64,000 nt of DNA from Deltaproteobacteria bacterium (lineage in GTDB: Bacteria > Desulfobacterota > Desulfuromonadia > Desulfuromonadales > Geopsychrobacteraceae), in assembly GCA_024280335.1 (NCBI GenBank), contig JAJRQI010000034.1, positions 1 to 64,000 of the forward strand, given 5' to 3'. Below the pieces are notes generated by a model. The model searched no databases. It was not told the origin of the DNA and saw only the letters and a program-made list of their open reading frames with translations. Shown here piece by piece: positions 1 through 64,000 of the stretch (position 1 is the first letter of the stretch; the number at the start of each line of letters is the position of its first letter). The translations under genes and the position numbers were made by a program.

Positions 1-275
1 GAAAAAGGGGAAAGCTATTTGACCTCCCTTTTATTAAAGGGGGAAGGTATTGCTCCCCCCTTTGAAAAAGGGGAAAGCTATTTGACCTCCCTTTTATTAA
101 AGGGGGAAGGTATTGTTCCCCCCTTTGAAAAAGGGGAAAGCTATTTGACCTCCCTTTTATTAAAGGGGGAAGGTATTGCTCCCCCCTTTGAAAAAGGGGA
201 AAGCTATTTGACCTCCCTTTTATTAAAGGGGGAAGGTATTGTTCCCCCCTTTGAAAAAGGGGGGCGAGGGGGGAT
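1..275. repeat. 63-bp tandem repeat array, 4 full units plus a partial fifth
   Basis: Units start at 1, 64, 127, 190 and 253. Unit base 53 alternates C, T, C, T, which suggests that a 126-bp dimer was duplicated. Each unit holds two short palindromes, one with a CCCTTT/AAAGGG arm pair and one with a CCCCTTT/AAAGGGG arm pair. Because 63 is a multiple of three, the array stays open in frame and gives a spurious repetitive ORF. It lies just downstream of the htpG stop codon, so the last hairpin (about 244-263) may also end that transcript. The array reaches the window edge and may continue beyond it. Confidence 0.9.
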
Positions 276-295
276 TTGGGGGGTGAGGGGATTAA

Positions 296-2137
296 TCAGA
301 CCATCCCCAGCAATTTACCGCTACGCTCCAAAAATGCCCCCATCCGCTCTTTGCTGATTGCCTGGTGCGACAGCATCGCCAGATCGTAGATCTGCTCCAT
401 CAACAATCCGGCCGTTTCCTCATCCCCTGCTGCTTGCAACTTGAGGACCTTATCGACTGCCGGGCTAGCGGTATTGACCAACAGGGTGTGATCGGCAAAC
501 AGATCAGGCATCTCCCCCTGCCCGCCCATCATCTGGGTCATCTCCTTGAAGCGTCGCTGCTGCTCATTGAGCAGGATCATCCCCGGCACCGAATCGTCCT
601 TGAGGGTTTCGATCCGCACCGTCAACCCCTTGATCGAGTCGAGACCGGCCTTGAATACATCAGAAATCCGTTCATCGCGGGTTTTATCATCGCCATCGAC
701 AACCTTCGATCCGGCATCCTGTTCGATGAGATTTTCGGTGACATCTGAATCAACCCGTTCAAACTTGAGATCACTGTTTTTCGACTCCATAAACTGGATG
801 AAATGGTTGTCGATCATCGCATCAAGGATCAAGGCCTCCATCCCCTGCGCCTTAAACAGCTTCAGGTAGGTGGCCTGCACCCCTTCGTCATTGGCGTAGT
901 AGACCTTGTTTTCGTGCTCTTCTTTGACCCGTTCCAGGTAATCGGGGAGCGTAGTGTATTTTTCTTCGCCACTGCTGCGATAGATCACCTGATCCTTGAC
1001 CTTTTCGTAGAACTTGTCTTCGCGCATCATGCCGTACTTAACAAAGGTATGAATATCCTCCCAGATCGGCACAAAGGTTTCGTGGTCTTTCTTTGCCAAC
1101 TCAACGACTTTGGCCGCGACCCGGCCACTGATCACCTCACGGATTTTACGCACCTGCGGGTCATTCTGCAGATAACTACGTGAAACATTAAGCGGCAGAT
1201 CGGGGGCATCAAGGGTACCCTGCAACGGGGTGAGGAACTCCGGGATCAACTCCGGGCAGTTATCGGACACAAACACCTGGTTACAGAACAGCTTGATGTG
1301 GCTCTTGGTGACATCGAACTCGTTGGTCAGGCGCGGAAAATAGATAATCCCTTTAAGATTGAAGGGAAAATCGATATTCAGATGGATCCAGAACAGCGGC
1401 TCTGCGGACATCGGATAGAGCTTACGATAAAACTCTTTGTACTCATCGTCACTGATTTCAGATGGTGACCGGGTCCAGAGTGGATTTTTGTCGTTGACCT
1501 CTTCCCCCTCAAGACAGATGGAAACCGGCAGGAAATTGCAGAATTTCTTGAGAATTGTACGTACATTATCCGCGTCGAGATATTCTTTCTCATCTTCGTT
1601 CAGATGCAGGATGATCTCAGTGCCGCGCTCTTTCCGGTCGCTTTCCGAAAGTTGGTAGCTGGCACTTCCGGAACACTGCCAGTGTGCTCCCACGGCTGCA
1701 TCACGATAGGACAGCGTGCGAATTTCAACCTTTTCGGCAACCATAAAACTGGAATAGAAACCAAGCCCGAAATGGCCGATAATCTGATTTTTATCTTCCA
1801 GATCCTTGAATTTCTCAATAAAATCCTCAGCCGATGAGAATGCAACCTGATTGATGTATTTGCGGATTTCATCCGCGTTCATGCCGATACCGTTGTCAGC
1901 GACCGTCAGTGTGCCCTGCTCTTTGTCGATGCGGATATCGATTTTATACTCATCGGCCAGCTTCAATCCTTCAATCAAATTAATATTCTGCAATTTATGG
2001 ATTGCGTCAACCGCGTTGGAAACTAACTCCCGTAAAAATATTTCCTTCTCGCTGTAGAGCCATTTCTTGATAATCGGAAAAATGTTTTCCGTATGGATGG
2101 AGATGTTGCCTTCTTCTGTGTTTGCTTTATCGGTCAT
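296..2137 (-). CDS. htpG: Molecular chaperone HtpG (Hsp90 family)
   Basis: This is the cytosolic ATP-dependent bacterial Hsp90, which remodels client proteins together with DnaK. The 613-residue length is normal for the family. The GHKL ATPase domain is at the N terminus: the helix with ELVSNAVDAIHK, the ADNGIGM motif near residue 82 and the GHFGLGFYSSF lid glycines near residue 120. The middle and C-terminal dimerisation domains follow. The ATG is preceded by GAGGAGTAA. No sigma-32 or CIRCE-like heat-shock element was recognised upstream. The gene appears to be a single transcription unit ending in the repeat array at 1-275. Confidence 0.97.
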   Translation of the reverse strand: MTDKANTEEGNISIHTENIFPIIKKWLYSEKEIFLRELVSNAVDAIHKLQNINLIEGLKLADEYKIDIRIDKEQGTLTVADNGIGMNADEIRKYINQVAFSSAEDFIEKFKDLEDKNQIIGHFGLGFYSSFMVAEKVEIRTLSYRDAAVGAHWQCSGSASYQLSESDRKERGTEIILHLNEDEKEYLDADNVRTILKKFCNFLPVSICLEGEEVNDKNPLWTRSPSEISDDEYKEFYRKLYPMSAEPLFWIHLNIDFPFNLKGIIYFPRLTNEFDVTKSHIKLFCNQVFVSDNCPELIPEFLTPLQGTLDAPDLPLNVSRSYLQNDPQVRKIREVISGRVAAKVVELAKKDHETFVPIWEDIHTFVKYGMMREDKFYEKVKDQVIYRSSGEEKYTTLPDYLERVKEEHENKVYYANDEGVQATYLKLFKAQGMEALILDAMIDNHFIQFMESKNSDLKFERVDSDVTENLIEQDAGSKVVDGDDKTRDERISDVFKAGLDSIKGLTVRIETLKDDSVPGMILLNEQQRRFKEMTQMMGGQGEMPDLFADHTLLVNTASPAVDKVLKLQAAGDEETAGLLMEQIYDLAMLSHQAISKERMGAFLERSGKLLGMV

Positions 2138-2240
2138 TATTTTTACTCCTCATTTCCTCTTGAATTACTACCAGAAAAACCGCTGCAGATCTATTGGCGC
2201 TGAGAAAGATAAAAACCACCAGCCGGTTTGTCAAGCCCCA

Positions 2241-2273
2241 ATAAAAAAGCCCGTATCGACAATGATACGGGCT
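2241..2273 (-). terminator. Rho-independent terminator after the small membrane protein gene
   Basis: A perfect 9-bp stem, GCCCGTATC with GATACGGGC (2249-2257 and 2264-2272), has a 6-nt loop and is followed on the minus strand by a run of six U. It separates the gene at 2295-2516 from htpG. Confidence 0.85.
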
Positions 2274-2294
2274 CTTGCATCATTTGTTCATTCG

Positions 2295-2516
2295 CTAAAG
2301 GCTTACGGAACCGACAACGCCTCGACAGATAAAGTAGATGGCAAACAACATCGGCAGAATGACATTTGAAAGAAAGTGGATCAACAGTCCGCGGCTGCGA
2401 CCCCAGACCTTTTTCATTGCAGTAAGACGAAAGTACTCTTTCTCAGCCATCAACCGCAACAAAGAGACGGCAACGACATACAGTGCAAAAAACGCCTTAA
2501 CGACATAGGCTTCCAT
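2295..2516 (-). CDS. Small two-helix membrane protein, function unknown
   Basis: The 73-residue protein has two predicted membrane segments, about residues 3-22 and 48-68, joined by a basic loop (residues 24-45, rich in Lys and Arg). I do not recognise a family. The chosen ATG at 2516 has GGAGGTCGCC directly upstream; an in-frame TTG at 2528 would lie inside that ribosome site. A strong terminator follows the stop codon, which supports a real independent gene. The job is unknown; a small membrane regulator or subunit is only a guess. Confidence 0.6.
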   Translation of the reverse strand: MEAYVVKAFFALYVVAVSLLRLMAEKEYFRLTAMKKVWGRSRGLLIHFLSNVILPMLFAIYFICRGVVGSVSL

Positions 2517-2608
2517 GGCGACCTCCAAACAAACGCCATTTTATTGTTCCATCACGCTAGTAAAAACTATGGGCTTTAGTCCATGACTTTCAGTTGCTAC
2601 TCATATTT

Positions 2609-2678
2609 CGTCATTCCCGCGAATGCGGGAATCCAGTGTTTTTTTGAACCGTGGATCCCCGCATTCGCGAGGATGACG
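2609..2678. repeat. Dispersed palindromic repeat (inverted arms, about 70 bp)
   Basis: The left arm, CGTCATTCCCGCGAATGCGG, and the right arm, with CCGCATTCGCGAGGATGACG, are near-perfect inverted copies around an 8-nt T-rich centre. This is the familiar GTCATTCCCGCGAA type of bacterial intergenic palindrome. The rest of the gap 2517-2831 shows no gene. Confidence 0.75.
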
Positions 2679-2831
2679 ATCTTTGCCTTTGATTCTAAGG
2701 GACGTTCAGTCCCCACCAAAGCTCTGCACTTATAGTGCAGAGTTGTTTAGTTGAATTTAACAGAAGAGTGTCGGCGTGGCAACCAATGGCTTATTGCAGC
2801 GGTGATTGTTTTATATTTCTATGGACAGTGA

Positions 2832-3308
2832 TCAGTTTTCAGTCAAAAAATGTTGTTCGTACAGATCTTCCAAGCTCTTAAGGTGACGGGTTTCGTCTGC
2901 AAGCAGGCGCTGAAATAACCCGGCCATCGGCGCACCCTCACACCCCTTCATCAGCCGTTGATAAAAATCGATAGCGCCCTTTTCCAGATGAATCGCAAAA
3001 GCCAGAGCTTGACGGCCGTCAGCACCGGGACTGATCACCTTTTGCTCGAGAACATAGTCGAGGTTCATCGTCGGCACCTCTTTGACCATATCTGCAGAAC
3101 TTTTGATGTGGCCTTCGAGCAATGCCATTTCAAGCTTCTGCTTATGGTCCAGTTCATCAGCGGCGGCATCACGCAAAATCATCTTTGCCGCACGATCCTT
3201 GACGATGCGGATCGCTTGCAGATAATTGCGAAAACCCTCTTCTTCCATTTCGATCGCTTTTTCCAGTGCCGCTTCGTAGGTATAACAAACGCCTTCTTCT
3301 AAACTCAT
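2832..3308 (-). CDS. Ferritin-like (rubrerythrin-type) di-iron domain protein
   Basis: The 158-residue protein looks like a four-helix bundle with carboxylate and histidine ligands in the ferritin-like pattern: an EMEEEG helix near residue 21, DELDHK near residue 51, a LEKGAIDFY helix near residue 109 and ADETRHLK near residue 137. Two E/D-x-x-H pairs fit a di-iron site. There is no C-terminal rubredoxin domain with paired CxxC motifs, so it is not a full rubrerythrin. Proteins of this kind are common in anaerobic metal reducers and are usually linked to peroxide or iron handling. The substrate is not known from sequence. Confidence 0.8.
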   Translation of the reverse strand: MSLEEGVCYTYEAALEKAIEMEEEGFRNYLQAIRIVKDRAAKMILRDAAADELDHKQKLEMALLEGHIKSSADMVKEVPTMNLDYVLEQKVISPGADGRQALAFAIHLEKGAIDFYQRLMKGCEGAPMAGLFQRLLADETRHLKSLEDLYEQHFLTEN

Positions 3309-3333
3309 TTCTATCTCCCGTATATTCTAGTGT

Positions 3334-3498
3334 TCAATAAATGACGATATAGCCATGTTTATCGGCAATCCTGGAAATTTCCAACACATCCTCAATTTCG
3401 TAACTGGAACCATCAAGCACAAAAGTGTAGCCACCATCAGGTTTTTCTTTTGCCAGACTGATCAAATATTCAAAACTTGCAGTTTTTATGGTTTCCAT
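3334..3498 (-). CDS. Possible small protein, 54 residues, unknown function
   Basis: An open frame runs from ATG at 3498 to TGA at 3334 between yjbQ and the ferritin-like gene. The translation begins METIKTASFEYLISLAKEK and ends HGYIVIY, with balanced charged and hydrophobic residues that look like a real folded peptide. A GAGG lies 15-18 nt upstream, which is far for a ribosome site. No family is recognised. It is too short for a usual 60-residue ORF cut-off. Confidence 0.45.
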   Translation of the reverse strand: METIKTASFEYLISLAKEKPDGGYTFVLDGSSYEIEDVLEISRIADKHGYIVIY

Positions 3499-3556
3499 AG
3501 CAATTATCACGATGCCTCATTCAGAGGTGAAATATTACCATATCAATGTATAAGAG

Positions 3557-3976
3557 TCACTCACCAATGATTTTCACCAGCACCCGCTTCTTTCTGCAAC
3601 CATCAAATTCGCCATAAAATATCTGTTCCCAGGGACCGAAGTCCAGACGACCTTCAGTGACGGCAACAACCACCTCGCGGCCCATGACCGTCCGCTTCAA
3701 GTGCGCATCGCCATTATCCTCACCGGTATTGTTATGCAGATAGCGATCGATCGGCTCGTGTGGCGCCAGCTGCTCCAACCAACGTTCAAAATCATGATGC
3801 AGACCGGATTCATCATCGTTGATAAAAACCGACGCCGTAATATGCATGGCATTACACAACAACAGACCTTCTTTAATACCGCTGTCCCGCAAACACTCAG
3901 CAACCTGCGAGGTAATATTGCGCAACTCGCGCCTGCTGGGGATATCAAACCAGAGTTCTTTGCGATAGGACCTCAA
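3557..3976 (-). CDS. yjbQ: YjbQ family protein (UPF0047, secondary thiamine-phosphate synthase type)
   Basis: This compact cytosolic protein matches the YjbQ/UPF0047 fold. Key stretches are [17 protein letters not shown] (residues about 37-53), [10 protein letters not shown] and the histidine-bearing [13 protein letters not shown] near residue 85, followed by the conserved G-x-W-Q/E-x-I-F block. Members can complement thiamine-phosphate synthase loss, but their true role is unsettled. I place the start at a TTG at 3976, because GGAGG lies five bases upstream and family members begin near this point. A GTG at 3988 would overlap that ribosome site. Confidence 0.85.
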
Positions 3977-4151
3977 TGTCGCCTCCACAGGAAAAATTTA
4001 ATAATAAATAATCTATAATAATAACAAAGAACTAGCCACATAATTTGCCGTATCGCAGCAAAGGCAGAACGGTAAATATTGACAGTTGCGGTATATTTCC
4101 AGTATAAAGCTTGGCTGCGTTGTTCCCAAGGGGTGCTGCGACCTATAAACT

Positions 4152-5054
4152 ATGATGAATATACCTTTGAAAAAAAATATACTTTTGTTGCTTTGGATGC
4201 TGTGCCTGCTCTTGGCCAGCTGTTCCGATAGCGCCGCTCCGATCTACCAGGGTTCAGAGATCCAGATTCTGGATATCCGCCGAACGATCGACCTTGAAAC
4301 AGAGTTTAAACGTTTCAGCTATCGGTTGGATACCATCGACCAGGGGGTTCCGGCTCTGATCCTGCAAAGCCTGCCGAAAGACCTTCCAGATCTAGGTTCC
4401 AACCGAGAAAAGAAAAATATCTTTTTCAAATCGATTTTACCGATGATTCTGCTGGCCAATGGGGAGATTCGTCGTGAGCGTGAGCTGGTGATCGAACTGA
4501 AAAGTAAAATCGACAATGACCAGCCCCTTGCTGAAGAACAGTTGCAAAAACTCTCAACCCTGGCGAAACGCTACCAAGTTAAATCCGCTGCACTCTCTTC
4601 GCCGCAAGCGATTGCAGAGCTGCTGAGCAGAGTCGATATTATCCCGCCGGAACTGGCCATGGCGCAAGCGGCAAACGAATCGGCCTGGGGCACTTCGCGC
4701 TTTTCCCAACTGGCTAACAATCTGTTCGGTGAATGGACATTTACCCCCGGCACCGGGATTATCCCTGAGGGTCGCCCGGACGGCGCCACCTATGAGATCC
4801 GGCGCTTTGACAGTATCTACGACTCCATCCGCTCTTATCTGCTGAACCTGAACAGTCACTACGCCTATCAGGAACTGCGGCAATTCCGCGCTGCTGCCAG
4901 AGCTGCCGATGAACCACTCGACGGCATTAAATTGGCCGAAGGTCTGTTTCGTTACTCCATCCGCGGCGAAGAATATGTCAAAGATCTACAAACGCTGATC
5001 CAGCAGAACCGGTTGACCCGTTTTGCCGGTGTCAGTTTGCGGACCAGCGGGTAA
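4152..5054 (+). CDS. Bax-like exported glucosaminidase (lipoprotein)
   Basis: The 300-residue protein has a lipoprotein signal peptide with lipobox L-L-A-S-C at about residue 24. Its C-terminal half resembles the E. coli Bax / glycoside hydrolase 73 domain, which cuts N-acetylglucosaminyl bonds in peptidoglycan. Visible hallmarks are AMAQAANESAWGTSRF with the likely catalytic Glu (about residue 176), NNLFGEWTF and a SYLLNLNSHYAYQELR helix. It is probably attached to an envelope membrane. The last 69 bp overlap the convergent 3' end of the deacetylase gene, which is unusual and could cause antisense interference. Confidence 0.85.
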   Translation: MMNIPLKKNILLLLWMLCLLLASCSDSAAPIYQGSEIQILDIRRTIDLETEFKRFSYRLDTIDQGVPALILQSLPKDLPDLGSNREKKNIFFKSILPMILLANGEIRRERELVIELKSKIDNDQPLAEEQLQKLSTLAKRYQVKSAALSSPQAIAELLSRVDIIPPELAMAQAANESAWGTSRFSQLANNLFGEWTFTPGTGIIPEGRPDGATYEIRRFDSIYDSIRSYLLNLNSHYAYQELRQFRAAARAADEPLDGIKLAEGLFRYSIRGEEYVKDLQTLIQQNRLTRFAGVSLRTSG

Positions 5055-6107
5055 CTCAGCCCCGCCGGCGGGAGTCTTGGCCTGCACCCAGAGATGGCTG
5101 TACCAGTGCCAACCCCCCTGTTTTCCTCGGACCGTCAAGGTGTACTTATTGCGCCTGCCAGTTAATGGCTGATCCGCCTGAACCTTGAACCATCCAGGCT
5201 GCTCCACGATCGGTTCTGCCTGGCAACGGTTTCCACCCTGAGCAAAACAGTTGATCTGCCGCAGATCGACAGCGGAATCTTCGATCCGCAGCGTTAAAAC
5301 CGGCGGATTATCCACCACCAGCGGATTGACGGGATTTTCTTCAGCAACCACCAGCGGCTTCATCGCTAGTTTACTCTTGAATCCGGACAGCGTTGCATAA
5401 GGGCCGCCCATCGGAAAGCGGGGCAAGGCAAAACGGGGGCTGTCCGAATGAATAACCCCGGATTGTTGCGCAAATGCAGCGGTAAAACCCATCTCTTGCA
5501 GAATCTGCATCAACTCAGGGTTGTACTCTCCATAAGGGTAGGCAAAGATCTGCGGAACCTGGCCCAACTGTTCAGCGTACAGATTTTCAGCCTTGGCAAT
5601 GTCCTGCTCAACCCGCTGTTTCCATCTGGATAAGCTCTCCCCCGCTTGCAAATCAACCAGATAGTCGTGAGTGGCGGTGTGATTGCCGATCTCAACTCCT
5701 TCGTCAGACAACTGCCGCAACTCATCCCAACTCAGATAGCCGCGGGTACCTACCGCATCAGTATTGACAAACAGGGTGACGGGAAAACCGTACTCACGAA
5801 GAATCGGCATGGCAACTGCGGCGAAAGAGGAAAAAGCATCGTCGATACAGATTGCCGCCCCCTTATCCGGCAAAGGCTCCTCGGCAGCCAGCCTTCTGGC
5901 GACCTCCCCCAAAGACAGAACCTTGATGTTCTGCTGTTTGAGAACGGCTAATTGCTGAGAGAAAATTTCTGCGGAAATATTCGTCGAAGGATAACGGGTT
6001 TCGTCAAACCGATGGTAGATAAAGGTGGTCACCTGCCCCGCGCAAAGCTGCTGACCGGCAGCCGACAACAATAATAATATCAGCCCGGAGACAATCAATT
6101 TAGACAT
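4986..6107 (-). CDS. Exported polysaccharide deacetylase family protein
   Basis: A NodB-type polysaccharide deacetylase (carbohydrate esterase 4). Hallmarks are TFIYHRFDE near the N terminus, AICIDDAFSSF as the metal-site motif 1, GNHTATH as the HxxxH motif 2 and IFAYPYGEYN as motif 3. About 110 extra C-terminal residues form a separate beta-rich region of unknown role. The ATG at 6107 begins a clear signal peptide (MSKLIVSGLILLLLSA). A GTG at 6161 would add 18 residues in front of that signal, so I reject it. The likely substrate is a secreted or cell-wall polysaccharide; the neighbour Bax-like glucosaminidase also points to envelope glycans. Confidence 0.87.
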   Translation of the reverse strand: MSKLIVSGLILLLLSAAGQQLCAGQVTTFIYHRFDETRYPSTNISAEIFSQQLAVLKQQNIKVLSLGEVARRLAAEEPLPDKGAAICIDDAFSSFAAVAMPILREYGFPVTLFVNTDAVGTRGYLSWDELRQLSDEGVEIGNHTATHDYLVDLQAGESLSRWKQRVEQDIAKAENLYAEQLGQVPQIFAYPYGEYNPELMQILQEMGFTAAFAQQSGVIHSDSPRFALPRFPMGGPYATLSGFKSKLAMKPLVVAEENPVNPLVVDNPPVLTLRIEDSAVDLRQINCFAQGGNRCQAEPIVEQPGWFKVQADQPLTGRRNKYTLTVRGKQGGWHWYSHLWVQAKTPAGGAELPAGPQTDTGKTGQPVLLDQRL

Positions 6108-6291
6108 ATGGGATCCGTTTGCTATCACCTGAATCCGTGAGTACCCACTGGCAAATAGCACAAGTCATTGAATTGCCTAAGCGTCCCAAAAATCACCGCT
6201 TAACCTTCGGGTGAAGCTAAGAATTTTTGAAACACTTATTCAATCCAAGCACTTGCACTCTTTATCCACCGTTTACTCACGGATCCAGGTA

Positions 6292-7722
6292 TCAGCTCGA
6301 TCTAACTTTATTGCGCAGGTAACGTCGAATGGTATTGCGTGCCTTGGGAGTGACCGCCCACTCCAGCCACTTCGGCAGGACTTCAGGCTTTTCAGAGGTT
6401 TCCACTTCGATCTGATCGCCATCGAGCAGCCGGGTTTTCAGCTGCCGCATCCGCCCGTTGATGCTGCCGCGCCGGGCATTCAGCCCGAGAGACTCATGGA
6501 TATCGAAGGCAAAATCAAGGACGCTGCTGCCTTCCGGCAGGATGCGTACCTCCCCCTGCGGGGTGTAGACCTGAATCGTTGCCGAAGCCAGCTGCAGAGA
6601 TTCGGTATCGAATGCCGACTCCCCATCCATCAGTGACTGCATCAGCGTCCGGAAATTTTCGTGGCGGAATTTGAACCCGGGAGCCAATACCCCCGAATAG
6701 TTGAATCGCGCTAATTTACGAGTGGTGATCTCGACCCGCATCCGCTGCTCACCGATCTGCACAGTTGTCTTCAACGCCTGATAGCCATGCTTGGAGGTCA
6801 TATTCAGATGGTCACGCAATTTCCCCGGAATCGGCGAAAACATGCCGTGCAGCAGGCCGAGGAAGATATAGGCATCCATCATCCGATCTACATGCACCTC
6901 CAGGGTGTACAGGGAGCCGAACCCGCGTTTCAGGTCCCTTGCTGCGGCAATCGAAAAGGGCCGCCAGCGATCCTTCAGCTGTACCGACAGTTTATGCTGC
7001 TCACAAGCATTGTTGATTCTGGCTTTGGCCTTACGCAAAGCCGTCGAATGCGTCTGCTGCAACTGGGCAATTTTTTGATTGTAGATCTGTCCGCGACGTG
7101 GATAGAGAAGGTTATAGGAGAGTGATTCCAGTTCGGTCGCAACATAACCCATCCCCAGGTGCTGCGCCAGCGGTACGTACACGGTGCGGGTTTCTTTGGC
7201 GATCAGTTTCTGTTTATGCGGCGGCAAGGCATCAATGGTCAACAGGTTGTCCATCCGGTCCCAGAATTTCAAGCACAGCACCCGAATATCATCGATGGCG
7301 ACCAGCACGGTCTTACGGTAGGTTTCTTCCTTCAACTCTTCACGGCTCATCACCTCGGAGGTGACTTTTGTCAGGCCGTCGACCAGATGAGCGACTTCTT
7401 CACCGTATTTCGCCTGGATTTCGCCAAGTGTGACCGGCGTATCCTCGACGACATCGTGCAGTAATGCCGCCAGAACCGACGGAAAATCCATCCAGTGGCG
7501 CGCCGCCAGATGGGTAACGCGCAAGGGATGGAAAATATAAGGTTCACCCGATTTACGCACCTGACCCTGATGTGAACTGCGCGCATCGGCAAGCGCCTGT
7601 TCAACCCGACCAAGCTCATGATCCAGTTCATTCTCAGTGAGTCCGGCCCCGTAATGGGTTACCAACAACTCCATGATATCGGTGATCATGCGCTGTTCTG
7701 TTTTGTAGTCAAATGCTGTCAT
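6292..7722 (-). CDS. RelA/SpoT homologue: intact HD hydrolase, degenerate synthetase, TGS
   Basis: The 476-residue protein has an N-terminal HD (p)ppGpp hydrolase domain: HPLRVTHLA near residue 68, AALLHDVVEDT near residue 85 and the metal-ligand block DIRVLCLKFWDRMDN near residue 147. A RelA_SpoT synthetase-like region follows (about 240-345). There the usual Y-D-L-x-A-x-R-V core reads YTLEVHV, so the catalytic Asp and Arg are missing, while the PIPGKLRDHL and GYQALKTTV blocks survive. A TGS domain ends the protein, and there is no ACT domain. I infer a hydrolase-only alarmone enzyme. A bifunctional RSH probably exists elsewhere in the genome. Confidence 0.85.
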   Translation of the reverse strand: MTAFDYKTEQRMITDIMELLVTHYGAGLTENELDHELGRVEQALADARSSHQGQVRKSGEPYIFHPLRVTHLAARHWMDFPSVLAALLHDVVEDTPVTLGEIQAKYGEEVAHLVDGLTKVTSEVMSREELKEETYRKTVLVAIDDIRVLCLKFWDRMDNLLTIDALPPHKQKLIAKETRTVYVPLAQHLGMGYVATELESLSYNLLYPRRGQIYNQKIAQLQQTHSTALRKAKARINNACEQHKLSVQLKDRWRPFSIAAARDLKRGFGSLYTLEVHVDRMMDAYIFLGLLHGMFSPIPGKLRDHLNMTSKHGYQALKTTVQIGEQRMRVEITTRKLARFNYSGVLAPGFKFRHENFRTLMQSLMDGESAFDTESLQLASATIQVYTPQGEVRILPEGSSVLDFAFDIHESLGLNARRGSINGRMRQLKTRLLDGDQIEVETSEKPEVLPKWLEWAVTPKARNTIRRYLRNKVRSS

Positions 7723-7751
7723 AGAACCTGTTCAGTGCGAGTCTGGCATCC

Positions 7752-8099
7752 TCAGCCGGGAGGCCAGCCGAGATCACGACCGCCGAGCAGATGAAAATGC
7801 AGGTGCCAAACCACTTGGCCACCTGCCTCATTACAATTATTGACCAGCCGAAAGCCATCGTCGGCAAAACCAAGGTCGTTCGCCAGTTTTCCGGCGATCT
7901 GGTAGATATGCCCGATCAGATCGTTATCCGCAGTCGTTAAATCGAGTGTCGTACGGATATGTTTGCGTGGAATGATCAACAGGTGATGTGGAGCCTGCGG
8001 CTGGCGATCGTCGAAAACAATGATCTCCTGATCCTCATAGCGGATCGTAGCCGGGATCTCCCCAGCAGCTATTTTGCAGAAAATACAGTCAGAAGTCAT
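7752..8099 (-). CDS. HIT family nucleotide-binding protein (HinT-like)
   Basis: A 115-residue histidine-triad hydrolase of purine phosphoramidates. It shows the N-terminal CIFCKIAAGEIPA signature, the HHLLIIPRKHI strand and the terminal triad HLHFHLLGG. The ATG at 8099 has AAAGGA ten bases upstream; an upstream in-frame start at 8126 would run into the preceding U32 gene. It lies 30 bp from the RSH gene and is probably in the same transcript as the U32, methylase and TlyA genes. Confidence 0.93.
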   Translation of the reverse strand: MTSDCIFCKIAAGEIPATIRYEDQEIIVFDDRQPQAPHHLLIIPRKHIRTTLDLTTADNDLIGHIYQIAGKLANDLGFADDGFRLVNNCNEAGGQVVWHLHFHLLGGRDLGWPPG

Positions 8100-8122
8100 A
8101 GATTCATCCTTTCTGCGGCAGC

Positions 8123-9082
8123 TCAATCTTGCTGATAGAACTCAGGATAGTAGCAAACATTTTCGCAGCAGCCTATCCCAAAATGCTCCCGGTGGGCGCG
8201 TAAAGCCGCGCGCTGATAATCGGCAAACGCCTCAGTCTCTTCAGCCAGTTGCACAAACTTGACAGCGAGCTGCAGATTCTTCACTTTGCGCAGCGTCGGC
8301 GCACCACGGCCGACCAGTTTCAATCCGGTGATCCCGGCCGTGAGAAGTTGCGGGATCGCACAAAGGCCACAACCATGACGCCGATCCGAGTCTGCCCAAC
8401 TCTGCTGACGCGCTATCGCGCGGGATAAATCATCTGCACTCGACTCCTGCAGCGCCTCTGCCTGGTAAGGGATCTCGCAGGGCCAAACCTTATCCTCACT
8501 GGAATGATGAAAGGTGCAAAGACCTTCAGTGTTGGGGCATTTACCAACCAGCAAAAAAGCATCGCAGGCAACATCCGGTATTTGTGAACAGATCTCCGCC
8601 AGATCAGCAACGCTGAGATGGCGCGGCAGGATAATCCGCTCGACCCCCTGCGCTTGATAAAACCGGATCGCGGCAGAGTTCCCCAGATGAGCCAAGGTAC
8701 TAGCATGATAGAGTAACTCTGGAAATTCACGTTTCAGAATACGCAACAGCGCCAGATCAGCAAGGATGATGCTGTGCACTCCAGCGGTTACCGCCTCGCC
8801 GACATAATCGATTAAAAGGGCCTGCTGGGCTGCAGAATAAAAAGGGGAGTTCAACGTCAACGCAAACTCCCCGCCCCGATCGCTGCAACAGGCGACAATC
8901 TCGCGTAAATCATCATAAGATTCGATCTGCGCACCGGCAAAGGTCCGTTGATTAATCGACGCCAGCAGGCCGAACCGCTGCTGCCAGAGCTGCGGAACAT
9001 AGCCGCCGTAAAGTTCGTCAGCGCCGGCATCCAGTAAGGCGACAGTCTCAGCTTTTTTATCAATGGGCGAAATCAGTTTCAT
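8123..9082 (-). CDS. U32 family peptidase-like protein, probable Fe-S enzyme
   Basis: A TIM-barrel protein of the U32 family (319 residues). Relatives include UbiU/UbiV and RlhA, which take part in oxygen-independent hydroxylations of quinones or rRNA rather than proteolysis. The sequence shows LISPIDKKAETVALLDAGADELYGG at the N terminus and a cysteine set, GKCPNTEGLC, VWPCEIP and HGCGLCAIP, able to hold a 4Fe-4S cluster. The start at 9082 has AAGG eight bases upstream and overlaps the stop of the methylase gene (ATGA), which shows translational coupling. The substrate is unknown. Confidence 0.82.
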   Translation of the reverse strand: MKLISPIDKKAETVALLDAGADELYGGYVPQLWQQRFGLLASINQRTFAGAQIESYDDLREIVACCSDRGGEFALTLNSPFYSAAQQALLIDYVGEAVTAGVHSIILADLALLRILKREFPELLYHASTLAHLGNSAAIRFYQAQGVERIILPRHLSVADLAEICSQIPDVACDAFLLVGKCPNTEGLCTFHHSSEDKVWPCEIPYQAEALQESSADDLSRAIARQQSWADSDRRHGCGLCAIPQLLTAGITGLKLVGRGAPTLRKVKNLQLAVKFVQLAEETEAFADYQRAALRAHREHFGIGCCENVCYYPEFYQQD

Positions 9083-9855
9083 CTGCCTTCTGCCTTTTTG
9101 CGTTGCTCCCACATGGTTTTGCGCCGGTAATCCCACCAACTGCCATCCACTGTTTCCTGCAAGGTTTCACCGACAATCACCAGCGTCAAAGCGGGCTTTT
9201 TGGTCGGATCATCCAGATAGAAGTAATCGCGGCCATTGCAGGCAGAGACAATCGTATCGAGGGTTCCCTGGACAACCTCCTCGCCCGACAGCCCCAGGCG
9301 ATGCAGCAAAGCGATCGGCACATCTTTACCATAACCCCGGCGCAGTTTTGCCGCCAGTTCAGCAAGCGGCAGGTTGTTCATGTAGATCAGCATAGAGACG
9401 CCGGGAGCCGCCAATTCCTCGAGAGCCGGGCTGTCCGCACTGTTGTCGAGAGTTTTTGGCGAAACGATCAGGGTGCGGTTGCAGACCGAAGGTAGATCGA
9501 GGGTCCTTTTCAAGCGGGCGGCTGCCGCGTTGGCAACACCGACTCCGGCCAGCACCACAGAGCGATCGGCAAAGTGATCGATCAGCCCCTGAAAAGGCGA
9601 ATAAAAGGTCAGGTCACCCGGAATCAGGAAGGCTACCGGTGTCGCGACCAGCTGTTGCTCAATCAGTTCGATCAGCTGTTGATAATCGTAATCAAAGGGG
9701 AACAAAACCTCTTTGCCGTGCAACTGTTCGGCGAAGGTCTGATCGAAGGGGGTCGGCAGATAAACCGTTGCCGCTTGCTGCAAAGCTGCCGCACCCTGCA
9801 GAGTCAACAGTTGCGGGTCCCCCGGACCGGCACCGATAAAATAAACCGAATTCAT
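9079..9855 (-). CDS. SAM-dependent tetrapyrrole methylase family protein, CbiF/CobM-like
   Basis: A 258-residue protein of the corrin/porphyrin methylase superfamily. The N-terminal VYFIGAGPGDPQLLTLQG loop, PGDLTFYSPF near residue 80 and MLIYMN near residue 158 follow precorrin-4 C11-methyltransferase closely. No other cobalamin gene is in the window. Instead it is coupled by 4-bp ATGA overlaps to tlyA upstream and the U32 gene downstream. It may be a dispersed cobalamin gene or a repurposed methylase; sequence alone does not decide. Confidence 0.75.
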   Translation of the reverse strand: MNSVYFIGAGPGDPQLLTLQGAAALQQAATVYLPTPFDQTFAEQLHGKEVLFPFDYDYQQLIELIEQQLVATPVAFLIPGDLTFYSPFQGLIDHFADRSVVLAGVGVANAAAARLKRTLDLPSVCNRTLIVSPKTLDNSADSPALEELAAPGVSMLIYMNNLPLAELAAKLRRGYGKDVPIALLHRLGLSGEEVVQGTLDTIVSACNGRDYFYLDDPTKKPALTLVIVGETLQETVDGSWWDYRRKTMWEQRKKAEGR

Positions 9856-10598
9856 TGCACAACCCCTTTTTGCAGATGGATAAGGAACTCGCGGTTACCT
9901 TTGGGGCCGTGAATCGGGCTTTCAATCACGCCACAAACCTGACAACCCAATTCAACGGCCAAACTCTGGATATTCTCGATAACTTTTTCGTGCAACTGCG
10001 GATCGCGAACCACGCCGCCCTTGCCGACCTGACCACGACCGACCTCGAATTGCGGCTTGATCAAAGCAACAATTTCAGCGTCCTCGGTCAGCAGGTTCAA
10101 GGTATTCGGCAGCACCTTGGAGAGTGAAATAAAGGAGGCGTCGATGACTGCGAGTGAAGGGAGCGGATCAAGGATATCGTTCTGCAGATGCCTAATATTA
10201 CAACGTTCAAGGTTGACAACTCGCGAATCTTCACGCAGTTTCCAGGCGAGTTGGCCATAACCGACATCGACCGCATAAACTCTGGACGCACCAGCCTGCA
10301 GCAGACAATCGGTAAAACCACCGGTCGAGGCACCGACATCGATCGCCACCCGCGCAGCGACAGAAATCGGAAACGTTGCCAACGCCTGTTCAAGCTTTAA
10401 GCCGCCGCGAGAGACAAAAGGGATATCTTCCCCCTTGAGGCGTAGTTTTGCATCGACATCTATTTGCGCGCCGGCCTTATCAACCAGGTGGTCATCAACA
10501 ACCACTTTTCCCGCCAGGATCAAGGCTCTGGCACGCTCACGAGAAGGCACCAAACCTTGTAAAACCAGCAACTTATCCAAACGTTCTTTCATAACCAT
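9852..10598 (-). CDS. tlyA: TlyA family rRNA 2'-O-methyltransferase
   Basis: An N-terminal S4 RNA-binding domain (about residues 3-60, RLDKLLVLQGLVPSRERAR) is followed by an FtsJ-like Rossmann methyltransferase with the SAM loop DVGASTGGFTDCLLQ and the later KPQFEVG motif. TlyA enzymes methylate ribose in 16S and 23S rRNA in several bacteria, and some members have been called haemolysins. I start at the ATG at 10598, with ATG 10592 as the alternative; both have a weak purine stretch upstream. It is the first gene of the coupled tlyA-methylase-U32 trio. Confidence 0.9.
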   Translation of the reverse strand: MVMKERLDKLLVLQGLVPSRERARALILAGKVVVDDHLVDKAGAQIDVDAKLRLKGEDIPFVSRGGLKLEQALATFPISVAARVAIDVGASTGGFTDCLLQAGASRVYAVDVGYGQLAWKLREDSRVVNLERCNIRHLQNDILDPLPSLAVIDASFISLSKVLPNTLNLLTEDAEIVALIKPQFEVGRGQVGKGGVVRDPQLHEKVIENIQSLAVELGCQVCGVIESPIHGPKGNREFLIHLQKGVVQ

Positions 10599-10688
10599 GG
10601 TTTCCATATCCGTACCCGTCAATCTAACACAATCGACAAATCACAACCAAACTGCCTCAAGCTATCAAGATCCACGAATGTCAGTGCA

Positions 10689-10714
10689 TAAAAAAGGGAG
10701 GCAAAAGCCTCCCG
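10689..10714 (-). terminator. Rho-independent terminator of the HDOD gene
   Basis: The stem GGGAGGC/GCCTCCC (10696-10702 and 10707-10713) has a 4-nt loop and is followed on the minus strand by six U. It separates the HDOD gene from tlyA. Confidence 0.88.
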
Positions 10715-10736
10715 GTGTGTGTCATTAAAAATCTGC

Positions 10737-11597
10737 TCAACCGCTGAAAGAACTACGATTCTCCGCGAAGACAGCGCCAACCTCCTCAATCGCTTCCAGA
10801 ACGTCATCCTCATCCAACTCAAGAGCTTCTGCCCCCAGACAACCGGCAACCTCGATCGACTCATCAGCTTCACGCTGACCGATGCCAATTCGGCGACAGA
10901 TGTGATCGGACAAATTCACGATCGCCGTCAAACGCAACAGATTGTCACCGGATTCCTCATCCTCATGGGCGACCTTCAGGTCGTCATGATGTAAGGTCGT
11001 CATCACCAAAAAACGGGAGAAATTCCACTTATCCAACACAGCAGCGCCGACGACGGCATGAGCATAGGGGAAAAAGCGCCCCTCCAACTCCGAATAGCTG
11101 CCCTCTCCAGCATAATTCGCCTCAATCAAAGAATGATAGGACTCTGAGTCGGTATAATTCATCACTACTTTGCCCAGGTGCCTGAACAATCCAGCCAGAA
11201 AGGCTTCTTCCGGTTCTGCGGCAGCAAACTTGCGCGCCAGAACCCGACAACCGACAGCGCAACCGATCGAGTCCTCCCAGAGCATCTTTTCTAACAAACC
11301 GTACGACTTGTTCAATCCCTCAAGGCTGGCGGCAAGCACCAAACTACGCAAGGTTCTTTCGCCGACAATAGAAACCGCGTGATCCAACGTCTTGATCTGT
11401 CGCTTCATACTGTAAAAGGATGAGTTGGCCACTTTCAACAGCCGTGCGGAAACAGCCGGATCGCTGGAAATAACCTGGCCTAACTTTTTATAATTTACAT
11501 TCGGATCACCGAGAAGTTCTAAAACCTTGATTGCAACCGCCGGCATCGGCGGAAGATCGGCAATTGAACGTATTACAGTTTGAAAATCAGTTGCCAT
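10737..11597 (-). CDS. HDOD domain signalling protein
   Basis: The 286-residue cytosolic protein is nearly all HDOD domain, an HD-related fold usually without hydrolase activity. The typical start IADLPPMPAVAIKVLELL, the VISSDPAVSARLLKVANSSFY helix and FLAGLFRHLGKVVM are present. The last motif reads RHLG where catalytic HD proteins have HDIG, so a catalytic metal site is unlikely. HDOD proteins act in regulation linked to nucleotide signals and taxis. The ATG at 11597 has GGAG ten bases upstream; a GTG at 11612 is the alternative. It is a single-gene unit with its own terminator. Confidence 0.88.
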   Translation of the reverse strand: MATDFQTVIRSIADLPPMPAVAIKVLELLGDPNVNYKKLGQVISSDPAVSARLLKVANSSFYSMKRQIKTLDHAVSIVGERTLRSLVLAASLEGLNKSYGLLEKMLWEDSIGCAVGCRVLARKFAAAEPEEAFLAGLFRHLGKVVMNYTDSESYHSLIEANYAGEGSYSELEGRFFPYAHAVVGAAVLDKWNFSRFLVMTTLHHDDLKVAHEDEESGDNLLRLTAIVNLSDHICRRIGIGQREADESIEVAGCLGAEALELDEDDVLEAIEEVGAVFAENRSSFSG

Positions 11598-11859
11598 AAA
11601 AGACGTCTCCACGTTTATATATAAGTGCTAACCATAGCAGAATTTCAATATCAAGCCATCCACAAAAAGATTAAACCGAAGATCATCAACGGTTTTCTGC
11701 AGAGGGAAATGCCGTCAAAAAATGTCGACAAAACCTCTGTTTCACATTACGCATACCCAGGTGATTGGCTGCATAGAGACATTTCAAGCACACCCCATTT
11801 AAAAAGGTGTCAGTAACTCGACAGCCCAACCACACTGAGCCGTAGAATCTCCATTGATA

Positions 11860-11896
11860 ATAAAACAGGGAGCTACGTAAATACGCAGCTCCCTGT
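11860..11896 (-). terminator. Terminator after tRNA-Val(CAC)
   Basis: The stem CAGGGAGCT/AGCTCCCTG has a 12-nt loop and is followed on the minus strand by UUUUAUU. It starts only 7 bp after the tRNA 3' end. The remaining gap to the HDOD gene, 11598-11859, shows no gene. Confidence 0.85.
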
Positions 11897-11902
11897 GATT
11901 TA

Positions 11903-11977
11903 TGGTGGGCGGTACTGGGATCGAACCAGTGACCCTTCGCGTGTGAGGCGAATGCTCTCCCGCTGAGCTAACCGCCC
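11903..11977 (-). tRNA. tRNA-Val (anticodon CAC)
   Basis: A 75-nt cloverleaf with acceptor GGGCGGT/ACCGCCC and encoded CCA. The D arm reads TAGCTCAGCGGGAGAGC, the anticodon stem TTCGC/GCGAA encloses the loop CTCACAC, and the T arm holds GGTTCGATCC. The anticodon CAC reads GUG valine codons. Confidence 0.97.
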
Positions 11978-12095
11978 TGATGGGACGAACTTTATAACAA
12001 TATCGCTGTAAGCTGTCAACACGCGAATCCACCGCGGCAATTCACCGACAAGCAGACTTGCGCTATTTATCTAAGGTGGATTTTACCGGCATCCC

Positions 12096-12509
12096 TCAAT
12101 CAAGGATAAACACCTTTGCCTGCGCTTCGGCATAGAGAGAATCATCAATTTTTAACTGGGCACTGGCTTGCCAGATTTTCCGACGACTGTCTTCCAGTCG
12201 CCCGGTTACTTCAACCAAGGCGCCGACCGGAACCGGCTTACGATAACGCACCTGCAACTCAGCAGTAACGCACTGATCCGCTTTTGCCCGGCAGGCATAA
12301 ATACATGCTTCGTCCAGCAAGGCCGCAAGCACACCACCGTGAATCACATCCTGCCAGCCTTGAAATTCGCTGGGCAGATGAACCCGGGCCGAACTGCGGC
12401 ATTCGCTCTCATCGGTCGTAAACTCGGCCTGCAAACCGATCGGATTTTTACTGCCGCAAACAAAACAGGCAGAGTCATCGGCAACTTTTTGTAATTTCAT
12501 TTCAGTCAT
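12096..12509 (-). CDS. PaaI-type hotdog-fold thioesterase
   Basis: A 137-residue hotdog protein with the hallmark DVIHGGVLAALLDEACIYA (the HGG and catalytic acidic residue of the PaaI/YigI group). Its N terminus holds CFVCGSKNPIGL, a short motif seen in a sub-group of these acyl-CoA thioesterases. The ATG at 12509 has AGGA eight bases upstream and overlaps the last codons of ugd by 8 bp, so translation is probably coupled. The acyl substrate is unknown. Confidence 0.87.
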   Translation of the reverse strand: MTEMKLQKVADDSACFVCGSKNPIGLQAEFTTDESECRSSARVHLPSEFQGWQDVIHGGVLAALLDEACIYACRAKADQCVTAELQVRYRKPVPVGALVEVTGRLEDSRRKIWQASAQLKIDDSLYAEAQAKVFILD

Positions 12510-13845
12510 CAGCAATCCTGCCGACGCCGATATAAGCAAACCCGGCATTCCGGATATATTCAGGGTCATATTGATTTCGACCGTCAAATATGATCGCCTG
12601 CTTCATAGAGCGCCGCATGGCGTCCAGGTCAGGGTTACGAAACGGCTTCCATTCAGTCACCAACAACATAGCGTCTACCGCTTGCAGAGCTTCATATTGG
12701 TTGGTGACCAGACGTAATTTTCCGCTGTCGAACCATTCGGCAGGAAGCTCTTTCCGGGCCGTTTCCATCGCCACCGGATCGTAGGCAAGAATCTGCGCTC
12801 CGGCTGAAATCAGGTCGGCAAGCAGGGTCGTTGACGGTGCTTCGCGCATATCATCGGTCCCCGGTTTGAAGGACAGGCCCCAAAGGCCGAAAGTCATTCC
12901 AGAGAGATCATGACCGAACCGTTTCGTGACCTGGCGGGTAAACCATTTTTTCTGCTGCTGGTTGCGTTGCTCGACAGAAAGCAGCAGTTCCGGGACAAAA
13001 TCAACATTCTGGGCCATCCGGATCAACGCCTGGACATCCTTCGGGAAGCAGGACCCGCCATATCCGCAACCAGGGTAAATAAAGGAAAACCCGATCCGTG
13101 CGTCAGAACCGATCCCGCGGCGGACATTTTCCACATCAACCCCCATCAACTCGCAGAGGTTGGAAATTTCGTTGATAAAAGAGATCTTTGTCGCCAGCAT
13201 TGAATTGGCCGCATATTTGGTCATTTCGGCATCGCGGATCCCCATGAACATCGTCCGCTCATGGTTACGATTGAACGGTGCATAAAGTTGCCGCATCAGA
13301 TCGCAGGCTTTTTCACTGTCGCTGCCGATAATAATCCGGTCCGGCTTCATGAAATCCTCAATCGCCGCCCCTTCTTTTAAAAACTCCGGATTGCTGACAA
13401 CATCGAACGGAATCTGTAAACCGCGCTTGACGAGTTCGCCAGTCACCGTTTCTCGGACCAGGTCTGCCGTTCCGACCGGAACGGTCGATTTATCGACAAT
13501 CACGCAGTAATCGGTCATCAAACTGCCGATTTCCCGGGCAACGGCCTGCACATATTTAAGATCGGCGGAACCATCCTCACCGGGCGGGGTGCCGACCGCG
13601 ATAAAATAGATAGTCGACGATTGCATGGCATCGGCTAAATTGACGGTAAACTGCAGTCGTTCTTCTTCCGCATTTCGCAGCACCATCGCCTCAAGGCCCG
13701 GCTCATATATCGGCAATTTACCTTCGTTAAGTCCGTCGATTTTTTTCTGATCGACATCGACACAACAGACCCGGTTACCCATTTCAGCAAAACAAGCCCC
13801 ACTGACCAAACCGACATAACCGGTCCCGACCACTGTCAGATTCAT
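12502..13845 (-). CDS. ugd: UDP-glucose 6-dehydrogenase
   Basis: This enzyme oxidises UDP-glucose to UDP-glucuronate for exopolysaccharide or LPS sugars using two NAD. The 447 residues show the N-terminal NAD loop VVGTGYVGLVSGACFAEMG, the central GFSFIYPGCGYGGSCFPKD with the catalytic Cys and the C-terminal GLSFKPGTDDMREAPS block. The ATG has GGAG ten bases upstream. A strong bidirectional hairpin ends about 26 bp before the start codon, leaving little space for a separate promoter (see findings). It is followed by an overlapping thioesterase gene. Confidence 0.96.
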   Translation of the reverse strand: MNLTVVGTGYVGLVSGACFAEMGNRVCCVDVDQKKIDGLNEGKLPIYEPGLEAMVLRNAEEERLQFTVNLADAMQSSTIYFIAVGTPPGEDGSADLKYVQAVAREIGSLMTDYCVIVDKSTVPVGTADLVRETVTGELVKRGLQIPFDVVSNPEFLKEGAAIEDFMKPDRIIIGSDSEKACDLMRQLYAPFNRNHERTMFMGIRDAEMTKYAANSMLATKISFINEISNLCELMGVDVENVRRGIGSDARIGFSFIYPGCGYGGSCFPKDVQALIRMAQNVDFVPELLLSVEQRNQQQKKWFTRQVTKRFGHDLSGMTFGLWGLSFKPGTDDMREAPSTTLLADLISAGAQILAYDPVAMETARKELPAEWFDSGKLRLVTNQYEALQAVDAMLLVTEWKPFRNPDLDAMRRSMKQAIIFDGRNQYDPEYIRNAGFAYIGVGRIADD

Positions 13846-13870
13846 CCCTCACTCCATATGTTTCGTTTAA

Positions 13871-13906
13871 GAAAAAATGAGCTGCGCTTGCGCAACTCAT
13901 TTTTTG
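13871..13906. terminator. Bidirectional terminator / possible attenuator just upstream of ugd
   Basis: AAAAAATGAG pairs with ACTCATTTTTT around a TGCGC/GCGCA inner stem (13872-13906), giving a GC core flanked by A and T runs on both strands. It would end minus-strand transcription from the lipoprotein genes just before ugd. The rest of the gap, 13907-14172, shows no convincing gene. Confidence 0.8.
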
Positions 13907-14172
13907 CCGATATTGGCGAAACCTGCTCCCTGACCCCAGAGAGTGCCCATCTCATTACTCGGTTGCACCCTATCATAATCTGGTCAAAGAAAAAATACTG
14001 CATCTGCGGAATCAGAACATTCCACTTAATAGCAAATCAAATACCAGAGGATGAGAAAATACCGATGCGTCCCACCAGAAAAAACAAGCGAAGAAGAACT
14101 ACGGCAATTGATGTACGCCGACACGCTACTCGGGATAGTGGCCTTTTCAGACGTCAGAAATCAAGATAACGG

Positions 14173-15282
14173 TCAAACACTCCCGGCAGACCACGAATCG
14201 AGCAAAACTCCCATTTTCATTACCCCCCTACTGATACAATTGTCCATCGCATCAACAGCAGCTTTTTGTGAACTTGAACCGAACCCCATACTTGTGCCTG
14301 AAATCTTGTAGACGACCTGGTCGGATTCAGTTTCGATTAATTTAACCTGACAACCGGCATCGGCGCTGACAATGTTACCGAGACTGCTGTCTGTCTTCAA
14401 AAAACTCAACTCAACAGCAATACGATAGCGGGATTGTTTTCTGTCGTTCAGATCAGGAAGGAAAATTGTAAAATCATACAATTCATGAAGTTTTTCAAGA
14501 GGCTGAGAAAGAAACGGATAACTGGCCAGACTTGCATCCCGCATACGAACCTGGACGTTACCAATCTGATGCTGTTTAGAGGCATTGACGGTCAAACGAT
14601 TAATTTCCTGCTGGATATCTCTGCCACCGAAAGACGCCAATAAATGAGGATATTTGCTTGCCGGTATTCTACCGATAAAGGCTTTCGCTTCCAGCAGATA
14701 AGACAATGCTATTTGCTGCCTACCCTGGTTCCAATAATCCATACCCTGCTGATATTTTTTTCCGCCGCTGATGAAGAAAGTTTTTAATCGATTTTCATAA
14801 CGCTGACGCTCTCTCTTCAATTCCTTGCGCGGAAAACGTACCAGGACAAAAACATCGTAAAGACCGGTCCCGTCTCGATAGAAATTCTTCTCAAAGTAAA
14901 GTTCAAGCAGTCTTGCGCCGACCACGGTGCCGCTTGACTTGAAGGAAACCCGATCGATGATTCTGGTTTGCAGCTCATCGCGATCCTGGGCATAGTAGAC
15001 GATCCCTTCCTGGCCGAGAAATTCCAATATCTGGCGTACCGCTGCCTGCACAGCATCGTGCTCACCCGCCTCTAACCGTTCAACGCCGGTACGGATTCCA
15101 CGAAAATACAGGTATTCATTATCCGGCTTCGGCACCTGGCCGATCCAGCTTGGCCGTGCCGCTGCCGATCGCAGCGACTCAGGCAGTTTCAACTTGGGAT
15201 TGCACCCGCCGTTCAACAACATCAGCACCACAGAGCAGAGAATTAAGCGCAACACGGTGCTATTCCACAACCTCTTCCTCAT
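14173..15282 (-). CDS. Lipoprotein of unknown function, paralogue of its upstream neighbour
   Basis: A 369-residue protein with a lipoprotein signal (L-N-G-G-C at about residue 27). Residues 40-140 match the upstream lipoprotein in pattern: RPxWxxxVP, YFRGxxT, LExGxxDA, then RQxLE. The C-terminal part, about residues 170-365, is extra and includes a tetratrico-like helical stretch and a beta-rich end. No family is recognised. It overlaps the upstream gene by 23 bp, so the two form one operon. The shared fold and lipobox suggest partner envelope proteins. Confidence 0.75.
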   Translation of the reverse strand: MRKRLWNSTVLRLILCSVVLMLLNGGCNPKLKLPESLRSAAARPSWIGQVPKPDNEYLYFRGIRTGVERLEAGEHDAVQAAVRQILEFLGQEGIVYYAQDRDELQTRIIDRVSFKSSGTVVGARLLELYFEKNFYRDGTGLYDVFVLVRFPRKELKRERQRYENRLKTFFISGGKKYQQGMDYWNQGRQQIALSYLLEAKAFIGRIPASKYPHLLASFGGRDIQQEINRLTVNASKQHQIGNVQVRMRDASLASYPFLSQPLEKLHELYDFTIFLPDLNDRKQSRYRIAVELSFLKTDSSLGNIVSADAGCQVKLIETESDQVVYKISGTSMGFGSSSQKAAVDAMDNCISRGVMKMGVLLDSWSAGSV

Positions 15283-15883
15283 AAAAACGCTGATTCATCT
15301 CGTCCAGAAACTGTTCTGCTTTGACGTTGTTCTCCCTTCTTGCCTGCACCTTCATGGCGTCGATCGAACGATTCATCGCCACCCGGTAATCGGCTTCAGG
15401 AATACTCACCAACGAGAAAACATTGTAGTAATATTTTACGCCGCTGCCGGTGAACACCTCGATCTTCTCAAAGTGGCTTTCCTGCTCCTTGACGCCACGA
15501 ACCACGTTTTCAGCCAGAATTTTCAACCCATCCTCGATGATGCTGCCGATATCCTCATCCGTTTCCGGAATGCCGCGTTCCACCCGGACGCTGGAATAGT
15601 CCGCCCGCCCACGCTGTTCAATCATTTCCAAAACCTGGCGGGCAGCATTTTCACGCGCATCAGTCGCACCGCCCTCCAGGGTGACAGCTTTGGTTTTGAA
15701 ACCGCGGAAGAACATCTTGCCATCCTCGTCATCCGGCACATGAGTCAGCCAGTCCGGGCGGTCCGAACCAGTGGATTCGACAATTTTTTCATGTCCCTGC
15801 AGATATGGCTTGGAAGATGAGCAGGCGGCAAGAGTAATGACCAGAACAAAAAGCAGAAAAGCATTTGTATGAAGTACGCGCAT
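15260..15883 (-). CDS. Lipoprotein of unknown function, first of a paralogous pair
   Basis: A 207-residue protein with signal peptide and lipobox L-A-A-C at about residue 21. Its body (about residues 42-170) is the domain shared with the downstream lipoprotein and is followed by a charged helical tail ending in acidic residues. No family is recognised; the pattern recalls small LPP20-like outer-membrane lipoproteins, but that is weak. The promoter region holds the 16-bp element at 15967-15982, which it shares with the RHH-FHA and PP2C genes, so it may belong to the same regulon. Confidence 0.75.
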   Translation of the reverse strand: MRVLHTNAFLLFVLVITLAACSSSKPYLQGHEKIVESTGSDRPDWLTHVPDDEDGKMFFRGFKTKAVTLEGGATDARENAARQVLEMIEQRGRADYSSVRVERGIPETDEDIGSIIEDGLKILAENVVRGVKEQESHFEKIEVFTGSGVKYYYNVFSLVSIPEADYRVAMNRSIDAMKVQARRENNVKAEQFLDEMNQRFYEEEVVE

Positions 15884-15966
15884 AACGATCCCCTTTGTTG
15901 TTTATGCAAGGCTGATAACATGGAACTGTAAAAGATCCATTCAAATAGTATCATAGTCATCGTATA

Positions 15967-15982
15967 TAGCAACATAATACTA
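15967..15982 (-). promoter_or_regulatory. Copy 1 of the TAGTAWYATGTTGCTA element
   Basis: On the minus strand it reads TAGTATTATGTTGCTA, 84 bp upstream of the lipoprotein start. The last six bases, TTGCTA, could be a -35 box, with TACTAT 16 bp further on as a weak -10. It matches copies at 24810-24825 and 27751-27766 at 14 of 16 positions. Confidence 0.6.
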
Positions 15983-16044
15983 TATTTTCGGTAAAAAACG
16001 ATCGGCTACGGAATAAAATCCATTTTCCCGACGAATGCGGCCCT

Positions 16045-16072
16045 TTGTGGGAGGAACTCGAGACCGCGATGA
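16045..16072 (+). repeat. REP-like element, diverged copy
   Basis: TGTGGGAGGAACTCGAGACC followed by GCGATGA resembles the REP elements at 18055-18081, 18138-18166 and 26245-26272 (consensus GTGGGAGGGGCTT..CCGCGAT). It lies between the divergent lipoprotein and hipA units. Confidence 0.6.
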
Positions 16073-16083
16073 TTCCAGAACGC

Positions 16084-16113
16084 TTGACAAGGGACACCTC
16101 AAACCACTATAGT
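16084..16113 (+). promoter_or_regulatory. Sigma-70 promoter of the hipA-hipB pair with palindromic operator
   Basis: The -35 TTGACA (16084-16089) and -10 TATAGT (16108-16113) are 18 bp apart. The -10 lies in a perfect 10-bp palindrome, CACTATAGTG (16106-16115). A related inverted site, CACCA-N3-TGGTG (16197-16209), covers the hipA ribosome site. HipB-type proteins bind such palindromes, so autoregulation is likely. A 6-codon open frame (16131-16151) with AGGA upstream precedes a small CCAC/GTGG hairpin and T run, and may be a leader. Confidence 0.65.
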
Positions 16114-16213
16114 GACTTTCAGGAAAAGTCATGGATAACATTTGCAGTTAAAGAACCACTTAAGTGGCTTTTTTATTCATAAATGCAGCAGAAAAGCACC
16201 ACTATGGTGAACT

Positions 16214-17491
16214 ATGGTATGCCAAATTGAGATTTACCTGGATGGCCAATGGCAACTCGCCGCAACCTTCGAGCCTTATGCAGAGCATTTGGACCGAGGC
16301 CACGAAGGCCCTGCGCGCCTGCAGTATGATGTCGACTATGCCGTGCAAAACCAGGGGCGTCCCGAGGCTGAACTCATCCCCAGGTTGGAGGTCGGGTTTG
16401 AGCTCTACCTGTACAAGGATGGCTGGCCCCCCTTCCTCTTGGACCTTCTTCCCGGTGGAGCTGGTCGCCGGGCCTGGCTGAAGCGGTTAGAAATCCCGCA
16501 AGATGGACCTCACGCGGACTGGCATATGCTTACGAGGGGCGCAGGCTGTCCACCTGGTTGCCTGAGAATTGCCGAAGCTGTCCAGCAGCCGCCGCCAGGT
16601 CATTTCCGCCCCGGCTTTCCCAGGCACGACATCATCGAAAAGCACCAGGAATTTCTTGATTACGCCGAAGAACGTGGCGCCCACGTTGCCGGTGCGACGA
16701 GCGTCCAGGGTGAGGCTCCCAAATATCTCCTGATCGAAGATCTCAATGGGATGTTTCATGCCGAAGGAGCTCTGCCGGATGAAAAGGCAAAACAATTCTG
16801 GCTGGTAAAGTTTCATCGTGGCCACAGTGGGGTGAAACGAAATCATCTCGTCCTTGAGAATGAAGCGCCCTATTATCGGGTTGCAAAGGCCTTTGGTGTC
16901 AGAACCGGCGAACCGTTGATCTTCGATCGTGGGGCCTTGTTTGTGCCAAGATTTGACCGGTTGGCTCATGATGCTGTGGTTGAGCGCTATGGAATACACA
17001 GCCTCTACGCCATTGCCGGGGTTGGCGGGTTTGGCGCGACCGCGCGGCATGAAACCTTCTGCAAGGCCTTCGCCAGGGTTGTTGATGATCCGGCGACCGA
17101 ACTGCGAGAGTATATTTTGCGCGACATCCTGAATCTGGCCTTGCGCAACACAGACAATCATGGTCGCAATACGGCCATATTGCGCAAGCCCGGGAAGGTT
17201 GAGCTGGCACCGCTTTATGATTTTGCACCGATGTTTCTGGACCCGGAAGGCATTGGCCGCGTGACCCGGTGGGAACACGAGGTGCCTGGAGCACAGCCCG
17301 ACTGGGGGGCGGTCACGAAGACCTTGGGGGAGTGGCTCGATCAAAAAGCGATGGGGCTCTGGTTGCATGAGGTTGCAACGCAAGTTGAAGCTTTGCCGGC
17401 AACCATGACGGGTTGCAATGTTGCCGATGAAATCAGTGAAACACTCAAGCCGTGGATTCAGACCGTCGCAAGGGGCCTGCGTCGGGTCTAG
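16214..17491 (+). CDS. HipA-family toxin (Ser/Thr kinase fold)
   Basis: A 425-residue HipA-like kinase, the toxin type that phosphorylates a translation factor such as a glutamyl-tRNA synthetase. The phosphate-loop region GATSVQGEAPKYLL (about residue 158), the catalytic NTDNHGRN (about residue 312) and LAPLYDFAP metal-site motif are intact. The start at 16214 has only a weak GGTG upstream. The HTH partner follows 16 bp after the stop. The usual hip order is antitoxin first, so this layout is reversed. Neighbouring REP elements and the island setting suggest acquisition by transfer. Confidence 0.88.
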   Translation: MVCQIEIYLDGQWQLAATFEPYAEHLDRGHEGPARLQYDVDYAVQNQGRPEAELIPRLEVGFELYLYKDGWPPFLLDLLPGGAGRRAWLKRLEIPQDGPHADWHMLTRGAGCPPGCLRIAEAVQQPPPGHFRPGFPRHDIIEKHQEFLDYAEERGAHVAGATSVQGEAPKYLLIEDLNGMFHAEGALPDEKAKQFWLVKFHRGHSGVKRNHLVLENEAPYYRVAKAFGVRTGEPLIFDRGALFVPRFDRLAHDAVVERYGIHSLYAIAGVGGFGATARHETFCKAFARVVDDPATELREYILRDILNLALRNTDNHGRNTAILRKPGKVELAPLYDFAPMFLDPEGIGRVTRWEHEVPGAQPDWGAVTKTLGEWLDQKAMGLWLHEVATQVEALPATMTGCNVADEISETLKPWIQTVARGLRRV

Positions 17492-17507
17492 CTGCGAGGA
17501 GAAAACG

Positions 17508-17798
17508 ATGAAAAAGCTGCCACCTGCCGAGATGGCTGAACGAAAGGATGCACTTTACCGGGGGGTCGCCACAGGTGATCTGTCAATTCGTGATGCAACC
17601 CGTGAAATGCGTAAAATTCTCGGAATGACCCAGGCAGAATTTGCCAAAAAGGTTGTTAATATTTCTCCGCGGATCCTGTCTGAATTCGAACGTGGCTTAG
17701 GCAATCCGACGCTGGATACTTTAAACAATATCGCCAAGCCATTTGGGATGCAGGTGAGTTTTTTACCACCTGAAAACTGGCGTCTTGATAAAAAGTAA
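17508..17798 (+). CDS. HipB-like helix-turn-helix antitoxin
   Basis: A 96-residue protein with an N-terminal helical lead and a Cro/CI-type HTH domain (about residues 35-90), with REMRKILGMTQAEFAKKV, ISPRILSEFERG and NPTLDTLNNIAKPFGM. It should bind HipA and repress the pair at the palindromes described upstream. The ATG has GAGGAG nine bases before it. It lies downstream of its toxin, which puts antitoxin translation second in the message. Confidence 0.85.
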   Translation: MKKLPPAEMAERKDALYRGVATGDLSIRDATREMRKILGMTQAEFAKKVVNISPRILSEFERGLGNPTLDTLNNIAKPFGMQVSFLPPENWRLDKK

Positions 17799-17826
17799 GG
17801 CCGGAGGGGCTTTAGCTGGGCCATAA

Positions 17827-18035
17827 CAATGGAAATGATCCGGCATAAGCACAAATGCCAGACTATTGATCCGCGCTGCCTGCTGCTGAAACCGCTTGGC
17901 ACAGATACAGAGACGCGCGGCCTGAAAACTTTCGAAGACCGGGCGACGACCAATTGTGGTGGTGGTCAAAAGATAAATCTGACCAGGTTCTGAGACGCGG
18001 CCTTTGCGCAGTGATTTGCTATGCGGATTCTGCAT
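17827..18035 (-). pseudogene. Remnant of a REP-associated tyrosine transposase (RAYT / IS200-like)
   Basis: The N-terminal 69 codons of a Y1 transposase are recognisable: start MQNPHSKSLRKGR, then YLLTTTT, RRPVFESF and the HUH metal motif VLMPDHFH near residue 65. Homology stops right after this motif, so the catalytic tyrosine part is lost. RAYT enzymes mobilise REP sequences, and two REP copies lie directly beside the fragment. Confidence 0.75.
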
Positions 18036-18054
18036 CTGCTTACCCCCTCAGGTT

Positions 18055-18081
18055 AATCGCGGCTTAAAGCCCCTCCCACAG
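18055..18081 (-). repeat. REP element, minus-oriented
   Basis: The plus strand reads AATCGCGGCTTAAAGC followed by CCCTCCCACA, the reverse complement of the family consensus GTGGGAGGGGCTTTAAGCCGCGAT. It forms an inverted pair with the copy at 18138-18166, a typical BIME layout next to the RAYT remnant. Confidence 0.75.
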
Positions 18082-18137
18082 GGTCAAGAACTCTGCAACA
18101 AAAACAGCATGATGCCCGCTGTTGTGGATATCGCCCC

Positions 18138-18166
18138 TGGTGGGAGGGGCCTCCGGGCCGCGATGT
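18138..18166 (+). repeat. REP element, plus-oriented
   Basis: GGTGGGAGGGGCCTCCGGGC followed by CGCGATG matches the local REP family. The rest of the gap up to the template repeat (18167-18375) shows no gene. Confidence 0.75.
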
Positions 18167-18375
18167 GGTTGGTCTTATTACCACCCCGCTGTGGCTTAAT
18201 ATCTCAGTGTCAGTTCAGCAATCGAAGATTGTGATATTTCCAGAATCTCCCCCTCGCCACCTTCGAATGCGACATCCATCGTTCCTACCAGCCGCAAGGG
18301 GGTCCTGCTGTTTTCGCCCCAATGATCAGGGACGGGATAACGCCCGGTTCACCGCCGGAATCCACCATGCGGTGA

Positions 18376-18507
18376 GCTGATGACACAAGCCGGAACCCCA
18401 GATTGTCGTTGCGGTTAGCGGCCCCGTTCCTGTTGCGATTGGCCGCCCGCACGTTGGTCGGGTTGTTGTTCCAGCTGCCGCCGCGAATGACGCGGTTGGA
18501 GCCTGCC
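18376..18507 (-). other. DGR template repeat (TR)
   Basis: This 132-bp sequence begins 7 bp after the reverse transcriptase stop codon and matches 20137-20268 at the end of the kinase gene (position plus 1761). In 18382-18507 there are 14 mismatches, all at T on the plus strand, that is at A of the coding strand (9 to G, 3 to T, 2 to C), and none among the 98 other positions. Its conceptual translation is the end of an FGE domain in which the hot codons are AAC or AAT for Asn. A further T/A difference at 18381 lies in the segment that would serve as the IMH-type boundary. Confidence 0.95.
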
Positions 18508-18513
18508 TGGGCG

Positions 18514-19509
18514 TCACCCTATACTGCCTATAATGCTGCGCCTGAAACTTTTTGCATCTGCTGTTTGGGTGAATGCAACCAATGGTGTCACTCGCCGAGC
18601 CAGTTCCCGATCGTCACAGAGCTCAGCAGAATAATCTCGTTGGGCGGCACGGAATCCGGCAACAAAGCGGCTGCGACTGCGCGGACTCAGTCGAATCTTC
18701 TGCGGATACATCCGAAAGCCGAGCAGCGGCACACCCCGCTCGCAACGGTTCAGTTGCACGTTGTTTTTCAGCTCCAGAGATAGCTCGGTCCGTAGAAATG
18801 TCACGATCTGCTGCAACAGTTTTTTCAGTGAGTCCTTGTCCTCGCAGAACAGGGCAAAATCGTCCATGTAACGCAGATAGCCTTTGACGCCAAGATCATT
18901 TTTAAGAAAATGGTCCAGGGCGCCAAGGTAAAAGTTGGCCAGATGTTGTGACAGCAGGTTGCCGATCGGCAAGCCTTTGCCCGGCGCGGCAGAATAGCTG
19001 TCGATGCACCGGTCAAACAGGTTCAGCAAACGACAATCCTTGAACCGCCGCGTCAGCAGTTTGCGCAGAGCAGCGTGGTCGATGCTGTCAAAATATTTAC
19101 GGATGTCTAGCTTCAGGTACCAGCCGTACTTACGGCTGAACCGCTGTGCTCGTTCCAATGCGGCATGCTGCCCCTTGCCGCGACGGCAGGCATAACTGTC
19201 AAAGATGGCGTAACGTTCCAGGTGCGGTTCAACAACATTCATCACGGCATGATGCAACACCCGTTCAGAAAAAGCAGCGGCACAAATGGTGCGCTCTTTG
19301 GGATCGTATACCTTGAAGAAACGATAATCACCAATTTGAACCTGTTCGGCCAGTAAATCACGGTGCAGTCGGGCCAGGTTATTACTCAAATCCGCCCGGT
19401 AGTGAATTACTTCCGAACGATCCCGCTTGCCGCGCGAAGCTTTCAAGAAGGCGCGGCGCAGGTTGTCCGGTTCGGAAATCTGCTCATACAGATGATTAAT
19501 CCGCTTCAT
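18514..19509 (-). CDS. DGR reverse transcriptase
   Basis: This 331-residue enzyme copies TR RNA into error-prone cDNA for retrohoming into the target gene. Motifs in order are: WYLKLDIRKYFDSIDH (first catalytic Asp, about residue 130), LPIGNLLSQHLANFYL (about residue 178) and YLRYMDDFALF (catalytic YMDD, about residue 212), then the thumb. The I-G-x-x-x-S-Q form of motif 4, in place of Q-G-x-x-x-S-P, is the signature of DGR enzymes and is linked to adenine infidelity. There is no maturase or retron-type extension. Its start overlaps the HRDC gene end by 14 bp, and the TR follows 7 bp after its stop. Confidence 0.95.
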   Translation of the reverse strand: MKRINHLYEQISEPDNLRRAFLKASRGKRDRSEVIHYRADLSNNLARLHRDLLAEQVQIGDYRFFKVYDPKERTICAAAFSERVLHHAVMNVVEPHLERYAIFDSYACRRGKGQHAALERAQRFSRKYGWYLKLDIRKYFDSIDHAALRKLLTRRFKDCRLLNLFDRCIDSYSAAPGKGLPIGNLLSQHLANFYLGALDHFLKNDLGVKGYLRYMDDFALFCEDKDSLKKLLQQIVTFLRTELSLELKNNVQLNRCERGVPLLGFRMYPQKIRLSPRSRSRFVAGFRAAQRDYSAELCDDRELARRVTPLVAFTQTADAKSFRRSIIGSIG

Positions 19510-19966
19510 TCACCGGCGTCTCCAGCTGCAACAGATCAAGAATCTGTTGACCGTATTTCTCCAGTCGTCCGGCACCAATGCCGGAGATCTCGCCCAAAGC
19601 CGCAAGAGAGGAGCAACGTCGCCTTGCAATCTCGGCCATCTGCTCATTGGTCAAAATTGTGTAAACCGGCACTGCTTCAGCGTCCCCGGTCTGTTTTCGC
19701 CAGTCGCGCAGGCGAGCATAAACAGCAAAATCACCCGGCTCCAGAACTTCTTTGTAGTCGATCTTTTCCCTACGGCGCGGATTGGTCTTTTCGAGCGGCG
19801 GTTCACCGAACAGATACTCAACCGCAACCGCCCAGAAGGAACTTTCTCCCTGAGTGACAAATTCGCGGTGCACCGCCAGTATGCGTGGTCCGCGTAAAAA
19901 CCGGTTTAACTCGGCTTCGGCCTCGCTGCTGTTATTGACCGATATGCGAAAAAACTTGTACTGCAT
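19496..19966 (-). CDS. HRDC domain protein, DGR accessory
   Basis: A 156-residue protein. The C-terminal HRDC domain (about residues 75-150) contains VYARLRDWRKQTGDAEAVPVY, TNEQMAEIARRR and LGEISGIGAGRLEKYGQQIL. The N-terminal half, starting MQYKFFRISV, is an uncharacterised region seen beside RT genes. HRDC folds bind nucleic acid, and such genes stand in for the accessory factor Avd in some DGRs; I see no Avd-like four-helix protein here. The ATG at 19966 has GGGAGGG just upstream; an open frame reaching 20068 covers a dispersed repeat and is rejected. The gene lies between target and RT. Confidence 0.85.
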   Translation of the reverse strand: MQYKFFRISVNNSSEAEAELNRFLRGPRILAVHREFVTQGESSFWAVAVEYLFGEPPLEKTNPRRREKIDYKEVLEPGDFAVYARLRDWRKQTGDAEAVPVYTILTNEQMAEIARRRCSSLAALGEISGIGAGRLEKYGQQILDLLQLETPVNEAD

Positions 19967-19978
19967 CACCCTCCCCCA

Positions 19979-20002
19979 GCCCCTCCCGTCAAAGGGAGGG
20001 GA
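19979..20002. repeat. Palindromic CCCTCCC/GGGAGGG repeat upstream of the HRDC gene
   Basis: CCCTCCC (19981-19987) pairs with GGGAGGG (19994-20000). It is of the same general kind as the repeats at 1-275 and 45847-45867 and supplies part of the HRDC ribosome site region. Confidence 0.6.
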
Positions 20003-20129
20003 GTTAAATTCATCACCATGCACCGCTACGCGGTGAACACCATGAAAAAAACAAGCTCCGGGACACATCCAGCATTGTTACGGGCGGCTCCGCCTTGCCC
20101 TCCACTATGCTTCCTGTCGCCCCTACGCC

Positions 20130-22475
20130 CTACTCTGCTGAAGACACAAGCCGGAACCCCAGATCGTCGTTGCGGTTAGCGGCCCCGCCCCAGCCGCGAA
20201 GGGCCGCCCGCACGAGGGTCGGGTTGCTGCTCCAGCCGCCGCCGCGAATGACGCGGTTGGAGCCCGCCGTCAAGGGCCCCTGCGGATTACTGCGGGGGCT
20301 TTGACTGTAATAGCTGCTGTCAAACCGGTCGTTGGTCCACTCCCAGACATTACCGAGCATATCGTATAGCCCAAAAGGATTGGGTCGGTAACGACCCACT
20401 GGTGCCGGATAAAAATAGCCATCATTACATTCAGACTTTACTGAAAATACGCTTCCATCAGGCCACTTTGTTTGGTCCGCAACATTGGCATACTTACAAG
20501 CCTGATCCGGATCATCCCCCCAGAAGCGGATTGTCTCCGTCCCGCCGCGCGCAGCGTATTCCCATTCAGCCTCGGTGGCAAATCGATATTTCTTACCACT
20601 TTGTTTGGTCAACCAGTCGATATACCTTCTGCTATCGTTCCAACTGACGCAGACCACCGGTTGGTTGTTCTGTTGTGAAAAACCGGGAGAATTCCAAGCT
20701 GTTCCTGCACGCCAGTCCCATTTGCCACTATCTACATCCAAGACTCTACAGCCCTCTACATTACCTGTATTTTTTTCGGCATCTGTACGGTAGCCGGTGT
20801 CATTCACAAACTGGCGAAACTGCCCGACGGTCACTTCGAGCCTGCCGACATACAGATCATCCACACAAACCTCATGGCGTGGCAATTCGCGCTCAAAATA
20901 TTTTTTGTACTTTTCTTCGCCGGTTTCTTGAATCAAATAACGCTTCTCAGCAGCAGTCTGTCCCATCTGAAAACAACCGCCCTTGACCAGAACAAACTGC
21001 ATACCGCTGCTCGGGTCGGTGAAAGCTTCTTGCTTTATTGCAACTTCGTGCTTTATTGCGGATTCTGGCTTTATTGCAGCATTTTCCCTAGCCGTTTCCA
21101 GCTCTGTTTTCAGCGTATAAAGCCCATACACAGTTGGATACACCTGTTCAGCTTTCTGGAGATAGCCCTGCGCTTTGGCAAATTGACCTGCAGTTACTTT
21201 TTGCCGGGCAAGCTCCAGGTACTTTTCCGCTACGCGCCGAACCCCTTTGCGGGCTTCGGCATTGGCCGGATCAAGCGATTGTGCCTGGCGAAATTTCTCC
21301 AGGGCATTGTTGCCGGCGGGATTCATCAGGCGAAGATTCTGCAGGTCTTGTTCTGCGGCGAGCAATAATTGCGTTATCTGCTGGCTTTTTATCGCGGCGG
21401 GATCAGGGGAGGGTTTCGGCGGCGGCGGGACTTCAACCTTAGTGACAACTTGACGGGCCACTGCTTGCGGCGGAATATTTGCCGCGCCGCCGGCGATAAC
21501 CCTGGGCGGGTCTTGACGGGTCAACAGAAACAAACCACCCCCCACAATAACCGCCAACAACGCGCCGCCAAGCGCCCATTTAAGCCCACTGCCTTGCTTT
21601 TGCGCGGCGGGGACCGGCATAACCCGGGTCTTGGCTGCCGCTTTCGGCCGTTCGGCCTGCGGCAAATCTGCTCCGGACAATAATTGATCGATGGCTGAGG
21701 TCAATTCTGCGGCATTGCTATAGCGATCTTGCGGATTCTTTGCCAACAGTCGCTCAAGCAACGGTTGTAATTTACCCAGATGGGAAGGAAGTCCTGGAAC
21801 CGCCGCCTGAACATGCTGCATCGCCACGCCGATGGTGTTATCGGCGTCGAAAGGAACAGAACCGGTGAGCATCTCGTACAACACCACACCCAACGCATAA
21901 AGATCGCTGCGACCATCCAGGTCGGTAAGCCCCTGGGCCTGTTCGGGACTCATGTAGTGCGGTGTACCGATGCTCATGCCGGTACCGGTCAGCCCAGTGC
22001 CGCTGCCGACCGCCTTGGCAATGCCGAAATCGGTAATAATCGGCTTGCCGTGATCATCAAAGAGGATATTTTCGGGCTTCAAATCTCGATGCACAAAGCC
22101 TTTGAGGTGTGCATGGCCGAGCGCCTCGGCAATCTGTCGCAGCCATTGAAGGGACTGTTGCGGGGAAAGACCGGCCTTGATCTTCTGCTTCAGATCGCCG
22201 CCGTTCAGCAGCGACATGGTATAGAAGTGGTATTCGCCCTGATGCCCTACTTCGTAGATGGTGACGATACCAGGATGCTGCAACGAAGCGCAGTGCAGCA
22301 CCTCTTTCTCAAACCGCAGCGCCAGATCGGTATTGCGCGCCAACGACGGCGGCAACAGTTTGAGTGCGACTTTGCGCTGCAAGGTGGTATCTTCGGCCAG
22401 GTAGACATCGGCCATCCCCCCGGCACCGAGCTTACCCACTATCTGAAATTTTCCCAGCCTGTATCCTGCCTCCAT
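20130..22475 (-). CDS. Membrane Ser/Thr protein kinase with C-terminal FGE/C-type lectin domain; DGR target
   Basis: A 781-residue receptor-like kinase. Kinase domain, about residues 5-270: glycine loop KLGAGGMADVY, Lys39 in VALKLL, HRDLKPEN at 129-136, DFG at 149-151, MSPEQ. One membrane helix follows at about 299-318, then a Pro-rich linker and TPR-like helices (360-450). An FGE-sulfatase-type C-type lectin domain fills 490-781 (YRFATEAEWEYAARGG, DMLGNVWEW, RVIRGGGW, LGFRLV). The kinase should be cytosolic and the FGE domain outside. The last 44 residues are the DGR variable region, with template-divergent residues 747, 749, 750, 754, 759, 761, 762, 763 and 771. The ATG has GGAGGCAAGG upstream. 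Confidence 0.93.
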   Translation of the reverse strand: MEAGYRLGKFQIVGKLGAGGMADVYLAEDTTLQRKVALKLLPPSLARNTDLALRFEKEVLHCASLQHPGIVTIYEVGHQGEYHFYTMSLLNGGDLKQKIKAGLSPQQSLQWLRQIAEALGHAHLKGFVHRDLKPENILFDDHGKPIITDFGIAKAVGSGTGLTGTGMSIGTPHYMSPEQAQGLTDLDGRSDLYALGVVLYEMLTGSVPFDADNTIGVAMQHVQAAVPGLPSHLGKLQPLLERLLAKNPQDRYSNAAELTSAIDQLLSGADLPQAERPKAAAKTRVMPVPAAQKQGSGLKWALGGALLAVIVGGGLFLLTRQDPPRVIAGGAANIPPQAVARQVVTKVEVPPPPKPSPDPAAIKSQQITQLLLAAEQDLQNLRLMNPAGNNALEKFRQAQSLDPANAEARKGVRRVAEKYLELARQKVTAGQFAKAQGYLQKAEQVYPTVYGLYTLKTELETARENAAIKPESAIKHEVAIKQEAFTDPSSGMQFVLVKGGCFQMGQTAAEKRYLIQETGEEKYKKYFERELPRHEVCVDDLYVGRLEVTVGQFRQFVNDTGYRTDAEKNTGNVEGCRVLDVDSGKWDWRAGTAWNSPGFSQQNNQPVVCVSWNDSRRYIDWLTKQSGKKYRFATEAEWEYAARGGTETIRFWGDDPDQACKYANVADQTKWPDGSVFSVKSECNDGYFYPAPVGRYRPNPFGLYDMLGNVWEWTNDRFDSSYYSQSPRSNPQGPLTAGSNRVIRGGGWSSNPTLVRAALRGWGGAANRNDDLGFRLVSSAE
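20137..20268 (-). other. DGR variable region (VR) in the kinase gene
   Basis: The 132-bp copy of the TR at 18376-18507 ends 5 bp before the stop codon triplet. It encodes residues about 737-780. Nine amino acids differ from the template: Ser to Gly, Asn to Ser (two), Asn to Leu (two), Asn to Gly (two), Arg to Trp and Asn to Asp. A GC-rich inverted sequence at 20082-20100 (GGCG/CGCC inside GGGC/GCCC), about 40 bp beyond the VR, is a candidate for the hairpin that many DGR targets carry. Confidence 0.95.
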
Positions 22476-22617
22476 CCTTGCCTCCGGCGATAAATCAACT
22501 TCAATCTAAGATAAAAACCTAGTAACTTCAGCACATTCTGTGGCACGGCGTAGACAGGAACCCTTGATAAGATACTGCTATCCGCTTTCGGTCATTGTCT
22601 CGAACTTCAAGCCCCCT

Positions 22618-22716
22618 GGACACGGATAACATCTGATTTCCACGGATCAAGCTGAAACCATAAGATTGCTCATCGTTTTGAATCTAAATCCGTGTCATTC
22701 GTGTAAATCCGTGTCC
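22618..22716. repeat. Palindromic intergenic repeat with GGACACGGAT ends
   Basis: GGACACGGAT (22618-22627) and ATCCGTGTCC (22707-22716) are inverted ends. Inside lie CACGGAT and ATCCGTGTCATTCGTGTAAA, the widespread 'ACACGGATTTACACGAAT' type of repeat. It occupies the gap 22476-22785, which has no gene and no evident terminator. Confidence 0.65.
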
Positions 22717-22785
22717 CATTGCCCTTGACCGCAAAGTCTCATCGAGAGAGTGCCGAAAACGGAATATACTGAATAATTACAAAAC

Positions 22786-23934
22786 TTACTCAGTAGTGTC
22801 CGGCTCATTCTTAAGAATTTCTTCCACGGAAACTGTGCTTGATCCTTGGTTATTCCCTATTTGCGGCAAAGACTCCGCTATGGGTTCTTCATTGACCGGT
22901 ACCTGCCGGCTCACTTCATCCACAGTGGCCGTCAGTTCGGGTTGTGATGTTTCGGTTATCTTCTGTGTTGCCAACTGGGTTTTTTCATCCTCTGTTTTCC
23001 TGACTTGAACTGCAGGAACTGTTGCGGGTGAGATTGTCCCGCCACCGCCGGATACTTTTGGTTCCGGCGGTGCAGAACCGAAAAAGAAGAATCCAACAAT
23101 CACGAACAGAGCCAGAACGGCCACCCAGATCCACGGCAACGCTCTGCGTTGTTTTTTTGCAATAGCCTGATTCAGTGCGGCGGCATTAAAAGGGACGGTT
23201 CCGCCTCTGGGTACGAACGCCCCTGCACCTTGCGGAGCATCGATCAGAATGACCGTGATGTTGTCTGAGCCGCCGTTGTCATTGGCGGCAGTAATCAAAC
23301 CTTGAACCCGCTGCTGCAGATCCGGCGCAGAACTCAGTAGATTTGCTATCTGGATATCCTCGACTTCACTGGTCAGCCCGTCGCTGCACAAAAGGATCGA
23401 TTCACCCTTTAGCAGAGTTCCACCGAGAGTATCAACCTGAACGCTACGATCACCGACACCGAGGGCCTGGGTGATTACGCTGCGTTGCGGGTGGACACGA
23501 GCTTCTTCTTCGGTCAAGGCTCCGGCATCGATCATCTGCTGGACAAATGAATGATCGCTGGTCAATTGCCGTAAAGCTGAACCGTTCCACAAGTAAGCAC
23601 GGCTATCACCGACCCAGGCGACCTGATAATTACAGCCGGAAAGTTTTAAAGCGACTGCGGTGCAGCCCATTCCCGGAGAACCTTTACCGGCATTTCCCGC
23701 ATCAATAATTGCCCGGTGAGCTCGTTCCAAAGCGGAAGAAAGTTTGCTGCCGGATTTGATCAGTTCGGGAATAACCGCCACCGCAATGGCACTAGCGACC
23801 TCACCAGCTTCATGTCCCCCCATACCATCTGCAACAACCCATAATCCTTGGTCTGCACAGACCGCAAGGTTGTCTTCGTTATGATCGCGCTCTCGCCCGA
23901 CATCGGTGCCGTAAGCACAGGCCGCTGTTTTCAA
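22786..23934 (-). CDS. PP2C-family Ser/Thr protein phosphatase with membrane anchor
   Basis: A 382-residue PPM/PP2C phosphatase. Metal and catalytic motifs: RDHNEDN near residue 16, VADGMGGHEAGE near residue 34, VGDSRAYLW near residue 107, LLCSDGLT near residue 182 and NGGSDNITVI near residue 222. A single membrane helix at about residues 265-284 is followed by a roughly 95-residue Pro/Thr/Glu-rich tail. The start is TTG with GGAGG five bases before it. It precedes the diversified kinase and should remove phosphate from the kinase or its targets; this pairing is the normal arrangement for bacterial STK systems. Confidence 0.92.
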   Translation of the reverse strand: MKTAACAYGTDVGRERDHNEDNLAVCADQGLWVVADGMGGHEAGEVASAIAVAVIPELIKSGSKLSSALERAHRAIIDAGNAGKGSPGMGCTAVALKLSGCNYQVAWVGDSRAYLWNGSALRQLTSDHSFVQQMIDAGALTEEEARVHPQRSVITQALGVGDRSVQVDTLGGTLLKGESILLCSDGLTSEVEDIQIANLLSSAPDLQQRVQGLITAANDNGGSDNITVILIDAPQGAGAFVPRGGTVPFNAAALNQAIAKKQRRALPWIWVAVLALFVIVGFFFFGSAPPEPKVSGGGGTISPATVPAVQVRKTEDEKTQLATQKITETSQPELTATVDEVSRQVPVNEEPIAESLPQIGNNQGSSTVSVEEILKNEPDTTE

Positions 23935-23936
23935 AA

Positions 23937-24227
23937 CTACCTCCGCACTTCTTTAAAATCAGGAACAAACGGTCCAAAGATCAAAATAGTCATGGCTGGA
24001 ATAAAGGCTGAAACGGGTTGGAATGATAGTGTCGGTAAATTTTTTTTGAAAAAAATCAGAAAGGATGATGCTGGAAAACAGTAAGAAAAGCCGTGGTCAC
24101 GGGGGAAAATCGGACGTGACAGAACGATGGGATGGAGCGGCCCCCTCCCTCTAAAATTTAGTCGCTTGCAGATACTGCTCAGATGACAACGGTGGAAACC
24201 GCTGAGAATCTGCATCGTCAGTGGCAT
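23937..24227 (-). CDS. Doubtful small ORF between the RHH-FHA and PP2C genes
   Basis: A 96-codon frame with a very strong ribosome site (AAGGAGGG six bases before ATG). Its stop codon overlaps the ribosome site of the PP2C gene and ends 2 bp before the PP2C TTG, as in coupled genes. The product is rich in Pro, Phe, Ile and Arg, has little acidic content and matches nothing I know. It may be a real leader or coupling peptide, or only an untranslated leader. An inverted pair, GCAGAT..CTCAG with CTGAG..ATCTGC (24169-24214), lies near its start. Confidence 0.3.
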   Translation of the reverse strand: MPLTMQILSGFHRCHLSSICKRLNFRGRGPLHPIVLSRPIFPRDHGFSYCFPASSFLIFFKKNLPTLSFQPVSAFIPAMTILIFGPFVPDFKEVRR

Positions 24228-24259
24228 GACGATCCCTCCTTAAAAAAAAATAATATACC

Positions 24260-24778
24260 CTAACTTCCTAGATAACTCACCTCCGTATCGCCGATCCTGA
24301 CGATTTTCCCCGCCTCCAGCTTCACAGCTGTGTTTTTTTGCCCTTTATGCCAAAGTCCATTTTTACTTTCCAGGTCTATCCCCCACCAGAAGTCTCCATC
24401 GTAACTAAGCATCAGGTGCTTGCGCGAAACCTCGCGATCATCGACAACGATGTCACAAGAGCCATGTCGACCGACGAAGAGCCGAACACCCCGCGCGCCG
24501 ATCTCGCGGCTGCTGATGGGACTTTTTAACCGCCACCAGGAAGCCAGTTTTTCACCACGCCCCCGAAAAGCTTCATCAACCAACTGCCGCAAAAGGGTTT
24601 CACGCACCGCCGCAGAACGGTTCGGGACATCATGAATGCCGCTCAGCAGACGACGAATATAATCCTGCCACGGCAGATTATTCAGTTCGGCCCGGCGATC
24701 AACTTCTTCCCAGAAAGCGGACTCCATGGAAACTGAAGTCACCTTGCCGTCGATAATGATGCTGCGTTTGCTTATCAT
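24260..24778 (-). CDS. Ribbon-helix-helix / FHA fusion, putative phospho-responsive DNA-binding regulator
   Basis: A 172-residue protein. Residues 1-60 match the RHH_4-type ribbon-helix-helix pattern (KRSIIIDGKVTSVSMESAFWEEVDRR, then a second helix). Residues about 90-172 are an FHA domain with RLFVGRHGSCDIVVDD, the phosphopeptide-binding SRKH and DLESKNGLW. FHA domains bind phosphothreonine, which fits the adjacent kinases; RHH proteins bind short operators as dimers. Its promoter contains the 16-bp element at 24810-24825, so autoregulation is plausible. It is the first gene of the run FHA-PP2C-kinase-HRDC-RT. DNA binding is inferred, not shown. Confidence 0.85.
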   Translation of the reverse strand: MISKRSIIIDGKVTSVSMESAFWEEVDRRAELNNLPWQDYIRRLLSGIHDVPNRSAAVRETLLRQLVDEAFRGRGEKLASWWRLKSPISSREIGARGVRLFVGRHGSCDIVVDDREVSRKHLMLSYDGDFWWGIDLESKNGLWHKGQKNTAVKLEAGKIVRIGDTEVSYLGS

Positions 24779-24787
24779 GATGATCAG

Positions 24788-24825
24788 TTATAACAGTGCA
24801 ATCGACAGATAGCAACATGTTACTA
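24788..24825 (-). promoter_or_regulatory. Copy 2 of the TAGTAWYATGTTGCTA element, in the RHH-FHA promoter
   Basis: The minus strand reads TAGTAACATGTTGCTA (24810-24825), nearly a perfect palindrome around AACATGTT. Its end TTGCTA is spaced 17 bp from TATAAC (24788-24793), a good -35/-10 pair. Transcription would begin only a few bases before the ATG at 24778, so the message may be nearly leaderless. Confidence 0.65.
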
Positions 24826-24832
24826 TGTTTCT

Positions 24833-26226
24833 TTAATTGTCGGACAATTTCAGGTTACGTATCATCATTTCACCACCACGCCCGGCGTCATTCTGTATTG
24901 ATGCATATATCCGGATCGTTTTCACCTTGTTAAAGTCGATACCAGGCACATTGTCTGCGTTGAAATAAACGGTCTCCCAGCCAAAGGTTTTGTGAAAATA
25001 GCGTTTTGCTGCATAACTGTCCAAAGGCAGCTTTCCTCTAAAATAATCGTGCGTATGCCCTTTATATGCGGTATCAATTGCGCCGACCTTACCGACGGCC
25101 TGACCGTTTTGGTCCTTGAAAATAAACCAGACATGATTCATTCCATAGCGGGAAGCCTTATACGGCACCTTCCAGTCAAACGAAAAAGTGTTGAATTCCC
25201 CCGGCTCGATGTCAATTTCTTTCTCTACAGTGACATAATAATTGCCGCCATTGCGAGCTTCAAGCCGGATAAATTCAGTACCGCTGCTGTCTGTGCCGGC
25301 AGACAATCCCTTTGTGTACCTGCCGTGCCCGGCCATATAGACACCGGTACTTTTCCAGCCGTTGAGGTTCAAATCAATGACCTTTTCACCACGCCGGCCT
25401 GTCTGCAGCACCGCAGCAGACGTAATCGGCCTCTGCGCTTCCCTGGACAACCGTGCGGCAGTCTGCCACATCCAGTAGCTGTAGATGGTTTTAAGCGATG
25501 CTTCGTTGGTTTTGATATTCAGTACCGAAAGGGTTGCGGTCTCGCCCGCCTGGAAGAGAATATCTTGTAAAAGTTTTGCGGCCAGCAATTTGCTCATGGC
25601 CTTGCCGACACCTTTATCGATATATTTTTCAACCAAACGCGGGGCGATTTCAGTGATGGCGGTATCGACAAAAACCTCGACCAGTTCCTCGGGATCGTAA
25701 GAAGCCTTCAGCTCGCGACGTCTGGCATTGTAGAGTTTGCGCCAGACCCGGTACGCCTGCTCATATTCAGCGGCCATGATTCGCATTTTTGCTTGACGCC
25801 CATCGGCCCGACGCACCTTTTGCCAGTCGATCGCCACTGCGTCTTCAAGCACTTCGGGAGCCACGAAATCAACTTGAAAGTTAGCGCTGATCTTCTGTTT
25901 GCCGCCGAAAGGGTCACGTCCCTCGACCGTCAGCCGGTAGTTCCCCTCCACAACGAAACCGCTGAAGACGACCCGTTTTTCCAGCCCCCAGTCCGTCCAT
26001 TTATTGATCGCGTGTCTGACGCCGTATTTCCAATCACCGGGGTATCAAGTTTGTAACGCAGCTCGGCAAATGGACCGGCCATGGTCCAGGAGAAGACGAC
26101 GGAATCCGCCACATTAACCCGCTTCGGGGCCGTTGCGGTGAAGTCCAGACCTAAATCGGTGGCCGTGACTTTGCCAGGCAAAAAAACTGCCGAGATAAAT
26201 AGAATCGCACAGACTGCTAAACGCAT
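24833..26226 (-). pseudogene. Exported protein of unknown function, interrupted by a frameshift
   Basis: The first part (from ATG 26226, with GGAGGG nine bases upstream) has a signal peptide MRLAVCAILFISAVFLPG and continues as a beta-rich domain to ...YKLDTP. Near the C run at 26039-26042 the frame must shift by one base to continue as GDWKYGVRHAINKWTDWGLE and on to the long second part ending at 24833. The two parts together give about 464 residues. The C-terminal 180 residues look like a jelly-roll type domain with many aromatic residues. No family is recognised. A real loss of one C, a sequencing error or slippage would all fit. Confidence 0.65.
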
Positions 26227-26244
26227 TATCTTCCCTCCCTGCAA

Positions 26245-26272
26245 CTGGGAGCGGCTTTGAAGCCGCGATGAT
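26245..26272 (+). repeat. REP-like element
   Basis: CTGGGAGCGGCTTTGAAGCC followed by GCGATGA fits the local REP family, with an 8-bp GCGGCTT/AAGCCGC stem. It lies upstream of the frameshifted exported protein gene. Confidence 0.65.
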
Positions 26273-26379
26273 TTATCGTGATCAAACCGAGCCGGTAAAA
26301 AAAGCTGGTCAGTGTGTTCTGCCCAATCTACTTGCCTGTAGGATGGACCAGCCGAAAACCTTGGTGGTAGTAACGATGA

Positions 26380-26760
26380 TCAGAAATATAAATAATCTGG
26401 CGGATCAGCACTGATCTGCTGTTCCCGCAATATCAGCCCGTCAGACGGGTCCTGACCATAACCTGGCCGGGGCGGCAGACTGTCCCTGACATCTTTTACA
26501 ATTTCACCAGTGTGCTCTTTGTGTCTGGCGGCGTAGACAGCGGCACCGCTACCGACATCACCGGCCATGCCGCCCACATGCCTGCGGTGTTCATTGGCAT
26601 AACCGGCCACGCCGTGCCCGGTATCGACCAGGGGTCCTGTTTGTCGGCCACCAGCCAACCGGAAGACCGCTTTTTGCGACCATCAACCGAGCCCATCTTT
26701 GTCCGCCGCCTCGCCGAAGATCGCGCCATGATGCTTAGTTCCGTAGGTTGGGTAGAGTAA
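26380..26760 (-). pseudogene. Degenerate ORF, unknown function
   Basis: One minus frame reads from about 26760 to 26380 with charged, protein-like composition (for example GAIFGEAADKDGLG, then QKAVFRLAGGRQTG, HVGGMAGDVGSGAAVYAARH and ending DPPDYLYF), but is cut by one in-frame TGA near 26700. The 92 codons after a TTG at 26658 remain open. No family is recognised. It could be a decayed gene or chance; the stop after GLG argues for decay. Confidence 0.35.
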
Positions 26761-26780
26761 AACGAAACTCAACATTTTCC

Positions 26781-27659
26781 TTACAACCCGACAAACCAGT
26801 ACAGTCCGCCAACCAGCAGCGCCAGAGCGACCCCCAGCCCCCCCCACTTCAGCCATTTTTCGAGTGGATCGGGTGGGAGCAACGGAATAAAGGAGACAAC
26901 CTGATAGTGCTGCTTGACTTGCCCGGCAGCGGGTTCAGCCGGGACCGGGGTTGGTGGAGCAGCCACCAGGACCACGCTGATATTGTCGGACCCGCCGTGC
27001 TTGTTTGCGGCACGGATCAGTCTGCCGACCGTTTCTGTTTCGTTGCCGGGCCAGCGCAAAACACCGGCAATATCACGATCGTTAAGCTCACCACTGAGGC
27101 CGTCGCTGCAGAGCAGAATTTTCTGGCCGGGTTCGAGTCGGCCGCTGACAACATCAACCTGGAGGGTCTTTTTGTTGCTGTGGCCGAGAGCCTGGGTGAG
27201 GACACTGTTCTGGGGGTGGTTGCGCGCCTGCTGTTCATCAATAGCGCCGGAATCGAGCAATTGCTGGACAAATGAGTGGTCACGGGTCAGTTGACTAAGA
27301 TTGGTGCCATCCCAGAGATAGGCGCGGCTGTCACCGACCCAGGCGATGCGGTAGTCAGCGCCGTCGAATTGCAGAGCGACCACCGTGCAGCCCATACCGG
27401 CACAGCTCTCTTTAGCCTGGGCGGCAGCAAGCACCCTGTTGTGTGCCGCTTCAATTGCCGCGACAAGGGCAACGCCGCGCCGCACCTGAACCGAAATGGA
27501 TTCTATGGCCAGGGTACTGGCGACCTCACCGGCAGCGTGACCGCCCATGCCGTCAGCAACAATATAGAGACCGCATCCAGGAATCACCCCGCAGGCGTCC
27601 TCATTATGATCGCGGATGCGGCCGACATCGGTGGCATGAGCAAATGAAATGGCTGTCAA
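26781..27659 (-). CDS. PP2C-family Ser/Thr protein phosphatase with C-terminal membrane helix
   Basis: A 292-residue PPM phosphatase, close to the one at 22786-23934. Motifs: RDHNEDACG, VADGMGGHAAGE, VGDSRAYLW, LLCSDGLSGE and GGSDNISVV. A tail-anchor-like helix (WGGLGVALALLVGGLYWFVG) ends the protein, so the catalytic domain should be cytosolic. The start is TTG, as in its paralogue. Its upstream region has copy 3 of the 16-bp element. It probably serves the same kinase network. Confidence 0.92.
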   Translation of the reverse strand: MTAISFAHATDVGRIRDHNEDACGVIPGCGLYIVADGMGGHAAGEVASTLAIESISVQVRRGVALVAAIEAAHNRVLAAAQAKESCAGMGCTVVALQFDGADYRIAWVGDSRAYLWDGTNLSQLTRDHSFVQQLLDSGAIDEQQARNHPQNSVLTQALGHSNKKTLQVDVVSGRLEPGQKILLCSDGLSGELNDRDIAGVLRWPGNETETVGRLIRAANKHGGSDNISVVLVAAPPTPVPAEPAAGQVKQHYQVVSFIPLLPPDPLEKWLKWGGLGVALALLVGGLYWFVGL

Positions 27660-27750
27660 AGCTGCGCTCCCTGTGTCTAATAATCCAGGATCACGAAACG
27701 GGTGGTACTGATGTCCCTGAGATTATCTTACACTTAACTCCGAACCACCA

Positions 27751-27766
27751 TAGCAACATATTACTA
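27751..27766 (-). promoter_or_regulatory. Copy 3 of the TAGTAWYATGTTGCTA element, upstream of PP2C
   Basis: The minus strand reads TAGTAATATGTTGCTA, 92 bp before the TTG start. TTGCTA with TGTAAG 18 bp later is a possible promoter. It has the same orientation to its gene as copies 1 and 2. Confidence 0.6.
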
Positions 27767-27816
27767 AATCGCAAACACAACATTTCAAAAGCGGGGTTGA
27801 CAATGCGCTTGAACAA

Positions 27817-27844
27817 ACGGCCCCGGAAACCATTCTGGGGCCGT
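27817..27844. terminator. GC-rich hairpin, possible terminator
   Basis: The perfect stem ACGGCCCC/GGGGCCGT has a 12-nt loop. On the minus strand it is followed by UUUGUUC, only a moderate U tract, so this may be a weak terminator of the Cys-rich protein transcript. Confidence 0.45.
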
Positions 27845-27883
27845 CATCCATAAACCCACCGTTCAGCTCAATCCTTCCGGAAA

Positions 27884-27925
27884 GTGTAACCCATGTTCCC
27901 GGTTTAAACTGTTACCTATGTTCCG
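27884..27925. repeat. Short direct repeats, possible insertion-sequence end remnant
   Basis: GTAACCCATGTTCCCGG (27886-27902) and GTTACCTATGTTCCG (27911-27925) repeat the same GTWACCYATGTTCC core. Such sequences resemble ends of some DDE transposase elements, but no transposase is visible nearby. The rest of the gap 27660-28028 has no gene. Confidence 0.3.
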
Positions 27926-28028
27926 ATTGCACTCATAGCGAAGGATTGGTACTGATCGGTTAAACACGCAACTGTCCTTGGAAGTGCCGCTGCTTCCAGG
28001 AACAGTATTTTCGCAAACGAGCAGATTC

Positions 28029-28895
28029 TTAGCGCATGTTGGGATCAAAATTTTTGGGGATAATCTGGGCAGCGACGAACAAACGCGTGCGGTCTTCGTC
28101 GGAGAGATTATCAATCGCTTTTTTAAAGACCGGCATCGGGATTTTTCCGCTAGGAACTTCGACCCGAGCCGCTGCCCAGACTTTATCCAGCACCATACCG
28201 CAGTGGGTGTAGGTGGTCAGACGCGGCGGCTGATTCTCCATGACCATGGCGAAATAATCCTTGAGCAGATAGGCCCACCACTGGGCGACCAGCTTTTTAT
28301 TCAATTCACCGGCAGGTTTTGCCATCCCGGCCAAACCGGTACTGGCCGTGCGGTACCGATAACTATCCAGATCACTGTTGGTAACCGTAATGACTTTCTG
28401 GAAATGTCCACCTCCGGCCATAGTAAACCAGATGGTCGGATTTTGATTGCTGCGGACCAGTTCTTTGCGGTTTTCGTCAAGTACGGTGAAGTAGCAGCGA
28501 CCATGATCCTTCATCATGCCCATAAATTGATTCAGACGCTCAACCACCTGTCGGGCACGGGTATAGCAACTGAGACGACCGTTCTCATTGACGACTCCAT
28601 CAGCCGAACGGAGGTAAAACAGGGCACCGCCGTTGAGCAGGACCAGAGCATGTTCGTGCCCGCATCCCGGCATGTTGCAGTTGGAGCGACCGGAGCAGTG
28701 ATTTCGGTCACCGCACTTCTGACAGTGGAAATCATCACAGCCATCCATAGGGGCTGCAGAAAACATTTTGTCATGCCCCATGCCACCGTTCATGTTCTCC
28801 ATCCCTTGCATGGAGTAAGCGTCAAAACCTGGTATACCCACCAGCAGAATAATCGCCAGGGGAACCAACATCATTTGCTTTAAGCGTACTGTCAT
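28029..28895 (-). CDS. Exported Cys/His-rich protein of unknown function
   Basis: The 288-residue protein has a signal peptide (about residues 1-26). A Met/His/Cys-rich stretch follows at 30-82, with C-x(4)-C-x2-C and several further Cys and His (for example CSGRSNCNMPGCGHEH), able to bind metal. The rest is a globular domain of about 200 residues with no family I recognise; the end (KNLSDEDRTRLFVAAQIIPKNFD type) is helical. GAGGAGGTAGTA precedes the ATG. It lies between the PP2C and second kinase genes, so a role as envelope partner of the kinase system is possible but unproven. Confidence 0.75.
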   Translation of the reverse strand: MTVRLKQMMLVPLAIILLVGIPGFDAYSMQGMENMNGGMGHDKMFSAAPMDGCDDFHCQKCGDRNHCSGRSNCNMPGCGHEHALVLLNGGALFYLRSADGVVNENGRLSCYTRARQVVERLNQFMGMMKDHGRCYFTVLDENRKELVRSNQNPTIWFTMAGGGHFQKVITVTNSDLDSYRYRTASTGLAGMAKPAGELNKKLVAQWWAYLLKDYFAMVMENQPPRLTTYTHCGMVLDKVWAAARVEVPSGKIPMPVFKKAIDNLSDEDRTRLFVAAQIIPKNFDPNMR

Positions 28896-28974
28896 TACTA
28901 CCTCCTCGGCATAATCTAGATAGTGCCTGTTAAATAAATTCCGTCATCCGAGCTTCATTTAAAAAGCGTGTCAA

Positions 28975-30795
28975 TTACAAATCTCTGACAACACGGAAAC
29001 CCAAGTTGCTGAACTGCATCGAAGCGTCAAGCCCGGTCCGGGCTGAAACCCTGATATCGGCCGGACCATCAAGAAACGAGCCGCCCCGAATGGTTCGCTG
29101 CTCACAGGGTTCAACCTGACGTAAAGACTCATCACCTCCGGCACCTTGATAATCTGGCACCCAGCAATCGTCGACCCATTCACCAACATTTCCGAGGGCA
29201 TTGTAGATCCCGAGAGGATTGGCCGGCCCCGAATCGACCAACTGCAGGCCTAAGCCTGACTGACGGCCGTTGCATCCGTCACAGTTCGCGTTGCCAAAGC
29301 CTGCTTCGTTCCCCCAATAATAGCTGCTGTCGCGGCCGGCGCGGGCGGCATACTCCCACTCGGCTTCCGAGGGAAGTCGGTATCGCTGGCCGGTCTGCTG
29401 ACTGAGCCACTGCACAAAATCATTGGCCTCCTGCCAGTTGACAGAATTGACCGGCAAACGATCATCGCCCTGCCGGGCCGAGGTCGGCAGTTTGTGGCCG
29501 GTGGCAGCACAGAATACACGGAACTCTTCTATGCTCACCTCATACAGACCAATCGCAAATGGCCGCTTTTGGGTCACGCTATGCACTGGTTGTTCGTCCT
29601 GTTCACCTACCCCCTGAATATCACCCATGAGAAAACGCCCTGGCGGAACGACAATCAGTTCTGGGCCCTGCCCACCGCCGGCGAGCGGGTCTCGAAGGGT
29701 TCGCGGCGCAACCGGAACAACCTTTGTCGGCGGCTGGCTTTCACGAGCAGGCAAATTTCCGGCAGTTGCTGTCGGCATTGTAACCGATGTGGATACAACT
29801 GTGCCCACCAGATTACCGCCTGGTGGCGCCAGCGGGGTTGACGATGTCAACCAGCTCCCCCCAGCAATCACCAGTACTGCAAGCAACGCCCCGCCTATAG
29901 CAAAATAAAGTCCGTTTCGGTTCGTACTTTCAACCTGCGATTCTTCTGCAACCGGCGATATCGACGATATAACCTGGGTACCTCCGCTATATACAGTCGG
30001 AGTTTCACCGGAAAGGTAGGGTTCGATGGCGCTGAGTAACTGCTCGGCATCAACAAAACGCTCGGCCGGATCTTTCCCGACCATGCCATCCAGTAATGGC
30101 TGCCAAGTAGCTAGATGCTGAGGCAAAATCGGCTTTGGGTCATTGATATGCTTCAAAGCAACGGCAAAGGTGTCTTCGCCCTGGTAGGGAACATCGCCGG
30201 TCAACATTTCGTAAAAAGCAATGCCGAGGCTGTAAAGGTCAGAACGTCCGTCAACGCTCTCACCGCGTGCCTGCTCTGGACTCATGTAGTGGGGTGTGCC
30301 AATACTTTTGCCAACTCCGGTCAAACTTGCGTCAGACCCGATCGCCTTGGCGATGCCGAAATCGGTCAGAACAGCAGTACCATTCTCGCGAAAAAGAATG
30401 TTGGCAGGCTTAACATCCCGATGCACGAATCCTCTAGAGTGCGCATAACCCAAAGCACCGGCAATGTCCCGAAGAATCTTTAACGCAGCGATAGAGTCCA
30501 TACCATGAACAATGCGTTGTTTGAGATCGCCGCCACCGACATGTTCCATGGCAATATAGAAATGATTTTCGGTTTCACCGATATCGTAAATGGCAACGAT
30601 ATGTGGGTGGCTGAGTTGGGCGATGGTCCGCCCTTCCTTGATAAATCGCTCGGCAAAAGTCCGGTCTGCAGCCAGGGCAGCTGACATGATCTTAAGTGCA
30701 ACATGCCGATGGAGCGACTCTTGAGTGGCAAGATAAACCGTAGACATTCCACCCTGTCCCAACTCCCGTTCAATCTGATAACCTTGAATGTTCAT
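28975..30795 (-). CDS. Membrane Ser/Thr protein kinase with C-terminal FGE-like domain (not diversified)
   Basis: A 606-residue paralogue of the DGR target. Kinase, about residues 5-265: ELGQGGMSTVY, Lys35 in VALKIM, HRDVKPAN, TDFGIAKAIGS, MSPEQ. A membrane helix at about 308-326 and a Ser/Pro/Thr-rich linker lead into an FGE-type domain (about 380-606: ELIVVPPGRFLMGD, YRLPSEAEWEYAARAG, NALGNVGEW, TIRGGSF, LGFRVV). Its 3' end shows no match to the template repeat beyond the shared fold, so it is not a second VR. The ATG at 30795 has GGAG eight bases upstream; an upstream start at 30840 is less likely. Confidence 0.92.
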   Translation of the reverse strand: MNIQGYQIERELGQGGMSTVYLATQESLHRHVALKIMSAALAADRTFAERFIKEGRTIAQLSHPHIVAIYDIGETENHFYIAMEHVGGGDLKQRIVHGMDSIAALKILRDIAGALGYAHSRGFVHRDVKPANILFRENGTAVLTDFGIAKAIGSDASLTGVGKSIGTPHYMSPEQARGESVDGRSDLYSLGIAFYEMLTGDVPYQGEDTFAVALKHINDPKPILPQHLATWQPLLDGMVGKDPAERFVDAEQLLSAIEPYLSGETPTVYSGGTQVISSISPVAEESQVESTNRNGLYFAIGGALLAVLVIAGGSWLTSSTPLAPPGGNLVGTVVSTSVTMPTATAGNLPARESQPPTKVVPVAPRTLRDPLAGGGQGPELIVVPPGRFLMGDIQGVGEQDEQPVHSVTQKRPFAIGLYEVSIEEFRVFCAATGHKLPTSARQGDDRLPVNSVNWQEANDFVQWLSQQTGQRYRLPSEAEWEYAARAGRDSSYYWGNEAGFGNANCDGCNGRQSGLGLQLVDSGPANPLGIYNALGNVGEWVDDCWVPDYQGAGGDESLRQVEPCEQRTIRGGSFLDGPADIRVSARTGLDASMQFSNLGFRVVRDL

Positions 30796-30906
30796 CCGCT
30801 TCTCCGTAAACCTGATCTCTTCAGAGTTATTTTTCCACATTTCATCTTGAACGAAGAATTAGGCCCCGAATAAGTTTAGCTCTTGATTGCATAAAGTGGC
30901 ACAACG

Positions 30907-30951
30907 CAAAAAAGGCCTGCCAGCCGGACCAGTGTCCACCAACAGACCTTT
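30907..30951 (-). terminator. Probable terminator of the tRNA-Arg transcript
   Basis: On the minus strand AAGGTCTG pairs with CAGGCCTT (one G-U), with a long loop, then UUUU. The rest of 30952-31453 has no gene that I can support. Confidence 0.5.
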
Positions 30952-31453
30952 AAAAACTTCACCTCTCCCCCTCTCATGCCACCTCCACGTAATAACAAAT
31001 CCTGAATTAGCCCAGCAAAAGATATCTTGCGGCAATTGAAGTCACCATCATAAATGACTCAGCACCCTGCAGATTCTTATGTCCGGCGGTCAGGAATATT
31101 CTTTTGTTTCTTTACCAAATCATCGGAATAATTTTTAATATTTCCCAACTGCTACAGTGGTGTCAAGGAATTTAATATTCCATCACGCAGCCTGTGAGTT
31201 ATAGTCAAGTCTGGTGCTTGAGAAAGTTTCTTACGCAACGGCCCTGTCGTATTCGATCCCGGTTGCGACTATTCGGTGAATGTCCCAGCAACTGAGACTG
31301 TTGCATCAATCTCCCCCCCCCCAATCGAACAGCCGCATGAGCATTTCTGCAACGACTTTTCATCTTTTCAAATCAACAACATCAGTCATCGTCTTTCATT
31401 TGGGCACCAACAAAAAATGAGCCAGCAGTTATCTGCCAACCCATTGATTTTTT

Positions 31454-31530
31454 TGGCGACCCCGGCAGGATTCGAACCTGCGACAATCACCTTAGGAGGG
31501 TGCCGCTCTATCCAGCTGAGCTACGGGGCC
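31454..31530 (-). tRNA. tRNA-Arg (anticodon CCT)
   Basis: A 77-nt cloverleaf with acceptor GGCCCCG/CGGGGTC (one G-U), discriminator G and encoded CCA. The anticodon loop CTCCTAA gives CCU, which reads AGG. The T arm GCAGGTTCGAATCCTGC is perfect. Confidence 0.95.
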
Positions 31531-31603
31531 ACGAGCTCGCTTACAACCCTGCGAGAAAGTCTTTTTCAAGCCAAGGATCCCTGGCCTCAACCCTTACCCT
31601 TCT

Positions 31604-32119
31604 TTAGAATTTCAACAAACTGTAGACTTTCCCTTCGGGTAGCTTGCTGCGCCCTTGAAGGAATTCCAGTTCGGCCATAAAGGCGCATTCGTGAATGACC
31701 GCATCGAACTGTCCCACCAGATCAACAACCGCCGCCATGGTACCGCCGGTCGCCAGCAGGTCGTCGGCGATAATGACGCGGTCGCCATTTTTAAAAGCAT
31801 CTTCGTGGATTTCCAGGGTATCGGTGCCATACTCCAGTTCGTAACTGATGCTGCGGGTTTTGTACGGCAGTTTCCCCGGCTTGCGTACCAACGTAATCCC
31901 GGTTCCCAACTTATAGGCAAGCGCCGAACCGAGGATAAAGCCGCGGGCTTCGATGCCGACGATCTGATCTATCTTCTCGCCGATATAGCGGTGCGCCAGC
32001 AGATCGACCATGCGGTGAAAGCTTTTTGCATCGGCTAAAAGCGTGGTGATATCTTTAAATACAATCCCCTTTTGCGGGAAATCCGGGATATCGCGGATGA
32101 TCTGTTTCAATTGGTCCAT
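31604..32119 (-). CDS. apt: Adenine phosphoribosyltransferase
   Basis: Salvages adenine to AMP with PRPP in the cytosol. At 171 residues it has the family length, with [15 protein letters not shown] at the start, [15 protein letters not shown] and the PRPP-binding [16 protein letters not shown] near residue 123. It follows rpoS by 8 bp and is likely read through from that operon. Confidence 0.96.
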
Positions 32120-32127
32120 AACGACTC

Positions 32128-33114
32128 CTATAACGGCTCTTGGTCTGCGTCATTCAACATTTTTTCTTCTAGGGTTTTGCGCAGTTTGGCCAGACTTTTT
32201 GCTTCGATCTGCCGTATCCGCTCGCGCGTGACACCAAACTTCCGGCCTATTGTATCGAGGGTTTGCGGTTCACGATCATCAAGACCGAAGCGCAACGCCA
32301 AAATTTCCCGTTCGGTTTCCGTTAAATCATCCATCCATTCAAGCACATGGGCAAAACGATCAAGATCCTCAATCATACTGCCGGGATCGACCAGATTTTT
32401 GTCCTCAATAGTATCGATCAAACTGTAATCATTGTTATCACCCATCGGGTGCTCGATGGAATAGGTTTTTTTTAACAGAATCATCATCCGCCGGACATAA
32501 GTAACTTCAACACCCATTGCCTCGGCGATTTCTTCAACGGACGGATCTCGCTTAAGGCGCTGTACCAATTCACGACTGACCTTGACAAACTTATTGATAT
32601 CGTCGGCAACGTGGACAGGCAACCTGATGGTACGGCTCTGGTTCACCAGCGCCCGCTCAATCGATTGCCGTACCCACCAGGTGGCATAGGTTGAAAACCG
32701 GCAGCCCTTGCTCACCTTGAATTTCTCTACCGCTTTGATCAGTCCCAAATTACCTTCCTCGATCAAATCAAGAAAAGGCAGACCCCTGTTCATATAACGT
32801 TTGGCAAATTTGACCACCAACCGCAGGTTCGATTCGATCATTCGGGCCCTGGCTGCTTCATCCCCTTGAGCAATCAAACCGGCCAGTTCACGTTCTTCTT
32901 CTGCTGTTAACAGGGTGCTTTTCTGGATCTCCTTCAGATAGAGCTTGATGGCGTCGGCAGGAACATATTCTTCATCTTCGGCAACTTGAGTTTTGACTTT
33001 AGGCTCAGCCGCCGTTCCTCTTGACCCAGCAGGAGTGGTCTCGCTGAAACCGTCACGCTCCTTGTCCGCACAGCGGTCGGACCCCCCTTCATAATCAGAC
33101 AACATTTCATCCAT
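32128..33114 (-). CDS. rpoS: RNA polymerase sigma factor RpoS
   Basis: A 328-residue group 2 sigma-70 factor. Region 1.2 starts at [11 protein letters not shown]; region 2 carries [30 protein letters not shown] and the -10 reading [13 protein letters not shown]; region 3 and region 4.2 ([28 protein letters not shown]) follow. Region 1.1 is missing, as in RpoS. The position after nlpD and the surE-pcm genes is the usual rpoS setting. The ATG at 33114 has GGAGG at ideal spacing; the GTG two codons upstream lies inside that site. Confidence 0.95.
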
Positions 33115-33177
33115 CGCCACCTCCGTTACATTGCAGAATCATTGGAAACATAAACGCAGTCTAGTGAGGCACAAAGA

Positions 33178-33966
33178 TCATGGCAAGTACAAAATCGGAT
33201 CGACGGCAGCCTTCCCTTTGCGCACTTCAAAATGTAACCGCGCCTGCCCCCCTGCGGGAGGAACTCCGGAAAGAGCGATTTCCTCCCCCTGACTGACGAA
33301 ATCTCCCTGTCGAACCAGGTTTTTCTGATTGAACCCATAGACGGTAAAAAGTGCATTTTCATGTTGCAGAATGATCAGATGACCGTAACCGCTGACTCCG
33401 TCGCCACTGTAAATTGCCTTACCCGCCTCAGCTGCCTTGACTGAGCTGCCGGCCCGAGCGGCAATTTCTATCCCTTTACCGCCGCCAGCCTTAGCCTTGG
33501 GACTGAATTTACGGACGACTTTCCCATGTAACGGCCAAGTCAGTGTTTTTACGCTGGTTGCTTTCGTCTTGCTGAGCGGCGTAGTTTTTTTGGCTTTTTT
33601 TATCGCCAACGAAGGCTTACGGAGCGGTTTTGCCGCTGCAGTTTTTTTGGCTGCGGGCTTTGTGTAATTACTGTTTTTCTTAACCGGCGGCACATACCTG
33701 ACTTTGCCGGCACCGGGGATATACAGTCGGGTCCCGACCTTGATCATCGCCGGGTCAGAGATTCCATTGACCCTGGCAAGGTAGGATTTATCGACGTTGT
33801 AGGCACGACTGATACGATAGAGGTTCTGACCCGGTTTGACGGTATGATAGACGCCGCGACTACAAGCAATCAGCAGCAGTAACATCAGCAGAGCCGACAA
33901 TCGCAACAGCGGTACTGCTATTTTCTGTTTGATTCGCGTTACTCTTGTCTGCATACGCCGGAACAT
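33178..33966 (-). CDS. nlpD: NlpD-like LysM/M23 lipoprotein
   Basis: A 262-residue envelope protein with lipobox L-I-A-C at about residue 35, a LysM peptidoglycan-binding domain (YHTVKPGQNLYRISRAYNV), a Lys/Ala/Pro-rich linker and a C-terminal M23/LytM domain. The LytM site is degenerate: GKGIEIAAR stands where HxxxD is expected, and RLHFE holds only one His. As in E. coli NlpD it should be a non-enzymatic amidase activator in cell separation rather than a peptidase. Confidence 0.9.
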   Translation of the reverse strand: MFRRMQTRVTRIKQKIAVPLLRLSALLMLLLLIACSRGVYHTVKPGQNLYRISRAYNVDKSYLARVNGISDPAMIKVGTRLYIPGAGKVRYVPPVKKNSNYTKPAAKKTAAAKPLRKPSLAIKKAKKTTPLSKTKATSVKTLTWPLHGKVVRKFSPKAKAGGGKGIEIAARAGSSVKAAEAGKAIYSGDGVSGYGHLIILQHENALFTVYGFNQKNLVRQGDFVSQGEEIALSGVPPAGGQARLHFEVRKGKAAVDPILYLP

Positions 33967-33970
33967 GCCG

Positions 33971-34564
33971 TTACTTAAGGAAATTGATCAATAAAAACCC
34001 ACCAAGCAGCAATCCAAGAAAGAGGATCGTCAACAGATTAAAATATTTCTCGATCAAAGCACGCGCCGGGCGACCCAGATAATAAAACAGCGCGGCAACC
34101 AGAAAAAAGCGCAGTGCCCTGCTGATCAGGGAAGCACCGATAAATATCGGCAGATTAATTTGAAAAGCCCCGGATGCAATGGTAAATATTTTATACGGGA
34201 TCGGTGTGAAACCGGCGGCAAATATCGTCCAGAAATCATATTGGTCGAACCAACTTTTCACATGGGCAAAACCCTCGGCGGAGAAACCCGGAATATATTC
34301 AAAAAAAAGCGGGCTGAGCGTCCCCCAAAGTCCCCAACCGATCAGATAACCGGCAATGCCACCGGTAACCGAGCCGAGCGTGGCAACCAGGGCAAATCGA
34401 TACGACTTCAACGGCAAAGCCAGGCAGAGCGCCATCAACAACACATCCGGCGGTACCGGAAAGAAGCTGGCCTCAGCAAAAGCCAGCAGGCCGAGAAGCG
34501 GAACCCCATAGGGAGTTTCTGCCCAGGACAGAACCCAATCGTAAAGGCGACGGACACTTTTCAT
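33971..34564 (-). CDS. DedA/YqaA-type (VTT domain) membrane protein
   Basis: A 197-residue integral membrane protein with about five hydrophobic segments. It has the signatures EASFFPVPPDVLLMAL and GSVTGGIAGYLIGWGLWG, and FTPIPYKIFTIASGAF near residue 118, matching the VTT/DedA superfamily, whose members include undecaprenyl-phosphate or lipid flippases. The exact substrate is unknown. It sits between pcm and nlpD in the stress operon. Confidence 0.88.
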   Translation of the reverse strand: MKSVRRLYDWVLSWAETPYGVPLLGLLAFAEASFFPVPPDVLLMALCLALPLKSYRFALVATLGSVTGGIAGYLIGWGLWGTLSPLFFEYIPGFSAEGFAHVKSWFDQYDFWTIFAAGFTPIPYKIFTIASGAFQINLPIFIGASLISRALRFFLVAALFYYLGRPARALIEKYFNLLTILFLGLLLGGFLLINFLK

Positions 34565-34570
34565 CTGTGC

Positions 34571-35224
34571 CTATCCGACATCAGAGCGCCAGCCATGCTC
34601 ACCGATCAGCGGGACAAATCGGCAGCCCATCAACTGCTCACGCTGAAAAGAACCATCGGCCTGTTTAACGACACGCAGCAGGATCTGCTGCTGTTGATCA
34701 CCGACCGGCAGTACCAGTTTGCCACCGATTGCAAGTTGTTCAAGATATTCAGCCGGGACGTCAGGGGCGCCGGCAGCGACCAGGATTCCATCGAATGGCG
34801 CCTGATCTTTCCAGCCGATGGTGCCATCACCAACTTTGATATTAACGTTGCTCATCCGCAACTGATCCAACAGTCGACGTGCCCGGCCGGCCAGAGTGGA
34901 AATCCGTTCAATGGAATAGATCCGGCTTGCCAGCAGTGACAGGACGGCGCTCTGATAGCCGGAACCGGTGCCGATTTCCAGAATCCTCTCGGTGCCGATC
35001 AACTCCAGTGCGGCCGACATCGCCGCAACCATGTAGGGCTGTGAAATCGTCTGCTTTTCTCCGATCGGCAACGAAGCATCACTGTAGGCATGTCCCAGCA
35101 GTCCGGCCTCAACAAACAGATGCCGCGGAACTTTCAGCATCGCATCAAGGACACGTTGATCTTTTACACCGCGGGCGACAATCTGCTGTTCTACCATGCG
35201 ACGGCGTGAGACTGAATAATCCAT
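34571..35224 (-). CDS. pcm: Protein-L-isoaspartate O-methyltransferase
   Basis: Repairs aged isoaspartyl residues with SAM. The 217 residues show [14 protein letters not shown], the [15 protein letters not shown] substrate loop and the SAM loop [16 protein letters not shown] near residue 83. Its first codons touch the surE stop (35224 is shared), so the two genes are coupled, as in many proteobacteria. Confidence 0.96.
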
Positions 35225-35997
35225 CAGACTTCACCCAGCATTGAATCGAGCGGCCAGCAAGCCAGTTCGGCAAGGGATTTATCGTTGGTCAGGTTGGTAT
35301 GCAGTGGCGTAACCGAGATCAACTGATCATGCAGAGCATTGCAGTCGCTGCCCGGAATACTCTGAAAACCGACCTCGCCGCCGCCGATCCAGTAATACTT
35401 ACGCCCACGCGGATCCTGACTGGTCACCACGGCATCTCCATACTGGCGTTTCCCTTGCCGGGTCAAGCGTACCCCCCGGCAACCCCCGGCCGGGATATTG
35501 ACATTGAGAAAAGTATCGGGCGGCAAACCGTCGCAAAGTACCGTTTCTGCCAGCTGACGAGAAAACTTCGCCGCAAGAGCCAGATCATCAGCCTGAAACT
35601 TAAGGGAATCGAGAGAGACGGCAAACGCTGGTAAACCCATCAAGGACGCTTCCATGGCCGCGCAAACGGTTCCCGAATAGGTGATATCATCGCCCAGGTT
35701 ACTGCCGCGGTTGATTCCGGAAACAACCAGATCAGGAGTCTCCCGCAGCAAACCATAAATACCCAGGTTGACGCAGTCAGTCGGGGTGCCGTCAACGGCA
35801 AAAACATCCGGCTTGATCTCTTCTGCCCGCAAAGGATGCTCCAGAGTCAGCGCATGGCCGACAGCGCTGCGGTTGCGATCCGGAGCCACGACCACGACCC
35901 GGCCAAGGTCAGCTAACGCTTGAGCGAGGATCCTGATCCCAGAGGATCGAATTCCGTCGTCGTTAGTCACCAGTATCAGCACGCTATCTTTATTCAT
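35224..35997 (-). CDS. surE: 5'/3'-nucleotidase SurE
   Basis: A 257-residue metal-dependent survival nucleotidase. The N-terminal [12 protein letters not shown] binds metal, followed by [25 protein letters not shown] and [19 protein letters not shown]. It overlaps the MerR gene by 8 bp at its start and pcm at its end. It belongs to the surE-pcm-DedA-nlpD-rpoS stress block. Confidence 0.96.
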
Positions 35998-36349
35998 TAA
36001 GGTTTTTATTCAGAAGGTTGCGCATACGGATTAAATCCTCACGAACGTCCAGAATAATCTGCTGTGGGGATTCAGAATGATTTACGGGCAGGTGTTGCGA
36101 ACGGGACGCGGCAGAAATTTTTTGCCGCGCACCGGCAATAGTAAAGCCCTGGCGATAAAGCAGATCCTTTATCAGCAGGGCTGTTTCGACATCTTTACGG
36201 CGATAAAGGCGCTGATTTGAGCGACTTTTCACCGGTTGCAGCGCGGTAAACTCAGTTTCCCAATAGCGCAGGACATGCGTTTTAATACTCAGCAAGGAAG
36301 CAACCTCACCGATTTTAAAATAGAGCTTGTCAGGTATTTCGGCCGCCAT
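35990..36349 (-). CDS. MerR-family transcriptional regulator
   Basis: A 119-residue protein with an N-terminal MerR winged helix ([26 protein letters not shown], then [18 protein letters not shown]). A short C-terminal helix serves for dimerisation, and there is no metal- or drug-binding domain. This size and its place next to ihfA and surE are typical. The target genes are unknown. Confidence 0.92.
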
Positions 36350-36366
36350 TTAGCTTAATGCACTTT

Positions 36367-36651
36367 TCAGGCATCTTCGCCGTTAATGGAGGCTTTCAGC
36401 ACTTGACTCGGTTTGAAGGTCAAAATTTTCCTGGCGGAAATTTCGATCTCGTCCCCGGTTTGTGGATTGCGTCCTCGGCGTGAGGATTTTTCCTTGACCA
36501 CAAAATTACCGAACCCGGCAATTTTGATTTTTTCACCATCCTGCAACGTGCCTTTCATCAAATCGAAAACCATTTCGATAATGGCTGCCGACTCTTTTTT
36601 TGAAAAACCGGTGGTCAGATAAACACTTTCAATAAGATCAGCTTTAGTCAT
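36367..36651 (-). CDS. ihfA: Integration host factor alpha subunit
   Basis: A 94-residue DNA-bending HU/IHF family protein. MTKADLIESVYLTTGFSKKESA at the start and GFGNFVVKEKSSRRGRNPQTGDEI with the DNA-intercalating arm RNPQTG fit IHF alpha, as does its place downstream of pheT. The ATG at 36651 has GGGAGGG upstream; the ORF extension to 36693 is rejected. It partners with IHF beta, encoded elsewhere. Confidence 0.93.
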   Translation of the reverse strand: MTKADLIESVYLTTGFSKKESAAIIEMVFDLMKGTLQDGEKIKIAGFGNFVVKEKSSRRGRNPQTGDEIEISARKILTFKPSQVLKASINGEDA

Positions 36652-36751
36652 GGTCCCTCCCGCATATATCCAGCAGGTGCTGTATAGAATCAACTATCTA
36701 TTTGATTTTTCAGGATTTATAACACAGGAATAATCTGTGTGCAATACCAAA

Positions 36752-39160
36752 CTACCGAATTTCTGCGCCAAGCTGATGACAAAGTGAACGAATCAGCTTG
36801 TTGTGTGATTTACTGACCTCTTCTTCAGTCAGGGTTTTTTCCTGATCGCGATAACGGACGCGAACGGCCAGACTCTTTTTTCCATCCGGTATTCCCTTGC
36901 CGGTATACAGATCAAAGAGTACAGCATTTTCAAGATATTTCACCTTGGTCCGATTGATGATTTCCGTCACCTGACCGGCAGAAACGGTCTCATCCAGCAA
37001 CAAAGCACTGTCGCGCATGACATCCGGGAAGCGAGAGAGTGGCTTGAATCTACTGATTTCACCCGCGCCGGCAATCAATTGCTCGACATCAAGTTCCAGC
37101 AGGAAAAGCGGCTGATCGATATCGAACACATCCAGAACCTGCGGATGAACCTCTCCAAAACACCCCAAAACCTTACCACCCTTAACCACGCGGCAGGACT
37201 TCCCCGGGTGCAGGTAAGCTTCTGTAGCTTCCTGATCATAAACAATCTGATCAATATTCAAGGCAGAGAACAGTCCTTCGACCAGCCCCTTCAGGTCATA
37301 AAAATCGACATTGTCCGCTGATTGTGCCCAGCCTTCCGATTGGCGCCGTCCGCAGATAACCGCCGTGAGACATAATTCTTCTCGACTGCCTTTTGCGTCT
37401 GCCTGCGGCAGGACAACCGGGCGCAGTTCAAACAAACGCAAATCACGACTGCGATAAGCCAGGTTACGTGACACCGTTTCCAGCAAACTTGGAACCAGAC
37501 TGGTCCGCATGACCGATTGATCTTCAGACAGCGGGTTTAACAACTTGACCTGCACGGAACGTGGATCATCGCCGGCAAGGCCAAGTTTAGCGAGCGATTC
37601 TGGAGCGACAAATGAATAGTTCAGCGCCTCGGAAAAGCCGTTTTCCACCATGGCGTTGCGCAATTTTTTCGCAATCTGCTGCCGTGGCGGCGGTTGCGGA
37701 GCATCGACAGTACCGGTCGGCATGGTCGTCGGGATCTGGTCGTAGCCGTAAAGGCGCGCGATTTCTTCGATCAGATCGACTTCACGCTCTAGGTCGGGGC
37801 GAAAACTCGGCACCCTCACCTGAAGGGTCGAGGTGGTTTTACCCGCATCCACCTGCAATCCGATCGATTCGAGCAACGTCTGAATGATGTCGCAGTCGGC
37901 AGGGATATCGAGCAGCGCCTGAGCCTTATTCACATCAAGGGTCAGCAGTGGAGTTGCCAGCGTTTTGGGATAATTATCGATAATCCCGGCCAAAATACTC
38001 CCCTGCCCCAGTTCTGCAATCAGGCTGGCGGCACGTTCAAGAGCCACCGGGATCATGTCGATATCGGCACCCCGTTCAAAACGATGCGAAGACTCGGTAT
38101 GCAGACCGTGTCGTTTGCTGCTGCGGCGAATAGCCGTTGGCTTGAAATACGCAGCTTCCAGCAGGATAGTTTCCGTGTCTGCCTGTACCTCAGAATTCAA
38201 ACCACCCATAATACCGGCCATAGCGACCGGTCGCTGCCCGTCACAGATCATCAGATCCTCAGCGACCATATTGTGCTGCTGATTATCCAGGGTTGTGAAC
38301 TTATCGCCCGGCTGAGCACACTTGACGACAATCCGCCCCTCGTGCAGCAGCTTGAAATCGAAAGCGTGCAGCGGATGCCCCAACTCCTGCATCACGTAGT
38401 TAGTCACATCGACAACGTTGTTGATCGAGCGCATGCCGACCGCTTCGAGTCGCCGCACCAGCCAGTCGGGCGAGGGGCCGATCTTGACCCCCTGAATCAT
38501 CCGTGCAGCATAGCGCGGGCAATACTCAGCAGCTTCGATGCTGACTGAGGTGCGATCGCTAATCTGTTCTGCGGCTTCTGCGAATTGCGCGGCCGGAAGC
38601 GTTAACTGCTTCCCGCACATCGCGGCAACCTCACGGGCGACACCGACAACACTCAGACAGTCCGGGCGATTCGGGGTCAGACCGATTTCGATCTGATAAT
38701 CTTTCAGCCCAAGGGCTTCAAATACCGGCCGGCCAAGTTGCAGATCAGCGGGCAGGATCATGATGCCGGGAGAATCCTCAGCCAGGGCCAGTTCCTTTTC
38801 GGAGCAAAGCATCCCCTGCGAAACCTGACCGCGGATTTTCGATTTCTTGATCTTGAAATCGCCGGGCAGAACAGAGCCGGGCTGTGCCAGTGCAATCAGG
38901 TCACCGGCTTTGTGATTGGTGGCACCACAGACCACCTGAACAACCTCAGAGCCGTTATTGACCTGACAGACGGTCAGACGATCCGCATCGGGATGCGCTT
39001 CGACCGCGTCAAGCCTGGCGACAATCACCGAGTCGAGTCCACCGCCGAGCTCTTCTAAAGCATCAACTTCCAGGCCGACCATGGTCAAACGATCACACAG
39101 CTCCTGCGGAGCGTAATCAAAATCGACGAATTCCTTTAACCAGTTGTAGGTAACAATCAT
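36752..39160 (-). CDS. pheT: Phenylalanyl-tRNA synthetase beta subunit
   Basis: An 802-residue subunit of the alpha2-beta2 enzyme. Domains in order: MIVTYNWLKEFVDF, the EMAP-like tRNA-binding domain (residues about 40-150), the B3/B4 editing domain (about 200-380; RSSKRHGLHTESSHRFERG), B5, the catalytic-like core and the C-terminal anticodon-binding FDX domain (SRFPDVMRDSALLLDE). It lies 15 bp downstream of pheS, in one operon. Confidence 0.97.
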   Translation of the reverse strand: MIVTYNWLKEFVDFDYAPQELCDRLTMVGLEVDALEELGGGLDSVIVARLDAVEAHPDADRLTVCQVNNGSEVVQVVCGATNHKAGDLIALAQPGSVLPGDFKIKKSKIRGQVSQGMLCSEKELALAEDSPGIMILPADLQLGRPVFEALGLKDYQIEIGLTPNRPDCLSVVGVAREVAAMCGKQLTLPAAQFAEAAEQISDRTSVSIEAAEYCPRYAARMIQGVKIGPSPDWLVRRLEAVGMRSINNVVDVTNYVMQELGHPLHAFDFKLLHEGRIVVKCAQPGDKFTTLDNQQHNMVAEDLMICDGQRPVAMAGIMGGLNSEVQADTETILLEAAYFKPTAIRRSSKRHGLHTESSHRFERGADIDMIPVALERAASLIAELGQGSILAGIIDNYPKTLATPLLTLDVNKAQALLDIPADCDIIQTLLESIGLQVDAGKTTSTLQVRVPSFRPDLEREVDLIEEIARLYGYDQIPTTMPTGTVDAPQPPPRQQIAKKLRNAMVENGFSEALNYSFVAPESLAKLGLAGDDPRSVQVKLLNPLSEDQSVMRTSLVPSLLETVSRNLAYRSRDLRLFELRPVVLPQADAKGSREELCLTAVICGRRQSEGWAQSADNVDFYDLKGLVEGLFSALNIDQIVYDQEATEAYLHPGKSCRVVKGGKVLGCFGEVHPQVLDVFDIDQPLFLLELDVEQLIAGAGEISRFKPLSRFPDVMRDSALLLDETVSAGQVTEIINRTKVKYLENAVLFDLYTGKGIPDGKKSLAVRVRYRDQEKTLTEEEVSKSHNKLIRSLCHQLGAEIR

Positions 39161-39175
39161 CTATCTATTCCCTCC

Positions 39176-40198
39176 TCAAACGTTAAATTGCTTGAGGAAA
39201 CGCAGATCGTTCTCAAAAAACAGGCGCAGATCATTGACCCCATAGCGGAGCATGGCGATCCGCTCCAGCCCCATCCCGAAGGCAAATCCACTATAGGTCG
39301 CGGGGTCGTAATCGACCGACTCGAAGACCGCAGGATCGATCATTCCACAGCCGAGAATTTCCAGCCAACCGGTGCCGCTACAAACCCGGCAACCCTTGCC
39401 GCCACAGATCACACAGGCGATATCGACCTCGGCGCTCGGTTCGGTAAAGGGGAAAAAAGAGGGTCGAAATCGAACCCCCAGTCCCTCGCCGAAAAATTCC
39501 TTGAGAAAGTGGGTCAGAACCCCCTTCAGATCACCAAAGGTCACCTTATCGTCGACCAGAAAGCCCTCGATCTGATGGAACATCGGGCTGTGGGTCAGAT
39601 CGGAATCACGTCGATAAACGGTTCCCGGAGCAATCACCCGCACCGGCGGCTTCTTCTTCAACATCGAACGAACCTGTACCGGCGAGGTGTGAGTCCGCAG
39701 GACCAGATCATCAGAGATATAAAAGGTATCCTGCATATCCCGGGCAGGATGATCCTTGGGGATGTTCAGGGCCTCAAAGTTATAAAAGTCCTGTTCGATC
39801 TCAGGCCCCTCTTCAACCGAAAAGCCGAGGCGGGTAAAGATGTCAACAACGTCCTCAGTAACCAGCGTTATCGGGTGCTTACTTCCCGCAGTAGCGCGTC
39901 GGCCGGGAAGCGTTACATCGATCTTTTCACTGGCCAGCTTCGTCGCTATCGTCTGCTTTTTCAGTTCAGCCTGACGCACGACAAAGGTTGTTTCAAGCCG
40001 GTCCTTCAGGGTGTTCACCAAGCTACCGACGACCGGGCGTTCTTCGACAGAGAGAGCACGCATCCCCTTCATCACTTCGGTCAATGCGCCCTTCTTGCCA
40101 AGAATCTGCACCCGAACATCCTGTAGGGACTTCAGGTCAGCAGCCTGCTGTAAAGCAGCAAGTGCCTCCTCCTGCAATTGTTGTAAACGCTCTTTCAT
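39176..40198 (-). CDS. pheS: Phenylalanyl-tRNA synthetase alpha subunit
   Basis: The 340-residue catalytic subunit. An N-terminal coiled coil (MKERLQQLQEEALAALQQA) precedes the class II core: motif 2 with FHQIEGFLVD, the FTEPSAEVDI strand and motif 3 GFAFGMGLERIAMLRYG. A CVICGGKGCRVC insertion is seen in some bacterial PheS. The start at 40198 gives the usual length; the frame is open 80 codons upstream, but that part has no PheS match. The leader of about 120 nt holds no Phe-rich peptide. Confidence 0.96.
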   Translation of the reverse strand: MKERLQQLQEEALAALQQAADLKSLQDVRVQILGKKGALTEVMKGMRALSVEERPVVGSLVNTLKDRLETTFVVRQAELKKQTIATKLASEKIDVTLPGRRATAGSKHPITLVTEDVVDIFTRLGFSVEEGPEIEQDFYNFEALNIPKDHPARDMQDTFYISDDLVLRTHTSPVQVRSMLKKKPPVRVIAPGTVYRRDSDLTHSPMFHQIEGFLVDDKVTFGDLKGVLTHFLKEFFGEGLGVRFRPSFFPFTEPSAEVDIACVICGGKGCRVCSGTGWLEILGCGMIDPAVFESVDYDPATYSGFAFGMGLERIAMLRYGVNDLRLFFENDLRFLKQFNV

Positions 40199-40321
40199 TA
40201 TATAAATCCACATCTGGGACAGCCAACGATTCCTGTCGTAGCGGCCCTTTCTATGCTGATCGTCATCCAACTGACAGTCACAACAGCGCCAGCCGTTATC
40301 ATTAGGGAGTGAACCGGGTAC

Positions 40322-40355
40322 AAAAAGGGAGATGGAGTCGCAACTCCACCTCCCT
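40322..40355 (-). terminator. Terminator between rplT and pheS
   Basis: GGGAGGTGGAGT pairs with ACTCCATCTCCC (one G-U) on the minus strand and is followed by UUUUUG. It ends or attenuates the infC-rpmI-rplT message before pheST. Confidence 0.82.
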
Positions 40356-40373
40356 GGAACGGTTAAAAACCGC

Positions 40374-40730
40374 TTACTGCAGTCGGGCCTTTGCGGTATC
40401 AGCAATAACGGCAAAACCTGCAGGATCGTTGACGGCAAGATCTGCCATAATCTTGCGATCGAGAGCCACCTCGGCCTGTTTCAGGCCGTGGATTAACCGG
40501 CTGTAGGAGAGTCCGTTTTCACGGGCTGCGGCATTGATACGAGTAATCCACAGAGCACGGAAATCCCGCTTCTTGACCCGACGGTCACGATAAGCGTAAT
40601 TCAGGGCACGGTTGACTGCTTCTGTCGCTGAACGGAACAACTTGCTACGGGCGCCGCGATAGCCCTTGGCAAGCTTAAGAACTTTATTCCGACGACGTCT
40701 GGCTTTAAAGCCTCTTTTTACTCTTGGCAT
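40374..40730 (-). CDS. rplT: Ribosomal protein bL20
   Basis: A 118-residue basic protein ([20 protein letters not shown]) that binds 23S rRNA early in 50S assembly. Full length and in the universal infC-rpmI-rplT order. In other bacteria L20 also represses this operon. Confidence 0.98.
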
Positions 40731-40840
40731 CTCACTTTCTCCTTCTATTTAATAGTGTTTCGGCAAAAGCCGCGGCCGGATCTGTAGGGGGAGATCATCC
40801 CCACAGTTCACAGCGCTGACCCGCTTAATGACGGATCTGC

Positions 40841-41038
40841 TTACAAGTACGGAATCAACTGCGAGATATTGCGCTCATCAGCCTTATGAACCAGAACCGC
40901 TTGACGCAGTTCACGTTTCCGCTTGGTGCTTTTCTTGGTCAGAATGTGGCTGGTAAATGCCTTGTTCCGACGGATCTTTCCGGTGCCGGTTTTGCGAAAA
41001 CGCTTGGCCGCACCACGGTTGGTCTTAATCTTTGGCAT
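40841..41038 (-). CDS. rpmI: Ribosomal protein bL35
   Basis: A 65-residue basic protein ([20 protein letters not shown]) of the 50S subunit. Normal length. It lies between infC and rplT. Confidence 0.98.
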
Positions 41039-41085
41039 CGTACTCTCCTGTAACGTCTTGGTTTATCTGGGTCCGGTGTCCCGGT

Positions 41086-41601
41086 TCACTTCTTTATCGG
41101 TCCGATCATCATCGTCATGAAACGACCCATTTTGCTCGGATGTGACTCCACCTGTCCGATATCCTTAAGAGCTTCAACAGCCTTATCCAACTGCTTTCGT
41201 CCCTGTTCCGGATGAGCGTTTTCACGACCACGAAACATGATGGTCAATTTGACCTTATTTCCCTCTTCAAGAAAACGCCGTGCGTGCTTGATCTTGAACT
41301 GGAAATCATGATCATCGGTTTTCGGTCGCATCTTGACTTCTTTGATCTCGACGCGAACTTGCTTCTTCTTCGCTTCTGAGGCGCGTTTTGCTTGCTGGTA
41401 TTTGAATTTACCGAAATCCATAATCCGGCAAACCGGCGGATCTGCCTGGGGGGAAACCTCAACCAGATCTAGTCCGCGTTCATTAGCAATCGCCTGAGCC
41501 TGCGCAGTAGAAATTATACCTAGCGGAGTATCCTCATTATCAATTACCCGAACCTGACGGGCCTTGATGGCGTCATTGATATTTGTTTCCTGCTTAGCTA
41601 T
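41086..41601 (-). CDS. infC: Translation initiation factor IF-3, AUA start codon
   Basis: A 171-residue factor that controls start-codon fidelity on the 30S subunit. The N domain (KQETNINDAIKARQVRVIDN, then PLGIISTAQA) and linker lead to the C domain (IMDFGKFKYQQAKR, KVKLTIMFRGRE, GRFMTMMIGP). No AUG, GUG or UUG lies at the family start. The codon in place is ATA at 41601, seven bases after GGAGG. IF3 discriminates against such starts, so this is the classic autoregulation device. The first ATG in frame (41421) would remove the N domain. Confidence 0.95.
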   Translation of the reverse strand: MAKQETNINDAIKARQVRVIDNEDTPLGIISTAQAQAIANERGLDLVEVSPQADPPVCRIMDFGKFKYQQAKRASEAKKKQVRVEIKEVKMRPKTDDHDFQFKIKHARRFLEEGNKVKLTIMFRGRENAHPEQGRKQLDKAVEALKDIGQVESHPSKMGRFMTMMIGPIKK

Positions 41602-41667
41602 GGCCTTGCCTCCTCAATCTTCCTGGCAACTGATCAGTTGCACCTTATAACACTAAATCACAACGGC

Positions 41668-41692
41668 GAAAAGACCCACATTAGGTCTTTTC
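41668..41692 (-). terminator. Hairpin between thrS and infC
   Basis: GAAAAGACC pairs with GGTCTTTTC around a 7-nt loop, with the U run inside the stem. It is a weak terminator or attenuator on the thrS-infC message. Confidence 0.55.
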
Positions 41693-41697
41693 AAAGT

Positions 41698-43614
41698 TTA
41701 TCGGCGCTGAGTCGTTTCCTCTTCAACAAAACTGACAAAGTCAGCAACGCTCATCGGAGCGAGATTCTTCCCGTTGCGGAAGCGCGGTGCGACTGTTTGC
41801 TCTTCCATCTCCCGATCGCCGATGACCAGCATATATGGAATCTTGGCCATCTGAGCTTCGCGAATCTTGAAGCCGAGCTTTTCATTCCGCAGATCCTGCT
41901 CTACCCTGACACCGGCAGCTCTGAGCTGTTGATAAACCTTCTCGGCGTACTCAGCCTGATTGTCAGTCACATTCAGAACAATCGCCTGAACCGGCGAAAG
42001 CCAGAGCGGGAAGCTGCCTGCATAATGCTCGATAAGGATTCCGACAAAACGTTCAATCGACCCGAGAATCACCCGGTGCAACATAACCGGGCGATGTTTC
42101 TCGCCGTCGCTACCGACATAAGTCAAATCGAACCGTTCAGGCAGGGTAAAATCGCATTGGATTGTAGCACACTGCCACTCCCTGTCAAGCGCGTCCTTGA
42201 GCTTCACATCTATCTTCGGACCGTAGAAAGCACCGTCCCCATCATTGACTTCAAACGGCTGATCGCTATCCTCTAGAGCCGACCGTAAGGCACGGGTGGC
42301 CTGTTCCCAATCAGCATCACTGCCGATCGACTTTTCCGGCCGGGTCGACAGCTCCATCCGGTAGTTAAAGCCGAAAACAGCGGCAACATCCTGCACAAAC
42401 TGCATGATTCCCTTGACCTCGGCATCAATCTGGTCGGGCCGACAGATGATGTGCGCATCGTCCTGGGTAAAACCGCGTACCCGCAGCAGTCCGTGCAGCA
42501 CGCCGGATTTTTCGTGGCGATGAACGGTGCCCAGCTCAAAATAGCGGAACGGCAAACTGCGGTAGGAGCGTGGCTGTGATTTATAAATCAGCATGTGTGC
42601 CAGGCAGTTCATCGGCTTGATGCCGTAACCCTGCTCGTCAACCTCAGTGAAATACATATTTTCACGGTAGTGTTCGTAGTGTCCAGACCGCTGCCACAGC
42701 TCTGTTTTGAGAATTTGCGGGCCCATGACGATATCGTAACCGCGTTTGAGGTGCTCCTTCCGCTCGAAATCCTCAATAATGGTCCGCAACATCGCGCCCT
42801 TCGGGTGCCAGATTACCAAGCCGGCGCCGGCCTCCTCACTGAAGGAGAACAGGTCCAGCTCTCGACCGAGCTTGCGGTGGTCACGCTTACGAGCCTCTTC
42901 CAGGCGATGGAGGTGTGCCTTGAGCTCCTTTTTATTCTGGAATGCCGTAGCGTAAATCCGCTGCAACATGGCATTCTTTTCATCGCCCCGCCAGTACGCG
43001 CCAGCCAGGCTGGTCAGCTTGAAAGCCTTGAGCAGTCCGGTCCGCGGGATATGAGGGCCCCGACAGAGATCGACGAAATCTCCCTGCCGATAAAGCGAAA
43101 CGGTCTCAACCTCCAGATCCTCGATCAGCTCGACCTTATAGGCCTCGCCCATCTCACGGAACATTTCGATCGCAGCAGCGCGGGAAACGACTTCACGGGT
43201 AATCGGCAGATCCTGTTTCGCCAACTCAGCCATTTTCTTTTCGATAATTTCGAAATCTTCAGGCACAAACTTTTTTGTCTCGCTGAAGAAATCGTAATAA
43301 AAACCATCCTTGATCGCCGGTCCGATGGTCACCTGCACCTCGGCGGCGTAAATTTCTTTCACCGCCTGGGCCATCAGGTGGGCACAGGAGTGACGGATAA
43401 CCTCAAGCGCTTCCGGAGAGTTCTGCGTAATCAACGCCAGCTTTCCGGAACCAGGCAAAGAACCGGCGACATCGACCAACTCACCCTCAAAACGGGCAGC
43501 AATCGCCTGCCTTGCCAGCCCCTCGCCGATGGTCAGTGCAACGTCATAGGGGGTCGCGCCGGACGCAACCTCTTTAATCGACCCATCGGGAAGTTCGATC
43601 TGCAATAGCGCCAT
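41698..43614 (-). CDS. thrS: Threonyl-tRNA synthetase
   Basis: A 638-residue class II synthetase: TGS domain (1-60), editing domain with [13 protein letters not shown], catalytic core ([24 protein letters not shown] for motif 2, [17 protein letters not shown] for motif 3) and anticodon-binding domain ([13 protein letters not shown]). It lies 25 bp downstream of a terminator hairpin that follows tRNA-Val, so it is probably read from the tRNA promoter. No T-box or tRNA-Thr-like operator was found. Confidence 0.97.
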
Positions 43615-43631
43615 CGTAAATCTCCTGAAAC

Positions 43632-43659
43632 AAAAAGAGGCATCTTATCAGATGCCTCG
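43632..43659 (-). terminator. Terminator/attenuator between tRNA-Val(GAC) and thrS
   Basis: The perfect stem GAGGCATC/GATGCCTC (43637-43644 and 43651-43658) has a 6-nt loop and is followed by UUUUUG on the minus strand. Only 17 bp separate it from the thrS start codon. Confidence 0.85.
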
Positions 43660-43684
43660 GCGTCGAAAACGGTTTTTGCGGTTA

Positions 43685-43759
43685 TGGTAGGCACGGGCGG
43701 GATTGAACCGCCGACCCCTTCCGTGTCAGGGAAGTGCTCTCCCACTGAGCTACGTGCCT
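43685..43759 (-). tRNA. tRNA-Val (anticodon GAC)
   Basis: A 75-nt cloverleaf with acceptor AGGCACG/CGTGCCT, discriminator A and encoded CCA. The anticodon stem CTTCC/GGAAG encloses the loop CTGACAC, giving GAC for GUC and GUU codons. The T arm GGCGGTTCAATCCCGCC is intact. Confidence 0.96.
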
Positions 43760-43776
43760 ACAACCAACCGAGGCGT

Positions 43777-43806
43777 TTTGTATCAAATCACCATCGACAC
43801 TGTCAA
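43777..43806 (-). promoter_or_regulatory. Sigma-70 promoter of tRNA-Val(GAC) and probably thrS
   Basis: On the minus strand TTGACA (43801-43806) and TACAAA (43777-43782) are 18 bp apart, and the tRNA 5' end follows the -10 by 17 bp. Confidence 0.7.
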
Positions 43807-43959
43807 GCCATTTATGGCTGATCCCTGGTTTTTTCAGCGGGTGACAAATACAAATCGACAAAAATGGTTTTCACCCTTGTCTGGCGTCTGCGACAAAGAT
43901 AGAGTAAACCAGTATTTAAAGAGAATTCAACCTTCCACCCGATTCAATGACCAGATGAG

Positions 43960-45828
43960 GTGCCTGTGCAGACGATCGACCAACTGATTCAGCAGAGCTG
44001 TCAGCAACAGGGTGAGATAATTGCCCTGCAGAATAAAACCCGCGGCCGATGGAAGGGGATCAGCTACCATAAGCTCTGGGAGACGGTGGAAAAACTTGCC
44101 GCGGGTTTGCGTGAGCTCGGCATCGACAAAAAATCTCACGTCGCCCTGCTCGGCCCTTCTTCGCCGCGCTGGATCGCGGCCTATCTGGCGATCTTCCGCA
44201 GCGGCTGCATAGCGGTTCCGGTTGACAAAGAACTCAAGGCGGCCGAACTGCGCTACATTCTGGATGACGCTGATGTTCGGGCGATTTTTGTTAACCGGCC
44301 GCAATTTGAAATATTACTGGAAATCATCCATGACCTCCCGCAGCTGGAAAAGGTTATCCTTCTCGATATCCCCCTAACTGATTTGAGCGATCAGAGTGAA
44401 ATTGCCGGCGTTCTCGATCAACTCTCCAATCTCTGGCAACAGCTGGTAACCGATCTGTCGATCCCCGACGAACGACGCAAAGAGATTGAACGCGTCACCC
44501 TGCATGCCCACTCGCTACTGGCACAAACGGATGAACACGAGAAGGACAACGCGAAGCCGGTGAATTTTCTGAGTCAGGCAGAGATCTCACGCAACAGGTT
44601 GATCAAGGAAAAACGCCTGTTCGCCTACAAGATGCTCTTCAACGAAACACCACTACCCGTTGGCGACGAGGACCCCAACGGAACAGCGGTCATCCTTTAC
44701 ACTTCCGGCACGACCGGACGGCCCAAGGGAGCGATGCTCAGCCATCACAATATCGTCAGCAACATCAAATCCACCAGCGAGCGCTTTCAACTCGACAGTT
44801 CGATTGCAACCCTCTCTTTTTTGCCGATCAACCATGTCTTCGAACAGGTCTGCGGAGTCCTGTTGCCGCTCTCCCTGGGGGGACGGGTCAGCTTTGCCGA
44901 ATCGATCAAAAAGCTCGGTGACAATCTCAACGAACTGAAACCGACATTTTTGCTGGCGGTTCCGGCAGTCTATCGGCTGCTGCTCGACCGGATCATGAAA
45001 AACATCGAGTCGAAATCGTCCTCACGACTGCTGTTCCACTTTCCGCTGACCCGTAAGCTTGTCGCCAGAAAGGTCCAGCAAGCAGTCGGCGCCAACACCA
45101 CCTTTATCAGCGGCGGTGCCGCTCTCGACCCGGCCATCGCAGCAGGATTCCATGCGCTGGGACTGCATTTACTCCAAGGCTACGGGATCACCGAGACCTC
45201 ACCGGTGATCTCCGCTGAGAGCCCCATCAAGAGCAAACCGGGTACCGTCGGCGAAGCACTTGACGGGGTGGAGATCCGAATCGTCCAACCGAATGAAAAC
45301 GGCGAAGGGGAAATAGCGGTCAAGGGACCGAACGTGATGCTCGGCTACTACAAGAATGAAAAAGCCACCGCTGAGGTGCTTAAAGATGGCTGGTATCATA
45401 CTGGCGATCTCGGCCGATTTGACGATGACGGCATGCTGAATATCTGCGGCCGGGTGAAAAACCTGATCGTTACCGCCAACGGCAAAAATGTCTATCCCGA
45501 AGAGATCGAAAACCAGCTGCTGCAGAGTCCCTACATCGCCGAAATCATGGTATACGGCCACAAGGTAACGACAACGGCAGAAGAGGTTTATGCGGTTATT
45601 TTCCCGGATGAGGAAGCCCTCTTTGCGTTAGAAAAAGAGCAGAATCGCGGCCCGCTTTCCGCCACAGATGTCGAAACTTTGATCCGTAAGGAAGTGCTCA
45701 GCTACGGCAAAGGCCTCGCCGACTATAAACGGGTCAAAAAGTTCAATCTGCGCGAGGACGAATTCCCCAAAACCACAACGCGCAAGATCAAACGCTACGT
45801 GGTTGAACCGGAAATTTCTACCGACTGA
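43960..45828 (+). CDS. AMP-forming long-chain acyl-CoA synthetase family protein
   Basis: A 622-residue adenylating enzyme that should activate a fatty or other carboxylic acid as acyl-AMP and then acyl-CoA. The P-loop YTSGTTGRPKGAMLSHHN (about residue 245), the GYGITETSP motif (about residue 408), YHTGDLGRFDDDG and the GRVKNLIVTANGKNVYPEEIE hinge are intact, and the length fits the FadD15/long-chain type. The start is GTG at 43960 or GTG at 43966; GATGAGG precedes both closely. It is the only plus-strand gene in this part and stands alone. Confidence 0.92.
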   Translation: MPVQTIDQLIQQSCQQQGEIIALQNKTRGRWKGISYHKLWETVEKLAAGLRELGIDKKSHVALLGPSSPRWIAAYLAIFRSGCIAVPVDKELKAAELRYILDDADVRAIFVNRPQFEILLEIIHDLPQLEKVILLDIPLTDLSDQSEIAGVLDQLSNLWQQLVTDLSIPDERRKEIERVTLHAHSLLAQTDEHEKDNAKPVNFLSQAEISRNRLIKEKRLFAYKMLFNETPLPVGDEDPNGTAVILYTSGTTGRPKGAMLSHHNIVSNIKSTSERFQLDSSIATLSFLPINHVFEQVCGVLLPLSLGGRVSFAESIKKLGDNLNELKPTFLLAVPAVYRLLLDRIMKNIESKSSSRLLFHFPLTRKLVARKVQQAVGANTTFISGGAALDPAIAAGFHALGLHLLQGYGITETSPVISAESPIKSKPGTVGEALDGVEIRIVQPNENGEGEIAVKGPNVMLGYYKNEKATAEVLKDGWYHTGDLGRFDDDGMLNICGRVKNLIVTANGKNVYPEEIENQLLQSPYIAEIMVYGHKVTTTAEEVYAVIFPDEEALFALEKEQNRGPLSATDVETLIRKEVLSYGKGLADYKRVKKFNLREDEFPKTTTRKIKRYVVEPEISTD

Positions 45829-45837
45829 CTTTTTAAT

Positions 45838-45875
45838 CCCCCCTCGCCCCCCTTTTTCAAAGGGGGATTGAGGGG
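45838..45875. repeat. Palindromic C-run/G-run repeat, likely bidirectional terminator
   Basis: CCCCCCTTTTTCAAAGGGGG (45847-45866) is followed by GATTGAGGGGGATTT. It is of the same kind as the units at 1-275 and lies between convergent genes, where it could stop both transcripts. Confidence 0.7.
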
Positions 45876-45938
45876 GATTTCCGCGCTTTTGACCTCCCGG
45901 CAAAAAGAGGGGAGACCATCTATAGATACTGCCGATTA

Positions 45939-47249
45939 TCAGCCGAGATCGTTCTCGACGCGAATCAACCGGGTCGGCTGCTGGACAATCTCCAGCTGAT
46001 CGATTTCCGCTAACGCCTTATTCACGTTGGACTCTTTTGCCTCGTGGGTCATCAAGACAATCGGCACGGCATCCGCCTCATGCCGCTCAGGCTGGATCAT
46101 CGACTGAATGCTGATGTCATACTTGCCCAACACCCCGGAGATCTGCGCCAACACACCCGGCGCATCGACAGTGGTGAAGCGAAGATAGTAATGACTGACA
46201 ATATCGCTCATTGCCTTGATCGGCAGATCAGCAATCTGATCAGCACAATAACCCATGATCGGTGTGCGCATTTTAGCGCCGGAGAGGATATCCCGCGCTA
46301 TCGCCATCACGTCCCCCATCACCGCACTGGCGGTGGCATCCATCCCGGCACCGCTGCCGTACAGCATCGCCGGTCCGAGAAAATCGCCCGACAGGCGTAC
46401 CGCGTTGAACACACCGTCCACTTCAGAAAGCTGGTAGCTGGTCGGAATCATGGTCGGATGGACTCGGACCTCGATCTGGCCGTTGTCATTTTTGCCGATC
46501 GCCAGCAGCTTGATTTTGTAGCCCATCTGGGTGGCGAACTGAATATCGATCGCGGCGACATTGGTGATTCCCTCAGTGTAGACCTGGGAAAAATCAACCC
46601 TGGAGCCGAAACAGAGCGCTGCCAGCAAGGCAATCTTGTGCGCCGTATCGATCCCTTCAATATCAAAGGTCGGATCGGCTTCTGCGTAACCCAGCTCTTG
46701 AGCTTCCTGCAGGACAGGGGCAAAATCGCTCCCCTCTTCGGTCATTTTGGTCAGGATGAAGTTACAGGTCCCGTTCAGGATCCCGAGAACATTACTGAAA
46801 CGATTGGCGCAAAGGTTCTCCTTGATTGCCGAAATTATCGGGATTCCACCCCCCACGGCAGCTTCGAAAAGCACTTCCACACCATTCTCGTCGGCCGCGG
46901 CGAAGATCTCTTCTCCATGCACCGCCATCAACGCCTTGTTGGCCGTGACGATATGCTTGCCGTTGTTGATCGCCTTGAGGATAAAGGTTCTGGCCGGCTC
47001 GTAGCCGCCGATCAGTTCGATGACAACATCGATCTCCGGGTTGGAAATAACCTCTTCAACATCAGTGGTCAGAACTCCCGTAGTGACTGTCACGCCGCGA
47101 TCACTGCTGATGTCGAGATCGACAATTTTCAGCAATTCGATCGGCCGGCCAAGCCGTTGTTGCAACAATTCGGCGTTTTTCTGAAAAACCCGCACAACAC
47201 CGGTACCGATGGTGCCGTAACCGAGCAGTCCTACCTTGATTGAATCCAT
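45939..47249 (-). CDS. hom: Homoserine dehydrogenase
   Basis: Reduces aspartate semialdehyde to homoserine for Thr and Met synthesis. The 436-residue form has an N-terminal NAD(P) loop (VGLLGYGTIGTGVVRVF), the core GILNGTCNFILTKM with catalytic AEADPTFDIEGIDTAHK, and a C-terminal ACT domain (FTTVDAPGVLAQISGVLGKYDIS), which usually senses threonine. It stands alone. Confidence 0.97.
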   Translation of the reverse strand: MDSIKVGLLGYGTIGTGVVRVFQKNAELLQQRLGRPIELLKIVDLDISSDRGVTVTTGVLTTDVEEVISNPEIDVVIELIGGYEPARTFILKAINNGKHIVTANKALMAVHGEEIFAAADENGVEVLFEAAVGGGIPIISAIKENLCANRFSNVLGILNGTCNFILTKMTEEGSDFAPVLQEAQELGYAEADPTFDIEGIDTAHKIALLAALCFGSRVDFSQVYTEGITNVAAIDIQFATQMGYKIKLLAIGKNDNGQIEVRVHPTMIPTSYQLSEVDGVFNAVRLSGDFLGPAMLYGSGAGMDATASAVMGDVMAIARDILSGAKMRTPIMGYCADQIADLPIKAMSDIVSHYYLRFTTVDAPGVLAQISGVLGKYDISIQSMIQPERHEADAVPIVLMTHEAKESNVNKALAEIDQLEIVQQPTRLIRVENDLG

Positions 47250-47281
47250 ATCCGCCTCACAAAACCAGGTTGACCTGGCGA

Positions 47282-47758
47282 TTATTTAGTTTCAGATTTT
47301 CTGTGTTTCTGCGCAATCTTATCCAACAAGCCATTGATAAACGCCGGGGACTCCTTGGTGCCATAACGTTTGGCAATTTCAATCGCTTCGTTGAGGGTCA
47401 CCCGCACCGGGATATCCGGCTGATAGAGCAGTTCGTAGGCTGCAACGCGCAGGATCGACAGGTCGACTGCCGTCATTCGCTCCAGCGACCAGTTTTTGGC
47501 GATGTCGCGAATTTCCCGATCGATGACCGGACGAAATTCGACCACACCCAGGACCAGGGTTTCGGCAAAGATCCGCGCAGCAGTCGGCAGAGGCGCCTCT
47601 GCCGTTTCCAGCGGCTCACCCAAAACATCATCGGCAAAGCGGAAACCCTGCCAAAAATCATTGAGCAACCGTGTTGCCTCGGCCTGCTCATCAAGTTTGA
47701 GCGCAAACAGTATCTTCAGGGCACATTCACGCCCGACACGCCGGTTGTTAGTCGACAT
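47282..47758 (-). CDS. nusB: Transcription antitermination factor NusB
   Basis: A 158-residue factor that acts with NusE in rRNA antitermination. RVGRECALKILFALKLD at the start and the conserved tail TLNEAIEIAKRYGTKESPAFINGLLDKIA are diagnostic. It follows ribH by 4 bp, the common ribH-nusB pairing. Confidence 0.96.
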   Translation of the reverse strand: MSTNNRRVGRECALKILFALKLDEQAEATRLLNDFWQGFRFADDVLGEPLETAEAPLPTAARIFAETLVLGVVEFRPVIDREIRDIAKNWSLERMTAVDLSILRVAAYELLYQPDIPVRVTLNEAIEIAKRYGTKESPAFINGLLDKIAQKHRKSETK

Positions 47759-47762
47759 CGGA

Positions 47763-48227
47763 TCAGATTGCTCCCATCAGGTTGACCATCTCGATGGCAC
47801 TCATCGCCGCCTCAACCCCTTTATTACCCGACTTGGTCCCGGCACGTTCAATCGCCTGCTCAACCGAATCGGTCGTCAGCACCCCGAACGCAACCGGCAA
47901 ACCGCTGTCGAGCGAAACCGACGCGACCCCCTTGGTCACTTCAGAACTGACATACTCAAAATGCGGGGTGCCGCCGCGAATCACCGCGCCGAGGCAGATG
48001 ACCGCATCATAGTTGTCGGAAGTCGCCATTTTTTTTGCCGCCAGCGGGATTTCAAAGGCACCGGGCACCCGAACCACTGTCAGCTGTTTTTCGTCAGCAC
48101 CGTGCCGTACCAGGGTATCGATCGCTCCTTCCAGCAGACGGTCACAGATAAAGCTGTTGAACCGGCTGACAATCAGGCCGAAACGGAAGCCTTTGGCCTG
48201 GAGATTTCCTTCAATAATTTCAGGCAT
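47763..48227 (-). CDS. ribH: 6,7-dimethyl-8-ribityllumazine synthase
   Basis: The penultimate enzyme of riboflavin synthesis (154 residues). [32 protein letters not shown] and [19 protein letters not shown] mark the active site. It belongs to the ribD-ribE-ribBA-ribH-nusB run. Confidence 0.97.
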
Positions 48228-48253
48228 GTTTTACTCCTGTAGGGAATGGTCTG

Positions 48254-49459
48254 CTAAAGATTTTCCAGCAGGTGGCCCATCTTTTCCCGCTTGGTTGTGA
48301 GATATTTGATATTATCGCCATGCGCTGGAACTTCGAGTGAAACCCGTTCGACGATCTCCAGGCCGTAACCTTCCAAGCCAACAATTTTTTTCGGATTATT
48401 GGTCATCAGCTTCAACTTGCGAATTCCCAACTCCGCCAGCATCTGCGCGCCGATTCCATAGTCGCGCAGATCAGCGCTGAAGCCGAGCGCCTCGTTCGCC
48501 TCAACGGTATCTTGACCCGCATCCTGCAGCGCATAGGCCTTGAGCTTATTGATCAGGCCGATGCCGCGCCCTTCCTGGCGCATATAGAGGACAACCCCTG
48601 ACCCTTCTTTGGCGATCTGTTCCATCGCTGCATGCAGCTGATCTCCGCAGTCGCAACGCTGTGAACCGAACACGTCTCCCGTCAGGCATTCTGAGTGTAC
48701 CCGCACCAGAACCGGCTCATCCGGGTTCAGTTCACCCTTGATCAGTGCCATGTGATGCAGATCATCGACATCATTCTCGTAAACGATTGCGCGAAATTCA
48801 CCACCGGAGAGGGTCGGAATAACTGTCTCAGCGGCACGTCGAACCATCAACTCTTTGCGCATCCGGTAGGCGACCATATCGGCGATACTGATGATCTTCA
48901 GATCATGCTGTTTGGCAAATTTTTTCAGCTGCGGCATCCGCGCCATGGTGCCGTCTTCGTTCATGATCTCGCAGATCACGCCGGCCGGTTTCAACCCGGC
49001 CAGACGGGAAAGGTCGACCGAACCCTCAGTCTGCCCGGCCCGTACCATTACGCCGCCTTTTTTTGCCCGCAGCGGGAACACATGTCCCGGACGCGCCAGA
49101 TCCCGTGCGGTAGTTTCATCAGCCACGGCCACCAGAATGGTGTGGGATCGATCCGCGGCAGAGATCCCGGTAGTGACACCGCGGCGCGCTTCGATCGAGA
49201 CCGTGAAGGCGGTGCCGAATGAGGAGCTGTTATCGCTGACCATCAACGGCAGATCCAGCTCATCGGCACGTGCTTCAGTCAAGGAGAGGCAGATCAGACC
49301 ACGCCCTTCCTTGGCCATGAAATTGATCGCCTCCGGGGTGGTCTTTTCGGCGGCGATGACCAGATCACCCTCATTCTCACGATCCTCATCATCGACCAGA
49401 ATCACCATCTTTCCCTGACGGATATCTTCAAGGGCTGCTTCAATTTTTTCTATCGGCAT
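48254..49459 (-). CDS. ribBA: Bifunctional 3,4-dihydroxy-2-butanone-4-phosphate synthase / GTP cyclohydrolase II
   Basis: A 401-residue fusion that makes both riboflavin precursors. The RibB half shows [13 protein letters not shown] and [13 protein letters not shown]; the RibA half shows [21 protein letters not shown] with the zinc cysteines and [15 protein letters not shown] set the start at ATG 49459 ([10 protein letters not shown]) with AGGA upstream; the open frame up to 49612 has no family match. Confidence 0.96.
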
Positions 49460-49523
49460 TACTTCAATCCTTTTATGGAAACTTAACGGCTTTCGCAATA
49501 ATTGATGATAGCCGGGAAATATC

Positions 49524-50174
49524 TCACAGAAAGCCATTTTTAGCAAGAAACTCGCGGCTGATCCGGGTTCCGGCAGCTGGGATCTTGTCTCCCTGCAGGA
49601 AACGCTCAACATAGCGTCCGATCAGGTCAGTTTCAATATTCACCGAATCCCCCTCACGCCGTTCGCTGAGGGTCGTCAATGCGAGAGAATGAGGGATGAT
49701 GGCCACCGTAAAGCCGTCGGCGTCGATAGCGTTGACCGTCAGACTGATTCCGTCAATGGTGACCGAACCCTTCTCAACCAGATAACGCTGGTTCTCAACC
49801 GGCACACTAAATTCGAAACGGACCGCATTCTGGTCCTGATAACGACGCCGCACTTTGGCCAGACAGTCGATATGCCCGCTGACCAAGTGACCGCCCAGCC
49901 GATCACAGAGTCGCAGCGCCCGTTCCAGGTTCACTTTACTGTCGGCACGTAAACTGCCGAGGTTCGTGCATTGCAAGGTTTCCGGCGAAACATCGGCAGC
50001 AAAGCTGTCGTCATCCCAGCTGGTAACCGTCAAACAGACCCCGTTGACGGCGATACTTTCCCCCAGGTGCAGATCATCCTTCACCAGCGAGCTGGAAATC
50101 TGCAAACTGGCCGATTCACCCTGCCGGTCAAGACGTCGAACCGTACCGATCGACTCTATCAATCCGGTAAACAT
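49524..50174 (-). CDS. ribE: Riboflavin synthase alpha chain
   Basis: A 216-residue enzyme of two similar lumazine-binding barrels, with [15 protein letters not shown] at the start, then [14 protein letters not shown] and the repeat-2 counterpart [15 protein letters not shown]. It dismutates two lumazines to riboflavin. It overlaps ribD by 16 bp at its start. Confidence 0.96.
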
Positions 50175-51265
50175 TGCACGACATCTCCTGTCATCAGGAT
50201 ATCCTCTTCGACTTGTTCATAGCGCATATCTGTCAGTCGTACCGCGTCTGCTAACTGCTGACAACCCTTACCGGCAAAGATACCGAACTCAGCTGTCCCA
50301 CCGATCAGTTTCGGTGCTATAAAAACCATCAGCTGATCGATCAAACCGGCCCGCAGAGCTGCCCCGGCCAAGGTTGCCCCACCCTCCAGCAGCAACCGCT
50401 GGACATTACGCCTGCCCAGTTCCTGCCAGAGAGCGGTAAGAGACGCTTGGCCATCGACCACCGGCAGCTGCAAAACTTCAGCCCCGGCCTGTCGTAAAGC
50501 TGCTGATTTATCCGGATTATTCAGGGTGGTCGCAATCAGGGTTTCAGCTGTCGATTTTTGCTGCAGCAGCGCACAATCAACCGGCATCTGCAGTTGGCTG
50601 TCAACCACAACCCGCAGGGGATCACGACCGCCGGAATCAGGCAAGCGGGTATTCAATCGTGGATTATCGCTGAGAACCGTGCCGATCCCGACCATAATCG
50701 CTTCGACTCGGTCGCGTAACTGATGAACCCGCAGACGACTCGCTGCGCCGGAGATCCAGCGGGAGTCGCCTGCTGCCGTTGCGGTTTTGCCATCCAGAGT
50801 CATGGCGGTTTTATAGATGGTATAGGGCATACCGGTTAAAACATGGTGGGCGAAAGGAGCGATCAGACGCTGGCAGGCCTGCTCCAGAATACCGAGGGTC
50901 ACACCGATTCCAGCCTGGCGCAGCTTTTCAATGCCGCGACCAGCGACCTGCGGATTCGGATCCTGAACTCCGATATAGACATGCCCGACTGCGGCCCGAA
51001 TCAAAGCATCGGCACAGGGACCGGTCCGGCCCTGATGTGAGCAGGGTTCAAGGGTCACATAGATGTCGGCCCCGGCAGCCGCCTCTCCGGCAGTACGCAG
51101 TGCGAAAATCTCCGCATGCGGCTCCCCGGCTTTGGGGTGAAAACCCTCACCAACGACCAGACTCTGCTGCACGACAACGGCACCGACCGGCGGATTCGGT
51201 GCGGTCCTGCCCTGCCCTTGCAGTGCCAGATCGATCGCCATTTGCATGAAATGCTGATGAGTCAT
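50159..51265 (-). CDS. ribD: Bifunctional pyrimidine deaminase/reductase RibD
   Basis: A 368-residue two-domain enzyme. The deaminase has HAEIFALRTAG and PCSHQGRTGPCADALI as zinc motifs; the reductase has KTAMTLDGKTATAAGDSRWIS and LLLEGGATLAGA. ATG 51265 is chosen over the longer frame to 51346, because the latter crosses a terminator. The leader is too short for an FMN riboswitch. Confidence 0.96.
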   Translation of the reverse strand: MTHQHFMQMAIDLALQGQGRTAPNPPVGAVVVQQSLVVGEGFHPKAGEPHAEIFALRTAGEAAAGADIYVTLEPCSHQGRTGPCADALIRAAVGHVYIGVQDPNPQVAGRGIEKLRQAGIGVTLGILEQACQRLIAPFAHHVLTGMPYTIYKTAMTLDGKTATAAGDSRWISGAASRLRVHQLRDRVEAIMVGIGTVLSDNPRLNTRLPDSGGRDPLRVVVDSQLQMPVDCALLQQKSTAETLIATTLNNPDKSAALRQAGAEVLQLPVVDGQASLTALWQELGRRNVQRLLLEGGATLAGAALRAGLIDQLMVFIAPKLIGGTAEFGIFAGKGCQQLADAVRLTDMRYEQVEEDILMTGDVVQCLPD

Positions 51266-51301
51266 CAGTCCCTGCCCAGCCGAGCGATTTGAGAATTCCC
51301 C

Positions 51302-51340
51302 AAAAAAACAACAGCCGGAATAGTGCGATATCCCGGCTGC
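51302..51340 (-). terminator. Terminator after nrdR
   Basis: CAGCCGG/CCGGCTG (51312-51318 and 51333-51339) has a 14-nt loop and is followed by UUGUUUUUUU on the minus strand. It lies 36 bp before ribD. Confidence 0.85.
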
Positions 51341-51362
51341 CGGCAAACGATCCTTGAGCCTA

Positions 51363-51821
51363 TCAGTGTGAATTTTTCAGCAGATCGGTCAACTCGCTCA
51401 TAAACTCATTAATATCCTTGAATTGCCGGTAAACAGATGCGAAGCGGACATAGGCGACCTCATCAACCTGATGCAGGCAGTCCATCACGGCTTCACCGAT
51501 CAAGCTTGCGGCAATCTCTTTGTCGCCCCGCCCCTGAAAAGTCCGCTCCAGCTGATCGACCATATCCTCAATCTGCTCTACCGAAATCGGTCGTTTTTCA
51601 CAAGCGCGCTGCATGCCGGCAATAATTTTGGCTCGATCAAACGCCTCGCGACGACCATCCTTTTTGATCACCCAGGGGAGAATCTCCTCCACGCGTTCGT
51701 AGGTGGTAAAGCGTCTTTCGCAGGACGGACATTCACGACGGCGGCGAACGTTGTTACCATCTTTACCCAGTCGTGAATCGACGACACGGGTATCATCATG
51801 GCTGCAGAACGGACAGTTCAT
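51363..51821 (-). CDS. nrdR: Transcriptional repressor NrdR
   Basis: A 152-residue regulator of ribonucleotide reductase genes. It has an N-terminal zinc ribbon ([15 protein letters not shown], then [14 protein letters not shown]) and an ATP-cone ([20 protein letters not shown]) that senses ATP/dATP. Its start overlaps the stop of the dCMP deaminase gene by 1 bp. Confidence 0.97.
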
Positions 51822-52276
51822 CAGGTTTCATCCTTGGGATATTGCTGATATTCGATCCGGGCCTCTGTCAACATCTGCAAAGACAGCTGATCAGGATAAC
51901 CACGAGCGAAAACCACCCCGGTGACACCGGCATTAATCAGCATTTTACTGCAGATGATACAGGGGGAATCGGTGCAGTAAAGGGTGGCACCATCAATATT
52001 GATACCATGCCGGGCCGCCTGAATGATGGCGTTCTGCTCAGCATGCAAGCCGCGACAGAGTTCATGCCGCTCCCCCGACGGAACATTCAGCTGCTCACGC
52101 AGACAGCCGGTCACATCACAATGGCTGATACCGCTCGGCACACCATTATAGCCGGTGGCGAGGATATTCTTCTCTTTCACCAGGATGGCCCCGACCTGAC
52201 GGCGCAGACAGGTCGACCTGCTGGCGACCAGCTCGCTGATCTGCATGAAATATTCGTCCCAGGTCGGCCGTTCCAT
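51821..52276 (-). CDS. dCMP deaminase family protein (ComEB-like)
   Basis: A 151-residue zinc deaminase with [12 protein letters not shown] and [14 protein letters not shown] as zinc and catalytic motifs, and an N-terminal [25 protein letters not shown] block typical of dCMP deaminases that feed dUMP to thymidylate synthesis. Position between glyA and nrdR supports a nucleotide role. Confidence 0.92.
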
Positions 52277-52285
52277 CTGGCGCCC

Positions 52286-53539
52286 CTATACCAGCCGATG
52301 GGCGTAAAGCGGAAACTGCAGACAGAGTTCCTTGACTTCGGCACGAATTTTCGCCAGTTCCGCCTCATTATCGATATTCTTTAAGGCCCGATCGATCCAA
52401 CCTGCCACCTTGACCATTTCAGGCTCTTTCAAACCGCGGGTCGTGGTTGCCGGGGTGCCGATACGTACTCCGCTGGTCACAAAAGGTGAACGGGTATCGT
52501 ACGGCACAGCGTTCTTATTGACCGTGATACCGGCCTTTTCCAGGGTTTCCTCAGCCACTTTTCCGGTCAGTTCAGTTCCGGTGAAATCGAGCAGCATCAG
52601 GTGATTATCGGTGCCGCCGGAGACCAGCTTGTAGCCTTTATTGATCAGTTCAGCGGCCAGCGCCTGAGCATTTCTGACCACCTGAGCGGCGTACTCCTTG
52701 AACTCCGGGGAGAGTGCTTCTTTCAGCGCCACCGCCTTGGCGGCGATCACGTGCATTAACGGGCCGCCTTGGATACCGGGAAAGATATTGCTGTTGAGCT
52801 TTTTGCTCCACTCCGCGGTACAGAGGATCATCCCGCCCCGGGGACCACGCAAGGTCTTGTGGGTGGTGGTGGTGACAAACTCAGCATAGGGCACCGGGTT
52901 AGGGTGTTCGCCGGCAGCAACCAGTCCAGCGATATGGGCCATATCGACCATCACCACCGCGCCGACTTCATCGGCAATGCGGCGAAAGGCGACAAAATCG
53001 ATGACCCGCGGGTAAGCACTGGCACCGACCACGATCAGTTTCGGCTTGTGCTCCTTGGCCAGCCTCTCAACCTCTTCGTAGTCAATAGTGCCGGTTTTCG
53101 GATTCAGGCCATAAGCGACGATATTGTAAAGTTTGCCGGAGAAGTTGACCGGTGAACCGTGCGTCAAGTGCCCGCCATGTGCCAGATTCATGCCGAGAAC
53201 CGTATCGCCAGGCTTGCAGACCGCCATGTAAACCGCCATATTGGCCTGGGATCCGGAGTGCGCCTGAACATTGACGTGCTCGGCCCCGAACAGTTCTTTT
53301 GCCCGATCAATGGCATACTGCTCAACGACATCAACCACTTCGCAGCCGCCATAATAACGCTTGCCGGGATAGCCTTCGGCATATTTGTTAGTCAGAACCG
53401 ACCCTTGAGCTTCAAGAACCGCTTCACTGACAAAGTTCTCCGAAGCAATAAATTCAAGGCCGTATTCCTGACGCTCGGTTTCACGAGCAATCGTTTCAGC
53501 GATTTCAGGATCAAATGCGGCAAGATTTTTCTGGTTCAT
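52286..53539 (-). CDS. glyA: Serine hydroxymethyltransferase
   Basis: A 417-residue PLP enzyme that interconverts serine and glycine and charges tetrahydrofolate. It shows [46 protein letters not shown] and the PLP lysine in [14 protein letters not shown]. It is in a nucleotide/one-carbon block with the deaminase and nrdR. Confidence 0.98.
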
Positions 53540-53568
53540 CAGTTTCCTCCGGATTTACCTTTTTCGAA

Positions 53569-53604
53569 AATGAAAAGAACGGGGCAGGTTTTCCCTGCCC
53601 CGTT
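53569..53604 (-). terminator. Terminator between rpiB and glyA
   Basis: The perfect 10-bp stem ACGGGGCAGG/CCTGCCCCGT (53579-53588 and 53594-53603) is followed by UCUUUUC on the minus strand. Confidence 0.82.
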
Positions 53605-53610
53605 GATTGA

Positions 53611-54060
53611 TTATTGTTTCTGCAACCGCTGTTCGGCGGCGACTATCTTATCGAGTCGACTCTGGTGTCGGCCGCCGGCAAATTCAGTATCCAGCCAGAT
53701 TTCAACCAGTTTGAGGCCATCCTCCGGCGACAGAATCCGGCCACCAAGAATCAGGACATTGGCATTATTGTGTTCTTTAGCCATCTGCGCAGTAAACTCA
53801 TTATGAACCAATGCAGCGCGCACCCCTGGATACTTGTTGGCAATAATCGACATGCCGATACCGGTTCCACAGATCAGGATGCCGGACGCTATTTTTTCCG
53901 CGGCGACGGCCGCAGCAACTTTAGCACCGAAATCGGGATAATCAACCGAGTCAGTGCCGTCAGTACCGTAATCCTCACACGGCAGGCCACGCGCCTGCAG
54001 CATGTCACAGATTGTCTGCTTCAGTTCCAGCCCGCCATGATCACTTGCGACTGCAATCAT
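53611..54060 (-). CDS. rpiB: Ribose-5-phosphate isomerase B
   Basis: A 149-residue RpiB/LacAB family isomerase of the pentose phosphate pathway: IAVASDHGGLELKQTI at the start, YPDFGAKVAAAV and ILICGTGIGMSIIANKYPGVRAAL with the catalytic Cys. It lies 9 bp downstream of fabF. Confidence 0.95.
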   Translation of the reverse strand: MIAVASDHGGLELKQTICDMLQARGLPCEDYGTDGTDSVDYPDFGAKVAAAVAAEKIASGILICGTGIGMSIIANKYPGVRAALVHNEFTAQMAKEHNNANVLILGGRILSPEDGLKLVEIWLDTEFAGGRHQSRLDKIVAAEQRLQKQ

Positions 54061-54069
54061 CTGTTAACC

Positions 54070-55302
54070 TCAAATTCTACGGAAAGCCAGAGTAGCATTG
54101 GTGCCACCGAAGCCGAAGGAGTTCGACAGGGCAACTTTACAATCGACCTGACGGGCTTCGTTCGGCACATAGTCCAGATCACAGTCAGCATCCGGCTCAG
54201 CATAATTGATGGTCGGCGGAATCACACCGCGCTCCAGGGCCAAGGCGCAAAAAGCCGCTTCAATACCGCCTGCCGCACCCAGGCCATGGCCGGTCATACT
54301 TTTTGTCGAACTGACCATCAACCGCTTGGCGGCCTCACCAAAAACCGACTTGATCGCCATGGTTTCGTAGAGGTCATTGAAATGGGTCGAGGTCCCGTGT
54401 GCGTTGATATAATCGACATCTTCCGGATTCAGTCCGGCATTTTTCATGGACATCTTCATGCAACGCGCAGCACCTTCGCCGCCGGGGGATGGTTGCGTCA
54501 GATGATAGGCATCACTACTCAGGCCGTAACCAGCTATTTCACAGTAAATCTTGGCACCACGGGCCTTGGCGGCTGCGTATTCTTCAAGGATCAGAATGCC
54601 GGCACCTTCGGCCATGACAAAGCCATCACGATTCTTTTCAAACGGCCGGCTGGCCGCTTGCGGATCATCATTTCGGGTCGACAGCGCCTTCATAACGTTG
54701 AAACCGCCAATACCGAGCGGCGTGATGGTCGACTCGGTACCGCCGGCAAACATGGCATCCGCATCACCGCGAGCGATCATATGATAGGCGTCACCGATCG
54801 AGTGAGTCCCGGTGGCACAGGCGGAAACCGAAGCCAGGTTCGGTCCCTTGGCACCGAAGCGCATCGAAATATGTCCCGGTGCCAGGTTGATAATCAGCAT
54901 CGGAATAAAGAAGGGTGAAATACGCTTGTAGCCGCGATCGAGTAATACCTCATGATATTTTTCGATGGCAGGCAAGCCGCCGAGACCGGAACCGACCAGC
55001 ACTCCAACACGCTCTGCGTTCTCCTCGGTAATCTCCAGGCCCGAATCGTCCAAGGCCATTTCAGCTGCGGCCAAACCATATTGAATAAAGCGATCCATCT
55101 TCTTGATCTCTTTTTTCTCAATATAGTCTTCCGCGTTGAAATCCTTGACCTCACCGGCGATACGGGTCGGCAGCTCAGAGGCATCGAAACGGGTAATCGG
55201 GCCCAGACCCGACTGGCCGGCGGTAACGGCAGCCCAGTTCTTTTCCACACCGGTCCCCAGGGGAGACACGACACCAACACCGGTGACCACAACTCTACGC
55301 AT
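54070..55302 (-). CDS. fabF: 3-oxoacyl-ACP synthase II
   Basis: A 410-residue elongating ketosynthase. The catalytic Cys lies in [13 protein letters not shown] (about residue 163) and the two His in [11 protein letters not shown] and [13 protein letters not shown], with the C-terminal [13 protein letters not shown]. It is separated from acpP by a hairpin. Confidence 0.97.
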
Positions 55303-55389
55303 GGGATTCTCTTTCCTTCGACAAGTAGTTACTCTTCATTCAACGTAAACTGTTCAGCTCAGAATTTGTTCGTTTCGACGGAAAACAGA

Positions 55390-55423
55390 ACGGTGGTGCC
55401 GGAAAAATATCCGACACCACCGT
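55390..55423 (-). terminator. Hairpin between acpP and fabF
   Basis: ACGGTGGTGTCGGA and TCCGGCACCACCGT pair with one mismatch, followed by UCUGUUUUCC on the minus strand. It probably lowers fabF expression relative to acpP. Confidence 0.65.
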
Positions 55424-55429
55424 AAATCA

Positions 55430-55663
55430 TCAGGAAGCGTTGTTGATGTAATCGACAGCGTCCTGAACTTTCTGGATTTTTTCTGCATCTTCGTCAGAAA
55501 TTTCCACGTCAAACTCTTCTTCGAGAGCCATAACCAGTTCGACGGTGTCGAGGGAATCGGCACCCAGATCATCCATGAATGCTGCTCCAGCAACAACCTG
55601 ACCTTCATCAACGCCCAACTGCTCTGCGACAATCTGCTTTACACGTTCTTCAATAGAAGCCAT
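55430..55663 (-). CDS. acpP: Acyl carrier protein
   Basis: A 77-residue acidic carrier with the phosphopantetheine serine in [19 protein letters not shown]. The ATG at 55663 gives the exact usual length; the upstream extension to 55699 is rejected. It lies between fabG and fabF. Confidence 0.98.
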
Positions 55664-55705
55664 TTGCTTTCCTCCTGTGTCGTTTTGGCTAAATGCCAAG
55701 CTTGT

Positions 55706-56446
55706 TTACATATACATCCCGCCGTTGACGCCAAGGACCTGACCGGTAATATAACCGGCATGGTCGGACGCCAAGTAAACTACTGCCTGAGCGACATCCT
55801 CGGCTTGACCGAGCCGCCCAAGCGGAATCTGTGCAGTCAGTTCTTGCCGGACTTTTTCCGACAGCTCCCTGGTCATATCGGTCTCGATAAAGCCTGGGGC
55901 AATAGCATTCACCGTCACCCCGCGTCGGGCCAGTTCACGGGCAATCGACTTGGTCAGACCGATCAGGCCGGCTTTACTGGCACTGTAATTGGCCTGCCCG
56001 GGATTGCCCATCATTCCGACCACCGATGAAATATTGATGATCCGTCCACTTCTCTGCTTGCTCATCAGTTTAGCCGCAGCACGGCTGAGCAGAAATGCCC
56101 CCTTGAGATTTGTGTCGAGTACCGCATCCCAGTCCTCGTCCTTCATCCGCAGCAGTAGTCCGTCACGGGTAATTCCGGCGTTATTGATGAGGATATCAAC
56201 CCTGCCGAACCTCTCAACTGCCGAAGCGATCAGCCTTTGCGCATCTTCCGTTACAGCAGCATCGGCCGTCACGGCTAACGCCTTACGACCCAGCGCTTCA
56301 ATCTCGGTAACCAGCTCCTGCAACGGCAGCAAAGAACGCGCAGCAACGACCAGATCAGCCCCCTGGGCGGCCAGAGCCAGTGCGACAGCGCGCCCGATCC
56401 CGCGTGAGGCCCCGGTGACAACAGCAACTTTATCAGTCAACATCAT
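55706..56446 (-). CDS. fabG: 3-oxoacyl-ACP reductase
   Basis: A 246-residue short-chain dehydrogenase with TGASRGIGRAVALAL, NNAGITRD, the catalytic Ser in NISSVVGMMG and YSASKAGL. It performs the NADPH step of fatty-acid elongation. Two ATG codons stand side by side at the start; GGAG lies upstream of both. Confidence 0.97.
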   Translation of the reverse strand: MMLTDKVAVVTGASRGIGRAVALALAAQGADLVVAARSLLPLQELVTEIEALGRKALAVTADAAVTEDAQRLIASAVERFGRVDILINNAGITRDGLLLRMKDEDWDAVLDTNLKGAFLLSRAAAKLMSKQRSGRIINISSVVGMMGNPGQANYSASKAGLIGLTKSIARELARRGVTVNAIAPGFIETDMTRELSEKVRQELTAQIPLGRLGQAEDVAQAVVYLASDHAGYITGQVLGVNGGMYM

Positions 56447-56473
56447 TTAACCACTCCGCCCAAATAGTAGCAA

Positions 56474-57394
56474 TCAATTAACCAGCTTCTGCAAGGTAGC
56501 AACTGAATCGACCTGCTGGGTGCGGGTTCCCTTGGCGATCCGTTTCACCAGCCCACTCAAAACCTTACCCGGACCAATTTCTACAAAGCTGTCGACACCG
56601 AGTCGGGCCATTTCTGCAACCGATTCATCCCAGCGGACCGGAGCACAAACTTGTCTCACCAGAAGCGGCTTGACTTGCGCCTCGGTATTGTAGGCTTTGG
56701 CCTCGACATTACCGACGACGGGACAAGTAAAGGCATTGATGGTAACTTCCGTCAAAACCTCCTCCAGTCTTTTTGCCGCAGGGTCCATTAATGCCGAATG
56801 GAAAGGCGCACTGACCGGCAACGGCAGCGCCCGTTTGGCACCAGCGGCTTTCGCCAGGTCCATGGCACGATTCACCGCCGTCGCGTGCCCGGCAATGACA
56901 ATCTGTCCTGGGCTGTTGAAGTTTGCCGGAGCAACCACTTCGCCCTGTGCCGCCTGACGACAGAGGGCTTCCAACGACTCGCGCTCGACGCCCATTATCG
57001 CAGCCATGGCACCAACGCCGACCGGTACCGCAGCCTGCATGAAGGTCCCACGCCGGCGGACAATCTGCACTGCATCAGCAAAGGTCAAGGCACCGGCACA
57101 AACCAGAGCGGAAAACTCGCCGAGTGAATGGCCTGCGGTGTAGCTCGGTGACAGATCGGTTTCCTGCTCGATGACCCGCAAGGCGGCAATACTGGCGGTC
57201 AAAATTGCCGGTTGGGTATTCGCGGTCAATTTGAGCTCATCCTCGGAACCGGCAAAGCAGAGTTTTGCCAGGTCAAAACCAAGAGCATCGGAAGCTTCTT
57301 CGAAAACCTGTTTGGCACAGGTAAAATTGTCGGCCAGATCCTTACCCATTCCGGAGAACTGCGAACCCTGACCGGGGAATACAAAAGCGATCAT
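56474..57394 (-). CDS. fabD: Malonyl-CoA:ACP transacylase
   Basis: A 306-residue acyltransferase: FVFPGQGSQFSGMGKDL at the start, the nucleophile serine in AGHSLGEFSAL (about residue 94) and the His in PVSAPFHSALM. It supplies malonyl-ACP. Confidence 0.97.
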   Translation of the reverse strand: MIAFVFPGQGSQFSGMGKDLADNFTCAKQVFEEASDALGFDLAKLCFAGSEDELKLTANTQPAILTASIAALRVIEQETDLSPSYTAGHSLGEFSALVCAGALTFADAVQIVRRRGTFMQAAVPVGVGAMAAIMGVERESLEALCRQAAQGEVVAPANFNSPGQIVIAGHATAVNRAMDLAKAAGAKRALPLPVSAPFHSALMDPAAKRLEEVLTEVTINAFTCPVVGNVEAKAYNTEAQVKPLLVRQVCAPVRWDESVAEMARLGVDSFVEIGPGKVLSGLVKRIAKGTRTQQVDSVATLQKLVN

Positions 57395-57419
57395 AAACGA
57401 ACCATCCTCAAAAAAAACA

Positions 57420-58403
57420 TTACCAGCGAATCAGGGTCGAGCCCCAGGTGAAGCCGCCGCCGAAAGCTGCCAGCAACAACAGATCCCCCTCTTTAAGCTG
57501 CCCACCACGGAAGGCCTCATCGATTGCCACCGGGATGGTCGCACCGGAAGTATTGCCATATCTGTGAACATTGATAAAACATTGCTCATCAGTCAACTTG
57601 AGTCGTTTGGCGGTCGCCTCGAGAATGCGGCGATTGGCCTGATGCGGGATAAACAGACTAACATCCTCAACTGTGCAGTCGTTGGCAGCAAGTGCCTCTT
57701 GCGAGACTTCGGTCAACGAACGAACGGCCACTTTGAAAACTTCGTTCCCCTGCATCTTCAGGAAAGAAAGTCTCTCGTCAAGACCCTGCTGAGAAGCTGG
57801 ATGCTTAGCGCCGAAACCGGGCTGATAGAGCAGATCGAGGTAACTGCCGTCTGAACGCATATGCGAAGAGATAATACCACGCTCGGTATCTTGAGCTTCC
57901 AGCACCACCGCCCCGGCACCATCGCCAAAAAGAATACAGGTATTCCGATCGGTCCAATCGATGATCCGACTTAAGATTTCCGCCCCGATCACCAACGCTT
58001 TCTTCCCGCGCCCTGCCTGAAGGAAATCTGAGGCAGAGCTTAAAGCATAGACAAAGCCGCTGCAAGCAGCTGAGACGTCGTATGCATAGGCATTTTTAGC
58101 AGCTAAATTATTCTGTACAATACAGGCAGTCGCCGGCCAGGGATAATCACCGGTAATCGTGCCCATCACAATCAGGTCGATCTCTTCCGGGGTGACGCCG
58201 GCAGCCTCCAGGGCGCGTTCAGCCGCCTTGGTAGCCAGATCAGAAGTCAGCTCGTCATCTGCGGCGATGCGACGTTCTTCGATCCCGGTCCGAGCAAAAA
58301 TCCAGTCGCTGGTGGTATCGACCATCTTCTCAATATCGGAATTCGCCCGAATTGTTTCTGGAAGATAGGAACCGGTACCGATTATGCGTGCTCTTTTCAA
58401 CAA
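57420..58403 (-). CDS. fabH: 3-oxoacyl-ACP synthase III
   Basis: A 327-residue initiating ketosynthase with Cys in DVSAACSGFVYAL (about residue 113), His in FIPHQANRRILE (about residue 254) and Asn in YGNTSGAT (about residue 284). It starts the fatty-acid cycle from acyl-CoA and malonyl-ACP. Confidence 0.97.
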   Translation of the reverse strand: MLKRARIIGTGSYLPETIRANSDIEKMVDTTSDWIFARTGIEERRIAADDELTSDLATKAAERALEAAGVTPEEIDLIVMGTITGDYPWPATACIVQNNLAAKNAYAYDVSAACSGFVYALSSASDFLQAGRGKKALVIGAEILSRIIDWTDRNTCILFGDGAGAVVLEAQDTERGIISSHMRSDGSYLDLLYQPGFGAKHPASQQGLDERLSFLKMQGNEVFKVAVRSLTEVSQEALAANDCTVEDVSLFIPHQANRRILEATAKRLKLTDEQCFINVHRYGNTSGATIPVAIDEAFRGGQLKEGDLLLLAAFGGGFTWGSTLIRW

Positions 58404-58446
58404 CTTACTCCTTTGCCAAACAAACTGAAATGCTCAGATGAGAGCC

Positions 58447-59433
58447 TCAGAGCAATTCAGCCAACTTTTCCTCAATACGGATTCGGGCAGATTCGCCAGC
58501 CTGGCGGATTGCAATACTGATTGCCACGGGGTCAGAACTGCCGTGGCAAATAATGCCGGTTCCAGCGATACCTAGCAACGGAGCGCCGCCATATTCTGCG
58601 GGATTTATCTTCTTTTTAAACGCCTTGAACGCGTTCAGGCTCAAAAGGTAACCGATTCGGGCGAAAAAACGATTCTGGATTTCACGGCGCAGCATGGCAC
58701 CGATCGCTACGGCCAATCCTTCGGAGACTTTCAACAGCACATTGCCGACAAAGCCGTCACAGACAACCACATCGACCGAACCATTATAGACATCGCCACC
58801 CTCTACATAACCTAGGTAGTTCAGGTTTGAGCCTTTGAGCAACTGATGCGTTTCACGCGTCAAGTCGTTGCCTTTTTTTTCTTCTTCGCCATTGGAGAGC
58901 AATCCGACCCGCGGCCTGCGTTTGCCGAGTACATGCTCAACGTAAATGCTGCCCATGATCGCGAACTGATAGAGATGGCTCGGCTTGCAGTCGACGTTAG
59001 CGCCCATATCGAGGACCATGGTCTGGTCTTCTAGATTCGGCATCAGGGACGCAATTGCCGGGCGTTCTATCCCCTTCACCCGTTTGAGCACGGCCATTCC
59101 GGCGGCCATGGTCGCGCCGGAGTTACCAGCACTGACCACTGCGGCAGCATCACCCTGCTTCACCAAGTCATAAGCAACCCGGATTGAAGAGTCCTTCTTT
59201 TTGCGAACCACATCCGAAGCAGAATCCTCCATGCCGACCACTTGACTGGCATGATGAATTTTAAGGCTGAGACCATCGGTCTGGTGATTATCGAGCTCCG
59301 CCTGAATTTTACCTGCATCGCCAACCAGGATGACATTACTCCCCCATTGACGACAGGCAGCAACGGCACCGGCAACCTCGGCAACGGGGGCATTGTCACC
59401 ACCCATTGCATCAACAGCAATATTCAACGACAT
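58447..59433 (-). CDS. plsX: Phosphate acyltransferase PlsX
   Basis: A 328-residue enzyme making acyl-phosphate from acyl-ACP for phospholipid synthesis. [12 protein letters not shown] at the start, [11 protein letters not shown] and [10 protein letters not shown] are typical. It sits in the rpmF-plsX-fabH order found in many bacteria. Confidence 0.97.
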
Positions 59434-59451
59434 AATCGACTGAATACCGGC

Positions 59452-59634
59452 TTAGATATCGTCGCTGTTGATAATTTCTTTGCCCTTATAGGTACCGCAG
59501 TTGGCACAAACACGGTGAGGCTGTTTAGGTTCCTGACATTGGGGGCAGGTAGAAATACCCGGTGCGGAAATCGCATCATGGGCACGGCGCATATTTTTTT
59601 TCGATTTGGATGTTTTCTTCTTTGGTACTGCCAT
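59452..59634 (-). CDS. rpmF: Ribosomal protein bL32
   Basis: A 60-residue 50S protein: [20 protein letters not shown], with zinc-binding CPQC and CANC pairs (the C+ form). It lies between yceD and plsX. Confidence 0.98.
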
Positions 59635-59710
59635 CGACTTTCTCCTTATACCGGACAGTCCTGTCCGACTTTGTTGTATTAAGCAGGCTTACACCTGGCG
59701 TTGGTCCTGG

Positions 59711-60262
59711 TCAATCTGACCTGTCGAGCTTCAGCCCGGCTAGAGCTGTAAATTTATTGTCAAAAAGTTTCTTCTCACAGGTACAGGGCTCTTCATTGAG
59801 ATCGCATCCACACTCCAGGCAGAGGCCCTGACAACCCTCACTGCAAAGAGGAGCAATCGGCAATGCCATCACAACCTGTTCCTGCAACGGTTGCAGGAGG
59901 TCAAGGATTTCATCTTTGTAATAGACAATGCCCAATTCATCCGCATCCAGTTCCAGCTCTTCCACTTCATCCGTAGCAGAATCTTTAATCAGCGGGGTAA
60001 ATGTCAGAGTGAAATCACCGGCAACCCGCTGTTCAAAAGGTTGCAGACAATGACCACAGGTCAAGGCAACCCACGTGGCAAAGGATCCGTCAACTTCGAC
60101 AATTTGTCCTGACTTCTGCAGGTGCAGCTTAAAAACCAGACGATCGGTAAAGAGCTGTTCTTCCTGTCCCTGTAGATCCAGCAACAGCGGAAAGTCGTCA
60201 AACTCCCCGGAAAATTCCCAGGATAAACCGCTATCGCCGATGTCTTTTAAATCAAGGCGCAT
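59711..60262 (-). CDS. YceD/DUF177 family protein
   Basis: A 183-residue protein of the DUF177 family, found before rpmF in most bacteria and linked to 23S rRNA and L32 homeostasis. It shows VALTCGHCLQPFEQ and a C-terminal CSEGCQGLCLECGCDLNEEPCTCE cysteine block, which could bind zinc or Fe-S. ATG 60262 has GGAGAGGGCG just upstream; the longer frame to 60376 is rejected. Confidence 0.92.
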   Translation of the reverse strand: MRLDLKDIGDSGLSWEFSGEFDDFPLLLDLQGQEEQLFTDRLVFKLHLQKSGQIVEVDGSFATWVALTCGHCLQPFEQRVAGDFTLTFTPLIKDSATDEVEELELDADELGIVYYKDEILDLLQPLQEQVVMALPIAPLCSEGCQGLCLECGCDLNEEPCTCEKKLFDNKFTALAGLKLDRSD

Positions 60263-60481
60263 CGCCCTCTCCAGAGCAAAAGTTGACAGTATAAAAAGAG
60301 CCTGAATCATGTCAAGGGAAAAGGTCCCGAACGGTAGGTTCAGAACGGCGAGGTTTTTTAGCTTATCGACCCGCAATTTGCAAGGTTTTTTTTGTTAAGA
60401 ATAAGTGCTAAGGATACTGACGGAAAGAAATATGACAAAAAAGAGGTGGCTTTTCCAAACCGAAAAAGGCAAATAGAGGTA

Positions 60482-61180
60482 ATGACAGAAACCGAAACCC
60501 TGCGGGCGCTCGACAACCTGCTCAAGATCATGGCAACCTTGAGAGCAGAGAACGGTTGTCGCTGGGACAAAGAGCAGACCGCACAAAGCCTTAAACCCTA
60601 CATTCTGGAAGAAACCTACGAATTGCTTGAAGCGATCGATCAAGGAGATTCACAAGAAATCTGTGATGAACTGGGAGACCTGCTGTTACAGGTCGTCTTT
60701 CAAGCACAGATATTTTCGGAATCGGGGCAGTTCACGATCAAGGATGTTGCCGAGTCGATAAGCAGCAAACTGATAAGACGCCATCCGCACATCTTCTCTA
60801 CTGCAAGTTACGAGGGGCACCAGCAACGCTGGGAAGAAATCAAACGTCAGGAACGTAGCGCGCGAGGCCAGTCCAATAAAGTTGCTGAGAGCATTCCGAA
60901 CACACTGCCAGCACTCAAACGAGCCCAAAAAGCACTGGGTAAGAGCCTATCTATAGAGAGTTATATGGATATTGATAAAGTGATAGACGAACTAACTGGC
61001 CTGAAAGAATTGCGCAAATCCAAAAAACCAAACGCGCCGGAACTCACTAAAACATTCGGCCGGATTCTATTGTCTGTAACCTGCTTAGCCCAGTCGATGG
61101 GAATTGACGCTGAAGACTCCCTGCGCAACAATACCAACAAAATGATCGAGGAAATTGACAATTCAAAAGAGCCTCTTTAA
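60482..61180 (+). CDS. mazG: Nucleoside triphosphate pyrophosphohydrolase MazG
   Basis: A 232-residue all-alpha NTP pyrophosphatase that removes aberrant nucleotides. The N-terminal MazG module has the metal motif EETYELLEAIDQGDSQEICDELGD (about residues 43-66) and RRHPHIF; the second, more diverged module fills the C-terminal half. It is shorter than E. coli MazG by about 30 residues. ATG 60482 has AGAGG upstream. Confidence 0.92.
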   Translation: MTETETLRALDNLLKIMATLRAENGCRWDKEQTAQSLKPYILEETYELLEAIDQGDSQEICDELGDLLLQVVFQAQIFSESGQFTIKDVAESISSKLIRRHPHIFSTASYEGHQQRWEEIKRQERSARGQSNKVAESIPNTLPALKRAQKALGKSLSIESYMDIDKVIDELTGLKELRKSKKPNAPELTKTFGRILLSVTCLAQSMGIDAEDSLRNNTNKMIEEIDNSKEPL

Positions 61181-61437
61181 GGTCATAATTTCTGAAGCCA
61201 GCGGAAAATAAACACTTTTGATGTTCGTCCACATTTTCTGTTGATAAACTGTTGAAAAAGCTGTTGAAGGAAAGCAAAAGACAGGAAGGAGCGCCCCCCA
61301 CTGCTACCTGCCTGTTTTTTAGGCACAAATAAAATATCCGTATTTTCGAATAGTTACATGGCATCCATGCAATCAGCTGTCAATTACCAGATAACGCACC
61401 AGGCTAATTTATATTTTCTTATAAAAAGGCAGAACAA

Positions 61438-61830
61438 ATGTTTATAAGGCTTCTTATTATCTTCACTTTGGTCCCGATTGTAGAATTATACGTGTTGATC
61501 GAAGCGGGGCAGCAAATCGGCATCGTACCAACGATCGGCTTGATCTTTTTAACCGGAATCGCCGGAGCCTTTCTGGCAAGAACGCAGGGGTTTCAACTGA
61601 TCAATCGGATTCAAAACGACCTGAATGCCGGCCGGGTGCCAGCGAATGAGATGATTGATGGCGCAATGATTCTAGCCGGCGGCCTGCTACTTTTGACCCC
61701 GGGCTTCTGCACCGACCTGTTCGGCTTCATCCTGCTCACCCCGCTGACGCGGAACAGCCTGAAAGGCTGGTTGAAAGTCTGGCTGGAGAGGAAAATAGCC
61801 CGCGGCGATATTCGCATTCAACGTTTTTGA
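61438..61830 (+). CDS. fxsA: FxsA family membrane protein
   Basis: A 130-residue protein with three to four hydrophobic segments and the FxsA pattern (VPIVELYVLIEAGQQIG, GAFLARTQG, LLLTPGFCTDLFGFILLTP). In E. coli, overproduced FxsA alleviates F exclusion of phage T7; its normal role is unclear. Its 3' end overlaps the convergent murJ gene by 13 bp. Confidence 0.92.
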   Translation: MFIRLLIIFTLVPIVELYVLIEAGQQIGIVPTIGLIFLTGIAGAFLARTQGFQLINRIQNDLNAGRVPANEMIDGAMILAGGLLLLTPGFCTDLFGFILLTPLTRNSLKGWLKVWLERKIARGDIRIQRF

Positions 61831-63392
61831 GCTTTACGCCGAGACACTATAGCCCATCCTTGGCGAACCTCGTCCACCCGCAGCAGCAGGCAGCACCCCA
61901 GATAGACCAGCCCGCCGGAGACAACCGCAGCAGCCAGCCAGAGCCCCCTGTTCAGCTGGTCACCCTCCTGTATCCAGTCGACCTGTCCCAGGATCTGATA
62001 GACGACTACAGCCATCAATACAGACGCGAAAGCCGCCTTCAAGAAAGGGAGTAACACTGAGCCACGCAGAAAATTTCCAACCTGACGGCGCAGCAGCCAC
62101 AGCAGCAGTACTGCATTAAAGGCTGAGGAGAGTGTCAGAGCCATAGCCAGTCCCAGATGACCGTAAAAATTCATCAGCAGCAGTCCGGCGACCAGATTGA
62201 CCCATAAGGTCCAGAAAGAAACCCGCACCGGAGTCTTGGTATCCTTAAGAGCATAAAAGGTCTGCGCGGCAATCCGACTATAACCGACAAACAGCAGTCC
62301 CGGTGCATAGCAGATCAACGCCAATGCAGTGTTTTCAAGCGCGACCCGATCGAACTCGCCACCCAGAAAAAACAGCGAATAGATCGGCTCAGCACAGAGG
62401 ATCAAACCGACGATCGCCGGCAGACAGAAGATGGTGATCAACCGCATCGCAAAATGGAGCGATTTCTGCATTCCCTCATGGTCGTTTTCAGCGATCTGGC
62501 GACTCATCATCGGCAGCGCTGCCTGCGCCAGCGAGACAACGAATATTCCCTGCGGAAATTCAAAGAGGCGCTGCCCGTAATAGAGGTAAGAGACGCTGCC
62601 CTCAGGCAGAAAAGAAGCCAGCAGCCTGCTGACAACGATATTGATCTGATAGATGGCAACACCGGCAATTCCCGGCAACATCAAGGCAACGATCCGCTTC
62701 AGTTGAGCGTCACCACGAAAATTAAAATCGAGCCTCAGCCGGATACGATAGCGTAATAATGCCGGAAACTGCATCAACAGTTGCACAACGCCGCCCAGCA
62801 ATACTCCCAGCGCCAGTGCAAAGATCGGCTGTGCAAATAATTGCCCCAGCGTCAGGGCACTGAGAATCATCGCCAGGTTGAGAAACAACGGCGACAAGGA
62901 TGGCAGAAAAAAGTGTCCACGAACATTCAAGATACCTGTCAGCAGGGCCAAAACGGAAACCAGGGCAATATAGGGAAACATCAAACGATTCAACTGATCA
63001 GTCAGAGGCAGCTTCCCTTCGATCTGACCAAACCCGTAGCCGATCCCCTGTACAACCCACGGCGAACAAATAACCCCCAGCGTCACAACCCCCAGCATTA
63101 CCAGCAACAACAGGGTAACGCAACGATTTGCCAGCTTTTGTGCCTGTTCTTCTCCACGCTGATGATAGACCTCGGAATAAATCGGCACAAATGCCGCCGT
63201 CAACGACCCCTCACTAAAAAATCGACGCAGCAGATTGGGAATGGTAAAAGCCATAAAAAAAGCATCGGTCGCAAAACCCGCACCAAAAAGCCGCGCCACC
63301 AGGATGTCGCGAATCAGGCCGGCGACGCGGCTGAGAGCTGTTGCTGAGGCCATCACCAGGGTCGCTGATGCTATCTTTTTCGTTGCTGCCAT
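61818..63392 (-). CDS. murJ: Lipid II flippase MurJ
   Basis: A 524-residue integral membrane protein with about 14 hydrophobic segments. It carries SRVAGLIRDILVARLFGAG, FTIPNLLRRFFSEGSLTAAFVP and LASFLPEGSVSYLYYGQRLFEFP, the MVF-family signatures around the central cavity arginines. It moves lipid II across the inner membrane for peptidoglycan synthesis. Confidence 0.96.
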   Translation of the reverse strand: MAATKKIASATLVMASATALSRVAGLIRDILVARLFGAGFATDAFFMAFTIPNLLRRFFSEGSLTAAFVPIYSEVYHQRGEEQAQKLANRCVTLLLLVMLGVVTLGVICSPWVVQGIGYGFGQIEGKLPLTDQLNRLMFPYIALVSVLALLTGILNVRGHFFLPSLSPLFLNLAMILSALTLGQLFAQPIFALALGVLLGGVVQLLMQFPALLRYRIRLRLDFNFRGDAQLKRIVALMLPGIAGVAIYQINIVVSRLLASFLPEGSVSYLYYGQRLFEFPQGIFVVSLAQAALPMMSRQIAENDHEGMQKSLHFAMRLITIFCLPAIVGLILCAEPIYSLFFLGGEFDRVALENTALALICYAPGLLFVGYSRIAAQTFYALKDTKTPVRVSFWTLWVNLVAGLLLMNFYGHLGLAMALTLSSAFNAVLLLWLLRRQVGNFLRGSVLLPFLKAAFASVLMAVVVYQILGQVDWIQEGDQLNRGLWLAAAVVSGGLVYLGCCLLLRVDEVRQGWAIVSRRKAQKR

Positions 63393-63552
63393 AGTAATAA
63401 AATTTTAATCCCCGGATTAAAATGGATAACCTATTGAAGGCACGTAATATTTCCATTCATTATTTGTAAGTTCTAACTTGACAGACGGGGTCTGGATGAT
63501 TATTATCCGACCACTTTGCAAGCAGATTCAAAAACACTCAAGGAGAAAAAAC

Positions 63553-63816
63553 GTGGCAAATCATAAATCGGCACTGAAACGGAATAAGCAGAATGCAGTT
63601 CGCAATGCACGCAACACCCATATTCGTACCAGCATGCGCAATCTGGTCAAGACGGTACGTGAGGCAGCAGCAGCAGGCGAAAAGGATGCAGCACAGGAAG
63701 CTTTGAACAAAGCAATCCCGTACATTGATAAAACAGCCACCAAAGGCGTCATCCACAACGCGACCGCCAGCCGCAAGATTTCCCGCCTGACCAAGCTGGT
63801 AAACAGCATCGGTTAA
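63553..63816 (+). CDS. rpsT: Ribosomal protein bS20
   Basis: An 87-residue basic 30S protein (ANHKSALKRNKQNAVRNARN). The start is GTG at 63553 with AAGGAG eight bases before it; the open frame from 63478 precedes this and has no S20 match. Rare start codons are common for rpsT. Confidence 0.97.
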   Translation: MANHKSALKRNKQNAVRNARNTHIRTSMRNLVKTVREAAAAGEKDAAQEALNKAIPYIDKTATKGVIHNATASRKISRLTKLVNSIG

Positions 63817-63837
63817 TGGGGCGACCCGTAAGCAGCA

Positions 63838-63867
63838 AAAGGGGGGCTTTTTAAGCCCCCCTTTTTT
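63838..63867 (+). terminator. Terminator of rpsT, overlapping the holA end
   Basis: GGGGGGCTT/AAGCCCCCC (63841-63849 and 63853-63861) with a 3-nt loop is followed by six T. The A run on the other side lets it act on both strands, and the holA stop codon lies inside it. Confidence 0.9.
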
Positions 63868-64000
63868 GTCCTTTGCTCTGTCGGTTGATCAGTCTCAGCA
63901 AAAGACTTTCCAACAGGGCTTCGGCATCCGCACCGCTCGACTTCATCGCCAGATCGGTCTCCAGAAAAGCCTCATACGCCTGCCTGAAATCGTCGCGGGA
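63851..64000 (-). CDS. holA: DNA polymerase III delta subunit, C-terminal end (partial)
   Basis: The last 49 codons of a gene that runs off the window. The translation (SRDDFRQAYEAFLETDLAMK, then a Leu-rich helix LLESLLLRLI) matches the C-terminal helical domain of HolA, the clamp-loader delta subunit. The convergent holA-rpsT order is common in this bacterial group. Confidence 0.75.
   Translation of the reverse strand, partial: SRDDFRQAYEAFLETDLAMKSSGADAEALLESLLLRLINRQSKGQKRGA

Follow-up and report, generated by a model that had tools for sequence, protein, structure and literature searches.

A reverse transcriptase gene lies in the window (the whole stretch of 64,000 nucleotides that was analysed) beside a template repeat (TR), and a near-copy of this repeat, the variable repeat (VR), closes a gene two places upstream. 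The locus raises the question of what a diversity-generating retroelement (DGR) would vary in this bacterium, and on which side of the membrane. In our reading, the target of a complete HRDC-type DGR is a membrane receptor kinase, STK1, which lies within a phospho-signalling cluster and of which the ligand-binding end, probably extracytoplasmic, is the part diversified (probability about 0.8). The features are given in Table 1.

Table 1. Features of the DGR and of the insert that carries it, in window positions.
Feature	Position	Strand	Remarks
Insert, UDP-glucose dehydrogenase gene to tRNA-Arg(CCT)	13846..31453	.	17.6 kb
Two probable lipoprotein genes	14173-15282, 15260-15883	-	lipobox by eye; no Pfam family
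Hairpin adjoining TR on its 3' side	18349..18375	-	UCACCGC ... GCGGUGA, inner GG-UGGAUU-CC
TR	18376..18507	-	132 nt, 30 adenines
22-nt invariant stretch, TR copy (IMH*-like)	18382..18403	-	between last two variable sites
DGR reverse transcriptase (RT)	18514..19509	-	331 aa; IGNLLSQ, YMDD in translation
HRDC accessory gene	19496..20068	-	14-nt overlap with RT start
Target gene STK1	20130..22475	-	781 aa; Ser/Thr kinase, one predicted membrane helix, FGE/C-type-lectin domain
VR	20137..20268	-	encodes C-terminal end of STK1
22-nt invariant stretch, VR copy (IMH-like)	20143..20164	-	identical to TR copy
STK1 FGE-sulfatase/C-type lectin domain	20145..20999	-	residues 493-777, carries VR
STK1 predicted membrane helix	21516..21584	-	about residues 298-320, hydropathy alone
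STK1 protein kinase domain	21711..22445	-	GAGGMADV, VALK, HRDLKPEN, DFG, SPE
PP2C Ser/Thr phosphatase (Stp1-type)	22786..23934	-
FHA protein, N-terminal RHH_4 domain	24260..24778	-	sole FHA match of genome
Second PP2C phosphatase	26781..27659	-
STK2	28975..30840	-	621 aa; kinase-helix-FGE paralogue of STK1

Reverse transcriptase, HRDC gene and repeat pair

The RT matched Pfam RVT_1 (E 6.5e-20) and showed 33% identity with the RT of Bordetella phage BPP-1 across 327 aa; its nearest solved structure was 8ub7 (E 8e-42). An IGxxxSQ-like motif is a mark of DGR-type RTs. The initial annotation had reported this motif, and it is present as IGNLLSQ; the RT was called DGR-type by the motif together with sequence and structure similarity. 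The accessory product matched Pfam HRDC (E 1.6e-17), and its start is probably the ATG at 19966, giving 156 aa. As an HRDC homologue was found in 75 of 81 related loci, the HRDC part of the window DGR is ordinary.

TR and VR aligned over 132 nt with 89% identity, at the coordinates first proposed for them. All 15 mismatches fell on TR adenines, and none of the 102 other TR positions was changed in VR (hypergeometric P 7.2e-12 for an adenine-only pattern); a chance repeat was rejected as their origin. The TR adenines occupied codon positions 1, 2 and 3 in the numbers 15, 12 and 3, and nine of the 11 changed VR codons were non-synonymous. By computation, A-mutagenesis turns no TR codon into a stop and can reach ~6.6e15 protein variants. 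The identical 22-nt stretches resemble the element for which the term IMH is in use in PMC3240598. This was the sole TR/VR pair found in the 3.6-Mb genome, and a DNA search of it (72 contigs, 99.5% complete, E ≤0.001) gave no third copy. The template had been placed 7 bp past the RT stop; the adjacency stood, with 6 bases separating TR from the RT stop codon.

All parts were found on the minus strand in the predicted order of target, HRDC gene, RT and TR. With an RT, an adenine-only TR/VR pair, an HRDC gene and a lectin-fold gene whose 3' end carries VR all present, 18376-22475 holds a complete HRDC-type DGR, as had been claimed, with mutagenic activity predicted from sequence. No Rfam family was detected in 17800-22600 at E ≤0.1, and promoter and terminator scans gave no clear excess over shuffles (5 vs 3.7 and 7 vs 7.5, respectively).

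A phage-borne DGR was considered and rejected, as the 20 window proteins scanned, all from the half up to 32 kb, contained no phage structural, terminase or integrase Pfam family. The best RT identity among 40 listed phage records (170 matched) was 44%, and the two best genome contigs reached 60% and 57%. The prototype, BPP-1, shares with the window an RT, a TR/VR pair, a VR at the target 3' end and an accessory gene. However, BPP-1 has Avd where the window has the HRDC gene, its order is mtd-avd-TR-brt, and its target is a phage tail protein, whereas the window DGR is chromosomal and its target a receptor kinase. In the DGRs of Treponema denticola the HRDC gene also overlaps the RT gene, but there TR and RT have the accessory gene between them and the targets have lipoprotein signal peptides; kinases are not mentioned in the passages describing them (PMC4891356).

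The STK1 kinase and the side on which VR lies

STK1 is a Hanks-type Ser/Thr kinase with its active-site motifs present. The N-terminal kinase, the membrane helix and the phospho-signalling neighbour genes go beyond the initial annotation. The hydropathy peak of 2.17 lay at residues 301-319, and the topology is predicted from hydropathy alone. The lectin-domain model superposed on the formylglycine-generating enzyme (FGE) 6muj with TM 0.66/0.68 and on T. denticola variable protein 1 (2y3c), a solved protein of the same FGE-type fold, with TM 0.59/0.63; most of VR was modelled at low confidence (pLDDT about 47-54). The expected C-type-lectin-fold target is thus borne out, with VR in an FGE/C-type-lectin domain at the 3' end of the gene. 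One row, L011, was removed from the lectin alignment. The catalytic cysteines of FGE sit in the C-terminal part, and STK1 as a catalytic FGE was rejected since its last 60 residues contain no Cys.

From its sequence, STK1 is probably a membrane receptor kinase with its VR-bearing end outside the cytoplasm. A hydrophobic helix between kinase and lectin was also present in STK2, in the VR-bearing kinases of three other related DGRs (L007, L057, L079) and in an STK2-like gene of Geothermobacter hydrogeniphilus HR-1, and one followed the kinase in a Geothermobacter STK1-like fragment. With such a helix, VR should not face the cytoplasm. This makes it very unlikely that the lectin domain selects kinase substrates or partners rather than outside ligands, an alternative proposed for cyanobacterial kinase-lectin targets in PMC7517822 (2020). 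The passages on those variable proteins describe the same N-terminal Ser/Thr kinase and C-terminal diversified lectin domain, and their authors also propose a ligand-controlled kinase; however, the cyanobacterial targets are mostly predicted to be cytosolic, whereas STK1 has a predicted helix between the two domains. In the window the target also has a further receptor kinase, PP2C and FHA as neighbours; PP2C and FHA are absent as words from the main text of that paper.

For the receptor reading, the DGR family suggests that the region behind the RT gene would yield a TR RNA, which RT and the HRDC protein would copy with errors opposite adenines, and that the cDNA would replace VR. The FGE/C-type-lectin domain would then vary on the outer side of the membrane, while a single helix would connect it to the Hanks-type Ser/Thr kinase on the inner side. 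Gene content suggests that ligand binding may switch the kinase, that the neighbouring PP2C phosphatases may reset it and that the FHA protein may read the phosphorylated product. As a complete DGR would rewrite a patch of a probable receptor kinase, the bacterium can probably make many sensor variants.

Homing and the 3' flank of VR

The adenine-only difference between TR and VR argues for recent homing, because 0/102 changes at non-A positions indicate little drift since the last event. The same count speaks against STK1 being a frozen former target, whose rewriting by a DGR whole in its parts would be inefficient through decay of the VR 3' recognition element. The reading frames of RT and HRDC are also intact, as is the hairpin that flanks TR. 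Similar hairpins occurred in relatives (12-sequence alignment, members picked by eye for similar flanks), and the hairpin may belong to the TR RNA to which the RT complex binds.

A frozen target would account for the VR flank. In BPP-1, removal of the stem-loop 3' of VR strongly reduced homing, according to the relevant passages of PMC3240598 and PMC12875486. An inverted copy of the TR flank 3' of VR, present in many Bacteroidota relatives, was not found in the window in either a first flank test (p 0.82; 54 rows) or a stricter one (p 0.73; 47 rows with one VR per locus, among them the window, BPP-1 and two Geothermobacter VRs). Both Geothermobacter VRs scored better in the first test (p 0.017 and 0.033); in the stricter test they gave 0.04 and 0.23 for the inverted orientation, and the direct orientation was about as good (0.04 and 0.12). 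L018, L022, L025, L026, L032, L041, L055, L064, L073 and L076 (frames, edges, wrong pairs) and minus-strand duplicates were left out of the tests, and the script rows of L004 were replaced by its true VRs, entered by hand as two rows. Folding of a 106-nt piece beginning at the VR end was no better than shuffles (z 0.07), and neither flank, the one 3' of VR or the one 3' of TR, outdid shuffles in single-strand DNA folding. Against this, 11 of 12 tested loci among the nearest relatives (L005-L020) failed the stricter test too, so the failure of the window is not special, and a weak candidate element lay ~95 nt downstream of VR (p 0.06). We consider a frozen target unlikely.

Insert, neighbour genes and the Geothermobacter counterpart

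The whole cluster is a lineage-specific insert at tRNA-Arg, absent from 7/7 informative genus mates. No integrase was found among the insert proteins scanned, and the longest exact match between the tRNA-Arg region and 13701-18400, as an att repeat, was 13 nt. An 11-nt AAAAAATGAGC occurs near both insert ends and was given no weight as evidence. STK2 contained no VR match. A HipA-like gene, accompanied by an HTH gene, is also part of the insert. In this genome, two of three Pkinase matches (E ≤1e-10), the only FHA match and two of four PP2C matches lay inside the insert.

A near full-length RT more than 50% identical was found in one of 277 genomes of the class besides its own (57%), with one more as a piece only (G245). 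The 57% RT belongs to G. hydrogeniphilus HR-1, of another family of the same order, which has a matching gene set around its own DGR (NZ_PPFX01000059.1 and two other contigs). Identities to the window on one contig were 72% for the STK1 kinase, 50% for PP2C, 62% for FHA, 57% for RT and 56% for HRDC. Its TR shared 107/132 nt with the window TR, and two VRs on other contigs had 17/18 and 20/22 differences at A; no VR was found ahead of its HRDC gene. Relatives of the two lipoprotein genes (36% and 70%) adjoin a Geothermobacter VR gene. One PP2C match lay near the DGR in Geothermobacter vs two in the window. The DGR contigs held 4/4 Pkinase (E ≤1e-10), 6/6 FHA and 1/1 PP2C matches of that genome.

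That mere chance placed the kinases, phosphatases and FHA gene next to a DGR in a lineage-specific insert appears highly improbable, given that another family has this matching set close to an RT of 57% identity, and given the 6/7 Pkinase matches that are DGR-linked when both genomes are pooled (raw counts). Chance would fit the other kinds of genes in the insert (HipA-like, HTH) and the wider survey, in which FHA, lipoprotein and HipA/HipB similarity was found in 0/80 RT-relative loci and PP2C similarity in 2/80, many of these loci being short contigs. The loci were the best 80 of 320 confirmed. TR/VR pairs in relatives were called by our own script with at least 75%, then 80%, of mismatches at A; their adenine share was left out as evidence because this filter partly selects for A. 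In L062, L066 and L081 the VR gene was preceded by a kinase gene, at most 0.35 kb away on the upstream side.

It is possible, though somewhat doubtful, that the receptor serves a conflict system as a phage or competitor sensor, for which the DGR would give an anticipatory repertoire. Dore et al. 2024 (PMC10907252) propose such a role for other DGR targets, the putative antigen sensors of Thiohalocapsa PB-PSB1. These are likewise cellular DGRs with lectin-fold targets, and TM and Pkinase are among the target domains in a figure legend; however, they centre on NACHT/STAND and MoxR-type systems, and a Pfam scan of 13 insert proteins detected no NACHT, STAND, MoxR, TIR or caspase domains, although an effector role is conceivable for the HipA-like protein. 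The lineage-specific insert with its HipA-like and HTH genes would suit such a role. The STK1 kinase also scored against PADLOC kinase models, but these matches look like general Ser/Thr kinase similarity, and sensing of other ligands is equally possible.

Returning to the receptor kinase as the target, we tentatively propose, at somewhat less than even confidence, that the DGR and a phospho-signalling cassette (a kinase-helix-lectin receptor, a partner receptor that is not diversified, PP2C phosphatases as erasers and an FHA protein as reader) belong together, and that the architecture originated in, or spread through, Desulfuromonadia, Desulfobacteraceae and Bacteroidota. In this architecture a VR lectin is either joined to a kinase through a helix or encoded next to a kinase gene, in some cases with PP2C as well. 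If the members belong together, most Hanks-type kinase signalling in these cells would run through a receptor with a ligand specificity rewritten by reverse transcription.

STK1, with an output that could be read as kinase activity or as a phosphorylated FHA partner, bears on the question of what cellular DGRs are for. The cluster is common to G. hydrogeniphilus HR-1, so the question could be tested by following signalling against VR sequence. If true, the system would give bacteria a counterpart of those receptor repertoires in which the binding part is varied and the signalling part is fixed.

Template and variable repeats and the reverse transcriptase

By the tests run, and its 3′ element apart, the window element is a diversity-generating retroelement (DGR), complete as the initial annotation had read it. 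The template repeat (TR) and variable repeat (VR), noticed there as near-copies, were indeed 89% identical over 132 nt, and all 15 mismatches fell on the 30 TR adenines and none on the remaining 102 positions (P = 7e-12 for adenine-only mismatches under random placement). The changes from TR to VR were A to G (9), A to T (4), and A to C (2), altering 11 codons, nine of them non-synonymously. TR adenines occupied codon positions 1, 2, and 3 in 15, 12, and 3 cases, respectively, and adenine mutagenesis could create a stop codon at no TR codon. That TR and VR showed no non-adenine difference suggests that VR was rewritten recently by homing. When the own genome (72 contigs, 99.5% complete) was searched at the DNA level with E up to 0.001, it contained the window pair of TR/VR copies and no third.

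Coordinates of the DGR and neighbouring features in the window
Feature	Position	Strand	Remark
TR	18376-18507	-	132 nt, 30 adenines
VR	20137-20268	-	132-nt copy of TR
STK1, target gene	20130-22475	-	VR at its 3′ end
PP2C phosphatase	22786-23934	-	adjoins DGR
FHA protein	24260-24778	-	near DGR
Second PP2C phosphatase	26781-27659	-	near DGR
STK2, kinase-helix-FGE gene	28975-30840	-	without VR match
HipA-like gene and HTH gene	16214-17798	+	overlapping reading frames, strand opposite to DGR, inside insert

All DGR-related genes lay on the minus strand, and the reverse transcriptase (RT) and HRDC reading frames were intact. The IGxxxSQ motif and the HRDC accessory gene proposed earlier were both recovered: the RT (331 aa) matched RVT_1 in Pfam with IGNLLSQ and YMDD in its translation, and Pfam placed an HRDC domain in the gene between target and RT. 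The RT stop codon was separated from TR by 6 bases rather than the annotated 7. The closest solved structure was the 328-residue RT of 8ub7 (E 8e-42), which we take to be that of BPP-1, the Bordetella phage with the prototype DGR; aligned directly, the RTs of the window and of BPP-1 were 33% identical over 327 aa. Among 81 loci, comprising the best 80 of 320 RT relatives and one locus from the family, 75 had an HRDC homologue in the DNA retrieved. HRDC is already known as a DGR accessory (PMC3240598, PMC4891356).

Within the class, 18 genomes out of 277 had an RT match at E up to 1e-30; among these 277, own genome aside, only G095 held a near-full-length match above 50% identity (57%). Genome G245 showed an RT piece (63% over residues 3-162) adjoining an HRDC gene. 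One contig of the own genome ended in a partial copy of a different RT (G000:C42:30297-30734, 28% identity). In another genus of the same family (G040, locus L084), a distant RT (38%) lay beside a TR/VR-like pair with 13/13 differences at A, the pair having been picked with a filter for A. In a record titled Candidatus Methylumidiphilus alinenensis, one open frame (L052:3320-6973) held three VR-like copies for a single TR. A DGR in Geobacter lovleyi is given in the DiGReF table (PMC3521204).

STK1 as a probable receptor kinase carrying VR

Residues 11-255 of STK1 formed a protein kinase domain (Pfam) with glycine loop, VALK, HRDLKPEN, DFG, and SPE motifs, followed by one predicted hydrophobic helix (about residues 298-320). 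The C-terminal domain was of the FGE/C-type-lectin kind (Pfam E 7e-55, with agreeing PDB sequence matches). Its predicted model (mean pLDDT 70.3, pTM 0.77) matched FGE 6muj (TM 0.66/0.68) as well as 2y3c, a variable protein of T. denticola (TM 0.59/0.63), which upholds the lectin-fold target carrying VR. Model confidence was low over most of VR (about 47-54) and reached 83 in the final ten residues. As the last 60 residues held no cysteines, the domain is probably not an enzyme. Read from its sequence, STK1 is a predicted receptor kinase, likely with kinase inside and lectin outside.

Kinase similarity was found in a minority of the loci scanned (9/81, one weak; a raw count in which many loci are short contigs). 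In L007, L057, and L079 the VR-bearing protein was itself a kinase, its kinase and lectin domains separated by a helix; in L062, L066, and L081 the VR gene was preceded, at a distance of no more than 0.35 kb, by a kinase gene, no helix being seen in the L066 kinase. PP2C accompanied the kinase gene in L066 and L081, and PP2C similarity was present in 2 of 80 RT-relative loci, with FHA, lipoprotein, and HipA/HTH similarity in 0 of the same 80 (the best 80 of 320, many of them short contigs).

The insert and the Geothermobacter module

An apt orthologue, the gene neighbouring the insert, was found in 7/9 genus mates (91-94% identity), and all seven lacked the insert. A UDP-glucose dehydrogenase gene lay within about 0.3 kb of apt in six of them, and tRNA-Arg stood between the two genes in 5/5 scanned. 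The seventh, G029, had tRNA-Arg and apt, with no UDP-glucose dehydrogenase gene found near apt. Since the stretch was missing in 7/7 informative genus mates, the window carries a 17.6-kb insert (13846-31453) between the UDP-glucose dehydrogenase gene and tRNA-Arg(CCT). Of the insert proteins scanned none was an integrase, no convincing att repeat was found at the ends, and GC content was not distinct (0.524 vs 0.508 and 0.530). Two probable lipoprotein genes, with the HipA-like and HTH genes, lay on the other flank of the DGR. Genus mates own other kinases and FGE-like proteins (target match in 9/9); the best genus-mate kinase match to STK1 was 42% identical.

G095 and the genome of locus L004 gave the same contig, that of Geothermobacter hydrogeniphilus HR-1, from the same order as the window genome (Desulfuromonadales). 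This contig held an STK1-like kinase (72%, truncated by the contig end), PP2C (50%), FHA (62%), an STK2-like gene, and HRDC-RT-TR. HR-1 VRs lay in FGE domains on two further contigs, with 17/18 and 20/22 differences at TR adenines, and a weak fourth match (35 nt) on another contig. Relatives of the window's two lipoproteins (70%, 36%) adjoined one VR gene. The N-terminal parts of both VR genes ran off contig ends; fusion to a kinase is likely. Of three Pkinase matches (E up to 1e-10) in the own genome, two were in the insert; in HR-1, 4/4 were on contigs with RT/TR or VR2. FHA matches were in the insert (1/1) and on the HR-1 RT/TR and VR2 contigs (6/6, three open frames), and PP2C matches were DGR-linked in 2/4 and 1/1 cases, respectively.

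Flanks, known systems and proposed mechanism

A hairpin 3′ of TR was common to 12 loci chosen by eye; in this by-eye set, one or more sequences had both partners altered in 6/8 of its base pairs, taken pair by pair (a raw count). Single flanks folded no better than shuffles. Using 60-nt flanks and dinucleotide-preserving shuffles on 47 TR/VR pairs, the sequence 3′ of VR resembled the reverse complement of that 3′ of TR in 22 pairs at p 0.05 and 19 at 0.01, against control values of 7 and 1 (direct orientation) and 2 and 1 (inverted 5′ flanks). Most of the 22 were Bacteroidota loci; L029, L033, L035, L036, L039, L040, L053, L054, L058, L074, L078, and others showed the likeness, and BPP-1 (L195) passed at p 0.01. 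The window VR flank (20018-20136, minus strand) showed no inverted TR-flank element (p 0.73); of the 12 loci tested from the L005-L020 range, 11 likewise failed. The Geothermobacter VRs gave p 0.04 and 0.23, the direct orientation scoring about equally. A short candidate element, GTTCACCGC..GCGGTG, lay about 95 nt downstream of the window VR (roughly 20018-20042, p 0.06). In BPP-1, the spacer is described as the place from which cDNA is primed (PMC12875486). If RNA 3′ of TR primes cDNA, the RNA-cDNA chimera would be colinear with one strand of an inverted-flank target. This inverted relation was not met in the consulted portions of PMC3240598 and PMC12875486, and may still be published.

Ser/Thr kinase-lectin DGR targets, likewise combining both domains, are described in cyanobacteria (PMC7517822, section 7), where most are predicted to be cytosolic, whereas STK1 has a predicted membrane helix. 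Given these targets and the DGR tests, 3′ element apart, the window system is not a new kind. The word kinase is absent from the main text of the 2021 survey PMC8144416, and PMC7159879, a match for DGRs combined with a phosphatase and an FHA domain, describes other systems in the part consulted.

In the proposed mechanism, TR RNA would be transcribed and copied by RT with the HRDC protein, errors would enter opposite adenines during copying, and the cDNA would take the place of VR (homing). With the lectin domain outside the membrane, a ligand would control the STK1 kinase, the PP2C phosphatases would reset the signal, and the FHA protein would read it out.
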